NCBI GenBank assembly: GCA_029582155.1 | Contig: CM055895.1 | Coordinates: 13,894,787-13,958,786, forward strand | Reading direction: 5' to 3' | Source: Panopea generosa | Taxonomy: Eukaryota; Mollusca; Bivalvia; Adapedonta; Hiatellidae | Length of the DNA: 64,000 nt | Shown here: positions 1 through 64,000 of the stretch, in pieces | Numbering within the stretch: position 1 is the stretch's first letter | Layout: each line of letters starts with the position of its first letter | Notes under the pieces: generated by a model | Databases searched by the model: none | Seen by the model: the letters and a program-made list of their open reading frames with translations, nothing else | Told to the model about the DNA's origin: nothing | Position numbers and translations under genes: made by a program

Positions 1-195
1 TTATCTTAACATATGTTGCAGACATTCCGGTCTGATTTATATTAACATAGATTGGAGACATTCCGATTTATCTTAACATGGTTTGCTGACATTCTGGTCA
101 GGTTTATCTTAACATGGGTTGCAAACATTTCTGTTTATCATGGCATGGGTGGCAGACATTCCGGTTTATAATAAAAATGGGTTGTTGGCATTCCA
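1..195. repeat. degenerate minisatellite, unit about 36-40 bp
   Basis: Four to five diverged copies of a unit containing GACATTCCGG followed by TTTATCTTAACATGGG. It begins at the window edge, so the array may extend to the left. It would lie in the intron downstream of the GPCR exon on the minus strand. Confidence 0.6.
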
Positions 196-209
196 GTGTA
201 ATTTCTTAC

Positions 210-369
210 CTTCCAGCGAATGCCGACGAGCCAGAAAATGGGGTACCAGCAACCACCATTATATTTGAAACAGCCAGTTGGACATGAAGTCTATGCCTGG
301 TACCAGACAATGGCTTGTCACGCAGAAATATCAGAATAGTCAACAGGTTTCCTAAAATACCCACCACTC
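210..369 (-). CDS. exon of a rhodopsin-family G-protein-coupled receptor (TM1-TM2)
   Basis: On the minus strand the open frame encodes GVVGILGNLLTILIFL, the class A GPCR TM1 signature with the conserved Gly-Asn, then a short basic loop (LRDKPLSGTRHRLH) and the start of TM2 (VQLAVSNIMVVAGTPF), where Leu-Ala-Val is typical and Ser-Asn stands where Ala-Asp is usual. The right-hand limit is a strong acceptor, a pyrimidine-rich tract ending TTTTCATTTCAG just before base 369. The left-hand limit is a consensus donor, AAG|GTAAGA, at 210/209, and the in-frame stop lies just inside that intron. The remaining transmembrane segments must lie beyond the left edge of the window. The ligand cannot be deduced; peptide-receptor-like families are plausible. 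Alternatively the exon may start further up, near 440, since the frame stays open there, but it then runs into valine-only repeat translation. Confidence 0.55.
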
Positions 370-439
370 CTGAAATGAAAATAAAAATACGTTTTTGTGA
401 ATCTAAAGGGAAACTGGTACATTCACTAACGCTTCCACT

Positions 440-930
440 ATCAGCACCAAAAAACACTAACACTACCACCACCACCACAACTATCACTACCACTACCGCT
501 AACACCACCACCAACAACACTACCACCACCACCCCAACTATCACTACCACTACCACTAACACCACCAACAGCAGCACTACCACCACTAGCCACTCCCCAA
601 AACCACTAATTACTACCACTACGACTACCTCAAACCACCAACACTACCTATTACCAGTATTACAACTGCCACCACCATCTTTTATTATAAACCCCCACCA
701 CTAACCACCACCAACACCACAAATCACCAGCAACACAACAAATCATTACCACTAACAATTCCTAGCACCACCAACCACTACTAACACCATTAATCATCAC
801 CAACACCACAAATCACCACCAACACCACAAATCACCACCAACATCATAAATCGCTACCAACACCACATATCACTACCACTAACAACGACCATCACCATTA
901 ACTATTACCTCTATCGCTACCGCTACCACC
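440..930. repeat. ACC/ACT trinucleotide-rich low-complexity array
   Basis: Nearly pure ACC, ACT and AAC triplets on the plus strand. It lies directly upstream (minus-strand sense) of the GPCR exon. Sub-repeats such as CACTAGCCACTCCCC recur in reverse complement at 13.7-13.96 kb. Long open frames across it are translation artefacts. Confidence 0.85.
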
Positions 931-1560
931 ATCATCAATAACCACTCCTGTTACCAGTTAATCTGCCACTGCCATTACTACTACCAACACCACTAACAAC
1001 TACCACTGCCATCGCCACTTACCATTACTTCTATACCCACTGCGACTGACGCCGCCATCAATAACCACTCCTGTTACCAGTTAATCTACCACTGCCATTA
1101 CTACAACCAACACCACTAACAACTACCACTGCCATCGCCACTTACCATTACTTCTATACCCACTGCGACTGACGCCGCCATCAATAACCACTCCTGTTAC
1201 CAGTTAATCTGCTACTGCCATTACTACTACCAACACCACTTACAACTACCACTGCCATCGCCACTTACCATTACTTCTATACCCACTGCGACTGACGCCG
1301 CCATCAATAACCACTCCTGTTACCAGTTAATCTGCCACTGCCGTTACTACTACCAACACCACTAACAACTACCACTGCCATCGCCACTTACCATTACTTC
1401 TATACCCACTGCGACTGACGCCGCCATCAATAACCACTCCTGTTACGAGTTAATCTACCACTGCCATTACTACTACCAACACAACTAACAACTACCACTG
1501 CCATCGCGACTTACCATTACTTCTATACCCACTTCGACTGTCGCCGCCATCAATAAGCGC
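930..1560. repeat. 123-bp tandem repeat, about five copies
   Basis: The marker ACCATTACTTCTATACCCAC recurs at 1021, 1144, 1267, 1390 and 1513, a constant spacing of 123 bp with very few differences between copies. The unit appears to be a higher-order amplification of the adjoining ACC-rich DNA. The low divergence indicates recent expansion. Confidence 0.92.
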
Positions 1561-1599
1561 TACTATTAATACACTTAATATACCACTACATCTACCATT

Positions 1600-1630
1600 A
1601 CAACAACAACAACAACAACAACAACAACCA
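1600..1630. repeat. (ACA)n microsatellite
   Basis: Uninterrupted ACA triplets, followed by more ACC-rich DNA up to about 1710. Confidence 0.85.
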
Positions 1631-1711
1631 TACTAACCTCTACCCCTACCGCCAATACTAACTATTACCCTACCACCACTACCACTTACCACTACAAACA
1701 CCACTAACAAC

Positions 1712-2013
1712 TGATTAAATTGACTGAATATTTAGCGTCATTTTTATGACAACGAGGGCTAACAGACGATCAGTTAACCTAACCACTGTTTCCTGGGATC
1801 CTGAAAGGTTAACCAGTTCTCGATCACACCCCATCTCCGCAAGTAACTGATAACTTCCCCACTTGAATCAGTGGTGAGAGACGAATGATTATGAGACACA
1901 ATGTCGTATATCAATCATCACAGAGACTGTTGCCGGGCGAGGGTGGGGTGTCGAAATCACGACACCTGGATTGATAGTCAGACGCGTAACCGACTGAGCT
2001 AATTGGGCCCGGC
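1712..2013 (-). mobile_element. tRNA-derived SINE, family 1
   Basis: Read on the minus strand it starts GCCGGGCCCAATTAGCTCAG (polymerase III A-box region TAGCTCAGTCGG), has a decayed B-box and then a body shared with the copies at 2830 and 15321, including ATTGATATACGACATTGTGT and GTTAACTGATCGTCTGTTAG. It ends in the family tail AAATATTCARTCAA. The decayed B-box suggests an old copy. Confidence 0.85.
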
Positions 2014-2059
2014 TTCAATTAGGAACAAAGTTAAATTGACGGCAGTGGAAGTGAAGTCA

Positions 2060-2550
2060 GTAAAACACAAATATGATTGACCGCATTCTACTGCAGCGTT
2101 TGTTCATTAATGTCTTTAGGATTAATTATAAATGGATATATTTGTATAGTGTAATAAACACAACGTGCCTTTGTTTTGAGGGGAAATGGTGTGCTCGAGT
2201 ACTGGGATGGGGTGTGTTCGAGTACTGGTTAACCTTTCAGGATCCCAGGAAACAGTGGTTACATTGTATATATATGCGACCGTATACATGTAGCGATGAG
2301 TGTTTGGTGCAAAGAGGGTTGGGGATATTGTTTAGCTGTTTAGTATTGCACTATAAGCATGTGGTTAGTGGTTACACTATTACTTTCCTCACTGCGATAT
2401 AACACATGCTCGCATCCAGTCTCACATTACTTCCATTTATCTGTAGCACCATCTTGTGTGTTTAAGTACTAATTAATTAAATCCGACTACAACGCATTAA
2501 GTAGTGTGATTTTTTCAATTCTGTTAATGTTTTTAGTCATAATAACAATA
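2060..2550 (-). mobile_element. solo relative of the 7.6-13.7 kb foldback unit
   Basis: Shares three blocks with the large palindrome, in the order expected for the reverse complement of its left half. They are CGCATTCTACTGCAG near 2082 (spacer), TTACTTTCCTCACTGCGATA near 2380 (a single 75-bp satellite monomer) and TTAATTAAATCCGACTACAA near 2470 (arm just outside the array). Only one monomer is present here, against about 13 per arm there. A fragment of SINE family 1 (CTCGAGTACTGG to CAGTGGTTAC) sits inside at about 2190-2262. Confidence 0.7.
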
Positions 2551-2829
2551 CTGTTGTTTTATTGCTAACTATCAGTAGGAATGAATTACAGCTGGATTTG
2601 ATTTCTTTTTAATATGCTTTTAACATGAAATGTACTTACACGTATTATATGAATAAACCCACTTAGCTGTTTGCCTTTACGATGATACGACTAGTGGTAC
2701 GACATAACTGGTTTTATTTTATGTCTCATACTCAAACGAACGCGTACATTTGCACGTCGTAACACGTTAATTTCATTAAGTGTTTTGATATTAAACTTAA
2801 GTTATAACTTACAGTGTTTTTTATATCAA

Positions 2830-3106
2830 GCCGGCTCAGTCGGTTATGCGTCTGACTATCAATCCAGGGGGTCGAATCTCCGGCCGGCAACAGTCTCCGT
2901 GATAACTGATATACGACATTGTGTCTCATTATCATACGTCTCTCACCGCTGATTCAAGTGAAGAAGTAATCAATTACTTGCGGAGATGGGGTGTGTTCGA
3001 GTACTGGTTAACCTTTCAGGATCCCAAGAAACAGTAGTTAGGTAAACTGATCGTCTGTTAGCCCTCGACGGCATAAAAATTACGCAAAATATTCAATCAA
3101 TCAATT
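2830..3106 (+). mobile_element. tRNA-derived SINE, family 1
   Basis: Same body as the copies at 1712 and 15321, plus orientation. The tRNA head is shortened: about 8 bases are missing after GCCGG, so the A-box reads GGCTCAGTCGG without its usual lead-in. The tail is ATTCAATCAATCAATT. The copy is probably defective for transcription. Confidence 0.88.
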
Positions 3107-4242
3107 CTTATATTGAAGGCTTAATAAAGAACACTGCTAGATAAATCACATGTTTACGCTAACATTGAATTCACAAATATGTTCACTCGTAATATAAAGT
3201 GAAAGTCAGTTTCTATATCTTGTGGATTATAAAATGTACTGACACTATCTTTAATTTCTTGCAATTCTATTTGATTATGAGTTAATGTGTCGATAGCTGA
3301 AATTTTGGTCAAAATGTTCTCATCTTTTGTTAGCAGATTCCATATATCCAGCACAGTTTTGAAATATTTATACATAGCCAAAACTCGGTTATTGTTTGGC
3401 ATTTCTGGATACAATAATCGGTTACTATTAACAAGAACACGTTTTAAAGGAAACACGACAATTTCGATAATTATTCACTTACAAATATTTCTGAATTTTA
3501 TAAATCTACATTACGATTGCAGATATGAAGTAAGAATACCTCAATATGTCGAGAGACACTAAATTTTACCGATATGAAAAAGTCCAAAAATATACGAGGT
3601 GTGTTAAAAAATACGTGGACTTTTTAAATAATTTCTAAACTTGCAGGTTATTTTTTATAAAATTTAATATACATAAGAACTGTTACGTCTACGCATAACT
3701 TATGTGACGGTACTAGTTAAAAAAGTGTTTAATAATTTTCTTAATCTGGATTTCGTACATTAATACTTGTATGACATGTCAAACGTTGCACTATTTTTCT
3801 TTTTTACATTTGTATTCAATTTACATATATTTCTATTGTATTTTGTTACATTTCTATTATATATTTGCTAATTTGTATTTAGTAAATCCTGATTTACATT
3901 GCATATTATTTCATTTCTATTCTATATTTAGGTATCAATATTTTTTATATGGTTACGCATATACCGTCACAGGTGTAAATGATAAGTGAACACGAGCATG
4001 ACAAATATCAACATTGCCGAGTGTCCCTTTTAAGTGTTGCTATGGTGATCATTTCAAACATAATGTATATACAATTGTATTCCACACGTCTATACCACGC
4101 AATGTCTAGTGACACTCAGCATTGTTTATAAATTCATAAAGAATCAACGCATTTAGATTCAAACCGGCGGAGCTGAATTTCAGTCCGATGCAAGGTATTG
4201 TTTGATAAGCTATTATCTCATTTGATCTTAGGTGTGTGATCC
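3107..4242. other. AT-rich interval without a recognised gene
   Basis: A minus-strand open stretch of 100 codons at 3154-3456 has no recognisable domain. At about 3596 the sequence CGAGGTGTGTTAAAAAATACGTGG resembles a mariner-type terminal repeat, but no partner end is visible. Nothing else is supported. Confidence 0.4.
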
Positions 4243-4565
4243 AGCCCAATTGGCTCAGTCGGTAGAGCACGATGCTTCTAGTCTCTGGTTGCGGGTTCGA
4301 TTCCCGGGAAGTAAAATACTATCAGTCGTTTGGATTGGACTTTAAACCGAGGACCTTCATGGCGGTGCTATGCATCGAGCACGTTAAAGAACCTGAAGAA
4401 ACTTACGACGGGGTTCTATCTGTATTTTTCACTGTTCCCAAAAACCTACTTCTTGGGGCAACGCCCATATGGAAAACCGGTGGTGATGTAATATAACAAT
4501 ACACCATACACTTTCTCGCCTTTGTTGTGTACATGTGTAATTAAATTATGCAATATAAGTAAATC
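4243..4565 (+). mobile_element. tRNA-derived SINE, family 2
   Basis: The tRNA-like head has A-box TGGCTCAGTCGG and B-box GGGTTCGATTCCC, correctly spaced. The body carries the GAGCACGTTAAAGAACC motif that I recall from many marine invertebrate SINE/LINE tails. Its 3' part (CGCCTTTGTTGTGTACATGT) recurs in inverted orientation at 6683-6745. It is not an intact tRNA gene because the head has no well-paired acceptor stem. Confidence 0.75.
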
Positions 4566-5039
4566 ACAAAGGATTTGCACATCTGCCTTAACACCTTCCT
4601 GTGCGCCAATGTAACGTTATATACTCACCCTGATTAGTAAGCCCGTTATTTAAAACGCGTGTGAATAATTTTCCAAATGGGCTAAGTAATGTGTTTATGT
4701 GATTCTGCTATAATTACCAACATTATCCATATTGTCTTTTTACGTAACAGCATAATGAAACTGGGAAATAACCGAGTTTGAAAATCTTATTGAATATCGA
4801 GAGCAAATACAGTTAATTGACATCTTTACTATATTAAAAACTCATCTACAAGTAGGTATTGGCCACTTCACTTGTTTGGTTTCAGTTGTTTAATATGTAT
4901 AATGAATGAATCTATGTTTCCCTATAAAACATAATATGTATAATGTTAAATGTCACTTCACTTAAATAACGGGTAAAGCATTTTTTCTTCATTTAATCAG
5001 AAATGTATATAAGAAAACGATAAATGCTCCTTGAAAATA

Positions 5040-6660
5040 AAAACAGAACATATATTGTATTAGGATTTGTACAAAGTACATCATCATAATATATACAATA
5101 AAAATTATACAATCAATATTAACATATAGTCACTTAACAGCAATGCTTCAGTTCATTAGAGTATATAACAAAATATTTAATGAATGTTTATCAATGAAAT
5201 GAGAATGAACACTATGCTTAAACAGCACTGTTTTTTTCTAATTTCTAATGCCTCTTGTATATATATTTTGAAATAGTATATAATATGGTTTTATTATGTG
5301 AGTTAGGTAACTCTAAAAATTTGAACACAGAAGGTCTTTGATAGTAATACTTTTTCAAATACTGTTTTCGTAAATAATTAAAACAGGGACATATACATAC
5401 GAAATGAATCTCATCTTCTATATCCCTTGAATTGCAACATAAACAATATCTTACATTTTTTGGAAGTTTATAAATTTCGAGTACTGAACTTTTTTTCTAC
5501 TGATCCAAATCACTGTCGAATGAAATTGTAGATAAGTTTTGTTTAAAAATAATTGGAATACTTTGGATTTACAAAACGATTATTCTCAAACACAAAAATG
5601 AATCCATAATCATTTAACATGGTTTTAATATTTGATACCCAGTTCTTACAGCTTCTATTACAGTCATATAGCCCCTGTTCATATAGTTTTTTTATCAATA
5701 TATTATCCATATTAATAACTTTACGCCAATAGCTTATGATCCTTACATATCGTGATATATATAATGGATATCGCAAAAGCTCTCCATACACACCCATGAT
5801 ACAAATATTTAATCTAACATTCAATAAACGTTGTAAACAGAACTTTAAATGTATTCCTTCGATTACCTTCGACTTGGTATATCCCCAAATTCGCATAACT
5901 TAAAATAGAACCAACGAATGCATCAAACAACTGGCATAGGAGTTTTGGCTTAAACTGGATTTTTTACAATTAAATAAGAGGGTATTAAAAGCTTTCAAAG
6001 CTTTGCCCACCAAATATTCCTGATTTAAATTAGAATTACTAGTATAATTAAATATTGTTCCAAGATAATTAAAATCGTCAACAACTTCAATCATTTCTTT
6101 GTTATAAGTCCAAGATTCATTGGGTAACAACTCACCACGTTTTCTAAATACCATTATTTTTGTTTTCAGCGTATTTACTTTCAAGACTCAATTATTACAA
6201 TAAGCATGCAAACGGTTTAGATTATTATGAAGGAGATTTTCCTAAAATAGCCATGTCGTCCGAAAAAAGTAACATAATCAAAACAATACCATCAGTATTC
6301 AATCCTGAATCAACAGTTCCAAGCATTATGCAAAGATAGAAAAGGTTTACGCGAGATTACCTCCCCTTGTCTCAACCCGCAGCATATTCAAAATAATCAG
6401 ACTATTACAAGTCTTTACACATGATTTAACCTTCTGATACATGTCCTTAATAATACGTAGAAGTTTACTCCCATACCAAGCTTATACAATTTTAGCATTC
6501 TATATATACTACCGAAACACTTCTTCATGTCAACGAAAACAACGTTTATTACCATATAAATAATTCTGGCTAATTGACATTAACACAAATATAGCATCAA
6601 CTGTTGACCGCCCTTTACGAAATACAAAGATGATAATGTGTGTTGCGGATATTACTGAGG
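5040..6660 (-). mobile_element. decayed non-LTR retrotransposon (LINE), reverse transcriptase and C-terminal region
   Basis: Minus-strand translation gives LINE reverse transcriptase motifs in order: FVFRKGRSTVDAIFV near 6610 (GFR motif), a GLRQGE-like block near 6385, and FFSDDMA near 6260 (the catalytic YADD box, with Ser for the usual aromatic/Ala context). KTKIMVFRKRGE then DDFNYLGTIF lie near 6050-6160 and LKFCLQRLLNVR near 5850. A C-terminal Cys-X2-Cys and EDEIHF block lies near 5430-5470. The 3' UTR probably runs to about 5040. Several stops and frameshifts separate these pieces (open runs at 5900-6184 and 5543-5896), so it is dead. The same subfamily occurs at 17590-18990. Confidence 0.85.
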
Positions 6661-6682
6661 TGTTAGGGCGATGTGCGAACCG

Positions 6683-6745
6683 TCAGTGAAATACTTATAT
6701 TGCATAATTTTATTATACATGTACACAACAAAGGCGAAAAATTGT
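6683..6745 (-). repeat. inverted copy of the SINE family 2 3' end
   Basis: The reverse complement matches 4505-4565 over about 60 bp (CGCCTTTGTTGTGTACATGT, then a TTATGCAATATAAGTA block). It lies between the two head-to-head LINE fragments. Confidence 0.7.
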
Positions 6746-7430
6746 ATGGCTTATTTATTGATTTCGCAAAAGCATTTGATTACATAGTACGTACTTATTT
6801 ATGATATAAATTGATAAAATTGGGTTTAAGGGGAACATTTTAATGTGTTTTTATATTGCTACATAACGATCAAGGTAAAATACTGCAATGAATTAAGCAA
6901 GTATTAAAGGTGCGTACATGATGTGTGTAAGAGTTAAATTTTATCACCATGTTTAGTAATAATTTGGAAAATATATTTTTAATTCAAGTTTTGATGGTAT
7001 TGATATTATGGATTGATACATATTACTTATAAATGATCGAATATGTAATTTTGAAATGATAGAGAAGATGATTTTCATTTTATTTTATAATTATTTGGTG
7101 ACTTGAGAAGAAAATATATTGAACGATATTACTGAGCCAGACCGGAAATGTTAAAACTTGTAAACCTGAAAAAAAAACTTTTCACAAAGTTCAATTTTAG
7201 AAACAAAATTCTGTTTTTATAGTGATTAATGAAATGGTTAGTGTTGCCTTTTTCGTGCCAGAACAAAAACAACGGCACACATTATCTTAAACTGTATTAA
7301 AACTAAATAAACGTATTAGTTACATTGCAGAGTATTATGTTTATTAACTTTTTATGTTTATTAACTTTTGGGATAAAATACCTACAGCCTTACTGGGATA
7401 TCATGATACCTGTACTCTTTAGCTAAACAT
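6735..7430 (+). mobile_element. heavily decayed LINE reverse transcriptase fragment
   Basis: The plus strand encodes LYGLFIDFAKAFDYI, then KLIKLGLRG, the reverse transcriptase A-motif region with the catalytic Asp. A weak NNLENIF block resembling the FLNDLE motif follows near 6960. Beyond about 7000 the similarity fades. The copy lies head to head with the minus-strand LINE at 5040-6660. Confidence 0.65.
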
Positions 7431-7469
7431 TTATTACATTTGAAAATTGTGTTGTCATATTATGTATGT

Positions 7470-7612
7470 ACGGTCAAACCTGTGTTGGTGGTCACCTCTA
7501 TTAATCAGCCACTTGTCTCAAGCTGTCATATGATATATTTCCCATTTCTACGCTTTCAGAGCAAATGCACCTGTATTAAGCAACAACCTGTCTTAAAAGG
7601 CCACTTTTTCGT
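7470..7612 (+). mobile_element. fragment of a TA-flanked MITE (CAGTCAAACC family)
   Basis: Begins TA-CGGTCAAACCTGTGTTGGTGG and contains the sub-terminal repeat CCTGTCTTAAAAGGCCAC. The right end is lost where the palindrome begins. The complete reference copy is at 36880-37040. Confidence 0.65.
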
Positions 7613-7784
7613 TTAACCCTTTATTCCATATGGACACATTTGAACACCTGACGAGCAATCAGAACAGATTCTGCACTGTTTTCTGCTCTATCAGATTAAA
7701 TAGGTAAAATATATCTATTCATGGAAATTGGCTATTTTCAGTTTGGAAGAGTCCATTTAAAATGCATATGGAGTAAAGAATTAA
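7613..7784. mobile_element. TTAA-flanked MITE (CCTTTACTCCATA family), left copy
   Basis: Termini TTAACCCTTTATTCCATATG and CATATGGAGTAAAGAATTAA are inverted repeats, with TTAA at both edges. The core includes GAGCAATCAGAACAGATTCTGC. A relative lies at 58068-58299. TTAA duplication is the habit of piggyBac-like elements, so it is probably a piggyBac-type MITE. Confidence 0.7.
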
Positions 7785-9391
7785 TAGAGAATGTCATGAT
7801 CGCGCGTAAATTGGATGAGGAAGAGAAAAACATTATTGGAAATGCATGAAAGCTTCTCAACAGCTACATATGTAAAATACAACGTAATACCATACAAAAC
7901 CTTCAGCATTATATCATAACATCATATCATAACATGTCAGAGTGGAGTAAAGTATTACTTCATACCAATATGTTTCAGGTTAAATATTAATACCATGTAA
8001 TGTTACATGCTCAACTCATGGCATGTGTCATACTTAATGTCATGCGATTATGTCGTGTTCCATAATGCTTTTTCTTGTTTTATTTTGTGTTTATTTCCTT
8101 TTTCTTCTCTCTTCGTATAATATTTTAGAAATCCTTGTAACAAAGGGAAATAAAGAGTTTAAATAAACCTGATGAAGTTTGGACTAGCAAACACTAACAT
8201 AGTATTCTATTTAAAATGTCTTTATTTTCGTGTTTGAACTATTTTTTTTAAACATCAACAATTGAGTTAATTCAGTGAATCAAATACATGTCTATACATA
8301 TGTGGTACTAAATGCGCCTGAATATAGTTCCAAATTTGATTGATGAATTTAAAACAAAACGAATGTAGTGTGTATGTAAACTGTCAATCGAAGCTGTAGA
8401 TATTTTTCTTCGGAAAAAAACATGGCAAATAAGGTAAGGTGGTATAATTTAATTTTAGAAAAATTTCGATGAAATAAATCAGTTATTTGGCTTATGTGAC
8501 AATATGTGAGGTAAGTCCAATAATAGGGGACGAGGGGATAATAACAAACCAAATAACAAAAAGTTGTTAAAAGTTAGAATAACAACATATAATGCAGGTG
8601 TGTATGTTGAACAAGGTACATGTGCGTGTAGATATCACATGTATACTTGCATCTGTTGATACGTTAAATAATAAAATATTGTAGCAGTTAAGAAACATTT
8701 ATATAATAGTTTGCTGTGAAGGGAGAGGGTACTGGACGTGTAATGTGAAAACATTTTTTGAATAACTTTGGTTTAAATTATATATTTGAAATTATTCACA
8801 TAGCAAAAATTGATATGGACACACGAGAATGTCGAAATGTCCGACTCTTGCTAATGCATCTAATCGATCTTTACATCCATGGACATATAAATATTTGATT
8901 ATTTTAAATGTTTTCACATTACGAGTCAAATACATTTGTAAATCGGTTGGGCATTATTTTTGTTGAAAATGCATGAAATCATTTTTTTTTAATATAATTC
9001 CGTTAATTGCTTTAAGCGTATTGACAATAGCATATTTACTGGTAACTGACTCTAGCAATGAACGGCAGCTGTATTTAAATTCTTTGATTAAAGGAAGTAA
9101 CGGAATTAAAAGAAATCACACTACGCAGTACATTTAGAAATCGATGGACGGGAGAGGAAGTATGATTTAGTCTCATTTGTTCCAGCCTAATATAAAAACC
9201 CTTTTTCAAGATATTTTGCAAATGGACAGGTGGGTGGGGTTACGGGGTCTGAGAGAGAAATATTGGAATACATATTTTCAAATTGTCTCCTGCAATCTTC
9301 AAACTTTCTGATGTTACAGCTTTTTACATTATTCAATGCGTTGTGATCGGATTTAATTAATTAAAGTTATAAGACGGTTTCGTAGACAAAA

Positions 9392-10362
9392 TGAGTGTGA
9401 TATATGTATGTATGTGATTATGGATGTGAGTGTGTGATATCGCAGTGAGGAAAGTAATACACTACCAATGAGTGCGATATATGTTTATGTGATTATGGAT
9501 GTGAGTGTGTGATATCGCAGTGAGGAAACTAATACACGACCAATAAGTGCGATATGTATTTATGTGATTATGGATGTGAGTGTGTGATATCGCAGTGAGG
9601 AAAGTTATACACTATCAATGAGTGTAATATATGTGTTTATGTGATTATGGATGTGAGTCTGTGATATCGCAGTGAGGAAAGTAATACACGACCAATAAGT
9701 GTGATATATGTGCTTATGTGATTATGGAAGTGAATTGTGATATCCCAGTGAGGAAAGTAATACACGACCAATAAGTGTGATATATTTGTTTATGTGATTA
9801 TGGATGTGAGTCTGTGATATCGCAGCGAGGAAAGTAATACACGGCCAATAAGTGTGATATATGTGTTTATTTGATTATGGATGTGAGTGTGTGATATCGC
9901 AGTGAGGAAAGTAATACACTACCAATGGGTGTGATATGTATATATGTGATTATGGATGTGAGTGTGTGATATCGCAGTGAGGAAAGTAATACACGACAAA
10001 TAAGTGTGATATATGTATTTATGTGATTATGGATGTGAGTGTGTGATATCGCAGTGAGGAAAGTAATACACGACCAATAAGTGTGATATATGTGTTTATG
10101 TGATTATGGATGTGAGTGTGTGATATCGCAGTAAGGAAAGTAATACACGACCAATAAGTGTGATATATGTGTTTATGGATGTGAGTGTGTGATATCGCAG
10201 TGAGGAAAGTAATACACGACCAATAAGTCTGATATATGTATTTATGTGATTATGAATGTGAGTGTGTGATATCGCAGAGAGGAAAGTAATACACGACCAA
10301 TAAGTGTGATATATGTATTTATGTGATTATGGATGTGAGTGTGTAAGTAATACACGAATAAT
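9392..10362 (+). repeat. 75-bp minisatellite, left-arm array (about 13 copies)
   Basis: The marker GATATCGCAGTGAGGAAAG recurs at 9436, 9511, 9586 and onward with about 75-bp spacing. Variation is mostly point changes (CTACCAATGAG or CGACCAATAAG). It is mirrored by the array at 10942-11952. Confidence 0.95.
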
Positions 10363-10941
10363 AAATGTAACTACATACTTATAATGCAAACAGCTGAACA
10401 ATATCTTATTACACGAATATCAGTACCCCTGATTATTTATTTTCAGATATTTGCTCTGCGTCCCTTGCCACCCCTCACACTCCATGCGGCTCTACTGTCA
10501 CTGAACACTCAGATTCTCGCGCCCTCAGTCGTCTGTGCACCGCAATCTCATCACTGCATACGGTCACATATATTATACCGCTTCCTCTTAAAACAAAGAC
10601 TCATCCTGTCTTTAACATTATCCAAACAAAGACATTAATAATCAATTTTAATGACATTTCTGAACAAAGACTGCAGTAGAATGCGATCAATTATTAGTCG
10701 GAGCCGACTCTATTTGGATTTCGGAGGTATTCACTGGAGTTATGTAATATAGCGAACAGTAATTATTTCAATGGGTGAATAATGTATTGTTAGTATGATT
10801 AACATACGATTTTTATATGCTGATAATTATAAGAGATTATATATAAGTGAACAAAAACATGCTTTGTTATAATAGTTTGCTTGCAGAGGCGTAGCTTCTT
10901 TAAGGCCAAGAAGACCTGGGCCTTCACATTTTTTTGAAAAA
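10363..10941. other. spacer of the foldback unit
   Basis: About 580 bp of unique-looking DNA between the arms, with no convincing coding region. It holds GACTGCAGTAGAATGCG (shared inverted with 2082) and, near 10885, CAGAGGCGTAGCTTCTTTAAGG, which resembles the end of the element at 40312-40755. Confidence 0.6.
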
Positions 10942-11952
10942 TCACACTCACATCCATAATCACATATATACATATATCTCACTTATTGGTCGTGTATTAC
11001 TTTCCTCACTGCGATATCAAACACTCACTTCCATAATCACATAAATACATATATCACACTCATTGGTCGTGTATTACTTTCCTCACTGCAATACATATAT
11101 CGCACTCACTGGTAGTGTATTACTTTCCTCGCTGCGATATCACACACTCACATCCATAATCACAGAATACATATATCGCACTCATTGGTATTGTATTACT
11201 TTCCTCACTGCGATATCACACACTCACATCCATAATCACATAAATACATATATCGCACTCATTGGTCGTGTATTACTTTCCTCATTGCGATATCACACAC
11301 TCACTTCCATAATCACATAAATACATATATCACACTCATTGGTCGTGTATTACTTTCCTCACTGCAATATCACACACTCACTTCTATAATCACATAAATA
11401 CATATATCACACTCATTGGTAGTGTATTACTTTCCTCACTGCGATATCACACACTCACATCCATAATCACATAAATACATATATCACACTCATTGGTCGT
11501 GTATTACTTTCCTCACTGCGATATTACACACTCACTTCCATAATCACATAAATACATATATCACACTTATTGGTCGTGTATTACTTTCCTCACTGCGATA
11601 TCACACACTCACTTCCATAATCACATAAATACATATATCACACTCATTGATCGTGTATTACTTTCCTTACTGCGATATCACACACTCACATCCATAATCA
11701 CAGAATACATATATCACACTTATTGGTCGTGTATTACTTTCCTCACTACGATATCACACACTCACACCCATAATCACATAAATACATATCGCACTTATTG
11801 GTCGTGTATTACTTTCCTCACTGCGATATCACACACTCACATCCATAATCACATAAACATATATATCACACTTATTGGTCGTGTATTACTTTCCTCACTG
11901 CGATATCACACACTCACATCCATAATCACATAAATACATATATCACACTCAT
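10942..11952 (-). repeat. 75-bp minisatellite, right-arm array (about 13-14 copies)
   Basis: Reverse complement of the left-arm array: CTTTCCTCACTGCGATATC recurs at ~75-bp intervals. The order of variant monomers is not an obvious mirror of the left arm, which suggests the arrays have evolved separately since the inverted duplication. Confidence 0.95.
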
Positions 11953-13535
11953 TTTGTCTATGAAACCGTCTTATAGCTTTAATTAATTAAATCCGATCAC
12001 AACGCATTAAATAATGTAAAAATCTGTAACATCAGAAAGTTTGAAGATTGCAGGAGACAATTTGAAAATATGTATTCCAATATTTCTCTCCCAGACCCAG
12101 TAACCCCACCCTACCGTCCATTTGCAAAATATCTTGGAAAAGGGTTTTTATATTAGGCTGCAACAAACGATACTAAAACATACTTCTTCTCCCGTCCATC
12201 AATTTCTAAATGTACTGCGTAGTGTGATTTCTTTTAATTCCATTTCTTCCTTTAATGAAAGAAATTAAATACAGCTGCCGTTCATTGCTAGAGTCAGTTA
12301 CCAGTCAACATGCTATTGTCAATACGCTTAAAGAAATTAACGGAATTATAAAAAAAAAATATGTTTTCATGCATTTTCAACAAAACTAATGCTCAACCGA
12401 TTTACAAATGTATTTGACTCGTTATGTGAAAACATTTAAAATATTCAAACGGTTATATGTCCATAGATGTAAAGATCGATTGGATGCGTCAACAAGATTC
12501 AGATTAATTTCGACATTCTCGTGTTTCCATATAAATTTTTGCTATTTGAATAATTTCAAACATATAATGAAAACCAAAGTATTTTAAAAAATGTTTTCAC
12601 ATTACACGTCCAGTACCCTCTCCCTTCACAGCAAACTATTATAAAATGTTACTAACTGCTACAATATTTTATTATTTAACGTATCAATATATGCAAGTAT
12701 ACATTTGATATCTACACACACATGTTCCTGCATTACATGTTGTTATTCTAACTTTTAACAACTTTTTGTTATTTGGTTTGTTACTAACCCATCGTCCCTT
12801 ATTATTGGACTTACCTCACATATTGTCACATAAGCCAAATAACTGATTTATTTCATCGAAATTTTTCTAAAAATAAATTATACCACTTTCTTTACCTTAT
12901 TTGGCATGTTTTCTTTCCCGAAGAGAAATATCTACAGCATCGATTAACAGCTAACATACACACTACATTTGTTTAATTTTAAATCCATCAATCAAATTTG
13001 GAACTATTTTCAGGCGCATTTAGTACCGCATATGTACAGACATTTATTAGATTCACTGACTTAACTCAATTGTTGATGTTTAAACACGAAAATAAAGACA
13101 TTTTAAATAGAATACTATGTTAGTGTTTGATAGTCCAAATTTCATCAGGTTTATTTAAACTCTTTATTTCCCTTTGTTACAAGGATTTCTAAAATATTAT
13201 ACGATGAGAGAAGAAAAAGGAAATAAACGCAAAATAAAACAAGAAAATGCATTATGGAACACGACATAATCGCACGACATTTGAATATGACACATGTCAT
13301 GAGTTGAGCATGCAACATTACATGGTATTAATATTAAACCTGAAACATATTGATATGAAGTAATACATTATTCAACTCTGACATGTTATGTTATGATTCT
13401 GCAGGTCTTATATGGTATTACGTTGTATTTTACATAGTTAGCTGTTGAGAAGCTTCCATGCATTTCCAATAATGTTTTTTTCTCTTCCTCATCCGATAAA
13501 GTTTAGACTATTACGCGCGATCATGGCATTCTCTA

Positions 13536-13708
13536 TTAACTCTTTACTTCATATGCATTTTAACTGGACTCTTCCAAACTCAAAAGCCACACATAGTCAA
13601 TTTCCATGAATAGATACATTTTACCTATTTAATCTGATAGAGCAGAAAACAGTGCAGAATCTGTTCTGATTGCTCGTCATGTTTACATTATTTATTAAGG
13701 GTTGTTAA
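13536..13708. mobile_element. TTAA-flanked MITE, right copy (worn outer end)
   Basis: Mirror of 7613-7784: starts TTAACTCTTTACTTCATATGC, contains CAGAATCTGTTCTGATTGC, and ends in a degraded TTAAGGGTTGTTAA. It marks the right limit of the palindrome. Confidence 0.6.
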
Positions 13709-13965
13709 TGTTAGTGGGAGTGGCTAGTTATGGTGGTGGTGATAGTGGTTATGGTTAGTGATGAAAGTGGTATTGGGTATTGGTTGATGGTTATTAGTTG
13801 CTGTGGTGGTGGTTGGTTGGTTGTATTAAGTGTTGTTAATGGTAATGGGAGTGGCTAGTTATGGTAGTGGTAATAATGGTTGTGGTTAGTGATGTTGGTG
13901 GCAGTGGGAAGTGATTAATGGTCGTTAGTTGTGGTGGTGGTGGTGGTGGTGGTGGTTAAAGTGGA
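13709..13965. repeat. TGG-rich minisatellite
   Basis: Two copies of a ~125-bp unit containing GGGAGTGGCTAGTTATGGT, ending in a (GGT)n run at 13932-13957. The unit is the reverse complement of the ACC-rich family at 440-930. Both arrays lie close to foldback-unit sequence. Confidence 0.8.
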
Positions 13966-14731
13966 CAGGAACTTGTCCAAGACACACAGTGGACCAAAAG
14001 GGATCCAAAACAAATCTTGTGAATATGTTTATTGTTATGACACGGCATCAGAAATCGAAATATTATATCCAGTGTTTTCCGTCAAATATGACGTTTGCCC
14101 TCGAATTGAAAACAATTCACTGATCTTATCATTAAAAAATATGTAAAACACGTTATGTCTAATATCTTGATGACTTACTGAAACATTAATACAGTAATAA
14201 TCGCTACACTGTGTATAGAAAGAATATGGTTATTTTAATTATGGTTAATCCTTCTTCGCTACATAAAGCTTTGTTTTACTGCTTTAACGTATTTAATCGT
14301 TTGCCAATCAAATCCCAGATAGACCAGTACCATAATACTTTAAAGGCAGTGTATCATGGAAAAACTATGAATGTATCAAAATCATTTTTAAATGGCTAAA
14401 AATCATCTCATTATTATACAATAATAACATACGGATGGTTTGATATATCAAATCCACCAAAAGCATAACACAATTGATAATTAAATCAGAGTGGTAAACT
14501 TGAAACGAGATCCCAATTCTAAAAATATACACACTTAAATATTGCTTGACGACCTTCATTTCGTCATTCGGACTATTTTTAAAATGAAACACATTTTACA
14601 ATGTATAAACCTGCATGGAGGCGTATAACCAAAGTTAGGAAATCTCATTTCAGCATATCGTTTTAATAAGTTTTAATAGATATTTTAATATGTTTTAATA
14701 AATATTCTTTTGGCAATACGGGGTCAGTGAA
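13966..14731. other. interval without a recognised gene
   Basis: Short open stretches at 13931-14146, 14211-14399 and 14365-14592 have no recognisable domain, and the first begins inside the (GGT)n run. No repeat of note. Confidence 0.4.
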
Positions 14732-14982
14732 TATATACTAAACGGAACAGTTAACCCACCACGTGACATGTCATATACTGACTTTTTATGCATTTTTTCA
14801 ATAAATATCAAAGCAATTTTCTTGAACTTTAGACATGAACAAGAAAGAATGTTTAGGTTATGTAAATTCAATACATAATTGTAAGTTTATGTCGTATACG
14901 ACTTTTAATATCACTGCTCAATAATTTGACGGAAAAATCGAAATACAAAAGTGGCAGGTTAGCTGTTCCGTTCAGTATATGT
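14732..14982. mobile_element. 251-bp MITE with 30-bp inverted ends
   Basis: TATACTAAACGGAACAGTTA at the left matches the complement of TAGCTGTTCCGTTCAGTATA at the right, and the pairing extends through ACCCACCAC against GTGGCAGGT. The interior is AT-rich and non-coding. Superfamily not assigned. Confidence 0.75.
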
Positions 14983-15320
14983 ACGCATGATATAATTAGT
15001 GTGGGTCATTTTTTGGCAATTTTAAAATTTTGAAAAATCCTGATTTACTTCTTTTAAATGTATGTAAACGGTATTTTATTTCATTATATAGATATGCATA
15101 ATATTTAAATGGAATTGAAAAAAAAAAATGTTTGTTAAGGTTGACATGGATTGCATACACATACGATATCATTATTTTTGTTTAAATCCTTCGAAAGTTT
15201 TCGGAAGTACTTCTGATACTTTGAATATTCTGTTTTGTGGTTCAGAAATATCCATATAAAGACAACTCTGCATGGTTATAGTATTTATAACAAATAAATA
15301 CATGTATTCCATTGAAGTGA

Positions 15321-15650
15321 GCCGGGCCCGATAAGCTCAGTCGGTTGCGCGTCTGATTATCAATCCTGGGGTCGTGAGTTCGAATCCCCCGCCCGGCAAC
15401 AGTCTCCGTGATGATTGATATACGACATTGTGTCTCATTATCATTCGTCTCTTACCACAGATTCAAGTGGGAAAGTTATCAGTTACTTGCGGCGACGGGG
15501 TTTGCTCGAGTACTGGTTAATCCCAGGAAACAGTGGTTAGGTTAACTGATCGTCTGTTAGCCTCCGATGGCATAAAACTGACGCTAAATATTCAATCAAT
15601 CAATCTGATGTAAAGTAGAAGTCTGTCATCTCTTCAATCAATCAATCAAA
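15321..15650 (+). mobile_element. tRNA-derived SINE, family 1, with target duplications
   Basis: The best copy of the family. The head GCCGGGC pairs with GCCCGGC, the A-box region is AAGCTCAGTCGG and the B-box GAGTTCGAATCCC. The body matches the copies at 1712 and 2830. The 3' end has two (CAAT)n tracts (near 15592 and 15634). Perfect 12-bp direct repeats CCATTGAAGTGA flank it at 15309-15320 and 15651-15662, so 15321-15650 is the exact insert. The body is 10 bases shorter than at 2830 (CCTTTCAGGA missing). Confidence 0.93.
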
Positions 15651-15662
15651 CCATTGAAGTGA

Positions 15663-16149
15663 ATGCCCAAATGCAGTCTGTAGTGTTTTAATATATCAGA
15701 AACATCGAGACATTCAAAATGTTAACTTTTTTTGCACCGAGTGATCTTTGATACCAATATTTGAGTTTATAATACAATCTGTTCTTGGCAACCAATGAAA
15801 TATTGTCAAGTATAGTCTAATGTCACGTTCTATTACAACATGGGCATTCCGTGCCATTTTTGGATTTTTTTCCAGATTAGAAGTAGTACTGATATAACAG
15901 TAGCCCTTGCAGTGACAGTAGAAGGAACAACAACATCAACATTCAGTCTTTATTAAGTTCATGCGAGAGTGGCCATAGTAACGCGAGATTAGACGTACCA
16001 GGGACTTCGAAATTAGAGGCCGATTAGATTCCCATTAAAACTTGAAACATTATCTTGGAAAGCAGATAAATTTCACAATATGGCGCCAAATGTTATGAAG
16101 TAACAAAATACGTAATTTATGATCGTGTGCGAACGTCGTTTAAAAAACT
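15663..16149. other. interval without a recognised gene
   Basis: AT-rich sequence with no open frame of note and no clear repeat. Confidence 0.4.
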
Positions 16150-16370
16150 TAGTTGCAGTAAATTTAGCAGTTACAATAGCAGTAACAATAACAGTATCAA
16201 AAGCAGTCGTAGATGCATTGGTTGTAAAAGTTGCAGTAATAGTAACAGTTGCAGTAGCAGTACTCGTAGTGGTTGTAATAACAGAAGCAGAGGGACTAGC
16301 AGAAACATAAACATTTTCAGTACAGGTTGCAGTTACAGTAGTAGTAGCAAAAATACTGCAACAGCAGTTG
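16150..16370. repeat. irregular GTAGCA/AGTAAC low-complexity tract
   Basis: A loose run of AGT, GCA and AAC triplets (GCAGTAACAATAACAGTATC and similar). Two overlapping frames stay open across it (16119-16310 and 16127-16417), giving Val/Ala- or Ser/Asn-rich peptides typical of trinucleotide repeats. Confidence 0.7.
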
Positions 16371-16842
16371 CAGGTGTGGATAAGAAATATGTTAAAGACT
16401 TACCGAAAAGAAAATAGAGCACTCCTACAGTCCTATGTTCCAACATAGTAAAATCGCCACCGGCTGCACCTGCAGTCATGTTTACTGTTTACACTGACAA
16501 AATTACTCAAATTCAAAGACGACGTGTTTGCTGGCTACCTACCGAGAAGCGAGTGACTTCCAACGGAAAGCGCATTAGCCAACCATGTGACATCTCAGCA
16601 GTATTGATTTTACTTCGAAACCTTGGTAACCTGCAAGCATAATAATTTCTCTTGTCTTTCAACTGAATGTTGTTTTTCCAGAAGTGTCTTGTTTGATCCA
16701 GAGTTACATCATGTACTTTTCGACAGAATCAGTGCTGATAAATACACGTACATTACAGAATATGTTTAATCCATTATACAGTTGTGTGAATCCATTCTAA
16801 ATATACATACAGTGTATATGGTTATTCACAAATACTCCCCAC

Positions 16843-16845
<3 letters not shown>

Positions 16846-16927
<82 letters not shown>
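16846..16927. repeat. compound (CA)n(TA)n microsatellite
   Basis: About 46 bp of CA dinucleotides followed directly by about 34 bp of TA. Likely length-variable. Confidence 0.97.
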
Positions 16928-16929
<2 letters not shown>

Positions 16930-17589
16930 GTCCTTTATATGGCATGTGAGTGGTAATGAATCCTTAACTGGATCCTACTCATAAAAAAGCTATCACTTCA
17001 TGTGTGTAAATTTGTCCACCCTGTCCAGATGTGTTGCATGTAATTCCATAGTATATAAGTCATGGTCGACACCAAATTTATTGGTTTGGCAGAGGCCTTG
17101 ATATTGTATTTATGGTTTGCATTGTAGCTAGGCGCACTCGCCGTAGTCTGGTCTGTACATTTATGTCTTGGTTATTGACAAATAATTATCTCCATATATA
17201 TATATATGAAAAGTTGAGCAGAGTGTTTAATAGAAAGCAAAAGAAATACATCTAGTTCTAAGATATCGAGTCGTGGTTGAGAAACCTTCGATACAGATAT
17301 AGATATATAATATACATTACAGTGTCAGATGCACATCGATCACACAGACAGTTTCTGTAGGTGGGGCATATTCATATATACAGTATATTTGCAATATTTA
17401 TGAGAACTGCGAGCATGAAATATTGATTCTAGTTATAACCTTATAGTACTGTAGATTATACTTAGCAGCAATTAACACCGGGTACAATTTCCCGTGATTC
17501 AATCTGTCATTTTCGCCACTGCACTGCCGCTACACGACTTTTAATCTATGACATACCCAAGCCTTTCTATCCGCATTTATCACCATCTC
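16928..17589. other. interval without a recognised gene
   Basis: AT-rich, with a short (TA)7 near 17195. No coding or repeat signal beyond that. Confidence 0.4.
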
Positions 17590-18796
17590 ACTGTCGATGC
17601 ATGACTTTCAAGCCAGAAATATTTTCCTATAGACTATATATTAGCATCGGAAGATATTTTGATTATATCTCTTATTTTGATGTCGACGAACCAAATATAT
17701 TGTCAGAGCCATGTACTATTCGTTTTATGTTGGAAAATACTACTGAAAATATAGATTTTAATATAAATACTAATGATGAAACTACAGGGACTTAAACTTT
17801 ATCGATAGTAGATATGTTTGGAATACTGATTTAAGGGAAAGTTTTAAGAGTGCATTAAATTCAGACGATATCAAAAGGGAAATAAAATGTTTAAAGTGAA
17901 ATCGAAAAGATGGTCACACAATTGTGCAATATCAATGTATAACTCAATGAAATCAAGGATGAGATATAAAAACTGTTTGAGTGATGGATTTACATGTTCA
18001 CTTTGAGTTCGCTGTTTTGTTTTCAATGTTTTTAAACGATTTAGAAGAATATTTTGTAAATAATGGTTTTGAAGGAATTGGTATTAGCACTATGAAAATG
18101 TTTATATTACTGTATGCTGACAATATATTAATGTTTTCTGAAACGCCAAATGGATTACAAAATGGTTTTGATGTATTAGCCAATTACTGTAAACGTTGGA
18201 AATTAAAACTTCGTCTTTAAATATCGAAAGAGTACATAGTATTACCATTTTTTTAAAAAAAATCTTAGTGTAAAAAAGGTACACAAAATAATTTCATATA
18301 CGAAGAATTAGGAAGAATACTATATCACACAGAGGTAGTTTAACATTGTTAAAACTGGTTTAAAATAATTTGCTCCGGTGAAATTTGTAAAACTGGTATA
18401 TAATATGATGAGAAGCGACGCTGATCTGCATTCAAATAAAAGAACTGGGTAACGTTATAATATCAATACACTTACCATCTTATCTTGGTTTTTATGACGC
18501 TTGATTATTTCAAGGTGCTGGAGATAACACTTTGTGTTTGTATAATGTAAAATAAAAATTACATAATAATTTCATTCAAAACCTACATTCTCGTCTACAG
18601 AACTCAAGCAGAGCGAATGCCTACAAATTAATTTTTGATAATTTTGTATTGTAATCGTACTGGTCTATGCTGAATGTAGAAAAATAAAGAATTGCCTTAT
18701 CTAGGTAAAGACTCTCATCTCAGAACTTACAAATAGAACTCGGAAAATGAAACAAACATATAGTTTACCTTTAAATGAACGTAAATGTACCAAATG

Positions 18797-18849
<53 letters not shown>

Positions 18850-18990
18850 GATGAGTATCATTTTGTTAATGAATGTAGTTTATATAATCAGATAAGAAAA
18901 TCACATGTGAAGAAATATATTGGAATTGAAAAGTATTTGTATAGTTATCATTTTTGTGAAATGACGTGTTTAGAAATGGGGACCATGCGC
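17590..18990 (+). mobile_element. decayed LINE, reverse transcriptase to C-terminal block
   Basis: The plus strand encodes YVWNTDLRESFKSALNSDD near 17810, then MFLNDLEEYFVNNGFEGIG and LLYADNILMFSE near 18030-18140. The last holds the catalytic YADD box changed to YADN, so the second catalytic Asp is lost. It continues with CKRWKLKL and, at 18770-18900, a C-terminal RKC-X2-C then EDEYHFVNECSLYNQIRK block. Same subfamily as the LINE at 5040-6660. A (TA)n tract separates the C-terminal cysteines from EDEYHF. Multiple breaks; not functional. Confidence 0.85.
18797..18845. repeat. (TA)n microsatellite inside LINE coding sequence
   Basis: About 24 TA dinucleotides between the TGTACCAAATG (C-T-K-C) and GAAGATGAGTATCATTTT (EDEYHF) parts of the LINE C-terminal block. 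They read as alternating Ile-Tyr. Confidence 0.95.
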
Positions 18991-19282
18991 CGAGGTTGAA
19001 TGTTAATGAGTCACGAGGTTAAATGATAATGGATATATAATTGAATAATGTCTATATTGGGGCAAATAGTTTTAATGTTAGTCCTGTAGTCTCCAAACAT
19101 AGGTTCAAATCAGTCAACGATTTACCAAGTCTGATAGAAATATTATTGAAATTCAAGTTGGTATATTTTCCTACTGAAGTATAGTGTATATCACAGTGTG
19201 TTGTTAAAATGTTGTGTGTGTCACTTGAGTGGCATGGGCATCTGATTGTATAATTAAGAGGTAAGTTAATATGTGGTTCCTA
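18991..19282. other. interval without a recognised gene
   Basis: Probably the remaining LINE 3' flank; nothing specific can be named. Confidence 0.35.
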
Positions 19283-20571
19283 TCATATCCACAAAAGCAG
19301 CCAAACCGCAGCTACCAGATCTTTATCCATGTAAGTAGATACACCACAGCTCTACATCTCCAAATAAGTAGCCACACGCATCAACTCAAACTTCATATAA
19401 GTTACCACATCAATTTATCAAATCCACATAAATATCCAAATCACAGCTATCAATTCTTTATCCATGTAAGTAGATAACTACAGCTCTACAACAACTCCAT
19501 ATAAATAGATAAACCACAGCACTACAACTCTATGTAAGTTGATAAACCATAGCTCTGCAACTCCAAATAAGTGGATAAGACACTGCTCTACAACTCCATG
19601 AAAGTAGATAATCTACAGCTCTACAACTCCATGTAAGTAAATAAACTACAGTTCTACAACTCCATGTAAGTAGATAAACCACAGCTCTATAACTCCATGT
19701 AAGTAGATAAACCACAGCTATACATCTCCAAATAAGTAGCAAAACGCATCAATCCAAACTCCATATAAGTAACCATATCAACTTATCAAATCCATATAAG
19801 CAGCCAAACGACAGCTATCAAATCTTTATCTATGTAAGAAGAAAAACCGTAGCTCTACAGCTCCATGAAAAATCTACTTCAGCTCAACAACTCCATGTAA
19901 GTAGATGAACTGCAGTTCTACAACTCCATGTAAGTAGATTAACCACAGCTCTACAACTCCATGTAAGTAGATAAACCACAGCTATACATCTCCAAATAAG
20001 TAGCAAAACGCATCAACCCAAACTCCATATAAGTAACCATATTAGCCTATCAAATCCATATAAGCAGCCAAACGACAGCTATCAAATCTTTATCTATGTA
20101 AGTAGATAAACCGCAGCTCTACAACTCCATATAAGTAGATAAACCACAGCTCTACAAATCCATATAAGTAGATAAAGCACAGCGCTACAATTCCATATAA
20201 GTAGATAAACCACAGCTCTACAACTCCATATAAGTAGATAAACTACAGCTCTACAATTCCATTAAAGTGGATAAACCACAGCTCTATAATTCCATATAAG
20301 TAGATAAAGCACAGCTCTACAACTCCATATAAGTAGATAAACCACAACTCTACAATTCCATATAAGTGGGTAAACCACAGCTCTACAATTCCATATAAGT
20401 AGATAAATCACAGCTCTACAACTCCATATAAGTAGATAAACTACAGCTCTACAATTCCATAAAAGTGGATAAACCACAGCTCTATAATTCCAAATAAGTA
20501 GATAAAGCACAGCTCTACAACTCCATAAAAGTAGCCATACGTATCAACTTAAACTCCATATAAGTAACCAA
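19283..20571. repeat. 33-bp minisatellite array
   Basis: The unit CTACAACTCCATATAAGTAG then ATAAACCACAGCT is repeated over 1.29 kb. A longer variant block (TCAAATCCATATAAGCAGCC to TTTATCTATGTAAG) recurs near 19780 and 20055, giving a ~280-bp higher-order period in the left half. Because 33 is a multiple of three, artificial 70-80-codon minus-strand frames appear (YLLIWSCRAVV repeats). An isolated related unit lies at 25497-25585. Confidence 0.93.
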
Positions 20572-21289
20572 TTCGTCGGTGCAGAGCATAAAGGTGTCAT
20601 TTCATACAAAAATGACTTTTTGTGTTTAAAGAACCCATATGTAAATTTATTCATATATTATTTTCCAGCAATAGACCAATTTTATGAGTTAATTTCTAAA
20701 GGTGACATCTGCAAAGTGATTATAATTTGCCTGCTCAAAGGTTCTATCTTCAATAGTGTTGTCAATAAAGGTTCCATGTGTCAGAAGGAACCTTTATGCA
20801 AAATATTTGATAAAGATGGTGTTCAAATAAATGCATACATGTTCCATGTGTACAATATAAAAGTCAGATATTAGGTAGCTAAGTACATTTCACAGTAATT
20901 ACATCCTAATATAATCTAAATATTCTTATCTAATATGTGATTGGTTTACTTTCTAGAAAGTTCTGCTGGTCATTTCGTGAGCGGTGGTTATACTGAGATG
21001 ACAAACTATGTATACAGTATTAGTTTGATGGATGGAAAATAAAGTAAGTAAAGTAAGTGGTTTTCTATTTATTAAATGCATTATTCAATTAATTCGAATA
21101 AGTTCGTTTGGATTATCTTTTTGAGTGAAATTTGTAAACTTTGTGTTAAGATGTATTATATTTGTATGTTACTATTTTGATTTCTTATCATTTTTATTGG
21201 AAGAGGTATGTTTTGGTGATGACATAATCAAATATAATATTTACTATATTAACCACGCGTGCATCGCACACTTCGAGTAACTTTGTATA
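20572..21289. other. interval with one unassigned open stretch
   Basis: An 84-codon plus-strand frame at 20620-20874 has ordinary composition and near-repeated AAGGTTCTATC / AAGGTTCCATG / AAGGAACCTT segments. No domain is recognised. A short (AAGT)n run lies at 21043-21058. Otherwise nothing. Confidence 0.35.
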
Positions 21290-23850
21290 CCATATCCTAT
21301 GCGATAATAAAGACCGAATTTTCCAGTCTGGTACTATCTCTATGGATGTTAGCGATCATTTTATGAAGTTTTGCTCAAGGAAGGTACCGAAAGGTTATTT
21401 TAATTCACATAAAATTGTTAAAATAAGGTCAATGAAAAATATACTAAACAAGATTTCATTCATAATCTCACGAGTGCTGACTGGAGGACATGTTTTAACT
21501 TGACATGTGTAAACGATGCTTGGTCATGTTTTCGTTATATTTTTATGAATGTATTAAACAATATAGCTCCTATTAAAGAGGTCAGATTAAAGCAGCGCAC
21601 AGAACCGTGGATGACTTCTGAAATTCTCGAATTAATTAAAGCAAGAGACAATGCCTTATAAAATTTTAAAAAAACATAAATCTACTGATTATTATAAGCA
21701 ATTTTGTAGCTTTGGAAACAAGGTTCAATATTTAATAAAATCTACAAAATCTAACTATTTCTCGGATAAATGGAAGAACATAAGTATGACGTGAAAGGTC
21801 TATGGCAGCAGTTGAAAAAGCTGGGTTACAAATATAAGACAAACAAAAGTTCGAATATTGTTTTAAATATTGATAATGAGGTTTGTCATGATCCTTTGAC
21901 AATCGCGAATCATTTTAATGATTTTTGTACTACAGTCGCGGCAAATCTTGTTGATAAGCTGCCGAACCATATACATATTTTTACTACATATCTTCACAAA
22001 TTTTTAAGAATTTTTATAACTCGAAGAAGTCTACATACACACTTTTTAAAAAAATCATGTCACTGAGGATTTTGTTTTCAAGGAATTAAATAAGCTAAAT
22101 GCTGCTAAAAGCAGTGGACGACTAGATGGTATTCCAACTAAATCTGTCAGAGACAGTGCGAATTTTCTAAAAACACCTGTTACTTATGTCTATTTACTCA
22201 GGCATTGTTCCTAATTAAATGAAAACTGCAAGAGTCAGCCCGATTTACAAAAGGTCAAGTCCTTTGGAAGTTGGTAATTATAGGCCAGTAAGCATACTTA
22301 ATGCTATATCAAAAGTTTTAAAGCGTTCTGTATATAACCAATTTGCGGATTGTTTAGATAAAAATTCTCTTTTGTATGAGTTTCAGTCTGGTTTTAGGAG
22401 TAAATACTCCACTGATACATGTCTTATTCACTTTTGTTATTTTATTGAACATAACAATGCAAATAGTCTTTATACTGGAATGGTCTTACTCGATCTACAT
22501 AAGGCGTTTGAAACCGTTGACCACGTTATTCTATGTAATTAGCTCTCTGAAATGGGAGTCGCGTCGATAAATTGGTTCAAATATTATCTCACCGAAAGAT
22601 CACAGTTAGTGAAGATAAACAAAGTTTCATCAAAATCTACCCAAGTTACTTGCGGCATACCACAGGGAAGCATCCTTGGCCCTCTTTTATTTCTATGTTA
22701 TGTCAATGATATGCCAATGTGCATCGACTCCGATTGTAAATTATTATTATATGCAGACGACAGTGTAATATTAATCGCTGACAAAGACACTTATGTTATT
22801 ACAGTTAGGCTTAGTCGTATCATGGATAATTATTTTACATGGCTAGTTGACTATTTACTGTCCCTTCATCTAGGCAAAACCGAGTGTATGTTATTTGGCT
22901 CTTCAAGAAGACTTCAAAAAGTTCAGTCATTTACGGTTACATTCAACTGTCATGAAATTCCGTCCCAGGAAAAAGGTCAAATATTTAGGATTAACTATTG
23001 ACAAGTTACTAAACGGTGTGGCGATAGTTGACTCGATTGTTAAAAATGTTAATTCGCGGACTGCATTTTTATATCGAAACTGTCGTTATTTTAACCTTAA
23101 AACTAAGAGAACTTTAATAAGTACCATAGTACGATGTCATTTTCAATAGTCTTGCTTGTCTTGGTATGCCAGTTTTACTAAAACGTTAAAACACAAACTA
23201 AAAGTCATTCAAAATAAAGTTGTACCATTCTTATTTAACTTATCACCAAGGTCTAGAATAACCTGCGCTATGTTAGAAACAGTTAATGTATTGAGGGTTG
23301 AGGATAGAGTAAAACAACTAAGACTTAATCACGTTTTTTATATTTTCCATGGCACCGCGCGAAAATATCTTTATGATTACTTCCATAGGGTGTCTTCTGG
23401 TCATAACCGCGCAAGGTTTATTGAAAGTAATTTTATAATTCTGTATGCTAAGAGTTTCGATTCGGGCACCTTTTATTACAATGCAATTGCTGACTAAAAT
23501 TATTTACCTAACGATTTGAAGAAATTAACCAATAAGCAAACTTTTAAACGTGAAGTTAAAAAACATTTATGTAGCTCCTCGCAGGCTAGAGGAAATGTTG
23601 AATATTTAATTTTTAAGTACATGTCGAAAATATTTCTTGTATTGTGAACCACTTATATGTATTATTCAGTTATTCGGGGTAGAAGATAATTCAATTTTTT
23701 TTGTATTGTTACATTTTATCAAATTTATATCAAATGTCTACATTCTTACGATTTCATGTATATCATATTTTTTTTTAAAAATTTAAAAAATTACAATTTT
23801 AAGGGAAGGGACCCCGTTGGAAATAAGCGCGTTTGTTGCTTTAATGGGTT
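21290..23850 (+). mobile_element. CR1/Jockey-like LINE, 5'-truncated, decayed
   Basis: Motifs run in order. VSDHFMKFCSRKVPKGYF near 21345 is the end of the endonuclease with its SDH box. A linker with LNIDNEVCHDPLTIANHFND is near 21860, then VSPIYKRSSPLEVGNYRPVS near 22240, YEFQSGFRSKYSTDTCL near 22375, LLDLHKAFETVDH near 22485 (catalytic Asp), CGIPQGSILGPLLF near 22655, LLLYADDSVIL near 22745 (intact catalytic Asp pair) and LSLHLGKTECMLFGS near 22860. The 3' UTR carries GGACCCCGTTGGAAATAAGCG near 23810. Open segments 21770-22066, 22219-22542, 22552-23001, 22895-23149 and 23156-23497 show at least four breaks. Truncation begins within the endonuclease, as expected for target-primed insertion. 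Confidence 0.92.
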
Positions 23851-23984
23851 ATCCCAGGTTATAAGATCTAATTTTCAGATGATTACTATATTTATTTATT
23901 TTACTTATTTATTTTCTTGATTTATTACTGTTATTTTATTATCGTTATATATATGTTGTATAATTAACATTTAAGGCCAGGCAA

Positions 23985-24180
23985 CACTGAAGATGAAAGT
24001 TTCTCGGATTGATCACGTGAAACAATGGCAGCTGCTGATGTTATGTTTAATGAAAGTTTTTCGGATTGATCACATGAAACAATGACAGCTGCTGATATTA
24101 TGTTTAATGAAAGTTTCTCGGATAGATCACATGAAACAATGACAGCTGCTGCTGTTAAGTTTAATGAATGTGCCACAGCA
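23985..24180. repeat. three tandem copies of a ~62-bp unit
   Basis: AATGAAAGTTTCTCGGATTG then ATCACATGAAACAATGACAG and CTGCTGATATTATG recur three times. This is the start of the coding-like stretch that follows. Confidence 0.88.
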
Positions 24181-25445
24181 TGGACACGAAAGAGTAAATA
24201 AGGTTACTGCAGATGACAACACAATGTCAATGAAAGACAATTTAAAAAAGAAGATTACATGAAGTTCTACAGAAAAAACAGCTATTAAAAATGAACTTTG
24301 ATGAAATTGGAAAGATATGTCTTCTAAATCTTCACATGATATTCCTCTCTAACAATTGAAACAGGGTTTAATAATGAAACGATGAAATGAGAAAGGTGCA
24401 CACAGATGTGATGAAAGTAGTATTGATGAAACAGTCAATGATGAATATTACATACCATCGACATCTGACATGTCTGATGAGAGTAGTTTAGGGACAGACA
24501 ATCTGACAAACGGAGGAATGTATACTAGAAATAATAAAAACATCCTGCTAAATATGCAGTCAGAAAACCGTTAGAAAAACTGCATGGATAAGAAGAGGAA
24601 AACCTTTTCAATGATGGCAGTTTGTGTAATAAATTGATTGTAGAAAAAATCAAATCCTGTTTATGATATCAACCCAGGCATATGTTCAGGTGATTATGGC
24701 AACATTCATATTGCTTTGAAAATTCCGGGAAATGAGCATTATGATGGTGTCCAACTGAATAACAGAAATACACTAAGCAAAATACCAAGATAAATTATTA
24801 AAAATATTCACCACCTATATGTGAAACAGGAGTTAAATAGAATTAATATACATGTAAATACAAACGAGGTTACAGTCACTACACACAAAGATGCAAAGTA
24901 CCCAAGGCCAGATGATGCAAAAAAGAAAATCAACGCCTTTGTTTTGAGAAAGAAATGTTAGGAAAATATATAAAGCTGCTTGGCTAAAGTACACATTACA
25001 ATTAAGAAACACTGTGCCGGGTAAATCATTAATAGAGGTAGACTGCCGCCGGTGTTAATGGGAATTTCTAGTGACAGAATTATGATAAATAGTTTTATTA
25101 ATACTGAATGCTAATTATTAATTCTTTAGCTATTACTGATATAAATGATACTGGAACACCCAGTTTTCAAAAATAAATACAATGAATCAATTAATGATAG
25201 AATAGTTTACATAAGATCAACAAGATGGCATTTTTATGCAGTACTTTCCATACAGAAATTATGAATGCACTAAGGTTCCATCTGATTTTGATCATATTTG
25301 GGAATCGTAAGATGAAATAAATCACGAAAAAAGATATTCAGAAACATTCATTATCATCAAACAGTTTAAACGTCCAATTTCCGTTATCATGCTTATAAAC
25401 CCTGATTTTATATGAAACTTTGAAACTTTAAAAGCCATTTACTCA
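24181..25445 (+). pseudogene. unidentified decayed coding-like region
   Basis: Plus-strand frames give runs of ordinary protein-like sequence, for example YYIPSTSDMSDESSLGTDNL near 24450, NPVYDINPGICSGDYGNIHI near 24660 and VTVTTHKDAKYPRPDDAKKK near 24870. Stops and shifts fall between them. No family is recognised. It could be a dead transposon ORF or a host pseudogene. It lies between a CR1-like LINE and an isolated 33-bp-repeat unit. Confidence 0.35.
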
Positions 25446-25496
25446 AAATAATGAAAAATGCAGATGCCACATTTATGCTCTCAATCGACGCCATGT

Positions 25497-25585
25497 CAAA
25501 TCCACACAAACAGCCAACCCAAAGTTTTCAAATTGATATCCATGTAAGTAGATACAACACAGCTCTGCATCTCCATATAAGAAGG
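25497..25585 (+). repeat. isolated unit related to the 33-bp array
   Basis: TCCATGTAAGTAGATACAAC then ACAGCTCTGCATCTCCATAT aligns with the first units of the 19283-20571 array. It has the same leading AATCCACACAAACAGCCAA block, but no expansion. Confidence 0.8.
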
Positions 25586-25898
25586 TGTCACTTTCACGTC
25601 ACGTTCTCTGAAGTGCATGACCCCCAGTCTCGGACTGAATTCATTTGCATTTCCGCAGATTTACCATTAGCGCAAATTGAGCCATTATCAGTGCTCCCAA
25701 GGTTTTCCGAACTACGATCAATGTAAGATATGTACATGCATTTCAATGAAAAACAGTTAAAGAGAATTTTGGTTTTCGGGTTTTCAAACAGAAAAACAAC
25801 AACTGAGGTCCGTGGATAAATCTCTAAATTTGATCGATTTGATATCAAAGCGATGTGCATGATTATGGGCTGATATCAAAGAGTGCAAAATTATTATT
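25586..25898. other. interval without a recognised gene
   Basis: Short opposing open frames only; nothing recognised. Confidence 0.35.
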
Positions 25899-26209
25899 TA
25901 TAGCGAGATTGCCATTATATAGAGTGTATCTTTCCATATACAGAGTAATTTCATCAATATTTAGAGCAAAATCGCCATTATAAAGAGTGTATCTGTCCTT
26001 ATATAAAGTACTTTCATCATTATTTAGAGCGAGAACGTCATTTTATAGAGTGTATATGTCTATATATAGAGTACTTTCATCAATATTTAGGGCTAGATCG
26101 CCATTATATAGAGTACTTCTGTCCTTATATAGAGTACTTTCGTCATTATTTAGAACGAGAACGTCATTATATAGAGTGTATCTGTCCATATATAGAGTAC
26201 TTTCATCAT
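25899..26209. repeat. 63-bp minisatellite, left part (about 5 copies)
   Basis: The unit TATATAGAGTGTATCTGTCC then a TTATATAGAGTACTTTCATC block and an ATTTAGAGCGAGAACGTCAT block. It stops abruptly at TTTCATCAT, where a LINE sequence begins, and resumes at 29061. Confidence 0.93.
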
Positions 26210-26348
26210 AGTGGTGTCTACCGACGTGGTAGCATCACAAATGTTGGCTCTGAACCAAATGATGGATTTCTTTAAATATGTTACAAATACTTAATAAAAA
26301 ACTTATACTAAAATGTGAATATTTATAAATGAAGGCAGATCAACAACT

Positions 26349-27310
26349 TTGTGGAAAACAAAAACATTCCTTGTTAGTGTGGAATGCCAAACTGATAGCT
26401 ATATGCGTACAACATCTACATCAACTGACCAAGTAGGCTGCCAGACAGAGAATCAAAAGGAACCTGATATTTTGATCTTGGACAATATAACCAGTCATAT
26501 ACAAAAAATCCTCACAGAGGACAAAATATAGGATAGTAAAATAGCTAAAATAACGCCGGAGAAACCTTTACAAACTGATGCACACGCTACAGGCACAAAT
26601 ACGACCGTAAGGCCTGTCACAACAACAAAAAAAAAGAGCAACTACAACAAAAGGCAAAGCAAAACACTTATCATAGGGGATTCACTAATCAAAGGGGTGA
26701 AAACAAAGGGCCTCTGCCAAACAGATGTCAAAACAATGCCAAATGAAGGGATCAGTGATATAACGGATAGTTTATTCAACATTGGAAACTATACAACAGT
26801 TATTTCAATAGTTAGTGGAAAAAACGCAAGTAACGGGCAGACTGTTCCACAAATTGAAAGGAGTTTGAAAGCTTACTGCTAGAGCTAAGAGCCTATGGTC
26901 ACCCTGAATGCAACATTATTGTTTCAGGATTACCGCCAAGAATCGACACTTTTGTAGGACCAATAAATCAAATGCTTGTAGATCTGTGTGACCACTTTAA
27001 TCTTCATTATGTGCCACAGTATTATTCATATTTTAAATCGTTCTCTTCTACATCAATAAATAAGAGTCTATATAACAAAGACAATATTTATCTCAACACT
27101 AAAGGAATAACGTTATTCTTGAAAAATGTACATCAAATCAAACCCATTTTTCCGCCAAAAACTAATGACTGTTACAATTGTGGAAAGATTAACCATAACA
27201 CAGACCATTGCACACATGGAAAACCATTAAGATGTCACAGTTGTCAAAAATATGGACATTAACAGAAAATATGCCCACAATTAAGTAGAACTATGGAATG
27301 GGAGTTGGGC
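26349..27310 (+). pseudogene. LINE ORF1: GDSL/SGNH esterase plus CCHC zinc knuckles (broken)
   Basis: A low-complexity N-terminal part comes first, then KTLIIGDSLIKGV near 26660 with the exact Gly-Asp-Ser-Leu nucleophile box. VSGKNASNGQTV follows (usual GGND region, here degraded), then CNIIVSGLPPRIDTFVGPIN near 26915 and KSLYNKDNIYLNTKG near 27065, where the expected catalytic His of DxxH is Tyr. A first zinc knuckle C-X2-C-X4-H-X4-C (CYNCGKINHNTDHC, ~27170) is complete. The second (CHSCQKYGH, ~27235) is cut by a stop at about 27259 before its last Cys. Esterase-type ORF1 proteins are known in CR1-group LINEs and help form the RNA-protein particle. Frame breaks occur near 26530 and 26880. 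Confidence 0.8.
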
Positions 27311-27465
27311 AACGAAGATAATGCCATCCATCATGTTATAAGACATAGACAAACATTTTTATCTGATAATGTTTATAATGGTCTATCTAGTTTTTGTTCA
27401 GAATGTTTCTATGTTAAACTTGTACGCCAACTGTTAACCTCCTCGAAACAACAAACACTTCCTCA

Positions 27466-29060
27466 TTGGTAGATAGAGCAAATAATCAACACACAAGTAA
27501 TACTAGTAGAAGTCAAACAAATGGAACAAAAATTAGTACCACTAAACCAAAGCAAACTAAACCCGAGTGTTTTGGCTTAACAAAAAAGGGTCTAAAAATT
27601 ACAAATATCAATATAGTACAACCTCTTGCAGATAAACCAAAATTTGAAGATCTTAAACTTTTAATACATAGTAATAATACTGTTAACATTTATGGTATTT
27701 GTGAAACTTGTCTTCAGAATGAGGATGACAGCAAATTAAACATTAATGGTTATAAATTTGAAAGAAGAGATACACCTTGAAAAGTTAGGGGTAGGGGTAT
27801 TCTAGCCTATATTAATGATAATTTATCCTACAGACGAAGATAAGATCTTGAACTTGGACATTTAGAAAGCATTTGGCTTGAAATAAAATTACCGAAATCT
27901 AGATCACTTCTGATCTGTTTTTTTTATATCGGCCTCCCAGTTCACTCATACATTGGGTTGATTACTTTGAAGAAGAGATACAAAAGCTTTAGGTGTCAAG
28001 ATGATATGGAAATAATATCAGAGACATCAATTATGATTACATGAAAGCTCCACCAAAAAATGGTTGGATTGTATAGAAACTTATGTTTTTACCAGTTCTA
28101 AAACATCCCACAAGGGTAAGAGAACATTAATCTACATTAATAGACCACATTTACTCAAACAAACTAGAAAAATATATGTGAAACAAATGTCCCAGTCTAC
28201 AGTGCTAGTGATCACTATCCAGGCTGTGCAACAAGACAAGCACCATCAATCAAATCAGGCAACAAACATACAGATATTAAATACAGAGACTACAAAAAAA
28301 TTGAAGAAAGAAATTTCAAAACCATTTTATTTGACTTTGGCCTTGATAAATAGAAAACATGACAGATTCAAACCTAGCCTTTAATTGCTGGTATAGCATA
28401 ATTATAAATGCACTAGACAAACATGCTCCTTTAAAAACTAGAATAATAAAAAGTGAAATATTTCCAAACTGGTTAGTTTATACTAATTTATTTTTAGCTC
28501 GATTGCGACGAAAGCTCAGAGCTTATATGAACCGCTTTCGAGTCCGCTTCCTGGGTAGAACCAGTACTGAGTGTTGTTTTATGAGAGGCATCGGGTCGAG
28601 CTGGGGATCGAACCCGCAACCTCTGGCGTGAGCAGCCAACACTCTATCCATTAGACTACCGCCTGGTTAAATCCAGAAATAAAAGAAGAAATAAAAGAGA
28701 TGTCTTCCATAAAATGAAAGATTTTGTCCAGTATAAATTTTGGAAAAATAAAACCAATATTTGGATTGAAAAAGCTAAAAGAGAATATTACATAAATGTT
28801 ATAAAAGAAAATAAATCCTCAGGAACAATGTGGAAATATATTAATGAACTGAAAAAAGGAACATCTAAACAAAAATATATAAACAAAATAAAAAATATAA
28901 ATGGATTTGTCACATCTGAAGAACATATTGCAAATGAATTAAACAGCGTTTTCACAAATATTTCTTTTAAAATTCCGAAGTGCAATAAAGTCTTTGAGCT
29001 TAATAAACTTAAAGAATTTGTTAAAAATAAACAAAAAATAAATAAAATGTTCAATAAGAA
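27466..29060 (+). pseudogene. LINE ORF2, endonuclease part (broken, no RT core)
   Basis: LKITNINIVQPLADKPKFED opens the APE-type endonuclease. It is followed by VNIYGICETCLQNEDDSKLN (catalytic Glu in ICET), GYKFERRDTP, and a SASDHYPG box near 28190 (SDH catalytic motif). FPNWL near 28463 and NPEIKEEIKEM near 28672 are separated by a SINE. FWKNKTNIWIEKAKREYYIN, GTMWKYINELKKGTS and EEHIANELNSVFTNI belong to the linker ahead of the reverse transcriptase. Multiple stops and shifts lie between them. ORF2 supplies nicking and reverse transcription in LINEs; this copy cannot. Confidence 0.8.
28476..28662 (-). mobile_element. tRNA-derived SINE, family 3, inserted in LINE ORF2
   Basis: On the minus strand the head reads GCGGTAGTCTAATGGATAG (A-box) and GTTGCGGGTTCGATCCCC (B-box). 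A 7-bp duplication CTGGTTA flanks it at 28469-28475 and 28663-28669. Removing the insert and one duplication makes the LINE frame read FPNWLNPEIKEE without a break, so the insertion point is exact. The insert is younger than this LINE copy. Confidence 0.92.
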
Positions 29061-30420
29061 GCAAGAACGTCATTATATAGAGTGTATCTGTACATATATA
29101 GAGTTCTTTCATCAATATTTAGAGTGAAACGTCATTATATAAAGTGTATCTATCCTTATGAAGAGTACTTTTATCAATATTTAGAGCGAGATCGTCAGTA
29201 TATAGAGTGTATCTGTCCTTATATAGAGTACTTTCATCATTATTTTGAGCGAGAATGTCATTATATAAAGTGTATCAGTCCTTATATAGAGTACTTTCAT
29301 TTTTATTTAGATCGAGAATGCCATTATACAGAGTGTATCTGTCAATATATAGAATACTTTCATCACTATTTAGAGCGAGAACACTCATTAAATAAAGTGT
29401 ATCAGTCCTTATATAGAGTACTTTTATCATTATTTAGAGCGAGAATGTCATTATATAGAGTGTATCTGTCCATATATAGAGTACTTTCATCACTTTTTAA
29501 AGCGAAACACCATATATAAAGTGTATGTGTCCATATATAAAGTACTTTCATCATTATTTAGAACAATGTCGTCATGATATAAAGAGTATCTGTCCTTTTA
29601 TAGAGTCATTTCATCAATATTTAGAGCCAGATCGCCATTATATAGAATTCATCTGTCCATATATAGAGTACTTTCATCACTATTTAGAGCGAAAACACCA
29701 TTTTATAAAGTGTATCTGTCCTTATATAGAGTAATTTCATCATTATTTCGAGCGAGATCGCCATTATATAGAGTGTATTATATTTTGTCCATATATAGAA
29801 TACTATCATCATTATTTAGAACGAGAACTTCATTCTGTAGAGTGTATCTGTCTTTATATAGAATACTTTCATCATTATTTAGAGCGAGAATGTCATTATA
29901 CCGTATATGTCCATATTTAGAGTACTTTCATCATTATTTAGAGCGAAACGTCATTATGTAGAGTGTATATGTGCATTTATAGAGCAATTTCATCATTGTT
30001 TAGAGCGAGATTGCCATTATATAGAGTTTGTCTGTCCATATATATAGTGTATTTATCATTATTTAGAGCCATTATTATGAGTATATCTGTCCTTATATAG
30101 TGTACTTTCATCATTATTTAGAGCGAAACGTCATTATATAGAGTGTATATGTGCATTTATAGAGCAATTTCATCATTGTTTAGAGCGAGATTGTCATTAA
30201 ATAAAGTTTATCTGTCCATATATATAGTGTATTTATCATTACTTAGGGCGAGATCGCCATTATTATGAGTATATCTGTCCTTACATAGTGTACTTTCATC
30301 ATTATTTAGAGCGAGAACGTCATTATATAGAGTGTTATTGTCCATATATGGAGTACTTTCATTATTATTTGAAACGAGATCGTCATTGTATAGTGTGTAT
30401 CTGTCCTTATATTGAGTACT
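29061..30420. repeat. 63-bp minisatellite, right part (about 21 copies)
   Basis: Same unit as 25899-26209. It resumes in the same phase about 8 bp further along the unit. The period is a multiple of three, so repetitive frames such as YIECICPYIEYFHHYLERE arise without being genes. The right third carries ~125-bp duplicated variants (TATAGAGCAATTTCATCATT near 29977 and 30158). Confidence 0.93.
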
Positions 30421-31559
30421 GAAACAATTCTTGCTGGGCGTTGCTACAACTTGAGAAGTGATATTGGCAGTGCTGTGCATCAATGTATGTAGAGTATACC
30501 AAGGGCAGACTACTCTGCGGCTTTCAGGTCATGGATATCTCGGATGGAAAAGTTCATTTCTGTTAAGGGAGAATATTTTGAAGTACTGATATAAGAAATT
30601 TACCGAAAACAAACTTTAGTCTTATCTTATAATGCCAGTCATATTGAATACCCTTAAAATACCGTTGTTACGGTCTTTAGTTTCAAAATGGCCGATATTC
30701 AAAATGCCCGCTATTTACTTATTAATGCTTAATGCAAAAACGGTCAAACAATAACATTCTAATCACCTTTGTGATTGTATTATACCAGTTAAAAATCGTT
30801 ATTGAACCGATTAACTACTGATCCGGTTATACTAATATATGCTGAACATGGAGGTGGGGAAGGGGGGCCTACGCCTATGAAGCCAAGTTAAGAACAAGTG
30901 CAGTTTTAAAACCTAGTGTTTGCAATAATTGTCCATGTCAAAATTGACATGTACATTCCCATTCGTCATAGGAGTAAATCTACTTATTTTATCGCCAGAA
31001 AACATTGTTTATATATAAATAGATCAGTTAAAAGGTGTTGATACGTCTGCTGAAACTCGTATGTGTGTTCATTATTCAAGCGTTACTTACTCTTGAACAT
31101 TTTACATTTTCTTAACTGTGAAATAAAGACATTTCTCGGACTAATTATATCAATGCATATGCTGACTTCAGCTTCCAGCTTATTGATTACACCTGCTCGG
31201 TCTCCTACAACTGTTCCATGTTTATGTTTCGTAATAGGTAAGTGGATTCATTGTTTCAACCATGCATTGTCTATTTGCAACATCTGGTTTACTAAAAAGC
31301 TAAATAAATAAACTTCCCTCGAATCAGAAAGCGTTTCACCTTTAAAATCTGTTCAATCAGTTGTATCTATTATCTCACAATCTTCCATTTTACCATAACA
31401 GCCTTCACCCACTCTTTAAACTATAAAGTGTCCATTTATGACTCTTCAAAACGATCCTTTTATACATCCGTGCTGGGAGTTTATTATCTGAACAGCTTGT
31501 CAAAAACGATAGTGTTGATCTTTGTTGTCAGTTTCTACACTGAATATAAACAAATGTCC
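30421..31559. other. interval without a recognised gene
   Basis: Contains a plus-strand open stretch at 31063-31311 that ends in a donor-like ATAG|GTAAGTGG. No domain is recognised and no partner exon is visible. Confidence 0.35.
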
Positions 31560-32500
31560 GATAAATATTTCGTACAGTGAGGGCAGACTGTGGAACAGTC
31601 AATGGACATGTCGCAGCCTTTCAAACATTTCTACGCCGCAACGATCCTGATGATATATATAGATGGAGCGAGTACAAGTGATCAAATGATAGAGAGCTGG
31701 TGGGGAAAGGAACAATTGCAGTTTTGTATAGAACTGTTCTAACATCTGCAAGACATCGGAAGTTTCACTATGGATTTTTTTGGTATCAAGTATTATTCTG
31801 CTTTGCATCAGTAATTCAGGTAATGTCATAGTTTAAATTTGACAAAATAAATATTCTTATTCAAAAAGACTTACACTGATATAATGTTTGACAAGTGACA
31901 ATTTGCAAGAAAACACAAACAACCTTTAGGCTCTTTATTCTTAGTACGCTTAGTATGTATATCCGATGGTATGTCCTCCGTATTTTAGTCATATATGACG
32001 GCCAGTTTAATATTTCCCAGGTTTGTTAACGGTATATGCTCATTCTGCATATGCAACTGGCCTGCGATTCCCACGTTAAAGTCATTATTTCCAAAATGAT
32101 GGTAGATGAATGGCTATGCAAATGGAATAATCCTTCAAGGCGATCGTACCGGTGCCAACTTTCACGCTATCTTGGTCGAATTTGGGTGTTCGTTATAACA
32201 TGGTTTAGCACATATGGGACCATTTTCATTGTTTGTTGAAACTGTTTCATACCAAAGACGGTAACTGGTAATATGTTCTTTACAGTCAGAATTAGAAACC
32301 GCAGTCTCCATGCGGAATGACCATTACGTTAGACCATCAAGAAATCACCTAGCGCCGTATGGCTGCCCAAATTCAATCACACTGTGCCCCGCCTATGGAG
32401 AAATGGAGATCAAATTTATCATGTTTCACACGAGGACACACAAATGTGTGCAGAAGAAGTGGAGTTTCGCTCTATTATTCCATATGATGAAGATGTCTTA
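31560..32500 (+). pseudogene. IS3EU-like / integrase-core transposase fragments
   Basis: From 31577 the plus strand encodes RADCGTVNGHVAAFQTFLRR then NDPDDIY, the DCGTEN-like box of integrase-core (rve_3) proteins with a catalytic Asp. After a frame change near 31660 comes GASTSDQMIESWWGK near 31665-31710, matching the SxNQRIExWW box with the catalytic Glu; Asp to Glu spacing is about 35 codons. A third block, HYVRPSRNHLAPYGCPNSI at 32318-32380, matches the RPSRN...PxGRP segment that follows the core in this family. It is separated by ~550 bp with a donor-like CAG|GTAATG near 31813 and an acceptor-like TTCTTTACAG near 32285. Either a domesticated, intron-bearing gene or, more likely because of the frame break, a fossil DNA transposase. 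Confidence 0.6.
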
Positions 32501-32884
32501 AAGATGCACCCCCTACAACTTTCTGTTCAGTAAATGATGGAAAGTTTATTGAATCACAAAGAAGGTTTCATTCGAAGAATATGGTTGATTCTGTCGATGT
32601 AGCTTATCTTAATTATGAGAAACACAGCTTACCATTTTTCCGTTTTATTGGTGGATACTTTAGCATAACTCGATACTGGCCAGTGGGTGACTTTGTCGCG
32701 GGGTGCGATTAAGTATTTGGTCAACAATAATAAAGAACTTTACACAACAGATACAGAATGTATTATAAGTTTTTGGACATAATATCTATAATATATGATG
32801 TTTGATACCAAAGTGCAGTTTTACTGCTATGATCTAAAACATATCGTGGATAAAGGTGAGGCCCATTTAAGCTCTGTTGATGTC
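32501..32884. other. interval without a recognised gene
   Basis: Follows the transposase-like fragments; no open frame or repeat recognised. Confidence 0.35.
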
Positions 32885-33160
32885 GCTTGAATGGGGTTTA
32901 ACGTCATTTTCATCAAATTTCATGTAATATATGGCAGTTGTCCGACTGAGTAGAACCACCGTCCTTCCGCAAGTAACTGAGAGACATCAGAATGAATCTG
33001 AGAAGATCCACCGTCCTTTCCGCAAAGTAACTGGCAAACTTTCTCACATAAAGTTTTGGACCGAGCGGGATTCGAACCTACGACCTTAGCGGTGAGAGGT
33101 AAGTGGTCATTTGACGACAGCGTCTTGGACCCGGTGACCACGGCGATTGAAATCCCATGT
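32885..33160 (-). mobile_element. tRNA-derived SINE, family 4 (Leu/Ser-type head), minus copy
   Basis: On the minus strand the B-box is GGTTCGAATCCC, followed by CTTTATGTGAGAAAGTTTGC, CGGAAAGGACGGTGGATCTT and a tail AATGACGTTAAACCCCATTC. The middle (ACTTGCGGAAAGGACGGTGG) is duplicated in tandem. It faces the plus copy at 33258-33505. Confidence 0.85.
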
Positions 33161-33257
33161 ATACGTATATATGCAAAATATATTACACATTAACTATACA
33201 TAAAATAAAAAATATCTAAAAGTGCACACTTTATCCACTGAGTATATTCAAGTGACA

Positions 33258-33505
33258 GCTGGTTTCTCCGTGGCCGAGTGGTCTAAAGCACCGTTTCAAG
33301 ATCACTTACTTCTCACCGCTTAGGTCGTAGGTTCGAGTTCCGCTCGCTCCAAAGACTTTATGTGAGAAAGTTTGCCAGTTACTTGCGGAAAGGACGGTGA
33401 GTCTTCTCAGATGCATTCTGATGTCTTCCACCGTCAATGAAAGGACATGTCATATATAACACGAAAATGTGTTGGGGAAATGACGTTAGCCCTCATTCTA
33501 TCGGC
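33258..33505 (+). mobile_element. tRNA-derived SINE, family 4, plus copy
   Basis: Head TCTCCGTGGCCGAGTGGTCT (A-box TGGCCGAGTGG, as in class II tRNAs), B-box TAGGTTCGAGTTCC, then the same body as the minus copy and tail AATGACGTTAGCCCTCATTC. Separated from its inverted partner by about 100 bp. Confidence 0.88.
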
Positions 33506-33695
33506 TCGGTCAATACATAGGTATATTGGCACGTGAATATATATATTTTTTAAATTTGACCTGATTTGCATGTGCATTTCGCGGAAACGGGTCGTGATTT
33601 GATCACATTCTTTTACGTTTGGACAGAAAGAGAAACAGCAATTTTAATTTAAATTCTACATTTTTTTAAAGATTCAATCAATCGTATCGTTAACA

Positions 33696-34645
33696 TGAGG
33701 CCCAAGGGCCTCTATGCGCTCACCTTAGAAAAAAGCATGGACAACGGACGAAGCATTTGACACTTGTCATAACGAAACGTATGACCATATAACGGCCCTT
33801 CTTTATCAAAGGAATGTTCCTTTATATATTGATCTATTAAAAAACAAATGGTCAAATGTAAAATTTATAAAAAGACATTCGCATGATAAGGAACACGGGA
33901 GTTCAAATAAAAAGTAAAAATAGTTTTTTAAATATATTGAAATAATAATAACTGTTGCTTTTCTGGTCGTCCAAACGTAAAATGATGTTATGGACTTTTT
34001 TGACAGTAACCATTCACGTGCAATTTATGTAATGCAAAATAAAAAAGGTTTCACGTGCCAATACACCAGTGTATTGACCGAGTTTTAAGTATTGACCCAT
34101 AAAGATCCATGTATACATGTATATGTAAACAAGAAATGTCACTGTTTAGACCACACGTGGTCTAAACGAAAATAACGTTATATTTAATAAGTAGGTATTC
34201 AAATATATCAACGAATATCAAGATCAATGGACTAAAGTTACAGACTAGACAAGCCTTTATATATTTCTTACCTTAAAGTTGACCTTTGTGTGACCTTATT
34301 TAAAATCCCTATATGTAAGACAACGTTACAGCCAAGAAAGTGTGACCTTGACCTTTTAGGTCTTTTTCGCGACACGTAGAAATCTCAAACATTCAGAGTG
34401 TTGTCAAACTTAAACTATGACCAAGAACTTTGAGGTAGGGTTCTGGTCATGTCGTCATGTCATGTTGTTCAATTGAATGTGTTTTTGAAATCCATCCATG
34501 TATAACAAAACTACAGACCGGAAAGGTAATCTCAAACAGATCCAAAACGTTGGCAAACAAACTTGAAGTGTGATCTTGGCCTTTGAGGTACGGGTCTCGG
34601 TCTTATGCGTGACACGTCGTTATGTCATGTTGATTATCTACATTA
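33696..34645 (+). repeat. dispersed repeat, left part (GGCCC...GACCTTGACCTTT family)
   Basis: Starts GAGGCCCAAGGGCCTCTATG then GCTCACCTT and contains several GTGACCTTGACCTTTNAGGT-type segments (near 34280, 34345 and 34570). I recall this pattern as a common non-coding repeat of bivalve genomes. Its apparent other end is at 38080-38280, with other insertions in between. Confidence 0.55.
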
Positions 34646-34745
34646 AGTTTTATGGTAAAAAAAAAACAGCGTTACGATGGTGGAGCTGTTGGAGTTGTTT
34701 CAAAGTTGCGTAACGCTGGAGGATAGTGGATTTACTAAAAGCACT
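34646..34745 (+). repeat. left member of a 2.9-kb-spaced inverted repeat
   Basis: AGCGTTACGATGGTGGAGCT then TTTCAAAGTTGCGTAACGCT and GGAGGATAGTGGATTTACTA is the complement of 37495-37590, with a small internal duplication (GTTGGAGTT) here. Confidence 0.85.
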
Positions 34746-35289
34746 TTTTCTAAGGTTTCTCGTGCAAGCGGTCAATTTTTCGGTTGTAACTCTGTTGTAA
34801 ATATATTTCGGAAATGTTACTATGGTCTATTTATGTACTGTTAAGATCATCAAACTGATAATTGCCATTATGAGCTGTAAAAAAGACATATAGATTCTAA
34901 TAAGTATGAAATAATGCACAACTAACACTCTAAGCAAAGTTAAGTGTAATCAGTTACCCGGGATGCTTTTGACGTGAGTTAGTGCCAGTCAGTCCCTTTT
35001 ATAAGTTTGTCTTCTTTATATTGGACTCGCCATGAACTGTCCTACAGAAAAGTATTGTATATAAGACATTCGTCACGTGATCATTTGCCGTATTGCAATT
35101 TGTAACCAGATTTATAAGCTTATTCCAATTTTAATTAAACTGATTGACAATGTCAGTGTATATCATATCATGTTCAGATATCACCATAATCACTCGAGTT
35201 TCGTTCCTCAATTAATCAAAAGTGTCGAAACTGGCGACGTACACTCAGTAATAAAGACATTATTGATCCAATCGTGGTAACATATCGCT
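34746..35289. other. interval without a recognised gene
   Basis: No coding or repeat signal; an unassigned 67-codon frame lies at 35077-35280. Confidence 0.35.
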
Positions 35290-36090
35290 GCATTTCAATA
35301 ACTAGCAACGTTTTTGTGTATTTAACTGCCGAATGTGTAAATAACTGACAATGTATTAGTGTATTTAACTGTCAAAAGTATAAATAACTGACAATGTATT
35401 AGTGTATTTAACTGTCAAATGTATAAATAACTGACAATGTATTAGTGTATTTAACTGTGAAATGTATAAATAACTGACAATGTATTAGTGTATTTAACTG
35501 TCAAATGTATGAATAACTGACAATGTATTAGTGTATTTAACTGTGAAATGTATAAATAACTGACAATGTATTAGTGTATTTAACTGTGAAATGTATAAAT
35601 AACTGACAATGTATTAGTGTATTTAACTGTGAAATGTATAAATAACTGACAATGTATTAGTGTATTTAACTGTGAAATGTATAAATAACTGACAATGTAT
35701 TAGTGTATTTAACTGTCAAATGTATAAATAACTGGCAATGTTTTTTTGTGTATTTAACTGCCGAATGTATAAATAACTGAAAATGTATTAGTGTATTTAA
35801 CTGTCAAATGTATGAATAACTGACAATGTATTAGTGTATTTAACTGTCAAATGTATAAATAACTGACAATGTATTAGTGTATTTAACTGTGAAATGTATA
35901 AATAACTGACAATGTATTAGTGTATTTAACTGTCATATGTATAAATAATTGACAATGTTTTTTGTGTGTTTAACTGACAAATGTATAAAAAAACTGGCAA
36001 TGTTTTGTGTGTTTAACTGTCAAATGTATAAATAATAGGCAATGTTTTTTTTGTATTTAACTGCCAAATGTATTTGTAACTGCCAATGTA
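35290..36090. repeat. 43-bp minisatellite, about 18 copies
   Basis: The unit AACTGACAATGTATTAGTGT then ATTTAACTGTCAAATGTATAAAT repeats in head-to-tail order. The central copies are nearly identical, alternating TGTCAAATG and TGTGAAATG, and the edges are more diverged. Confidence 0.95.
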
Positions 36091-36879
36091 TTTGTTTTAA
36101 ATACATATATAGTTCAACCATTATACCATATTGTGGAACGATGTATTATTAACACAGAACATTTTTTTTAATATATTAGAATTTGAAATATACCGCGTCA
36201 GTTGAATATGTGATCATCAGTGTACATAATTATCAATGTAGTCAACTGGTTAATACAGAAGGCAAAATTGTATTCGAAGAAAAGATACAGGATTGTACCA
36301 TGGCACAAGTAAGTGCGAAACGGAACGCATGGACCCTTTTATCACACTTCGCCTTAATGTATACATGTATGTTATATTTTCAGATGAGGCCAAAATCTCC
36401 ATGTCTACACATAAATCAATCTGTACTCGTATGAAAATAGAAACCTCGAAGCATTGCGATACACAGCTTAACAATTTAATAGAACTATTATCTTTTTATA
36501 AAGCTAGTACTGGCTTGCAAGTTTTGAAACCATGAGTAAAACATCTTTAAAAATACAAAGTGGTCTTTATTATTTTTTATCACACATATCCAAACGTTTC
36601 TAAGTTGTCATTGATGATTTTAAGTCATTCAACCATTTACTAGAATTTTACCCTTTTCAAAAACTACGAGTGAAATTATGTACTGTGGTATTTCAATGTC
36701 ATGTACATACATTTCAGAAAAAAGTTTAAGTGAAAATTAATGAAAATGTCCAGAGTGAAATAGAGTAATTTCAACGGTCAGACGTGATTGTTCGACCTTA
36801 ACGTCTAACTTATTAACTACTAAAAACATAGCTTCTATAGTTATATATACCCAATATGGGATAGAAGAAAAACATAATA
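36091..36879. other. interval with weak exon-like signals
   Basis: Around 36300-36385 a donor-like ACAA|GTAAGTGCG and an acceptor-like TATATTTTCAG sit 75 bp apart, but the flanking frames do not join into one recognisable product. Confidence 0.3.
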
Positions 36880-37040
36880 CAGTCAAACCTGTCTTAAGCA
36901 GCCAGTCATGGGAAGGAGCAAAAGAAACCTTTTAAGACATGTTAATTTGCTTTGGAAGCATAGAAATAGGAAATAGTAAATGTAGCTGCTTAAGACACGT
37001 GGATGTTTAATAGATGTGACCACTTACACAGGTTTGACTG
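36880..37040. mobile_element. 161-bp MITE, CAGTCAAACC family, complete
   Basis: Ends CAGTCAAACCTGTCTTAAGC and its near-complement CACTTACACAGGTTTGACTG, with TA directly outside both ends. TTAAGACA-type motifs repeat inside. TA flanks point to the Tc1/mariner superfamily. Partial copies lie at 7470, 39408 and 55318. Confidence 0.85.
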
Positions 37041-37494
37041 TACTAGTTTGCTATTTTGAACATTAACGACACATTTTCTTAAATTATTCCCAAATTTTAA
37101 AAATATATATATGACATTAAGTCATACATTACAGCACCGGAAGGATAGTAAATAACGAACATGGCGCCTATCCGTGACCTGCGCATGGGAAAAATGCATG
37201 TTGCTTTTAATTCACCGTTTAAATAAAACAAATACTTCATTTCCTTTCTATTTTCACTACAGTAATAAAGATAAAGCACTGTGATATCCCCAAAACGATC
37301 TCAATACATACATAACATATTGAGAACTTTCCGTGTGGATGTTTTGATAAAATCGATATGTCTCGCGTGATATAAGCATTTATGGCAATTTTTAACTTGA
37401 TTTGCCTTATATGAGCCTATTTCATCGTCGTAACATATTGTAATAGTTGTACATTATATGGCAATCGAGCAGACGCGTGTTTGTATCGAATACA
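37041..37494. other. interval without a recognised gene
   Basis: AT-rich; no feature supported. Confidence 0.35.
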
Positions 37495-37590
37495 ACAACA
37501 AAATGTTTTTAGTAAATCCACCATCCTCCAGCGTTACGCAACTTTGAAACAGCTTCACCATCGTTACGCTGATTTTTTCATCATAAAACC
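37495..37590 (-). repeat. right member of the 2.9-kb-spaced inverted repeat
   Basis: AGTAAATCCACCATCCTCCA then GCGTTACGCAACTTTGAAAC and AGCTTCACCATCGTTACGCT, the complement of 34646-34745. Together they bound a segment that holds the 43-bp array and a MITE. Confidence 0.85.
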
Positions 37591-37904
37591 GTCATTAAAT
37601 TAATTTTACACCAGTAAAAGACAGAATGGGGTAAAAATATAATGGTGCTTATAAAAGAAAATGATATATCAAATTATGTTCGTAACCAGACAGTTTTCGC
37701 ACTTTTAAAACACTTGTGCCAATGTTTACACAGAAAATTCCTCGTATTTCCCGAATGATCAAGAAAACGGTTACAGTCTGCACAGATTCAGTTGTTGTCG
37801 AGTGATCAGAAATGATACGACATTATCTTGCTCGATATAGATTTTCCAAAGATTATCAACAATAGTAAAACAAGATAGTTTTCTTACCGTTTATCGCGAA
37901 TCCA

Positions 37905-37975
37905 ACCGCCATTCAACGTTACCCCCACCGTCATCCAACGTTACCTCCACCGCCTCCTCCGGAAACGTTTTTTAC
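37905..37975. repeat. short direct repeats of CACCGTCATCCAACGTTACC type
   Basis: Three tandem variants: CCGCCATTCAACGTTACCCC, CACCGTCATCCAACGTTACC and a final CACCGCCTCCTCCGGAAACG. They resemble the CCACCATCCTCCAGCGTTAC block of the inverted repeat 400 bp to the left, so this motif family is locally amplified. Confidence 0.65.
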
Positions 37976-38019
37976 TAACTTCAGAATAAACATGCGACAA
38001 TGATGTTAAATGTGAAATT

Positions 38020-38280
38020 ATGTTGAAATCGGTCAAGCGGTTTATGGAGAGATGCCGTTCGAATATAGCATTAGTGACTCACTTATTCACTGGACTGGAA
38101 CCATTTGTACAAATTTGATGTCCCACTCTCTAGGCATGAACTTTAATAGTTTGGTCAAATTCAGATAAGGTATTTCAGACGAGTTGCGATTTTAAATTCT
38201 TTAAGGACGGACGGACATATGGACGACCGAAGAGTGGTCGCAAATCCTAACCTCTACAGTGCTTAGGCGAGATAAAAACA
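38020..38280 (+). repeat. dispersed repeat, right part
   Basis: GAAATCGGTCAAGCGGTTTA, GGACGGACGGACATATGGAC and a terminal GTGCTTAGGCGAGATAAAAA look like the 3' section of the repeat that begins at 33696. If so, the 34646-37590 segment is nested inside it. Confidence 0.5.
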
Positions 38281-38985
38281 TTACAAGAGCTATCAGTAGA
38301 CAAAAAGGTTGCATGGGTATGTTTAAGTCCCAAAATTACTTCCTTACCAAAAATATATATGGGTAAACCTTATCTTAAACTATATATTCGGACACCAATA
38401 TACAGAGAAATAAATTATTGGAGAGAATGGACACGCGTGGCCGTGCATACGGAAAATACATATAGCTGGATGATAACAGTAATTGTTGGCTATGAGTTGA
38501 AACTGTGATTATTTTGTTGTTTGTAAACGCCATTTTAATTTGAACACATGCAATGATTAGTCGGTGGTAAATACTTGTCCACACGCCTGTGTGTGTTGCT
38601 TGTCTGTTGCAAGACACTCTCGTCTGCAGTAATGTCTTGTAATTATCGATTCCGTTGGTTACGTTGTTCTCCTGCGGAGAAGATTTTTTTCCAAACTGTA
38701 AGTCGACTTGTTCAGAGAATTTTGATAATTACAGGAAACTTGGGAGAAATCTTCTTGATGGTTTATCATAATGACAATAGTAATAGGCGAATCTCAGTGG
38801 AGAAAAATCGATACAATACGTAAAATTTAAAAAAAAAAGTTTGTCCAATGACGAATCTACTCTTTAAAAAACGGCATACCCCCTCGCACCCCACACACAC
38901 ACACACCCTAAACTTCCATAGTTGATAAAAATCCACTATATTTCTACTGAAAAAAAAACATAAGTGCCTGTTCAGCTTTTTTGTT
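38281..38985. other. interval without a recognised gene
   Basis: Two short open frames on opposite strands; no domain recognised. A short CA run lies near 38894. Confidence 0.35.
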
Positions 38986-39033
38986 GCGTCCTAAGTCCGC
39001 ACCCTATAAACTGAAATCCTGGATACGCCCCTG
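38986..39033. repeat. right end of a hAT-like MITE
   Basis: Ends GAAATCCTGGATACGCCCCTG, whose complement starts CAGGGGCGTATCC, a hAT-like terminus also seen in related form near 49603-49623 (GGATCCGCCCCTG) and 10885. The matching left end is not identified. Confidence 0.45.
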
Positions 39034-39059
39034 TAATTAACTACTTAGTAAACTTTGTT

Positions 39060-39260
39060 ATATTCTGGAATGCATCAAATATTGAGTCTCGGAATTACAA
39101 TATCGGAAACAGACTCAAGAATTGGTTTAAAAACACACTTGGAAACTATTTTAGACCGACATCTTCAAGTATGTAGCGACACCCAATATAGAATCAAATA
39201 AACTCTCATAATTACTCCAAAGGTCGTGGTAAACTAGATTCATTGTCAAAATTTTAAGTC
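39060..39260 (+). repeat. diverged copy of the 55912 MITE interior
   Basis: Shares AACTCAAGAATGG / GACTCAAGAATTGG, AAAACACACTTGGAAAC and a TCATAATTACTCCAA-like block with 55960-56090, in the same order. The terminal repeats are not preserved here. Confidence 0.65.
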
Positions 39261-39407
39261 GCGTTTAAACATATGTATTCGACATTACCAGACTGTACGT
39301 ATTTAACTGGCATAACCTAATTGTACTTTCCTATTAATTAACGTCCAAATTTCAAAGAAATCGCTTTGATGCTCGTTGATACAATACATAAAATGTCAGG
39401 TACATAC

Positions 39408-39600
39408 AATCAAACCTGTGTTAGTGGTCACCTCTATTAAACAACCACTTGTCTTAAACAGCCACATTTTCTACTTACCATGTTTATACGTTAAAGACAA
39501 CCTTACAGTCTAAGAAGACTCCTGACCTATAACCGGAAGAAGTTAAAATCAACCTGTATTAAGCAGCCACCTGTCTTAAAAGGTCATTTTTGCTCTTTCC
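39408..39600 (+). mobile_element. fragment of the CAGTCAAACC MITE family
   Basis: CAATCAAACCTGTGTTAGTGG then GTCACCTCTATTAAACAACC, and a second block CAACCTGTATTAAGCAGCCA near 39553. The layout is as at 7470, with the right terminus missing. Confidence 0.65.
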
Positions 39601-40311
39601 CTTGAATGTCTGCTTAAGTAACGCTAGCTATATTTCGCCACGGTTGTTTGTATCAACAGAGTATGGGGCTGAAATAGCAGCTAGTGAGTTGAACAGTGTT
39701 CTATGTTAATGTCGTATGCTTTCGTGGGGATACCGGAAGTAAAAAAATACATGGTCAGTACTAAAACACATATTTATGTTTCATTGTGAGGGTATTGTGT
39801 ATACTAATTTAGTTTTGCAATACATACAGTTGCATTTTTCCCGTTACAGATTACATAATACATATATATCATAATAATACATTCCGTGTAATCAAGTCTA
39901 CAATAGCATCCTTGTTTCCTTATGGACTGCGTTGAAGTTCTAACATTCTGCATATGAAGAAATGGGAAGCAACTCTCGATGTCATAAATCTTATGAGATG
40001 TGGAGTTGTGGTTAGTAATGTATACGCGTTCTTGTTTAGGAAACAGCACATACGATTGTAAAAAGTTGACATTAAATCCAATTAAAGGTCGTGACTTACA
40101 AGTGTGTTTAAAAAAACAAGAATGCATATTTTAACCCGAAATGATTATGTCCGATGAGTCACGAATTAAATGTTTTGTTTTCAATGGTGCGACATGTCCA
40201 TGTAATGAACACGACCAACCATATCTAGCATGAATGCAAATAAAGAACCGAGCCATGTTCAGTATCTTGCACTTTTCTACTTTTATGTGACTGTAAACCT
40301 TCTTGAAAAAT
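39601..40311. other. interval without a recognised gene
   Basis: A 107-codon minus-strand frame at 39804-40127 has no recognisable domain; otherwise nothing. Confidence 0.35.
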
Positions 40312-40755
40312 ATGAGGGCCGTAGCATGGCTAAAAACGATGTATAGGCACAGTTGTGGGAGGGTCTGGAGGCATTCACCCCCGGGGAAAAGAATTCAGTC
40401 AGACAGTCGTAGGTGCGTTTTAGCGTATATTCCTTATGTTGTTTGGGGGCTGGTTTACCTTAATATAAACCTTGAATTCACTGTTTTATAACCAAATAAA
40501 TTGATAATAAATGTAACGTTTTAAGGTTTGCTCACTTTCATAAAGGGGAAAATGATGAAGCCTTCTGTCTCGTGGTTTTAAGTGGCTACTATTTTCATTT
40601 TTTCATACAACAGTGCTAGGAGTTACAATGATTATAGTATCACCCCCTATCCCCTAGAGATTCGATTTTTATTGTATTTTTGCGAATGGCATTTTCATTT
40701 TTTCGATTTCTCAGAAAAAAACGTGTAGGCATGTGCCTTTAAGAAGCTACGCCAT
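40312..40755. mobile_element. possible hAT-like non-autonomous element
   Basis: Left end GAGGGCCGTAGCATGGC and right end AAGAAGCTACGCCATTG are imperfect inverted repeats (core GGCCGTAGC or GGCGTAGC). AATAT is present on both outer sides. A sequence like the right end is in the foldback spacer at 10885. No coding capacity. Confidence 0.45.
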
Positions 40756-41089
40756 TGAATATAGCTGCAATATCATTGACACAGCTGTTTCCATAAGAGC
40801 GATAAATTTACATAAGTTTATACTACAGTTTATAGATATTATGTATTTTCGTATTATTATCTTATAAAACAATTATATATTTTTTTATTTTCATAGCGTG
40901 TCCATGAAAATATTTTAAAACATATGTGAAACAATGGCAACCTTTCAGCATGTTTATATGTCTCTTATAGTGTTCCTTTGCGACAGCGTTAGAGTAAACA
41001 AATGCATATTAGTTTCAGAGAAATTTAGAGACATGTTTGTCTTCATAATACATGTAATGCAATTTAATGACGAGTGACCACATGCGGAA

Positions 41090-41185
41090 GGACTGTGTAA
41101 AACTCGGCTTACCTTTAGACGGTGACAGTGTAAAACTTAGCTGACCTTTAGTGACGGTGTAAAACTCCGCTGACCTTTAGTGTTG
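41090..41185. repeat. three tandem copies of a ~32-bp unit
   Basis: GTGTAAAACTCGGCTTACCT, GTGTAAAACTTAGCTGACCT and GTGTAAAACTCCGCTGACCT occur in sequence, each followed by TTAG. Confidence 0.85.
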
Positions 41186-41271
41186 TTGACATTATTTCTT
41201 CTTATTTAGCAAATTGGATACCCTTGTGAACGGCCTTCTTCTGATTCGTTTTTTCATTCATTTTAAGGACA

Positions 41272-41569
41272 TTAAAAATGTTCCTCCTCGTCCATCTTCG
41301 TCAATATTGGGACCCGAGTTACTGGGCAAGAGGACAAATGCATATTGGGCGTCCTTTTTGTTTTGCATACTCGGCGGCAGGATCTATAGAGTTCAAGCGG
41401 TAAGTGTGGTGAATAAGGAGGTATCATATACAGGTCGTAGTAACTCTTAGGGTCCACTTGGTACATTTGCTCTGGCCTCACGTCGGCCTTTGCTGATATC
41501 ACATGCTCCTCAATCCTGCGAATTTCTTCTTGAGTTTTTATTGTCCTTTCTGCTATGATCGAGTCATTT
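41272..41569 (-). other. unassigned coding-like open stretch
   Basis: The minus frame is open upstream of its first Met and reads TIKTQEEIRRIEEHVISAKA, DVRPEQMYQVDPKSYYDLYM and IPPYSPHLPLELYR. It has ordinary, codon-like composition with a charged helix followed by a Tyr/Pro-rich part. The right end lies near a stop at about 41567. No family is recognised. Another coding-like minus stretch lies at 42132-42347. It could be a host exon or a dead element ORF. Confidence 0.35.
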
Positions 41570-41835
41570 CATCTCCGCCACGGACGTGTGAGAGCCGCAA
41601 TATTCTCGCCTAGAATCCGTTGCATCGTCAATGTCCTTGGGCATTAACCTGTCCTTTCCTTGTTCGGTTATTTTCATTCATGCTCAGACCTAAATCCCCG
41701 CGCCACTAGTCCCGTCGTTTTAATTCCTCAATGCGAGACAATTCGTACAAGTCGCCACAGAAGCTTCTTGCAGTTAGTATACAATTTGTCTAGTCATTCA
41801 CTTGATTCTGGGACTCAACAAAATATGGTTTTCTT

Positions 41836-42081
41836 CGTGGGAGCTTGGGGAGTTGATAACAACGTTATGTCTCTATGTATACGCTAGGGGATCTGCCCAC
41901 CCCCATTAAACGTTATGTCTCTATATATACGCTAGAGGACCTGCCCACCCCCATTAAACGTTATGTCTCTATATATACACTAAGGGACCTGCCCACCCCC
42001 ATTAAACGTTATGTCTCTATATATACGCTAGCGGACCTGCCCACCCCCATTAAACGTTATTATCAACTCCCCAAGCTCCTG
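41836..42081. mobile_element. 246-bp MITE with tandem core and 10-bp target duplication
   Basis: Ends GGGAGCTTGGGGAGTTGATAA and TTATCAACTCCCCAAGCTCC are inverted, with ACGTTAT just inside. TGGTTTTCTT is duplicated directly outside at 41826-41835 and 42082-42091. A 9-10-bp duplication fits Mutator-like elements. The interior consists almost only of four 48-bp repeats. Confidence 0.85.
41862..42058. repeat. four copies of a 48-bp unit inside the MITE
   Basis: ACGTTATGTCTCTATATATA then CGCTAGAGGACCTGCCCACC and CCCATTAA repeats four times with few changes; the partial unit ACGTTAT continues into the right terminus. Confidence 0.92.
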
Positions 42082-42131
42082 TGGTTTTCTTAACTACATC
42101 ACTACCATCTCTTTATGTTTCAAAGGTATCT

Positions 42132-42347
42132 TTACCGACTCTCCGGTTGGGTTACCGGTATGCTACAGCTCCCAGTCAGTCGTCTCTCTTCCTTTAGAGT
42201 ATCTTTAAGAACGTGTTCATCTTCTTCCCTGCTAACTTGTACCCATTCAGTTATGTATTCACCTGTAAGGAACGAAGTGAATCTAAAGGACTGAATAAAA
42301 TGTTGTTCCAGTTTTCCCTGTCCTCTTTCGCATTGCTCCTTATACAA
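42132..42347 (-). other. unassigned coding-like open stretch
   Basis: The minus frame reads MYKEQCERGQGKLEQHFIQS, FRFTSFLTGEYITEWVQVSR and EEDEHVLKDTLKEERRLTGS, rich in charged residues and without low complexity. No domain is recognised. It lies just upstream (minus sense) of the MITE at 41836-42081 and of the open stretch at 41272-41569; whether they belonged to one gene is unknown. Confidence 0.35.
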
Positions 42348-42739
42348 CAGGGTGGTTCACTATTTGATTCCCTTGGTACTAACAGTCATTCCATTTCGAT
42401 CGTATATGCCTTTCTATAGTACAACGTAGTCTGTATACCGGAACCAGCTCTCCCAAGTGGGTCCATTACATACCATTGAGGTTTGAGGGCATTTTAACAC
42501 ATTGACTGGTCAGTTGGCTTCAATGTTAAGGGTATTTATGGAAATTGGGAGCAAAGTTCCTACTGAAATTCATTTCGATGTATGTTGTATGTACTATATA
42601 ACATGTGCCTTACAACATACTAAAAGTATAGAATCATGATGCAAAATACTTTTGTTTGGAGCGGGTGGGGGATGGAGGGTAAAAAATTAAAAAAATATAA
42701 ACGAAACTGTACATTTCTGCAAACGAGCCATAATATCAT
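42348..42739. other. interval without a recognised gene
   Basis: No coding or repeat signal. Confidence 0.35.
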
Positions 42740-43115
42740 CCATATTGATCTAAAGAAGTCAAAACTTGGCATGGCAGTAAATATTACACAAGATTTAGGC
42801 TAATTATACATTTTAGATAATCCAATATGGCGGCCAAAATCTAAGATGGCCACCTCAACAGCATGTATTCCATATTTTTAAAAGAATTTAAATACCGTGA
42901 AGAGAATAACATAAAACTTGGCCAGTACTTTAGCAGCTATTTAAACTCTCAATGGTGTTTTAAAACAAAGCCAATATGGCGGCTAAACCCCAAGATGGCT
43001 GCGACAAAGTCACCATTTATTCCATTTTTGGGGGGCAAGAATTTAACATTATGAGAATAACATGAAACTTAGTCAGTATTTTAGCAGATATCCAGTAGAC
43101 CTTCGATGGCTCCAA
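42740..43115. repeat. degenerate ~150-bp tandem repeat with ATGGCGGC motifs
   Basis: Three diverged units carry AAACTTGGCCAGTACTTTAG or variants (near 42766, 42915 and 43065). CCAATATGGCGGCCAAAATC then AAGATGGCC occurs near 42820, and CCAATATGGCGGCTAAACCC then AAGATGGCTGC near 42970. The spacing is about 150 bp. Confidence 0.75.
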
Positions 43116-43861
43116 ACCGACGGGACTGGACAAAATAGTTTGATTTAACGGTTTTTCAACCCAAATATTGTTTAACATCATACCATACATGTACATACAC
43201 ATGTACATCGAATTAGGAATTCGGCCGGGATCAGATAAGTGGTTCGAACTATATGTAGTGTTCCAGCCATCCGTGTCCAGCCAACGAATCCTATTGTGTT
43301 ATACTCCTAAACTACCAATGATGTTCTTAAATAAATCCATGATGGCTTCCTAAAGCCAAGGTTACCATCACAATATATTTTTGTAAAAAAAGTTAAGTGT
43401 TGAATGCAAATACTAGTACATTATATTTGTATAGTAACTAAATTTCGCTTTTTATATATTTCAGTTAATACTATTAGTCATTTGCCAATTTTGGATTGAT
43501 TGAATTTCCACAGCTGACTCATCATTTGCAGGTATTACACGCAGAACTACATTCAAGGCTCTTTAACAGCTGCGTGTATTCTTTTAACAACCACTGGAAC
43601 ATCTGTAGGGGGTATATATCGTCATATCCATGCTGTATTAATAATATTATACTATATGGTTTGTAAAATTGGATATGCTCTGTCATTTAAAAATGTATAT
43701 GTTTATGCTTTCCTATACTATTGGCGGAAATATAAAATATCTTATCTTATATTACCTTAAATGTGGACAGCTATCACTTTCATAATCTCAATGACATCAC
43801 AACATCCCAACATGTTTATAAATACTCACCGAGGGTAAATAAAAAAAAAGTACGCTAAAAT
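43116..43861. other. interval without a recognised gene
   Basis: AT-rich, with no supported feature. Confidence 0.35.
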
Positions 43862-43932
43862 ACGCGAACATCTTATGACTGGAGGGGCGGGGGATCGAGC
43901 CCACAACCCCTGCATCACAAGCGTTCGTTACA
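43862..43932 (-). repeat. tRNA-like SINE head fragment
   Basis: On the minus strand, AGGGGTTGTGGGCTCGATCC then CCCGCCCCTCCAGTC carries a B-box-like GGCTCGATCCC. No complete tRNA fold and no identified tail. Confidence 0.4.
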
Positions 43933-44679
43933 TTTTATCCCTCGATATTATGCTGGCATTCTTGATCATATTAGTCATTTGTTTTGATGTCCGTGTGTGA
44001 GTGCGTTCGCCAGTGTGTCCGTCCGAAAATGTCGCATCGCATATCTCTCTAAAACGTATTCACATACAGCACTGAAACATTACAAGGTTACCAATCAGAA
44101 TGTCAAGTTGCACACGAAGGTTTTTGTTTGTGACTGGGCCTAGCTCGAAGGTCTAGAGGGGTGGTCCTTAATTTACCGTAAGAGAATAGAAATAGTTCTA
44201 GATTTATTTTTTTTCTAGTTGGAGAATCAGTTTCAGTAGATATTCAGATAATTTAGACAATAAATAAAAGCAACAATATCTTTGAAAATCCCGGTTAGTC
44301 GCCAACAAGGATAATGTTCTCCTTAGTAATTCCGTGTATTTTCTTTTAGGCTTGTATGCAAAGGCAGTCTGTCCCATCGAGATGAATGTCCGCCTTACTT
44401 TACCCAGGAACAGCACTATACAATGTTATAATTCAAACCGAAGTGAACTCTGAACCTAACCGTTCCAGTGTATTTATTTTCAACAAAGCATACAACTTTT
44501 CGTTTTATGGCCCCAGAAGTGAACTCGTGTCTCAACAGTCAGACTTCACTGAAACTTTATTATTTTGTGTCAAATCTGCATTGAATAACTGTTTTGAAGA
44601 AACTCCAACCTTGCCGGGTAATTCATCAGGAGCCTTCATTGCAACAAAAAAAACAACAAAAAAATAAACAACTCATTTA
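43933..44679. other. interval with an unassigned open stretch
   Basis: A 93-codon plus-strand frame at 44386-44667 ends in a lysine/threonine-rich A-tract. No domain recognised. Confidence 0.3.
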
Positions 44680-44890
44680 ATAGTTTCTTGTTTGAGTCAC
44701 ATTGTCGTGAAATTGTTTGAAATTCTTGAAGTACTTTTGATTATAAAATCTTTTTTTTTTTTTTTTTTTGCAACTAAAATAACGGCAAATTATGAGAAAT
44801 GTTCCTTTAAACCTCAATATCTTTAATTCCAGATCATTTTGCGTGATCGAAACATGTTTAAACATTTAAGGTTACATACAATTTACAGTT
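44680..44890 (-). repeat. dispersed repeat, inverted copy of 51900-52050
   Basis: On the minus strand, TGTTTCGATCACGCAAAATG, ATCTGGAATTAAAGATATTG and TAATCAAAAGTACTTCAAGA match 51920-52045 in order. A poly-A of about 22 bases interrupts this copy at 44751-44770. Confidence 0.8.
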
Positions 44891-45506
44891 TATGTACAAG
44901 AAATCATTTGCCTGTGAATTATGAATGATTACTTTGCCAAATAATTAATCCTTCGTGTGCTATTTTATCAACATTTAGTCAGGAGATGCAAGTTTCTTAT
45001 CCTTCTATACAGGTTCTTGTTAAGATTTATTAAAAACTTACACAGAGCAATGATCGTTAGACGATTGATGCTTAAACATAGATAGAATCTTTATTTCCTC
45101 CATAATTGGAGAGCATATAATAACATATATAAAAATTGCAGTAAATAATTACATATAAATGAACAATATACAATGAGTTACAAGTGAAGAATGAACATAC
45201 GATACGCCTAATATGATGTCATATTGTAAGAGTATTCATAACATGATGGATTTGTTAAAATAACTAAATAAATTATGATTTTATAAAAATTAGTATAGCT
45301 TTTTAACTGTCATATAGTGTACCTTAAAATAATATAAGTGAAATAATAACATTGTCCATCTATAATGAATCTTACCGAAATAAAATGCAAGACCCAGTGA
45401 TAGACTAATGACAACGATGAACCTTTTGTATCTTACCGAAACGAAATGTAAGAAATTAATCATACACTGAGTAACAAACAGTAAACATTAGCAGTATCGA
45501 TAAAAG

Positions 45507-46352
45507 TTACTTTAACATACTGTGAAGTATCCCAATATTGAACAATAATACATCTTCAATCTGTTCAATGTCAGATAAATATTCATTAAGCCCGGAAAGC
45601 AGTGCATAAATCTGATCTTTAGGCGTCTTTTTAATAAATGAATTAAAGACCTGAAGACCACAAGTCGTTATAACTGCGTCCCAAAGCTTATTTCTTTCGA
45701 CAGTGTTTGCAATACAAAAATGAACAATATGTAGTACTAAATTATCTACAAGCGTATTACATTTGTTACATAGCTGTACAGCTGTAAACGATTGCAGTTT
45801 ACTTAGTAGTGACACTGCTGTAAAACATTGTGCTTTTACATACTGATTTTTCCTACTTAATTGCCATAGGAAGCAAGGCCTATTTATGCTAAACATATTC
45901 ATGACATATGATGGACCCATCTTGTCACCTAACCTCATTAACATTGTATTTGAGTAATGTATTAGCACTTTTTGTCTAAGAATATATTTCCATGCATACT
46001 TGGATGGAAATATTGCTGTTTTAGAATAATTAACCAAATAATTATATAGATCATACTTCGTTAATATTCAATAGATGTCAGGAATAAAACCTAATGTTTG
46101 TTTATCATCACTAAGATATTTTAACAGACGATTAACAAATAATTGCTTAGCAATATACTTATTCGGGAGTCTGCATAATTGACCAAAGAATTGTAGCTTC
46201 CTGTAGTCGATTTCCGTTTCAAGTGAAGTTACACCAATAGAGCTTAAAGCAAAATCCGTATTTACATATTGTGGGATATTTTGGATAAATTTTATACAGA
46301 ATCTATGTCCTCGTTCTAGTTGTATAATATTTGATTTGGTTAAGAATTCCAT
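45507..46352 (-). pseudogene. LINE C-terminal region, separated by a shift and a stop
   Basis: Open pieces 46068-46352 (LTKSNIIQLERGHRFCIKFI onward, IDYRKLQFFGQLCRLPNKYI) and 45507-46037 (TAIFPSKYAWKYILRQKVLI and QLCNKCNTLVDNLVLHIVHF) follow the 873-codon frame. The TGA at about 46066 falls between FIPDIY and ILTKYD. The CNKC and IVHFC part is the C-terminal Cys/His block common in this LINE group. Two single lesions account for all breaks. Confidence 0.85.
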
Positions 46353-48961
46353 AATTCACAACCATATAGGGATTTTGGTATTACGATTGACTTATATATT
46401 GTTAATGTTGTCAAGGGATTAAGACCATGCGGATGTAAGCCACTATTAATAAGACTTAAAAAAAGTCCACGTAACTTATTATTTGACTGTCGAATATGAT
46501 CACTAATACACATATATTTGTCACATATAATTCCTAGATGTGTATAATTTTCTGTTTCATGAATAATGTTACTAGATCCTAGTTTCCATGATCTGCAGTT
46601 TTTATCAAAGTTATGTTTGGATTCATTAAAAACAACAATAGCACATTTTAATGGATTATAATCATATCTCCATTTTATGGAATATTTGTAGCAAATATCT
46701 AGCATTTTGTCTAAACCTGACTTTGAATACGATACAAGAACCATATCATCCGCGACGGTAGGGGTACCAACCTTCAAGTTAAAAATACACAACCCAAGAC
46801 TGCTACTTTCTATGTCTTTTATCAGACCATCAATGAAAAGAAGATATAATATTGGTGAACTTTTACCCCCTTGTCTTGTTCCTTGAAGAACATTGAACCA
46901 CTCAGAAATCGACCCTTGGTTTCGTACGCAGCTTTGCATATTACGATACATATTAAAGAATGACATAAATATATAGTTTGTAACGCCGCTATCAAACAAT
47001 TTGAGCATAAGTCCATTATGCCACACCCTATCAAAAGCTTGACGAGCATCTAAAAAGCAAACAAAAACCTTGCTCTTGTGCTCTCTGCCATATAAAATAC
47101 ATTCTTTTAGTGCGAAGGAAGTCATCAAACAACCAAGTCCTTCCTGAAACCCCCCTTGTTGATTACTTAAATTAGAAAGAAGTTTTTGTTTGGAACGTGA
47201 AAGAAGTATATTTTCATATAGTTTAAGAGCAGTAGGAGTTAATGTGATTGCTCTATAATTATTGGGATCATCCTTACGTTTACCTCCGCCTTTATGTAAT
47301 GTTATAATGACGCCTTTGTTCATGTTTGGTGGAATGTAACTTTGGGACAGCATAGCTGTATACAGTTTTGCTAATGTATTAATTACTATATTTCCGCCAA
47401 AAATGTAATGTTCGTAAGAAACATTATCGATCCCACTGGCTTTGCCGCGTTTACACGATGCAATTGAGGTTCTTACTTCTTCCTGTGACACATTAATGAC
47501 GTCATCAATACAAAATCTAGACTGCGATATAACAGAATTTATTTTTTCGTCAACAGAAGCTTTCCAAATATTATCATAATTACTATCAATTGACGGGGTA
47601 TATAACGATTCAAAATATTGTTTCCATTGCTCTGTAATACTGTCGTTATCCCTATACATTACGCCATTGAATTTTATTTCAGCGCCTGCTCTACTTGATG
47701 ACCGTTTTCTTCGCGAATTCACTAATTTCCAAAATTGTTCTTTATCAAGTTCAGCGGTTGTGTCAATTTCTTCATCAAGATTTTTTAAATACTCATTGGC
47801 AAAATACCTGTGTTTTTTTCTGAAATAACATTTTGCTGTTTTATAACTTTTATAAGAATAATGTGATTGATCTCTTGGTCTATCATTTTGAATCCAGATT
47901 TTCCGTTTTTCTAACATGACTTTATGTAAATTAGATAACTCTGAATTCCAATACGGTTTTAAAAAGTGCTTAAATCTCGTCTTGCGAAAACATTTATCTG
48001 AGCAAGAAACAACAGTCTCGCTTAAAATTTTATACATATTATCAATTTCAGCAGGACATTTAAGCGGACAATTTTGTGCTTTTATCAAATCTTCTGATGC
48101 ATTGAGCATATTTTGATAGGATGTAATATCAACTTGTCTTACTTTTTTCCAGTTAATATTATATGATTGCGAAATATTTACATTCGACACATCGTCATTA
48201 TAACCAGTCGAAGGCATATTCAGACTACATTTAATAGGTCTATGTCTTGAAACATTTAGACAATCGTCATCTACTATTACACAATGAGTAATACAATCTG
48301 TTTTCTCAACTGGCAAAATGATGAAATCAATAAGCGATTCACACTTTCCATCGTAGGATACAAAGGATGATGAAGCACCGGTGCACATATCCAATGTATT
48401 AGCAGAGATCATATTAGTATCATTCAAGAACTGTGTGAATGATTGATCTCTGCCATTACTTGGGAATTTTGAACAGGTTGCATTGAAGTCGCCCATAAAT
48501 ATAACAAAACCATTTTCTGAATATAAACTCCATAAATTGAAAAGCTTGTCAATATAATTCCTATAGCTTTCAATGGGATGGTTACTGCATGGTAAATACA
48601 CTTGAAATATAAACAAAAAATGACTGTGTGTATATTGAATTTGTATACCAACTATTCTATCATCATCAATAGTTATCGGTGTCACAAACCTATCATATTT
48701 AATATGCCATAGCAAAGCTACGCCACCTTTACCGACTCGTCTGCTACCTTTAACATTTAAACTAGAGTCAGTAACAACATGTGCTTTATAATTATTGTCT
48801 AGAGAACTTATAAAATGTATATTATTATCTGATAACCAATGTTCTGAAACACCACAAATATCTATCGATAGTCCGTTCAAAGAATTGCATAGGTAAGTGC
48901 TACTAGACATTAAACCTGTTGCATTCCACGATAATAGGTTAAGTTTCTTAAGATTTATCAT
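46340..48961 (-). CDS. LINE endonuclease-reverse transcriptase (873 codons, frameshifted at C terminus)
   Basis: Residues 1-250 form an APE-type endonuclease: LNLLSWNATGLM, ICGVSEHWL (catalytic Glu), IFMGDFNAT (Asp-Asn pair), SLIDFIILP and SRHRPI, where the usual SDH box has Arg instead of Asp. The reverse transcriptase spans about 450-780: GKASGIDNVSYEHY, IITLHKGGGKRKDDPNNYRA, GGFQEGLGC, FLDARQAFDRVWHNGL (catalytic Asp), LQGTRQGGKSSPILYLLFID and PTVADDMVLVSYS, with VADD in place of YADD near 46750. The frame ends at YGCELWNS, where a single-base shift moves into the frame at 46068-46352. The start ATG at 48961 sits right before the endonuclease and is reasonable. The protein nicks target DNA and copies its own RNA there. 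Clade not firmly assigned; CR1/Jockey-I group. Confidence 0.92.
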   Translation of the reverse strand: MINLKKLNLLSWNATGLMSSSTYLCNSLNGLSIDICGVSEHWLSDNNIHFISSLDNNYKAHVVTDSSLNVKGSRRVGKGGVALLWHIKYDRFVTPITIDDDRIVGIQIQYTHSHFLFIFQVYLPCSNHPIESYRNYIDKLFNLWSLYSENGFVIFMGDFNATCSKFPSNGRDQSFTQFLNDTNMISANTLDMCTGASSSFVSYDGKCESLIDFIILPVEKTDCITHCVIVDDDCLNVSRHRPIKCSLNMPSTGYNDDVSNVNISQSYNINWKKVRQVDITSYQNMLNASEDLIKAQNCPLKCPAEIDNMYKILSETVVSCSDKCFRKTRFKHFLKPYWNSELSNLHKVMLEKRKIWIQNDRPRDQSHYSYKSYKTAKCYFRKKHRYFANEYLKNLDEEIDTTAELDKEQFWKLVNSRRKRSSSRAGAEIKFNGVMYRDNDSITEQWKQYFESLYTPSIDSNYDNIWKASVDEKINSVISQSRFCIDDVINVSQEEVRTSIASCKRGKASGIDNVSYEHYIFGGNIVINTLAKLYTAMLSQSYIPPNMNKGVIITLHKGGGKRKDDPNNYRAITLTPTALKLYENILLSRSKQKLLSNLSNQQGGFQEGLGCLMTSFALKECILYGREHKSKVFVCFLDARQAFDRVWHNGLMLKLFDSGVTNYIFMSFFNMYRNMQSCVRNQGSISEWFNVLQGTRQGGKSSPILYLLFIDGLIKDIESSSLGLCIFNLKVGTPTVADDMVLVSYSKSGLDKMLDICYKYSIKWRYDYNPLKCAIVVFNESKHNFDKNCRSWKLGSSNIIHETENYTHLGIICDKYMCISDHIRQSNNKLRGLFLSLINSGLHPHGLNPLTTLTIYKSIVIPKSLYGCELWNS

Positions 48962-49031
48962 GATTGCAGATTAAAAAAATATATAATAGCATATTATAAA
49001 CTAAAGACGCTTGAGTAAATAATACGTAATT

Positions 49032-49202
49032 CCGTTTATAGCTGCTGCATACTGTATCAAACAAAGGTAAGTTATAGCCACATAAGCAGTCCGAGTTCGA
49101 AGAACATCCTATGTATGCCAAGCAAATATTCAATTGAATACAATGACAATCACGATTATAAGTTACACCAGTCGTGTTCAACGATAATAAACTAATTTTC
49201 TT
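49032..49202 (-). pseudogene. diverged duplicate of the LINE endonuclease start
   Basis: The minus frame reads KKISLLSLNTTGVTYN and onward to CSSYK, aligning codon by codon with KKLNLLSWNATGLMSS through NNYK of the main ORF (48783-48950). It lies about 250 bp upstream in the same orientation. The match is partial at both DNA and protein level. Confidence 0.6.
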
Positions 49203-49229
49203 AGTATTACAAAAAAAAAACATCAACAT

Positions 49230-50764
49230 GTTTATACCATTGAGTAATTTGTTTGAGATTAATATACTTGATTAATCTAAATTACAGTACCTATTGTAAT
49301 CTTCATAACTCGGGGTAGGGTCACACCAAGCATTATAATTGCCGGATCGGTCCGCAAAGTGACGTTCGCCCGATTTACGTTTTTTGATTAGTGAGTTGCG
49401 CGACAACCACTGTTTACAAGTTACACCGCGTGGCCAAAGATAAGATAAAGAAATCGTGTTTTAGCCTGTACCGTATTTTATTACTCGCTTGGCGCATAAT
49501 GGCTTATGAGTGGTTTCATTAATACGTTGATAAATCATTTTATTTGAAACGGATGTTTTAACCTGTCGGTACAAAAGCGAAACTCCTGTATAAAACGGCC
49601 CATCCCAAAACTGGATCCGCCCCTGAAATCCACCATAAAATCCTTTTTTACTTAGGATATGGAATATAAGGGGATAGATCTGTATGTTTTTTAGACCAAA
49701 TTAGATCAGTGTTTAAATCAAAATAAAAAATTGTTCTCCTTCCCTTTAAGAAGAAGATTGTTCTCCCTTTATAAATTTTCATTTCCTGGATTAGCTACCT
49801 TGTTTAGTGGCGCTTTAATTGGGCCAATGAGAATGGACGATTCCAAGCCTCGTTTTGAGTGTAAACATGAAGTAAAGAGAGAATTTATTTGTAAGTATTT
49901 AAAGTGTTTATTTCCTGAATGTTCATCCGGACATTTATATTGATAGTTATTTTAATTGACACATATCACTCCCGCTGCCTTGCTGATGCATAGATCTGTG
50001 CTCTTCTGAAATAAGTACAAACGTGAATTCGCAAGTTTATGACATCCGAACTTGTGATTCGTCGAATTCCATCGTGTTTTCGTAGTAATATTAATAATTT
50101 TATGTCCTGAGAGGCATTTATGTTTTTTAACAGTAACACAGCATCAATAATTAGATGGATATTTTTAAATGTAAGAGTTGTCCGACAAAATGGTATAAAA
50201 CAGTCGAAATAAAAACGCATTATGCTACGTTAAAAAAATGGTTTCCAATATGACATAGATTTAGAGAGAGGCTGGGCAGCATTCAGAATAGTTAAACATG
50301 ATTACTGTGTTTATAAACCCAAACACTGACAAACCGAGCCAATTGTAAATGGAAATCGGACAATATCAGCACTGTTCGCCTCAATTTCTCTTAAGTTACA
50401 TGATTAAACATGAGCAAACAGCAGTGAAAGGTGTCAACTTCTGTTGACAAATGTTTACTGCGAACATTTCATTCCGTTGACTTATCAAATGTTAGCAAAC
50501 ACATTAAATTAGCAGCTCAGCCATGAAAGAAGCCTTTTAAAGCAATAATTTAATTGCCACCTTGGATTAACAAAATAATGTCATACACCGATATATGGTA
50601 ACTTAATCCAGTCTTGGAATCTGCCAGTATAAAGGTCAATTAAAGCAGCTTTCTCTGATAACTTACTTAGTTAGGCCACATCTACAATTATTCCATTATT
50701 GGTTTGCGCACGACCTTTCAATTGATTCATTAATCTCCCATTCGCTTGAAGTCTGTATAGTACC
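49230..50764. other. interval without a recognised gene
   Basis: Contains a hAT-like end motif at 49603-49623 (CTGGATCCGCCCCTG) and unassigned short frames at 49731-49943 and 49966-50220. Nothing else supported. Confidence 0.35.
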
Positions 50765-50870
50765 GTACATTCCCTTATAAACGCCCCCACTCTAATAAAT
50801 GCCCCCAACCTATTTTTCTAGAAAATTAAAATGTGAGTTGAGTGCATATTCGCCCATCTTTCCGTGATCG
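50765..50870. repeat. fragment of an ACGCCCCCA-bearing dispersed repeat
   Basis: CCGTACATTCCCTTATAAAC then GCCCCCACTCTAATAAATGC contains a short internal direct repeat. The start resembles TACCGTAAATCTCCAATTAT at 61173, which may be the end of a related element. Confidence 0.45.
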
Positions 50871-51229
50871 ATTATTTTGTTACACAGACAACAATAAGCG
50901 GAATGTTTATAACCTTTGAACTCTTTAACCCATCATTTATATCTTGAGTGACCACTTAACCACTTTTGGTTGAATAAACACTTCCCCATATTTGCTGTTT
51001 AAAACTATTGAAAATTTTTACTGTCTGCCGATTAAAACATTACAAAACGTCGGAAATTTATGGCGGTTAATCTGTGTACGCTGAAAGCTCATTGTTCCAC
51101 GTTGATAAGAGCAAGCGTCCAAGTGATTTAAAGTGAAGAGTAAACTCGGATATTCCAATACACAGACTAGTAATTTCATACAGATTTTTAGCTTTTTTTC
51201 ATGCTATGTCGATTATTTCATTCACTCTC
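50871..51229. other. interval without a recognised gene
   Basis: No coding or repeat signal. Confidence 0.35.
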
Positions 51230-52100
51230 AAATAAAATTCCCATTTAAAACGGTTTATTTTGTACATAAATTGTAGAAAAAATACAAGCAAACACCAAGA
51301 TGTTGACAAATTTGAGAAACCAGGTCTAAAGGTCGTATCCTAAAAAATTATTTACTACGGTCTTTTTTATTAGGGATGTTTTACTTAACTATTAATGTTT
51401 ACTTTAATAAAATTTGTATTTATTTGGAAATACACTGACACCTAATGAAAATTACAGAATTAAACTTTAAAGATGCAATCTTCTCTATTGTATTACTTTG
51501 AAATATGACAAGTTGTCCATTAAAAACACTCCTTTACTATATTTTTATGGCAATCATATTCTAATTTAAAATAGAACCATATATATGAAATGCACATTAA
51601 TGGATAGTCGAATCGTCACATTTTTTTCTTCAGAATTTTATTTCACCGAAGCTAGAATAAAATCCCCACTTAAAATGTTGTTATTTTTAACATGAATTAA
51701 AGAATTTTAAAGAATAATCTATTTGTTTACTTTTATAAAATTGGTATTCATTTTGAAATACACAAATATTATATGAAAAATATAATTTTCTTCTATATAG
51801 AATCATACATTAAAATATATAAATTGTAACTTTTAAATATGACCAGTCATCAAGGACTTGTATGGAAGAATAGGAAACTTGCACATAAACTGTTAGTTGT
51901 ATGTTATCTTAGATGTTTAAATATGTTTCGGTCACTCAAAATGATCTTGAATTAAAGATATTGAAGTTTGAAGGAAAATTTATCATAATTTGTCATTATT
52001 TTAGCTGCAGTTTAGAAATTTTGTAATCAAAAGTACTTCAACAATTTTAAATACAAATTTCTGGGAATGATATTGTTTTGATGAGAATTTCATTCTGCTA
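51230..52100 (+). repeat. diverged ~350-bp tandem duplication plus dispersed repeat
   Basis: GTTTACTTTAATAAAATTTG then TATTTATTTGGAAATACACT near 51400 corresponds to GTTTACTTTTATAAAATTGG and ATTCATTTTGAAATACACAA near 51725. TAAAATTCCCATTTAAAACG near 51233 corresponds to TAAAATCCCCACTTAAAATG near 51658. The 3' part from 51900 matches 44680-44890 in inverted orientation. Confidence 0.6.
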
Positions 52101-52635
52101 TGTTAAAATTTTGATTTGTGTATCTTGAGGTGAATGGAAGTTAAAATAATTGAAAACAAGATATTGCAAAATTTTACACGAATATGCAAGCATTCACAAA
52201 ATCTCAATCATTTGCCTTCCTTCTCTATATAATTCCTTGCTAGTCATTCATTGAAAACTATTTTATATTTCTTTGTATCCATTTCATTGCAGCAATATTC
52301 TAAATAGAAACACATACTTAAAAATGTACCATTCATAAATGTCAAATTTTTTTCAACACATGGGGGGACATCCCTCCCGTACTCACCCCCTTACATTTTT
52401 CGCAACATGCCTTCAGAAAGTCTTAGAGATTTGATGCAAGATGTGATGTACTGCATGCATGCTTACAGTTATGTGAATGTTACTTGGCAGAAGGATGTAT
52501 GCTTGTACCTCAAGTTTTTGTACTGTTAAAGGGCTGCAATATTTAAATTCAAGGTGAAATATCGGATTGAAAGGGCTTATAATTCTATGATAAAGTTTAG
52601 GTGCAAGTTGTACATAATTGTATATATAGACATTA
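52101..52635. other. interval without a recognised gene
   Basis: AT-rich; nothing supported. Confidence 0.35.
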
Positions 52636-53095
52636 CTTTCATTTTTATCTCACCGGTCGAAGTCCAAGGAGAGCTATTGCCATGATCCCGGCAGCGGCAT
52701 CTGTAGACACCCAGGTTAAACTTTTGCATTTAAGTTTAAGACATCTATGCAGTCACTCATTGGGTGTGAATGAAACTTCGCATGTTTGTTTACCATTATC
52801 AATGGAACACACAGAGACAAGAACCATGACTCTGGGTTACATTTTGGCACAGTTATGGCCCTTTTTGGACTAAGACACCCAGGTTAAACTTTTGCGTTTA
52901 GTTGCGTTTATGTTTAAGATATCTATGCAGCCACTCATTGGATATGAATGAAACTTCACATGTGTGTTTACCATCATCAATGGAACACACAGAGATAAGA
53001 ACCATAACTTTGGATTGCATTTTGGCACAGTTATGGCCCTTTTTGGACATAGACACCCAGAGGCGAGCTTTGTTGGTCTTCTGACAACTCTTGTT
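52636..53095 (+). repeat. dispersed repeat with a 164-bp internal duplication
   Basis: Begins near ATCTCACCGGTCGAAGTCCA. ACACCCAGGTTAAACTTTTG occurs at 52707 and again at 52870, and each is followed by TCAATGGAACACACAGAGA and GGCACAGTTATGGCCCTTTT. It ends GCGAGCTTTGTTGGTCTTCT then GACAACTCTTG. A shorter relative is at 57295-57495. Confidence 0.8.
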
Positions 53096-54345
53096 CTTCT
53101 TGCAACATAAAGACAGTTTTAAATTCAATAAATACAATATCAATTACTTTTTTTTTATTTATTTATTCATCATAAAAACTACTGTATAAAAGCATAGTCT
53201 ATGATAGAGTTGAAATAACTAGAAAGTGCAACTAGTCAACTATATTTCAAATATTAAAAAAAAACAACACCATAATTGATCTAAATTGTTGTTTTCAATA
53301 CTATATTTTAATTATGCCATAGAAAATTCTACGCTGAAACTACACAACCAAAAAGCAATATGTTTATTATTATAATACACCTATCACATTTTTCTTTACC
53401 ATAAACTCAATTTTAATATCAACTGTCACGTTTTCACAGAAGAAACTTTATATACATACAGTTCCAATTATTGTAAATCTACGAAATATTTTTAAAATTG
53501 CCAGAACCTAACGCTGACATTATATATTACGCAATCGATCGCAAATTATCTGCAAAAACATAATCAGGTTTTAGAAATCGTCACCATTTTGGTAAAGGGA
53601 GATAATTTTACAATCTTCAAATGGAGAATTTGAGAGTTAATCTTTGCTCAGGTAGGTGGTACGAAACGTGTACCTTGGTCGTAGATATCTGACCAATCAG
53701 AGCTGTTATTAAAAATAGATTAATTCATATTCAAAGCTATCCACCAATCATATTAGCAGAATGAAAATAGCTAGTTGAATATGCATGAGAGGTTTTCCAA
53801 AGTCACATTATCGGGCATGTGGAGTGATAAACACCGTTGGGGTCAATTGTTTATACTGATTAGTTACAGTCTATAAACAACAGTTTGACCTGTGTCGTAT
53901 CGAATAGAGATATCTGCAGACCTGTGTATTGTGAAAACTTGCTTTTCCGATTTTTTAAGACAAGCCTGATGGGCAAGTAACTTTCGGTTTACACAAATTG
54001 TTTAACGACGCGTCTGTTTGGTTAACTGAATAAGTAACACAGTCGAGTTAACACTGTATGTTGTGAATACAGGAGTTTAATCAACGCATGCCATGGCATG
54101 CCCCCTGCAGATAATCAAAGATAATCGGCCTTTGTCGGTTGCAAACTGGTCAAGGCTAATCGATTCACATGTGCAGCGCATCAATTAAACGTACTTGATT
54201 TCTGAATATGGCATTTGTCCAGGACTAAATTTTTGAAAAATATCACTTGCCCGGGACTTAAAAATTTTAAAGGCTCACTTGTCCGTAGCCATTTTCCACT
54301 TGTCCGGGACGTCAGGCTATGGTATTTGTACAGCCCTGGGGAAGA
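53096..54345. other. interval without a recognised gene
   Basis: Short direct repeats of CACTTGCCCGGGACT / CACTTGTCCGGGAC lie near 54245 and 54297. No coding signal. Confidence 0.4.
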
Positions 54346-54349
54346 CACT

Positions 54350-54645
54350 GGTTATTCTCATTTTTCTCATATATAAGTTCTTACTCTGTTGCGGAATGTT
54401 GTGGGTTCAATCTCTGACCGGGTCATACCAAATACTTTAAAAATGGTACTAGAAGCTTTGCTTGATGCTCAGCATTTAGAGGAGAGTTCTAGGTCTGGTC
54501 AGCCCGGTGTCAGTATAATGTGATTGGATAGGGTATCATACCATGTGTCTGTGGCATGATACTCCAGTGTGACAGCGCTTAGAATACTGTCTCAAGTAGA
54601 CACCGTCGCGATATGACTAAAAAATTGTTGAAAGTGAAGCTAAAC
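54350..54645 (+). mobile_element. tRNA-derived SINE, family 5, worn head
   Basis: A B-box-like GTGGGTTCAATCTC is followed by GACCGGGTCATACCAAATAC, CGGTGTCAGTATAATGTGAT, GTGGCATGATACTCCAGTGT, AGACACCGTCGCGATATGAC and a 3' ATTGTTGAAAGTGAAGCTAA block. I recall this body and 3' block from molluscan SINEs. The A-box half of the head is no longer recognisable. Confidence 0.75.
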
Positions 54646-55317
54646 ACCATACAACAACTGTTACGCCATATTTTTTTCGTCCATTTTTTTTTTTGTAGAC
54701 CACTATGCATTTTACTGATTAAAGGCGGTTGCTTAATTAATGACAGCAGGACATATCGCATATGCTTTACAGGTGTGATAACCCACAGATTTGGTTATTG
54801 AAGTTGTGTGAATATCCTTGATAATATTGCTGGTATTGATGAATTAAGTGTTTTTAGGTGCTTTATAAACACAAGTGAGCTGAAAATTTAGGGTGAAGTC
54901 AACTTCACTTTCATTGCAAATTGTCAGAGCAACATGTCACCTTGATATACATTCCATGAACTATAATACATAATTGTAAAGTTCAGGACTAGAAATGGAA
55001 AACAATTTGCCCTAAAGTAATAACCAGGTGATATATTATTATTCTATGCAATTCTTGTCCCACAAACTGATTATCACATGGTATTTACATCAAACATACC
55101 ACTCTGACACTATGAGATACACTGAAAAGGATATTTTAGGTATAATGGCCTAGATTGCTTTTCACAAAATTGCCAAAAATGTAAATTTGGCAATTTTCTA
55201 CATTTTGTGTGTTAAAATTTTGATAGGGGTTTAAAATGATTCTATTTCCAGAAAAAAAAATATAACTTTCTGCATGATTTGATCTAACATGGGTTCATTT
55301 GGCTGAATATTAAACTA
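54646..55317. other. interval without a recognised gene
   Basis: CAACTGTTACGCCATATTTT then a T-rich TTTTGTAGACC block at 54655-54700 recurs loosely at 58457-58500, a further dispersed repeat. Otherwise nothing. Confidence 0.35.
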
Positions 55318-55425
55318 CAGACAAACCTGTGTAAGTGGTCACCTTTATTAAGTAACAACCTATCTTAAAAGGCCAGTTTTGCTTCTCTTGACTGGCTGCT
55401 TTGCTTAATTAAGACAAGTTCCGCT
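55318..55425 (+). mobile_element. fragment of the CAGTCAAACC MITE family
   Basis: TA-CAGACAAACCTGTGTAAGTGG, then CACCTTTATTAAGTAACAAC and CTATCTTAAAAGGCCAG. The right terminus is missing. Confidence 0.65.
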
Positions 55426-55911
55426 GATTATGAATAATTGGTTTAAGTTGACAACGACTTTTGTTGTAAGTTATTTTTGCAGAACGCAAGGATTCTCCCT
55501 TCACTTAGGGGAAATGGGGACAGAGCTGTCTGAGGGGGGAATTTTCACATCGTTTTCATGTTGCATCATATCTGTGGTTATACAAAAAAACTCAAAATAC
55601 ATGATTGTATAAGATATTAAATAGAAAGGACATTAGCCTTAACAGTTGCTCGTTTCTTCATGTCTTTAACCAGACTGTTTAGTCTTATTCAAAGAGTAAA
55701 TGCAAAAAAAATAATTTTAGGGAGAAATTTTCAGTAAAATATTGGAAAAAAGTATATTCCAGGACAGGTGGAATGGGGCTAAAAACTGAACAAACAAATG
55801 CCCTGGAAGCATCCCTGAATACTATTTATTGTACAAATGAATATCGGTTTGTCAGAATATTTAATATGCTGATCGGGCTGTGCTGATCAATGATATTGGC
55901 ACTCTGGGGGT
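55426..55911. other. interval without a recognised gene
   Basis: No coding or repeat signal supported. Confidence 0.35.
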
Positions 55912-56157
55912 CGTATTCACCTGCCAGTTCAAAGAATATTCTTAGACTTAAACTCAAGAATGGATTTTGAAAAACACACTTAGAAACCCATTTTTCAGAC
56001 CAAAACTTGCATCCATGTAGGGACACCTTATACAAAGTCAAAACAAAGCTCACAATTACCCAATCTATCATAGTAAACTGGATATCTGGGGTTGAAATTT
56101 AGATTTTCAAGCTCAAGTCTAAGAATATTCTCAAGAATGGCTGGTGAATATGACCCC
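55912..56157. mobile_element. ~246-bp MITE with long inverted ends
   Basis: GGGGTCGTATTCACCTGCCA then TTCTTAGACTTAAACTC at the left pairs with GATTTTCAAGCTCAAGTCTA, AGAATATTCTCAAGAATGGC and TGGTGAATATGACCCC at the right, giving about 40 bp of imperfect inverted repeat. ACT is present at both outer sides, which would suit a 3-bp-duplicating family such as PIF/Harbinger, but that is weak. Interior shared with 39060-39260. Confidence 0.75.
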
Positions 56158-56869
56158 GGGACTTTTTTTTATCTTTCTAGTAAGCACTTGTAACACTGTT
56201 CTTGTATCTAATCACAAGTACATTCTTGTTTCTGGTCTGCTATGTTGATGATTCAAATCTGGATCCATAGAGCAAATTTGATAGCAGTATGGTGGGTATT
56301 GTTTATGATAAACTGTTTATACCTGTACTATTTTTCTGTATAATTTCAGGAATTCAACATGGCTACTGCAAGCTGTTGTATACATGGACAGTTCAATATG
56401 GAAATCTGTTTTGGATATGGATAGGTTGCTGTCAATAAAAATGTAGCAGGTCACCAGTTTTATATATGCGATTGCCGAACACATATATAATATAAAAGTT
56501 GCAATGGATTATTTCTAGCGGAAAAGAGATAAAATGTAAAAGTATAAGGGACAAATTGCTGCATTAAAACCAGATCTATGCATTTATCGTTTGATTAAAA
56601 AGCATTTTATAGACATATTAAGATCTGAAATTATGACGTTACAAATTATATAGACACTATGATATAGAAACTTGTGCTCTATTTAATTCCAAGCAGAGTT
56701 CTGTACATTTTCTGTACAAGAATTTAAAATATTTTACCTTCATTTTTGTCATGGTAAACAATATTTTGAGGAACTAAAGAGTTGAGGACTTTCTACAAAA
56801 TTCTTATTAAGTTGTATGTAAACATTTACACAAGTGTCGCATCAATATTTTGTATAGGAGTTTGTAATA
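56158..56869. other. interval with a possible small exon
   Basis: At 56348 a good acceptor (TCTGTATAATTTCAG) precedes an ATG-containing frame MATASCCIHGQFNMEICFGYG that stops after 21 codons. No partner exon is proven. Confidence 0.25.
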
Positions 56870-57105
56870 GACTGGATTAATATACAATTCCAAACGTGCT
56901 GTTCTATCCAAACGTGCTGGGTATCCTATGAGTTGTCTGTGGAGTAGGTTATAGACTGGATTGATATACAAGTATCTAAACTGTTCTATCCAAACCGTAT
57001 GAACCATTCGTGTAGTTGGTATATACAAGTCTATCCAAACGTGCTGGGTACCGTATGAACCATTTGTGTAGTTGGTATATACAAGTCTATCCAAACGTGC
57101 TGGGT
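56870..57105. repeat. ~55-bp tandem repeats, 3-4 diverged copies
   Basis: CAAACGTGCTGGGTACCGTA then TGAACCATTTGTGTAGTTGG and TATATACAAGTCTATC repeat. The last two units (57000-57105) are nearly identical and the earlier ones are degraded. Confidence 0.85.
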
Positions 57106-57256
57106 ATCGTATGAGCCATCAGTGGAGATGTTTCCGTCATCGTTGGACAGATACAGTTACAATATTCACCATGACAACTATGCAAAGGCAGGGACTTACA
57201 CTGATCGTCACTTCATAGCTTGTCTTCAAAAGCCACCCAATCAACGCACAGATGTG
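57106..57256 (+). CDS. possible host exon of unknown gene
   Basis: The plus frame reads EPSVEMFPSSLDRYSYNIHH then DNYAKAGTYTDRHFIACLQK and PPNQRTDV, of balanced, non-repetitive composition. It is followed by a donor-like GTG|GTATGT at about 57256. The left border runs into the 55-bp repeats, so an acceptor is not evident. The product is not recognised. Speculative. Confidence 0.3.
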
Positions 57257-57294
57257 GTATGTATATTATGATAAAAATACCATTTTAGTTTGCC

Positions 57295-57500
57295 CTTTTT
57301 AGCTTGCCAGGATGAATATCCAGGAGAGCTATTGCCATGACCCCTGCGCTGTCGTCGGCGGCGTCTGTAGACACCCAGGTTAAACTTTTGCGTTTAGTTG
57401 AGATAAAGTTTTGGTGTTTGCCTCTAATCTCAATCTTTGCATGGGTGGTGAGTTTTATCCCATAGGTGAGCTTTGTTGTCTTCTGACAACTATTATTAGT
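57295..57500 (+). repeat. shorter relative of the 52636 dispersed repeat
   Basis: AGGAGAGCTATTGCCATGAC, GTCTGTAGACACCCAGGTTA, AACTTTTGCGTTTAG and GTGAGCTTTGTTGTCTTCTG match 52668-53085, without the internal duplication. Confidence 0.8.
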
Positions 57501-58067
57501 GGTTGCTATGGCAACCGAAATAGTAAACATTTATGGTTGAGCTAAATATGGATCCTGTGATTATGAAAAAAGTAGTTTAAAAGTCAAATAAATATAATGT
57601 TTATTGTTTCTCACCCTTATCATTCACAATACACATTTTCTTGTTTAAAAATATAATCTGTTATAAACAAGGAAAATTAACACTTGAATCATATTGATAT
57701 GAATATTACATTGTACATGTGCCAGAAACAGTATTCTCTACTGTAACATTGCGCATTTTTAGGGATTGGGTTGCACATAAACAAGATAATTTAATATATG
57801 GACGCTTTCCATGCAATTCAGATATTTTGGTTGGTTTTGTAGGTACTTGGGAAGTTGGGACTTTAAATGTCCCTTCTCTGTCATTCTGTGTACTGTGTTT
57901 GTATTGCCATTAAAAATGTTAACACACCATCACAGATCATAACATAATAATAAGTATGAGCATTGGTTTAAATAAAGGGGCTACTGTGTCCATTTAGTAA
58001 GGGGATTTTGATTTTTACATGAGATGCTATGGACAAACAGATCATTCTTATTTCTCTCATAGATCTC
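57501..58067. other. interval without a recognised gene
   Basis: An unassigned 64-codon frame at 57719-57913; nothing else. Confidence 0.35.
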
Positions 58068-58299
58068 TTAAGTTCTTTACTTCATACAGACGCATTCGGA
58101 CACCTTTAATATTGAAAGCATTAATTCACCACATATCAGCAATGGGTGAATTATGTTTATATTAACTAACAGAGTGGAAAACAGTGCAGGAAGTGTGCAG
58201 ATTGCTCGTTACGAGCAATCTGAACTCTTCCTGCACTGTTTTCAAAGGCCTTCTGTGATTGGTGGGGGGAAAACGCGTATCTATGGAGTAAAGGTTTAA
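58068..58299. mobile_element. TTAA-flanked MITE (CCTTTACTCCATA family)
   Basis: TTAAGTTCTTTACTTCATAC and the complement of TATGGAGTAAAGGTTTAA form the ends, each with TTAA. Inside at 58184-58248 is a near-perfect palindrome, AAACAGTGCAGGAAGTGTGC then AGATTGCTCGT with its complement. Same family as both ends of the foldback unit. Confidence 0.75.
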
Positions 58300-58580
58300 T
58301 ATCTTATAGGCTTAGTCTATTCAAAATTAAAAGTAACAGGTGAAATCAGGTGAGCAACTAAGGCCTCATTTTGAGCCCCTTGTTTATTTTGTGGTTTAAT
58401 AAAAAACGTCCCCTCTTTTGATATTGGACAGCTGTGTGTTGATTTGGATGCTAACCAACTGTTGCGCCATATTTTATTGGTTCATTTCTTTTTGTAGATC
58501 GGTTGTAGATCGCTATCAGATTCCTGCGTATATACATACCCTGTCGGTGCTCCGAGAAAATAAAAATATGAGACATGTAT
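58300..58580. other. interval without a recognised gene
   Basis: Holds the loose CAACTGTTGCGCCATATTTT relative of 54655; otherwise nothing. Confidence 0.35.
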
Positions 58581-58929
58581 CAGTGTTTTTTTTCTACCAT
58601 TTTATAGCCGTTATTGGGTCATATTCCCAATGGCAAATAGTATCTTTTTTTCCCAATTGAGTTGTAAAAATTCCCAAATGAAAGCTTCAATAATTGTAAA
58701 TTGAAACTTCCATAATTCCTTGATAAAATAAAAAAAGTTTTCCCCAATCTGAATTGAGTAAGACATTGATTCTTTAATTAAATGGCCAGAGAAGCAAGTG
58801 TACACATTTTTATGAAGTTGAACAAATATATTTAATGCAAAAGTTTTCCCAATGTTAATAAAAATGCCGCTAAAATTCCCAATTCCAAGGGTATGGGTCA
58901 TCTTCCCAAAATGGTGAGAAAAAACACTG
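58581..58929. mobile_element. 349-bp hAT-like MITE (CAGTGTTTTTTC ends)
   Basis: Left CAGTGTTTTTTTTCTACCATTTT and right AAAATGGTGAGAAAAAACACTG are inverted. The interior repeats ATTCCCAA motifs, arranged roughly symmetrically, as in GGGTCATATTCCCAATGGC at the left and its complement-like GGGTCATCTTCCCAAAATGG at the right. TGTAT is present at both edges. CAGTG ends suit the hAT superfamily. Confidence 0.7.
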
Positions 58930-59276
58930 TGTATACACTGGGCAATTATGTTGAAAAAATGAACTTGCCAACTGGTGTGCATTGATTAAATGTTTTCTCG
59001 CCCAGATTTTCATTACCAGCATATTGTAAAGCCCTGCTTCTCAGCTCTCTGTGGTATAATGATCTGAGGCATTGTCTAGTTATAGTCGAGATATGGTTCT
59101 TTAACGGGGCTCTTGTATCCATAAGGAGCCTTAAGAGGGGTAAACGTTAGTATTTTCAGTTAAAAAGTTTTGGTAGCTTATATTTATATTCATATAGGGA
59201 CACCTTTAAAAGCGATAATGCTAGGACTCAGATATTTTATAAATCATAGACCTATGGTCCATTTCATACATCTGCA
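58930..59276. other. interval without a recognised gene
   Basis: No coding or repeat signal. Confidence 0.35.
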
Positions 59277-60390
59277 TACGAGGGGTTTTCAAAAAGTTTG
59301 CGGAAAATGCTTATAGAGTCTTTATCTGTCATTTTTAATGATTTGAAATTTATTCCAAACAAAGGTCTACATATTTTTTATTGATTCACCAGAAATCAGT
59401 ACTGTAGTCATACTAGTAATATTTTTATTTTTACTACAGTAACATACATCGACTGTCACCAGATCATTTTTAGTTATTATAATGGCTGGTATTTGAATTT
59501 TCCGAAAATTGCTACTCCTTTACATGTTGATTACTTTTTAACACCCTGATGGATTTTCGTAAAAATTGCATCCCATCCACCCACAACTCCAGTACTTTCA
59601 TACTGTGATGTCAGTAAAACATTAAGACGTTTAATGTGATACCAATACATCTTCATATTACGCACTGTAAATATATTATATATGGAGTTGTTTTTTACTT
59701 CACAATGTCCTTAGAACAGCGGTACAGAATACTATGTTGTGTTTTGCAAAAGAAATCTAAATCAGAAATTGTGACTAACATTATGAAAACGTATTTTGGA
59801 AAAAGCTTTGCAAAAAAACTGCAATTTATAAATGGTACAACAGATTCAATGAAGACGCCAATTAACCACGGACATAGAAAACGATGGAGTTTCTGCAACC
59901 TCAAATAAACGCTAGAATCATTTTTAGGGCCTAAATGATTCTAGATGGGGCTAGAAGTTTAAGTGTTAGAGATTTACGAACTTAACTGGACATTTCAACA
60001 GGAAGTGACTTCTAGTATTACAGGTTATTTAAAAATGGGGGCAGCTACATGATTTCTAAAGAAATATCATGGTAAATGTGGTATGAGATATTTAAATAAA
60101 ATAGTGACAGTAGATGAGAAATGGGTTTCAATGTTCGATTCTAAAACCAAACACAGGCATCCCCATCACCAACTTCGAAGCTCAGCGAAGAAGCAGATTT
60201 TTGTCGTTTTACGATATGTAAAGTGTGATGTTGAATCATACCGTACCAGGGTTCTCCGTAGGAAGGAATGCAAGCGCTGGGGTAAGAGCGCGATAATACC
60301 TTCAACACATATCAAGCGCTGTGTAACGCACTCATTGAAATACATTTCACTAGTTAAACTTGTATTAATCTTTTTAAGTCATCTTATTTA
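59277..60390 (+). mobile_element. mariner-type DNA transposon fossil
   Basis: TA followed by CGAGGGGTTTTCAAAAAGTT fits a mariner terminal repeat. From 59705 a frame starts MSLEQRYRILCCVLQKKSKS, the usual N-terminal helix-turn-helix of mariner transposase, continuing to a degraded linker (HGHRKRW). A trace of the second helix-turn-helix (VRDLRT-like then DISTGS) lies near 59970-60010. VTVDEKWVSMFDSKTK at 60100-60150 carries the second catalytic Asp region (VDExW). The middle, with the first catalytic Asp, is largely deleted, the C-terminal third is lost after about 60220, and no right terminal repeat is found. Transposase would cut and paste at TA; this copy cannot. Confidence 0.8.
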
Positions 60391-60984
60391 GTATATTTCA
60401 CTTTAGGCATTAAAATGAGAAAATATATGCAAAAAAAAATGATTTAAAGGAAAGTAAGCTTTTGCAAAATTCAAGTGCTAGGGGAATACCATTTCTGACA
60501 GTCAAGCGCTGGAGTGACCCTGTGCTTAAATGGCCTGTGGAGAAGCATGCTCACAATCTTTTTTTATACAATTTTTGTTTTTTCTGTGTTTGTTTAACAA
60601 ATTATTATGCTTATAATAAAACTTAAATTTATTGTAAGCAGTGGTTAAATGCACAGGTCTACACAACTTAAGCAAAGTCATGGCACAGTTATTTGCTACA
60701 ATTGTATTATATATCGCACTGTCCTATTGATATCTGTAAACTAAGTCTGTGAATGTGTAACTGTCTTAACTGAATGGGAATTTAGCTATAAATGCCATAT
60801 TGTTTCATTCACCCCTTGTGCTTGTATATGTAAAGCAGTTTGTAACAAGTTCATAGTTCGGGAGCCTCGCATACCAGTCTATTGTCCATTGAAACATAAT
60901 CCATGTTGATAAATAGTAGTTCATACTAGATGTAATGGAGCGTGAACCTGTATGTTCTGTTATTGTGTTGGTATATTTATGTGA
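60391..60984. other. interval without a recognised gene
   Basis: No coding or repeat signal. Confidence 0.35.
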
Positions 60985-61172
60985 TAAATAGTGGAGCCTG
61001 TATCTATATATTATATGTATTGGAGCCTGTATCTATATATTATAGGTATTGGGGCATGTATCTATATATTATAGGTATTGGGGCATGTATCTATATATTA
61101 TAGGTATTGGGACCTGTATCTATATATTATAGGTATTGGGGCTTGTAAATATATATAATAGGTATTGGGGCC
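60985..61172. repeat. 29-30-bp minisatellite, first segment
   Basis: TGTATCTATATATTATAGGT then ATTGGGGCA repeats about six times. It is interrupted at 61173. Confidence 0.92.
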
Positions 61173-61849
61173 TACCGTAAATCTCCAATTATAAACCGCA
61201 CTCAAGTATAATCCGCAGGTGATTTTGAAGCTGAAACTTATTGAAAAAAGCTAGTATCCATAATCCGCAGGCATGAATCACATGAATGAGCTGTTAACTA
61301 CATCCGCCATTTTTTAGATGAATTTTGATTGGCTTATTATGGAGTAACGAAATCTAGACAGGTGTACTGCATAACTTTGTAAAAACGTAGGTAAAACATT
61401 TTGATATGATGTATAGTGAGTTGGAGACAATAAAACTTGCGAGGTTCAAATGGTGTTACCGAAATTATTTTATGTTTGTGTATTTGGGTTAAATTTGAAT
61501 TAATCTAATACCACCATGCACAAAATTTTAATTGATAAATTACCACCATGCACTAAATAAAAAAAAATAGGTTAAAATCCCCTTTCTTCTTTTCTCTTAT
61601 TGTAACACTTTGCAGAATAACTAGTCAGGGTGTTTGCCTTCTTTCTTTGAAGAATGCCGACACAACCCTTTTGATGTAATGTCGATGAGCAAATGATTAG
61701 TCACAGTTTTCCAAAGGTCGAGAATTAAATAAAGGGGCATTATAGAATAACAAACGAAAAGAAAAAATAAAATTTATAAAAGGTCAGTGTTTGTTTAAGG
61801 CGGAAAAAGTGTCTTGCGCATTGACACCACAGACTGACGTTGCGAAGGA
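61173..61849. mobile_element. 677-bp insertion within the 29-bp array
   Basis: Starts TACCGTAAATCTCCAATTAT with AACCGCACTCAAGTATAATC, compatible with an element end also hinted at 50765. The right junction is at about 61849, where TATCTATATATTATAGG resumes. No terminal inverted repeats are recognised. Confidence 0.5.
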
Positions 61850-61916
61850 TATCTATATATTATAGGTACCGGGGCCTGTATCTGTATATTATAGGAACTT
61901 GGGACATGTATCTCTA
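61850..61916. repeat. 29-30-bp minisatellite, second segment
   Basis: Two units (TATCTATATATTATAGGTAC and TGTATCTGTATATTATAGG) between two insertions. Confidence 0.85.
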
Positions 61917-63165
61917 CAGTGTTTTTTCCAGAGCGTGTTTCTTGTGTTTTTGACGGAATTAAATCTCATTTGACGCAATCAAGTTTGTTCAGTGCGACCA
62001 CTATGTCGCAACTTTAAAAATACAGAAATTTAAATTACGCATATTTGTTTCGGCAAGCTGTTTTCAGAGCAATTTTTACAATGCTAGTTAGACAGATCAG
62101 GAAGTCTGATTCAGGGAAACCCCGGTCATGAGGTTCTACTAAGGTCCGTAAATGCTTTAATTGTGGTTATTAACGCTTTATTGATGCAATCGCATAAACG
62201 ATTATGATCACATACATAATTTTCAGCGAACCAATATTGTAGTTTGAAGACAACATCTGTGAAAACAAACATATGCTGCAACAATAGCACTGATATATAC
62301 CCAGTTTTAGGTTGTTTGTATATAAAGATGAAATTTGGAAATCGTGAAACTTGTCAAAAAAGTTGTTTAAAATGTACAGATGATATTCTACCTGAAAAAT
62401 ATTTTATTTTGTTTTCTATATGGTATCGAGACGCGCATGGGCGACATTTGAATACCAGTTTAAACATCGGCCTGTCCAAGTTTTTTATGGCGGTATTCCC
62501 GGTGCCGTATATGTTTCTTTAACGGACGATTAAAAGGTTATGAAAAAAGAAATTAACTTTTAGAAAATTATATTCATTTTGAAAAATGATTACATAATTT
62601 CAACAATGTAATTAATTTTTGTGAAGTTATCATTAAAATGTTTTTATATTGTTTTTTTAAGGTAACATTGCTCTAAAATTAGTCTAGCTATGAGCCAGAA
62701 GAGAAAAAGTTTTGTTTTCCAGAGAGTATAATGCTTGGTAACGCTAAACATTTAGCTTAGCTGAAATATAAAATATTGAAATAATTTTAGTATTTTTCAT
62801 TTTAACCAGTTAGGGCCATGGTGATTGAGCTGTGGCCATGACATTTTAAAGTTCATGGCCCTGTGGCTATGATCATAAAAACAAATAGTTTTTAGTTGTT
62901 GTAACTTGTTGCCAGAAGTGAAACATTCGTTTGAATTTAAATTGTTTTGAAGTTGTTAACTTAAGTTGCAGTTTTGATGGGAAATTTGTGTGAAGCAGGA
63001 AGTAAAACTGGTTTAGTAAAATATGTATTTTTTTAACTCCATTTATTCAAGTGGATTAAGTTTAAAACTGGTCAACTGATGACCCCCTGATTTTGAAAAT
63101 AACCCCCAGACTTTTAGGCAGCGGGTCATCAATGACCAAAAAAAAATTTGAACTAGAGAAAACTG
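61917..63165. mobile_element. 1.25-kb insertion with hAT-like ends
   Basis: Left edge CAGTGTTTTTTCCAGAGCGT resembles the termini of the 58581 MITE. The right edge AGAGAAAACTG is a weaker complement, and the 29-bp array resumes immediately after. The interior lacks a transposase; a 92-codon frame at 62244-62522 is unassigned. Near the right end is a run of GACCCCCTGA and AACCCCCAGA. Confidence 0.5.
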
Positions 63166-63362
63166 TCTATATATTATAGGTATTTAGGGACTGAATCTAT
63201 ATATTATAGGTAGTGGGGCATGTATCTATATATCATAGGTATTGGGGCAACGGGCATGTTTCTATTTATTATAGGTATTGGGGCATGTATCTATATATTG
63301 TAGGTATTGGGGCATGTATCTATATATTATGGGTATTTAGGCCTGTATCTATATATTATGTT
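63166..63362. repeat. 29-30-bp minisatellite, third segment
   Basis: Six to seven units of TCTATATATTATAGGTATTG then GGGCATGTA; the units TGTTTCTATTTATTATAGG and TATTTAGGCC are diverged. Confidence 0.92.
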
Positions 63363-64000
63363 CAATTGAAACAATTATGCTATGGAATGGTGCAATTTAC
63401 AAAAATATAGTTACCCTTTTTGCCAAAAATATGAGTTTTCCATGGCTTATAGCATCGATGGTTCATCTGTATATGGAGATGGTGTTTGTCATTGTTTTGT
63501 GAAGATAATAATTAGGAACATTATCTACGAAAAATGTAACCTGAAGCAGGCACTTTTACTCAACTTTGTTACACTACTCCGTAGCATTAGGTCACGTAGC
63601 TTCGCCAATTTGAATTTAGCCATTTATGAGAATCACAAAATAAATATTGAAATAAGGAATATAATTCATTTTTTCATCATTAGTTTGTGACTACCTCATG
63701 GAAGCAGGAGGTGTACATGTTATGCCTATACATCTCACACACCAATTCATTTTGTACTGTTCTACATATAGAGAGTTCTACATATAGAGACATGCACTTC
63801 TGGAACACTGGATACATTACCAATGGTTCTAAAAGTGCCTTATTCCCATAGATAGTCCTCTGTTGGTCCAAATATGCAGAAAAAAAACATGGGGTTGACC
63901 AGGTTGCTTTTTCACAATTTTGATGGTTTGATGGCATCCCTTCATTTTTGACAATTCTGCCCATTTGTTGCAGTGTATCACTACGCATCTTTAAACTGTT
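63363..64000. other. right edge: unassigned open stretches only
   Basis: A plus frame at 63382-63690 and a minus frame at 63680-63988 (the latter with MRSDTLQQMGRIVKNEGMPS then NHQNCEKATWSTPCFF) are of ordinary composition, but no domain is recognised. Either could be an exon running off the window or a dead element. Confidence 0.3.

What the first reader, a model, noticed from the sequence alone, without database searches (positions are those of the whole stretch)
7613..13708. A 6.1-kb palindrome whose two arms each carry a ~1-kb, 75-bp satellite array
Directly visible: 1.75 kb of unique arm plus about 13 satellite units on each side in mirror orientation, with a 580-bp spacer and TTAA-bounded ends. 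FB and Galileo foldback elements of Drosophila have long inverted repeats built of tandem repeats. I know of no described molluscan family with this exact layout, but I cannot search. By eye the arms differ by small indels and about 10 percent, so the palindrome is not an assembly mirror of one read.
Basis: partly seen in the sequence, partly recalled or inferred. Interest (0 to 1): 0.78.

Follow-up and report, generated by a model that had tools for sequence, protein, structure and literature searches.

The report
Old inverted duplication of satellite-bearing repeats
A real 6-kb DNA palindrome, each half holding a short satellite array, which looks more like one old mirror-image duplication of repeat-derived DNA than a jumping element with its own matching ends.

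Summary
The inverted match 7646-10343 / 10943-13682 has 88.8% identity over 2,788 columns. Outside the arrays the arms (7649-9389, 11954-13679) are 93.2% identical without gaps: 116 substitutions, 11 gaps. Each arm holds about 12-13 units of 77 bp (not 75) around a ~0.6-kb spacer. The difference pattern and the unlike flanks argue against an assembly artefact.

The foldback-transposon reading is weakened. No target duplication longer than 6 bp was found, and TTAA is common. The arm homology starts inside a 172-bp TTAA-bounded MITE (7613-7784), with a relative at 58068-58299. The left MITE has both ends. In the right arm the outer end is lost or so altered that only weak, inconsistent likeness remains. 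A diverged relative of the inner arm, the spacer and ONE satellite unit lies at 4.1-2.1 kb, so the DNA is older repeat material whose array probably grew from one unit.

Best explanation: one old inverted duplication (0.55). A decayed foldback element (0.2) or a MITE-ended compound element (0.12) remains possible. No genome is held, so uniqueness is untested.

The parts
7613..7784 (.). MITE 'X-L': 172-bp TTAA-to-TTAA element with inverted ends. The arm boundary (7649) lies inside it.
   Evidence: Own ends match each other, score 88 vs 99th percentile 61 of random window stretches; outer end matches both ends of the copy at 58 kb, scores 89 and 82 vs 59; against TTAA-anchored stretches only 1 and 2 of 1,378 score as high; TTAA at 7613 and 7781
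7649..9389 (+). Left arm outside the array; read as the parental copy (inference)
   Evidence: 93.2% ungapped identity to 13679-11954 reversed
9390..10344 (+). Left 77-bp array, about 12.6 units, GC skew +0.54
   Evidence: TRF; unit alignment; skew
10345..10942 (+). Spacer. About 10345-10405 and 10577-10694 are like 2370-2324 and 2190-2073, in the same order after the unit
   Evidence: (75%, E 3e-19 for 10577-10694; weak, E 9e-4, for the stretch with 10321-10405), alignment, nhmmer E 1.3e-13
10943..11953 (-). Right 77-bp array, mirror image, about 13 units (one cut to 47 bp)
   Evidence: TRF
11954..13679 (-). Right arm outside the array; read as the derived inverted copy (inference)
13536..13679 (+). 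MITE 'X-R' at the outer end of the right arm: one TTAA end kept (13536), the other lost or strongly altered beyond 13679
   Evidence: outer stretch 13680-13708 tested: weak, inconsistent likeness
13693..13956 (+). GTGG-type minisatellite that begins about 13 bp outside the right arm; its next unit repeats the stretch TATTAAG.GTTGTTAATG
   Evidence: TRF; alignment
7468..7611 (+). Left flank: copy of another dispersed repeat (other copies near 37.0, 39.4-39.6 and 55.3 kb); no likeness found beyond the right arm
   Evidence: flank tests
58068..58299 (+). MITE 'X58', relative of X-L, with a 67-bp hairpin (62 of 67 positions self-complementary) centred at 58210
2073..2608 (-). Locus B: diverged relative of inner arm + ONE 77-bp-like unit (2377-2427) + spacer; the stretch 2490-2608 lies in flipped orientation
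3968..4081 (-). Probable further piece of locus B (like arm about 8.76-8.87 kb)
   Evidence: nhmmer 22.6 bits vs best null 5.6 bits in 5 resampled windows

Best explanation
A one-off, old inverted duplication. Shown: two diverged mirror copies of about 2.7 kb; a MITE with both ends on the left that crosses the arm boundary; the same MITE on the right without a clear outer end; the same array start in both arms; inner arm, unit and spacer also present at locus B, in one order apart from a flipped piece. Inferred: the left arm, with its two-ended MITE and the spacer that goes with it, is the parental copy. A copy of the stretch from within the MITE to inside the 77-bp array was joined in reverse orientation between the spacer and the GTGG minisatellite, by end joining or template switching. 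Both join points lie in DNA that could break or stall replication: a point matching a hairpin apex, and a strongly strand-asymmetric tandem array. The arms then drifted apart by about 7% and their arrays turned over separately. The array itself probably grew from a single unit, as seen at locus B. No function is implied.
For: The arm boundary is internal to a TTAA MITE that has both ends on the left and no clear outer end on the right. The MITE parts of the arms differ no more than the rest (6 of 136 against 110 of 1,558 ungapped positions), so the MITE was copied with the arm. No target duplication: the longest exact direct match near the boundaries is 6 bp, at unequal distances. The outer flanks are not alike beyond chance at 100, 500 and 2000 bp (p 0.57, 0.69, 0.38) and marginal at 40 bp (p 0.08). 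Unit 2 of both arms shares a 2-bp deletion and each is the other's closest match across arms (0.03), and position-matched units are closer than permuted ones (p=0.018 at offset 0, the best of 7 offsets tried; 24 of 25 units used), so an array already existed when the arm was copied. Substitutions are not significantly uneven along the arms (p=0.33, 17 bins, last 73 columns dropped). Locus B carries arm, unit and spacer without a second arm.
Against: The stretch 13680-13708 resembles the left MITE's outer end at p 0.01-0.02 (20 of 1,378 TTAA-anchored stretches), so the right MITE may once have been whole and the duplicated unit may have run from TTAA to TTAA; my first test (p=0.18) had left out three bases. 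Locus B is cut off by a SINE-like repeat beyond the spacer, so it cannot show that a second arm was never there. The unit-level collinearity is weak after allowing for 7 offsets. Both arms lack the second hairpin stem of X58 from the same point, which a simple duplication does not by itself explain. No genome-wide search was possible.
Confidence: 0.55

Rival explanations
1. A decayed, non-autonomous foldback transposon (Tetris/Galileo-like plan): long inverted repeats with a flanking domain and a tandem-repeat domain around a short middle, moved by a transposase encoded elsewhere.
For: The plan (flanking domain, tandem array, non-coding middle) is that of Tetris (PMC4079207, section read). Parts recur in the window: outer 150 bp at 58 kb, inner arm and spacer at 2-4 kb. 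In Tetris too the ends match a MITE.
Against: No target duplication seen, against 8-9 bp in the three complete Tetris copies. The shared MITE has its own two inverted ends, so the arm boundary falls in its middle. No second two-arm copy found in the window. No Pfam match above cut-off in the 10 of 51 palindrome-region ORFs scanned.
Confidence: 0.2
2. A compound element: two inverted TTAA MITEs (X-L and X-R) at the ends mobilised everything between them as one unit, from TTAA at 7613 to TTAA at 13708.
For: MITE copies lie in mirror orientation at both outer ends. The stretch 13680-13708 resembles the left MITE end with TTAA in register (p 0.01-0.02). I raised this rival from 0.08 to 0.12, and lowered the best explanation from 0.6 to 0.55, because of that re-test.
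Against: The likeness does not hold against four other MITE ends (20 of 1,378 for the left end, but 106, 375, 1,005 and 1,226 of 1,378 for the others), and most of the stretch belongs to the minisatellite, whose next unit repeats it. If homologous it is far more diverged than the adjoining arm. The MITE parts differ no more between arms than the rest, so they did not insert separately.
Confidence: 0.12
3. Assembly artefact: a folded-back read, or two alleles joined head to head.
For: Long palindromes and satellite arrays are classic misassembly sites (recalled); no reads were available.
Against: Differences are mostly substitutions (116 against 11 gaps), unlike raw long-read error (recalled). 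The outer flanks are not alike beyond chance from 100 bp upwards, which an allelic mis-join would not give.
Confidence: 0.07
4. A hairpin-RNA locus: transcription through the palindrome gives long double-stranded RNA that is cut into small RNAs against the satellite or repeat family.
For: Arms at 93% identity outside the arrays could pair; relatives that could be targets exist.
Against: No transcription data. Substitutions are not significantly uneven along the arms, so no conserved paired core shows.
Confidence: 0.05

Closest known systems
Tetris, foldback transposon of Drosophila virilis (PMC4079207; passages and one section read)
   Same: Long inverted repeats made of an outer flanking domain plus a tandem-repeat domain, around a non-coding middle; ends related to a MITE
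   Different: Complete Tetris copies have 8-9 bp target duplications, and three such copies exist; here no target duplication was seen, one two-arm copy in 64 kb, 77-bp not ~220-bp units, and the MITE is a separate element with both its own ends
Galileo, P-superfamily element of Drosophila (PMC3573991; abstract and outline seen)
   Same: Long internally repetitive inverted repeats
   Different: Galileo has a transposase-coding sequence, and 170 copies were annotated in D. mojavensis; neither was found or testable here
Cg_HINE non-autonomous Helentrons of Crassostrea gigas (PMC7492417; abstract and first part of Results read)
   Same: Satellite-like tandem array carried inside dispersed repeats, with a microsatellite-like stretch and variable unit number
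   Different: Those carry one, exceptionally two, arrays of mostly 140-180 bp units between short flanks, not a 6-kb palindrome with two mirrored arrays; their sub-terminal repeats were not looked for here
TTAA-type MITEs (piggyBac-like by their ends; this label is recalled)
   Same: X-L and X58 are short, TTAA-bounded, with inverted ends and, in X58, a central hairpin
   Different: They form only the outermost part of the palindrome, not the palindrome itself; no transposase was linked to them

Membership tests
Foldback transposons (FB/Galileo/Tetris plan) | Long inverted repeats containing tandem repeats around a middle domain | tested here: met
Foldback transposons (FB/Galileo/Tetris plan) | Target-site duplication directly at the outer ends of the inverted repeats | tested here: not met
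   longest exact direct match near the boundaries 6 bp, at unequal distances from them
Foldback transposons (FB/Galileo/Tetris plan) | Outer ends of the arms are the element's own termini | tested here: not met
   boundary 7649 lies inside a TTAA-to-TTAA MITE at 7613-7784. Caveat: weak likeness beyond the right boundary leaves a TTAA-to-TTAA unit possible
Foldback transposons (FB/Galileo/Tetris plan) | Several two-arm copies in the genome | not testable with these tools
   no genome held; none other seen in the 64-kb window
Foldback transposons (FB/Galileo/Tetris plan) | Transposase in some copies | tested here: inconclusive
   no match above cut-off in 10 of 51 ORFs (three weak ones below it, none a transposase); non-autonomous copies lack it anyway
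TTAA MITE (X-L and X58 only) | TTAA at both ends plus inverted terminal repeats | tested here: met
   the end pattern (written from these copies) has 5 matches in the window, against 1 in 100 resampled windows
TTAA MITE (X-L and X58 only) | Ends shared with an autonomous piggyBac-type element | not testable with these tools
   No host genome held
Non-autonomous Helentron (HINE) | 5' and 3' sub-terminal inverted repeats and 3' palindrome flanking the array | not tested
   Considered only as a model for locus B; not searched for

The most novel reading that the evidence does not exclude
The stretch shared with locus B is an undescribed dispersed element with one 77-bp unit, in which array growth and hairpin-guided inverted duplication together build foldback-like elements afresh, bounded by TTAA MITEs that might even move them, so that other such palindromes exist in this genome at various stages.
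Probability: 0.15. Interest if true: 0.6.

Novelty: new member of a known kind. Interest (0 to 1): 0.32.

Why it matters
It is a readable case of how an inverted duplication with one join inside a hairpin-type MITE and the other inside a tandem array can produce something that looks like a foldback transposon. The single-unit relative at 2.4 kb gives a before-state for the satellite array. If other two-arm copies exist it would be a foldback family outside the groups where such elements are best known; if not, it is ordinary genome turnover.

Tried and rejected
Whole-genome copy count: no genome is held for the window. Exact-pattern scans for the satellite unit in genome contigs and viral contigs gave 0 loci; a scan for the inner-arm motif in genome contigs gave 0. 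These collections are prokaryotic and viral, so the zeros say little. A degenerate MITE motif in viral contigs gave one contig, L001; only 41 bp are alike at 85%, and I dropped it as a chance match to the pattern. Rfam (gathering threshold) and ARAGORN (bacterial code) found nothing in the window.

TTAA as a target duplication of the whole palindrome: not supported by frequency, but not excluded. Extension of arm homology beyond the boundaries: first test negative (p=0.18), but that test left out bases 13680-13682; with them the right flank matches the left MITE end at p 0.01-0.02, and inconsistently against other MITE ends. I count this as inconclusive. Gene-conversion tracts between the arms: no significant unevenness. 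Repeat A at 1719-2014, 2834-3105 and 15320-15604 was first suspected to be inverted termini of locus B; its alignment looks like a tRNA-derived SINE (box-like stretches read by eye), so I dropped that. The GTGG minisatellites beside both the palindrome (13693) and locus B (452-1712) suggested a shared 3' end, but simple-sequence likeness (69%) is no proof; left as a lead.

Literature: the listings (8 papers; 8; 3; 3), of which I saw titles and starts of abstracts, named no molluscan foldback element with arrays in its arms; two searches found no paper; one search gave no precedent that I used. Passages of PMC12628747, PMC8268682 and PMC5139131 were seen by word search, not the whole papers.
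Full report
OBSERVATION. The palindrome is real. Self-BLAST matches 10943-13682 to 10343-7646 on the opposite strand over 2,788 columns at 88.8%. TRF gives a 77-bp unit in both arrays: 12.6 copies at 9390-10344, and 11.3 copies at 11090-11953 with two further rows inward to 10944. One search, with slightly wider cuts, gave 1,586, 117 and 12 gaps, one of them an end overhang. The clear homology stops at TGACGAGC (7649, and 13679 on the other side); BLAST adds three letters, two of them alike.

NOT A SIMPLE ARTEFACT. The differences are mostly substitutions, whereas raw long reads err mostly by gaps (recalled). The flanks outside the arms are not alike beyond chance at 100, 500 and 2000 bp (p 0.57, 0.69, 0.38) and marginal at 40 bp (p 0.08). 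An allelic mis-join would have like flanks. Reads were not available, so this is an argument, not proof.

THE ENDS. TTAA occurs 690 times in 64 kb; a random point has one within 36 bp on one side in 33% of trials. The longest exact direct match between the two boundary regions is 6 bp, at unequal distances, so no target duplication is visible. The outer 150 bp of the arm has a relative at 58 kb (nhmmer E 2e-8 with the arm profile; E 2.4e-36 with a profile that includes the hit itself). There the sequence is a TTAA-to-TTAA element, 58068-58299, with inverted ends and a 67-bp hairpin, 62 of 67 positions self-complementary. The left arm boundary lies inside a second such element: 7613-7784 starts and ends with TTAA, and its ends match each other (score 88; 99th percentile of random stretches 61). 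Its outer 36 bp match both ends of the 58-kb copy (scores 89 and 82 against 59); among 1,378 TTAA-anchored stretches of the window only 1 and 2 score as high. The end pattern, which I wrote from these copies, has 5 matches in the window: two in each of the two complete copies and one, at 13536, in the right arm; 100 resampled windows gave one match in all.

THE RIGHT END IS UNCLEAR. My first test found no MITE end beyond the right arm (p=0.18), but it left out bases 13680-13682. With them, 13680-13708 resembles the left outer MITE end, TTAA in register, at p 0.01-0.02, or 20 of 1,378 TTAA-anchored stretches. Against the other four MITE ends it is unremarkable: 106, 375, 1,005 and 1,226 of 1,378 stretches score as high. 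Most of the stretch is also the start of the GTGG minisatellite, whose next unit repeats it. So the outer end of the right MITE is either lost or much altered, next to an arm whose MITE part is 95.6% identical (130 of 136). Both arms read GCTCGTCA and then differ from each other, where the 58-kb copy turns back as GCTCGTTACGAGC: both leave the hairpin at its apex and lack the second stem. On the left at least, the arm end is not a transposon end of its own; the TTAA at 7613 belongs to the MITE.

THE INSIDE. A diverged relative of the inner arm, of one 77-bp-like unit and of the spacer lies on the minus strand at locus B: 2378-2507 with 9459-9326 (73%, E 3e-16), 2073-2190 with 10694-10577 (75%, E 3e-19) and, weakly, 2324-2407 with 10405-10321 (E 9e-4). 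3968-4081 resembles the arm near 8.8 kb (22.6 bits; best score in 5 resampled windows 5.6). A stretch at 2490-2608 matches arm 9.0-9.1 kb but flipped (12.1 bits; E 3e-10). About 1.4 kb, including a SINE-like repeat, separates 3968 from 2608, so locus B is not simply collinear. It shows one unit where the palindrome has 12-13. The spacer belongs with the left arm in the same order. A SINE-like repeat at 1719-2014 ends locus B beyond the spacer, so a lost second arm there cannot be excluded.

THE ARRAYS. Within-arm unit divergence is 0.071 in both arms and between-arm 0.075, gaps ignored. The arm alignment runs without a break into the start of both arrays. Unit 2 of each arm shares a 2-bp deletion, and each is the other's closest match across arms (0.03). 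With gaps counted and the 47-bp unit dropped (24 of 25 units used), position-matched units are closer than permuted ones (p=0.018 at offset 0; 7 offsets tried, so only suggestive), and units differ slightly more between than within arms (p=0.03). I read this as an array present before the duplication that turned over separately afterwards. Substitutions along the arms are not significantly uneven (p=0.33 on 17 bins, last 73 columns dropped; p=0.21 on bins), giving no sign of conversion tracts.

MECHANISM. The left arm has the two-ended MITE and the spacer that goes with it, so it is most simply the parent. The right arm is then a reversed copy from within the MITE to a point inside the array, placed between the spacer and a GTGG minisatellite that starts about 13 bp outside it. 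Joins at a hairpin-type sequence and in an array with GC skew of about 0.54 are plausible, and palindrome-associated junctions of a bivalve satellite have been described (13 of 16 break points at the longer palindrome of phBglII400; PMC5139131, passage seen). Stem-loop models for repeat growth from MITEs are also in print (passages of PMC12628747 and PMC8268682). The steps of the event itself are inference. An attractive extension, that one break at the apex both cost the left MITE its second stem and set the end of the right arm, is speculation.

COMPARISON. The plan resembles Tetris of D. virilis: outer domain, tandem domain, non-coding middle, and a MITE with matching ends (PMC4079207). But complete Tetris copies have 8-9 bp target duplications, not seen here, and here the MITE has both its own ends. 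So it looks like a foldback element without passing the end tests; the main test, copy number, could not be run. Transposase: 51 ORFs of at least 45 codons overlap the region; the 10 scanned gave no Pfam match above cut-off, three weak ones below it. Of the window's open frames, 10 stretches were scanned (one search lists 33 frames of at least 100 codons), and three matched: the LINE-type frame at 46340-48970 and two adjoining reverse-transcriptase stretches at 22219-23001. The species was not identified.

VERDICT. A decayed foldback transposon stays at 0.2. The re-test of the right end moved 0.05 from the best explanation, and the MITE-ended compound element rises from 0.08 to 0.12.

Noticed in passing
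1719-2014 (-), 2834-3105 (+), 15320-15604 (+), fragment 2206-2261: A dispersed repeat of about 280 bp that looks like a tRNA-derived SINE (A- and B-box-like stretches read by eye, AATC-rich tail); three copies 82-86% alike plus a fragment. Rfam and ARAGORN did not report it.
   Followed up: partly
32982-33426: A 445-bp inverted pair, 74% alike, whose two halves each hold a tRNA-like stretch (by eye); perhaps two SINEs head to head.
   Followed up: no
46340-48970 (-) and 22219-23001 (+): An 876-aa open frame with endonuclease and reverse transcriptase domains (LINE type), and a second reverse transcriptase split by one stop.
   Followed up: partly
2490-2608 against 9005-9105: The same stretch lies in opposite orientation in locus B and in the palindrome arm, next to short inverted repeats (AATTCCGTTA / TAACGGAATT) in the arm: a small inversion.
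   Followed up: partly
452-1712 and 13693-13956: GTGG/CCAC-type minisatellites lie beside both locus B (beyond a SINE-like repeat) and the right end of the palindrome, on the same side in element orientation; possibly a shared 3' part.
   Followed up: no
25895-26208 and 29060-30420: Two arrays of one 63-bp unit (21-bp subperiod) about 3 kb apart; stretches of them are about 78-86% alike.
   Followed up: no
60992-61173, 61850-61913, 63166-63359: Several short arrays of a 29-bp unit (TCTATATATTATAGGTATTGGGGC...) within 2.5 kb.
   Followed up: no
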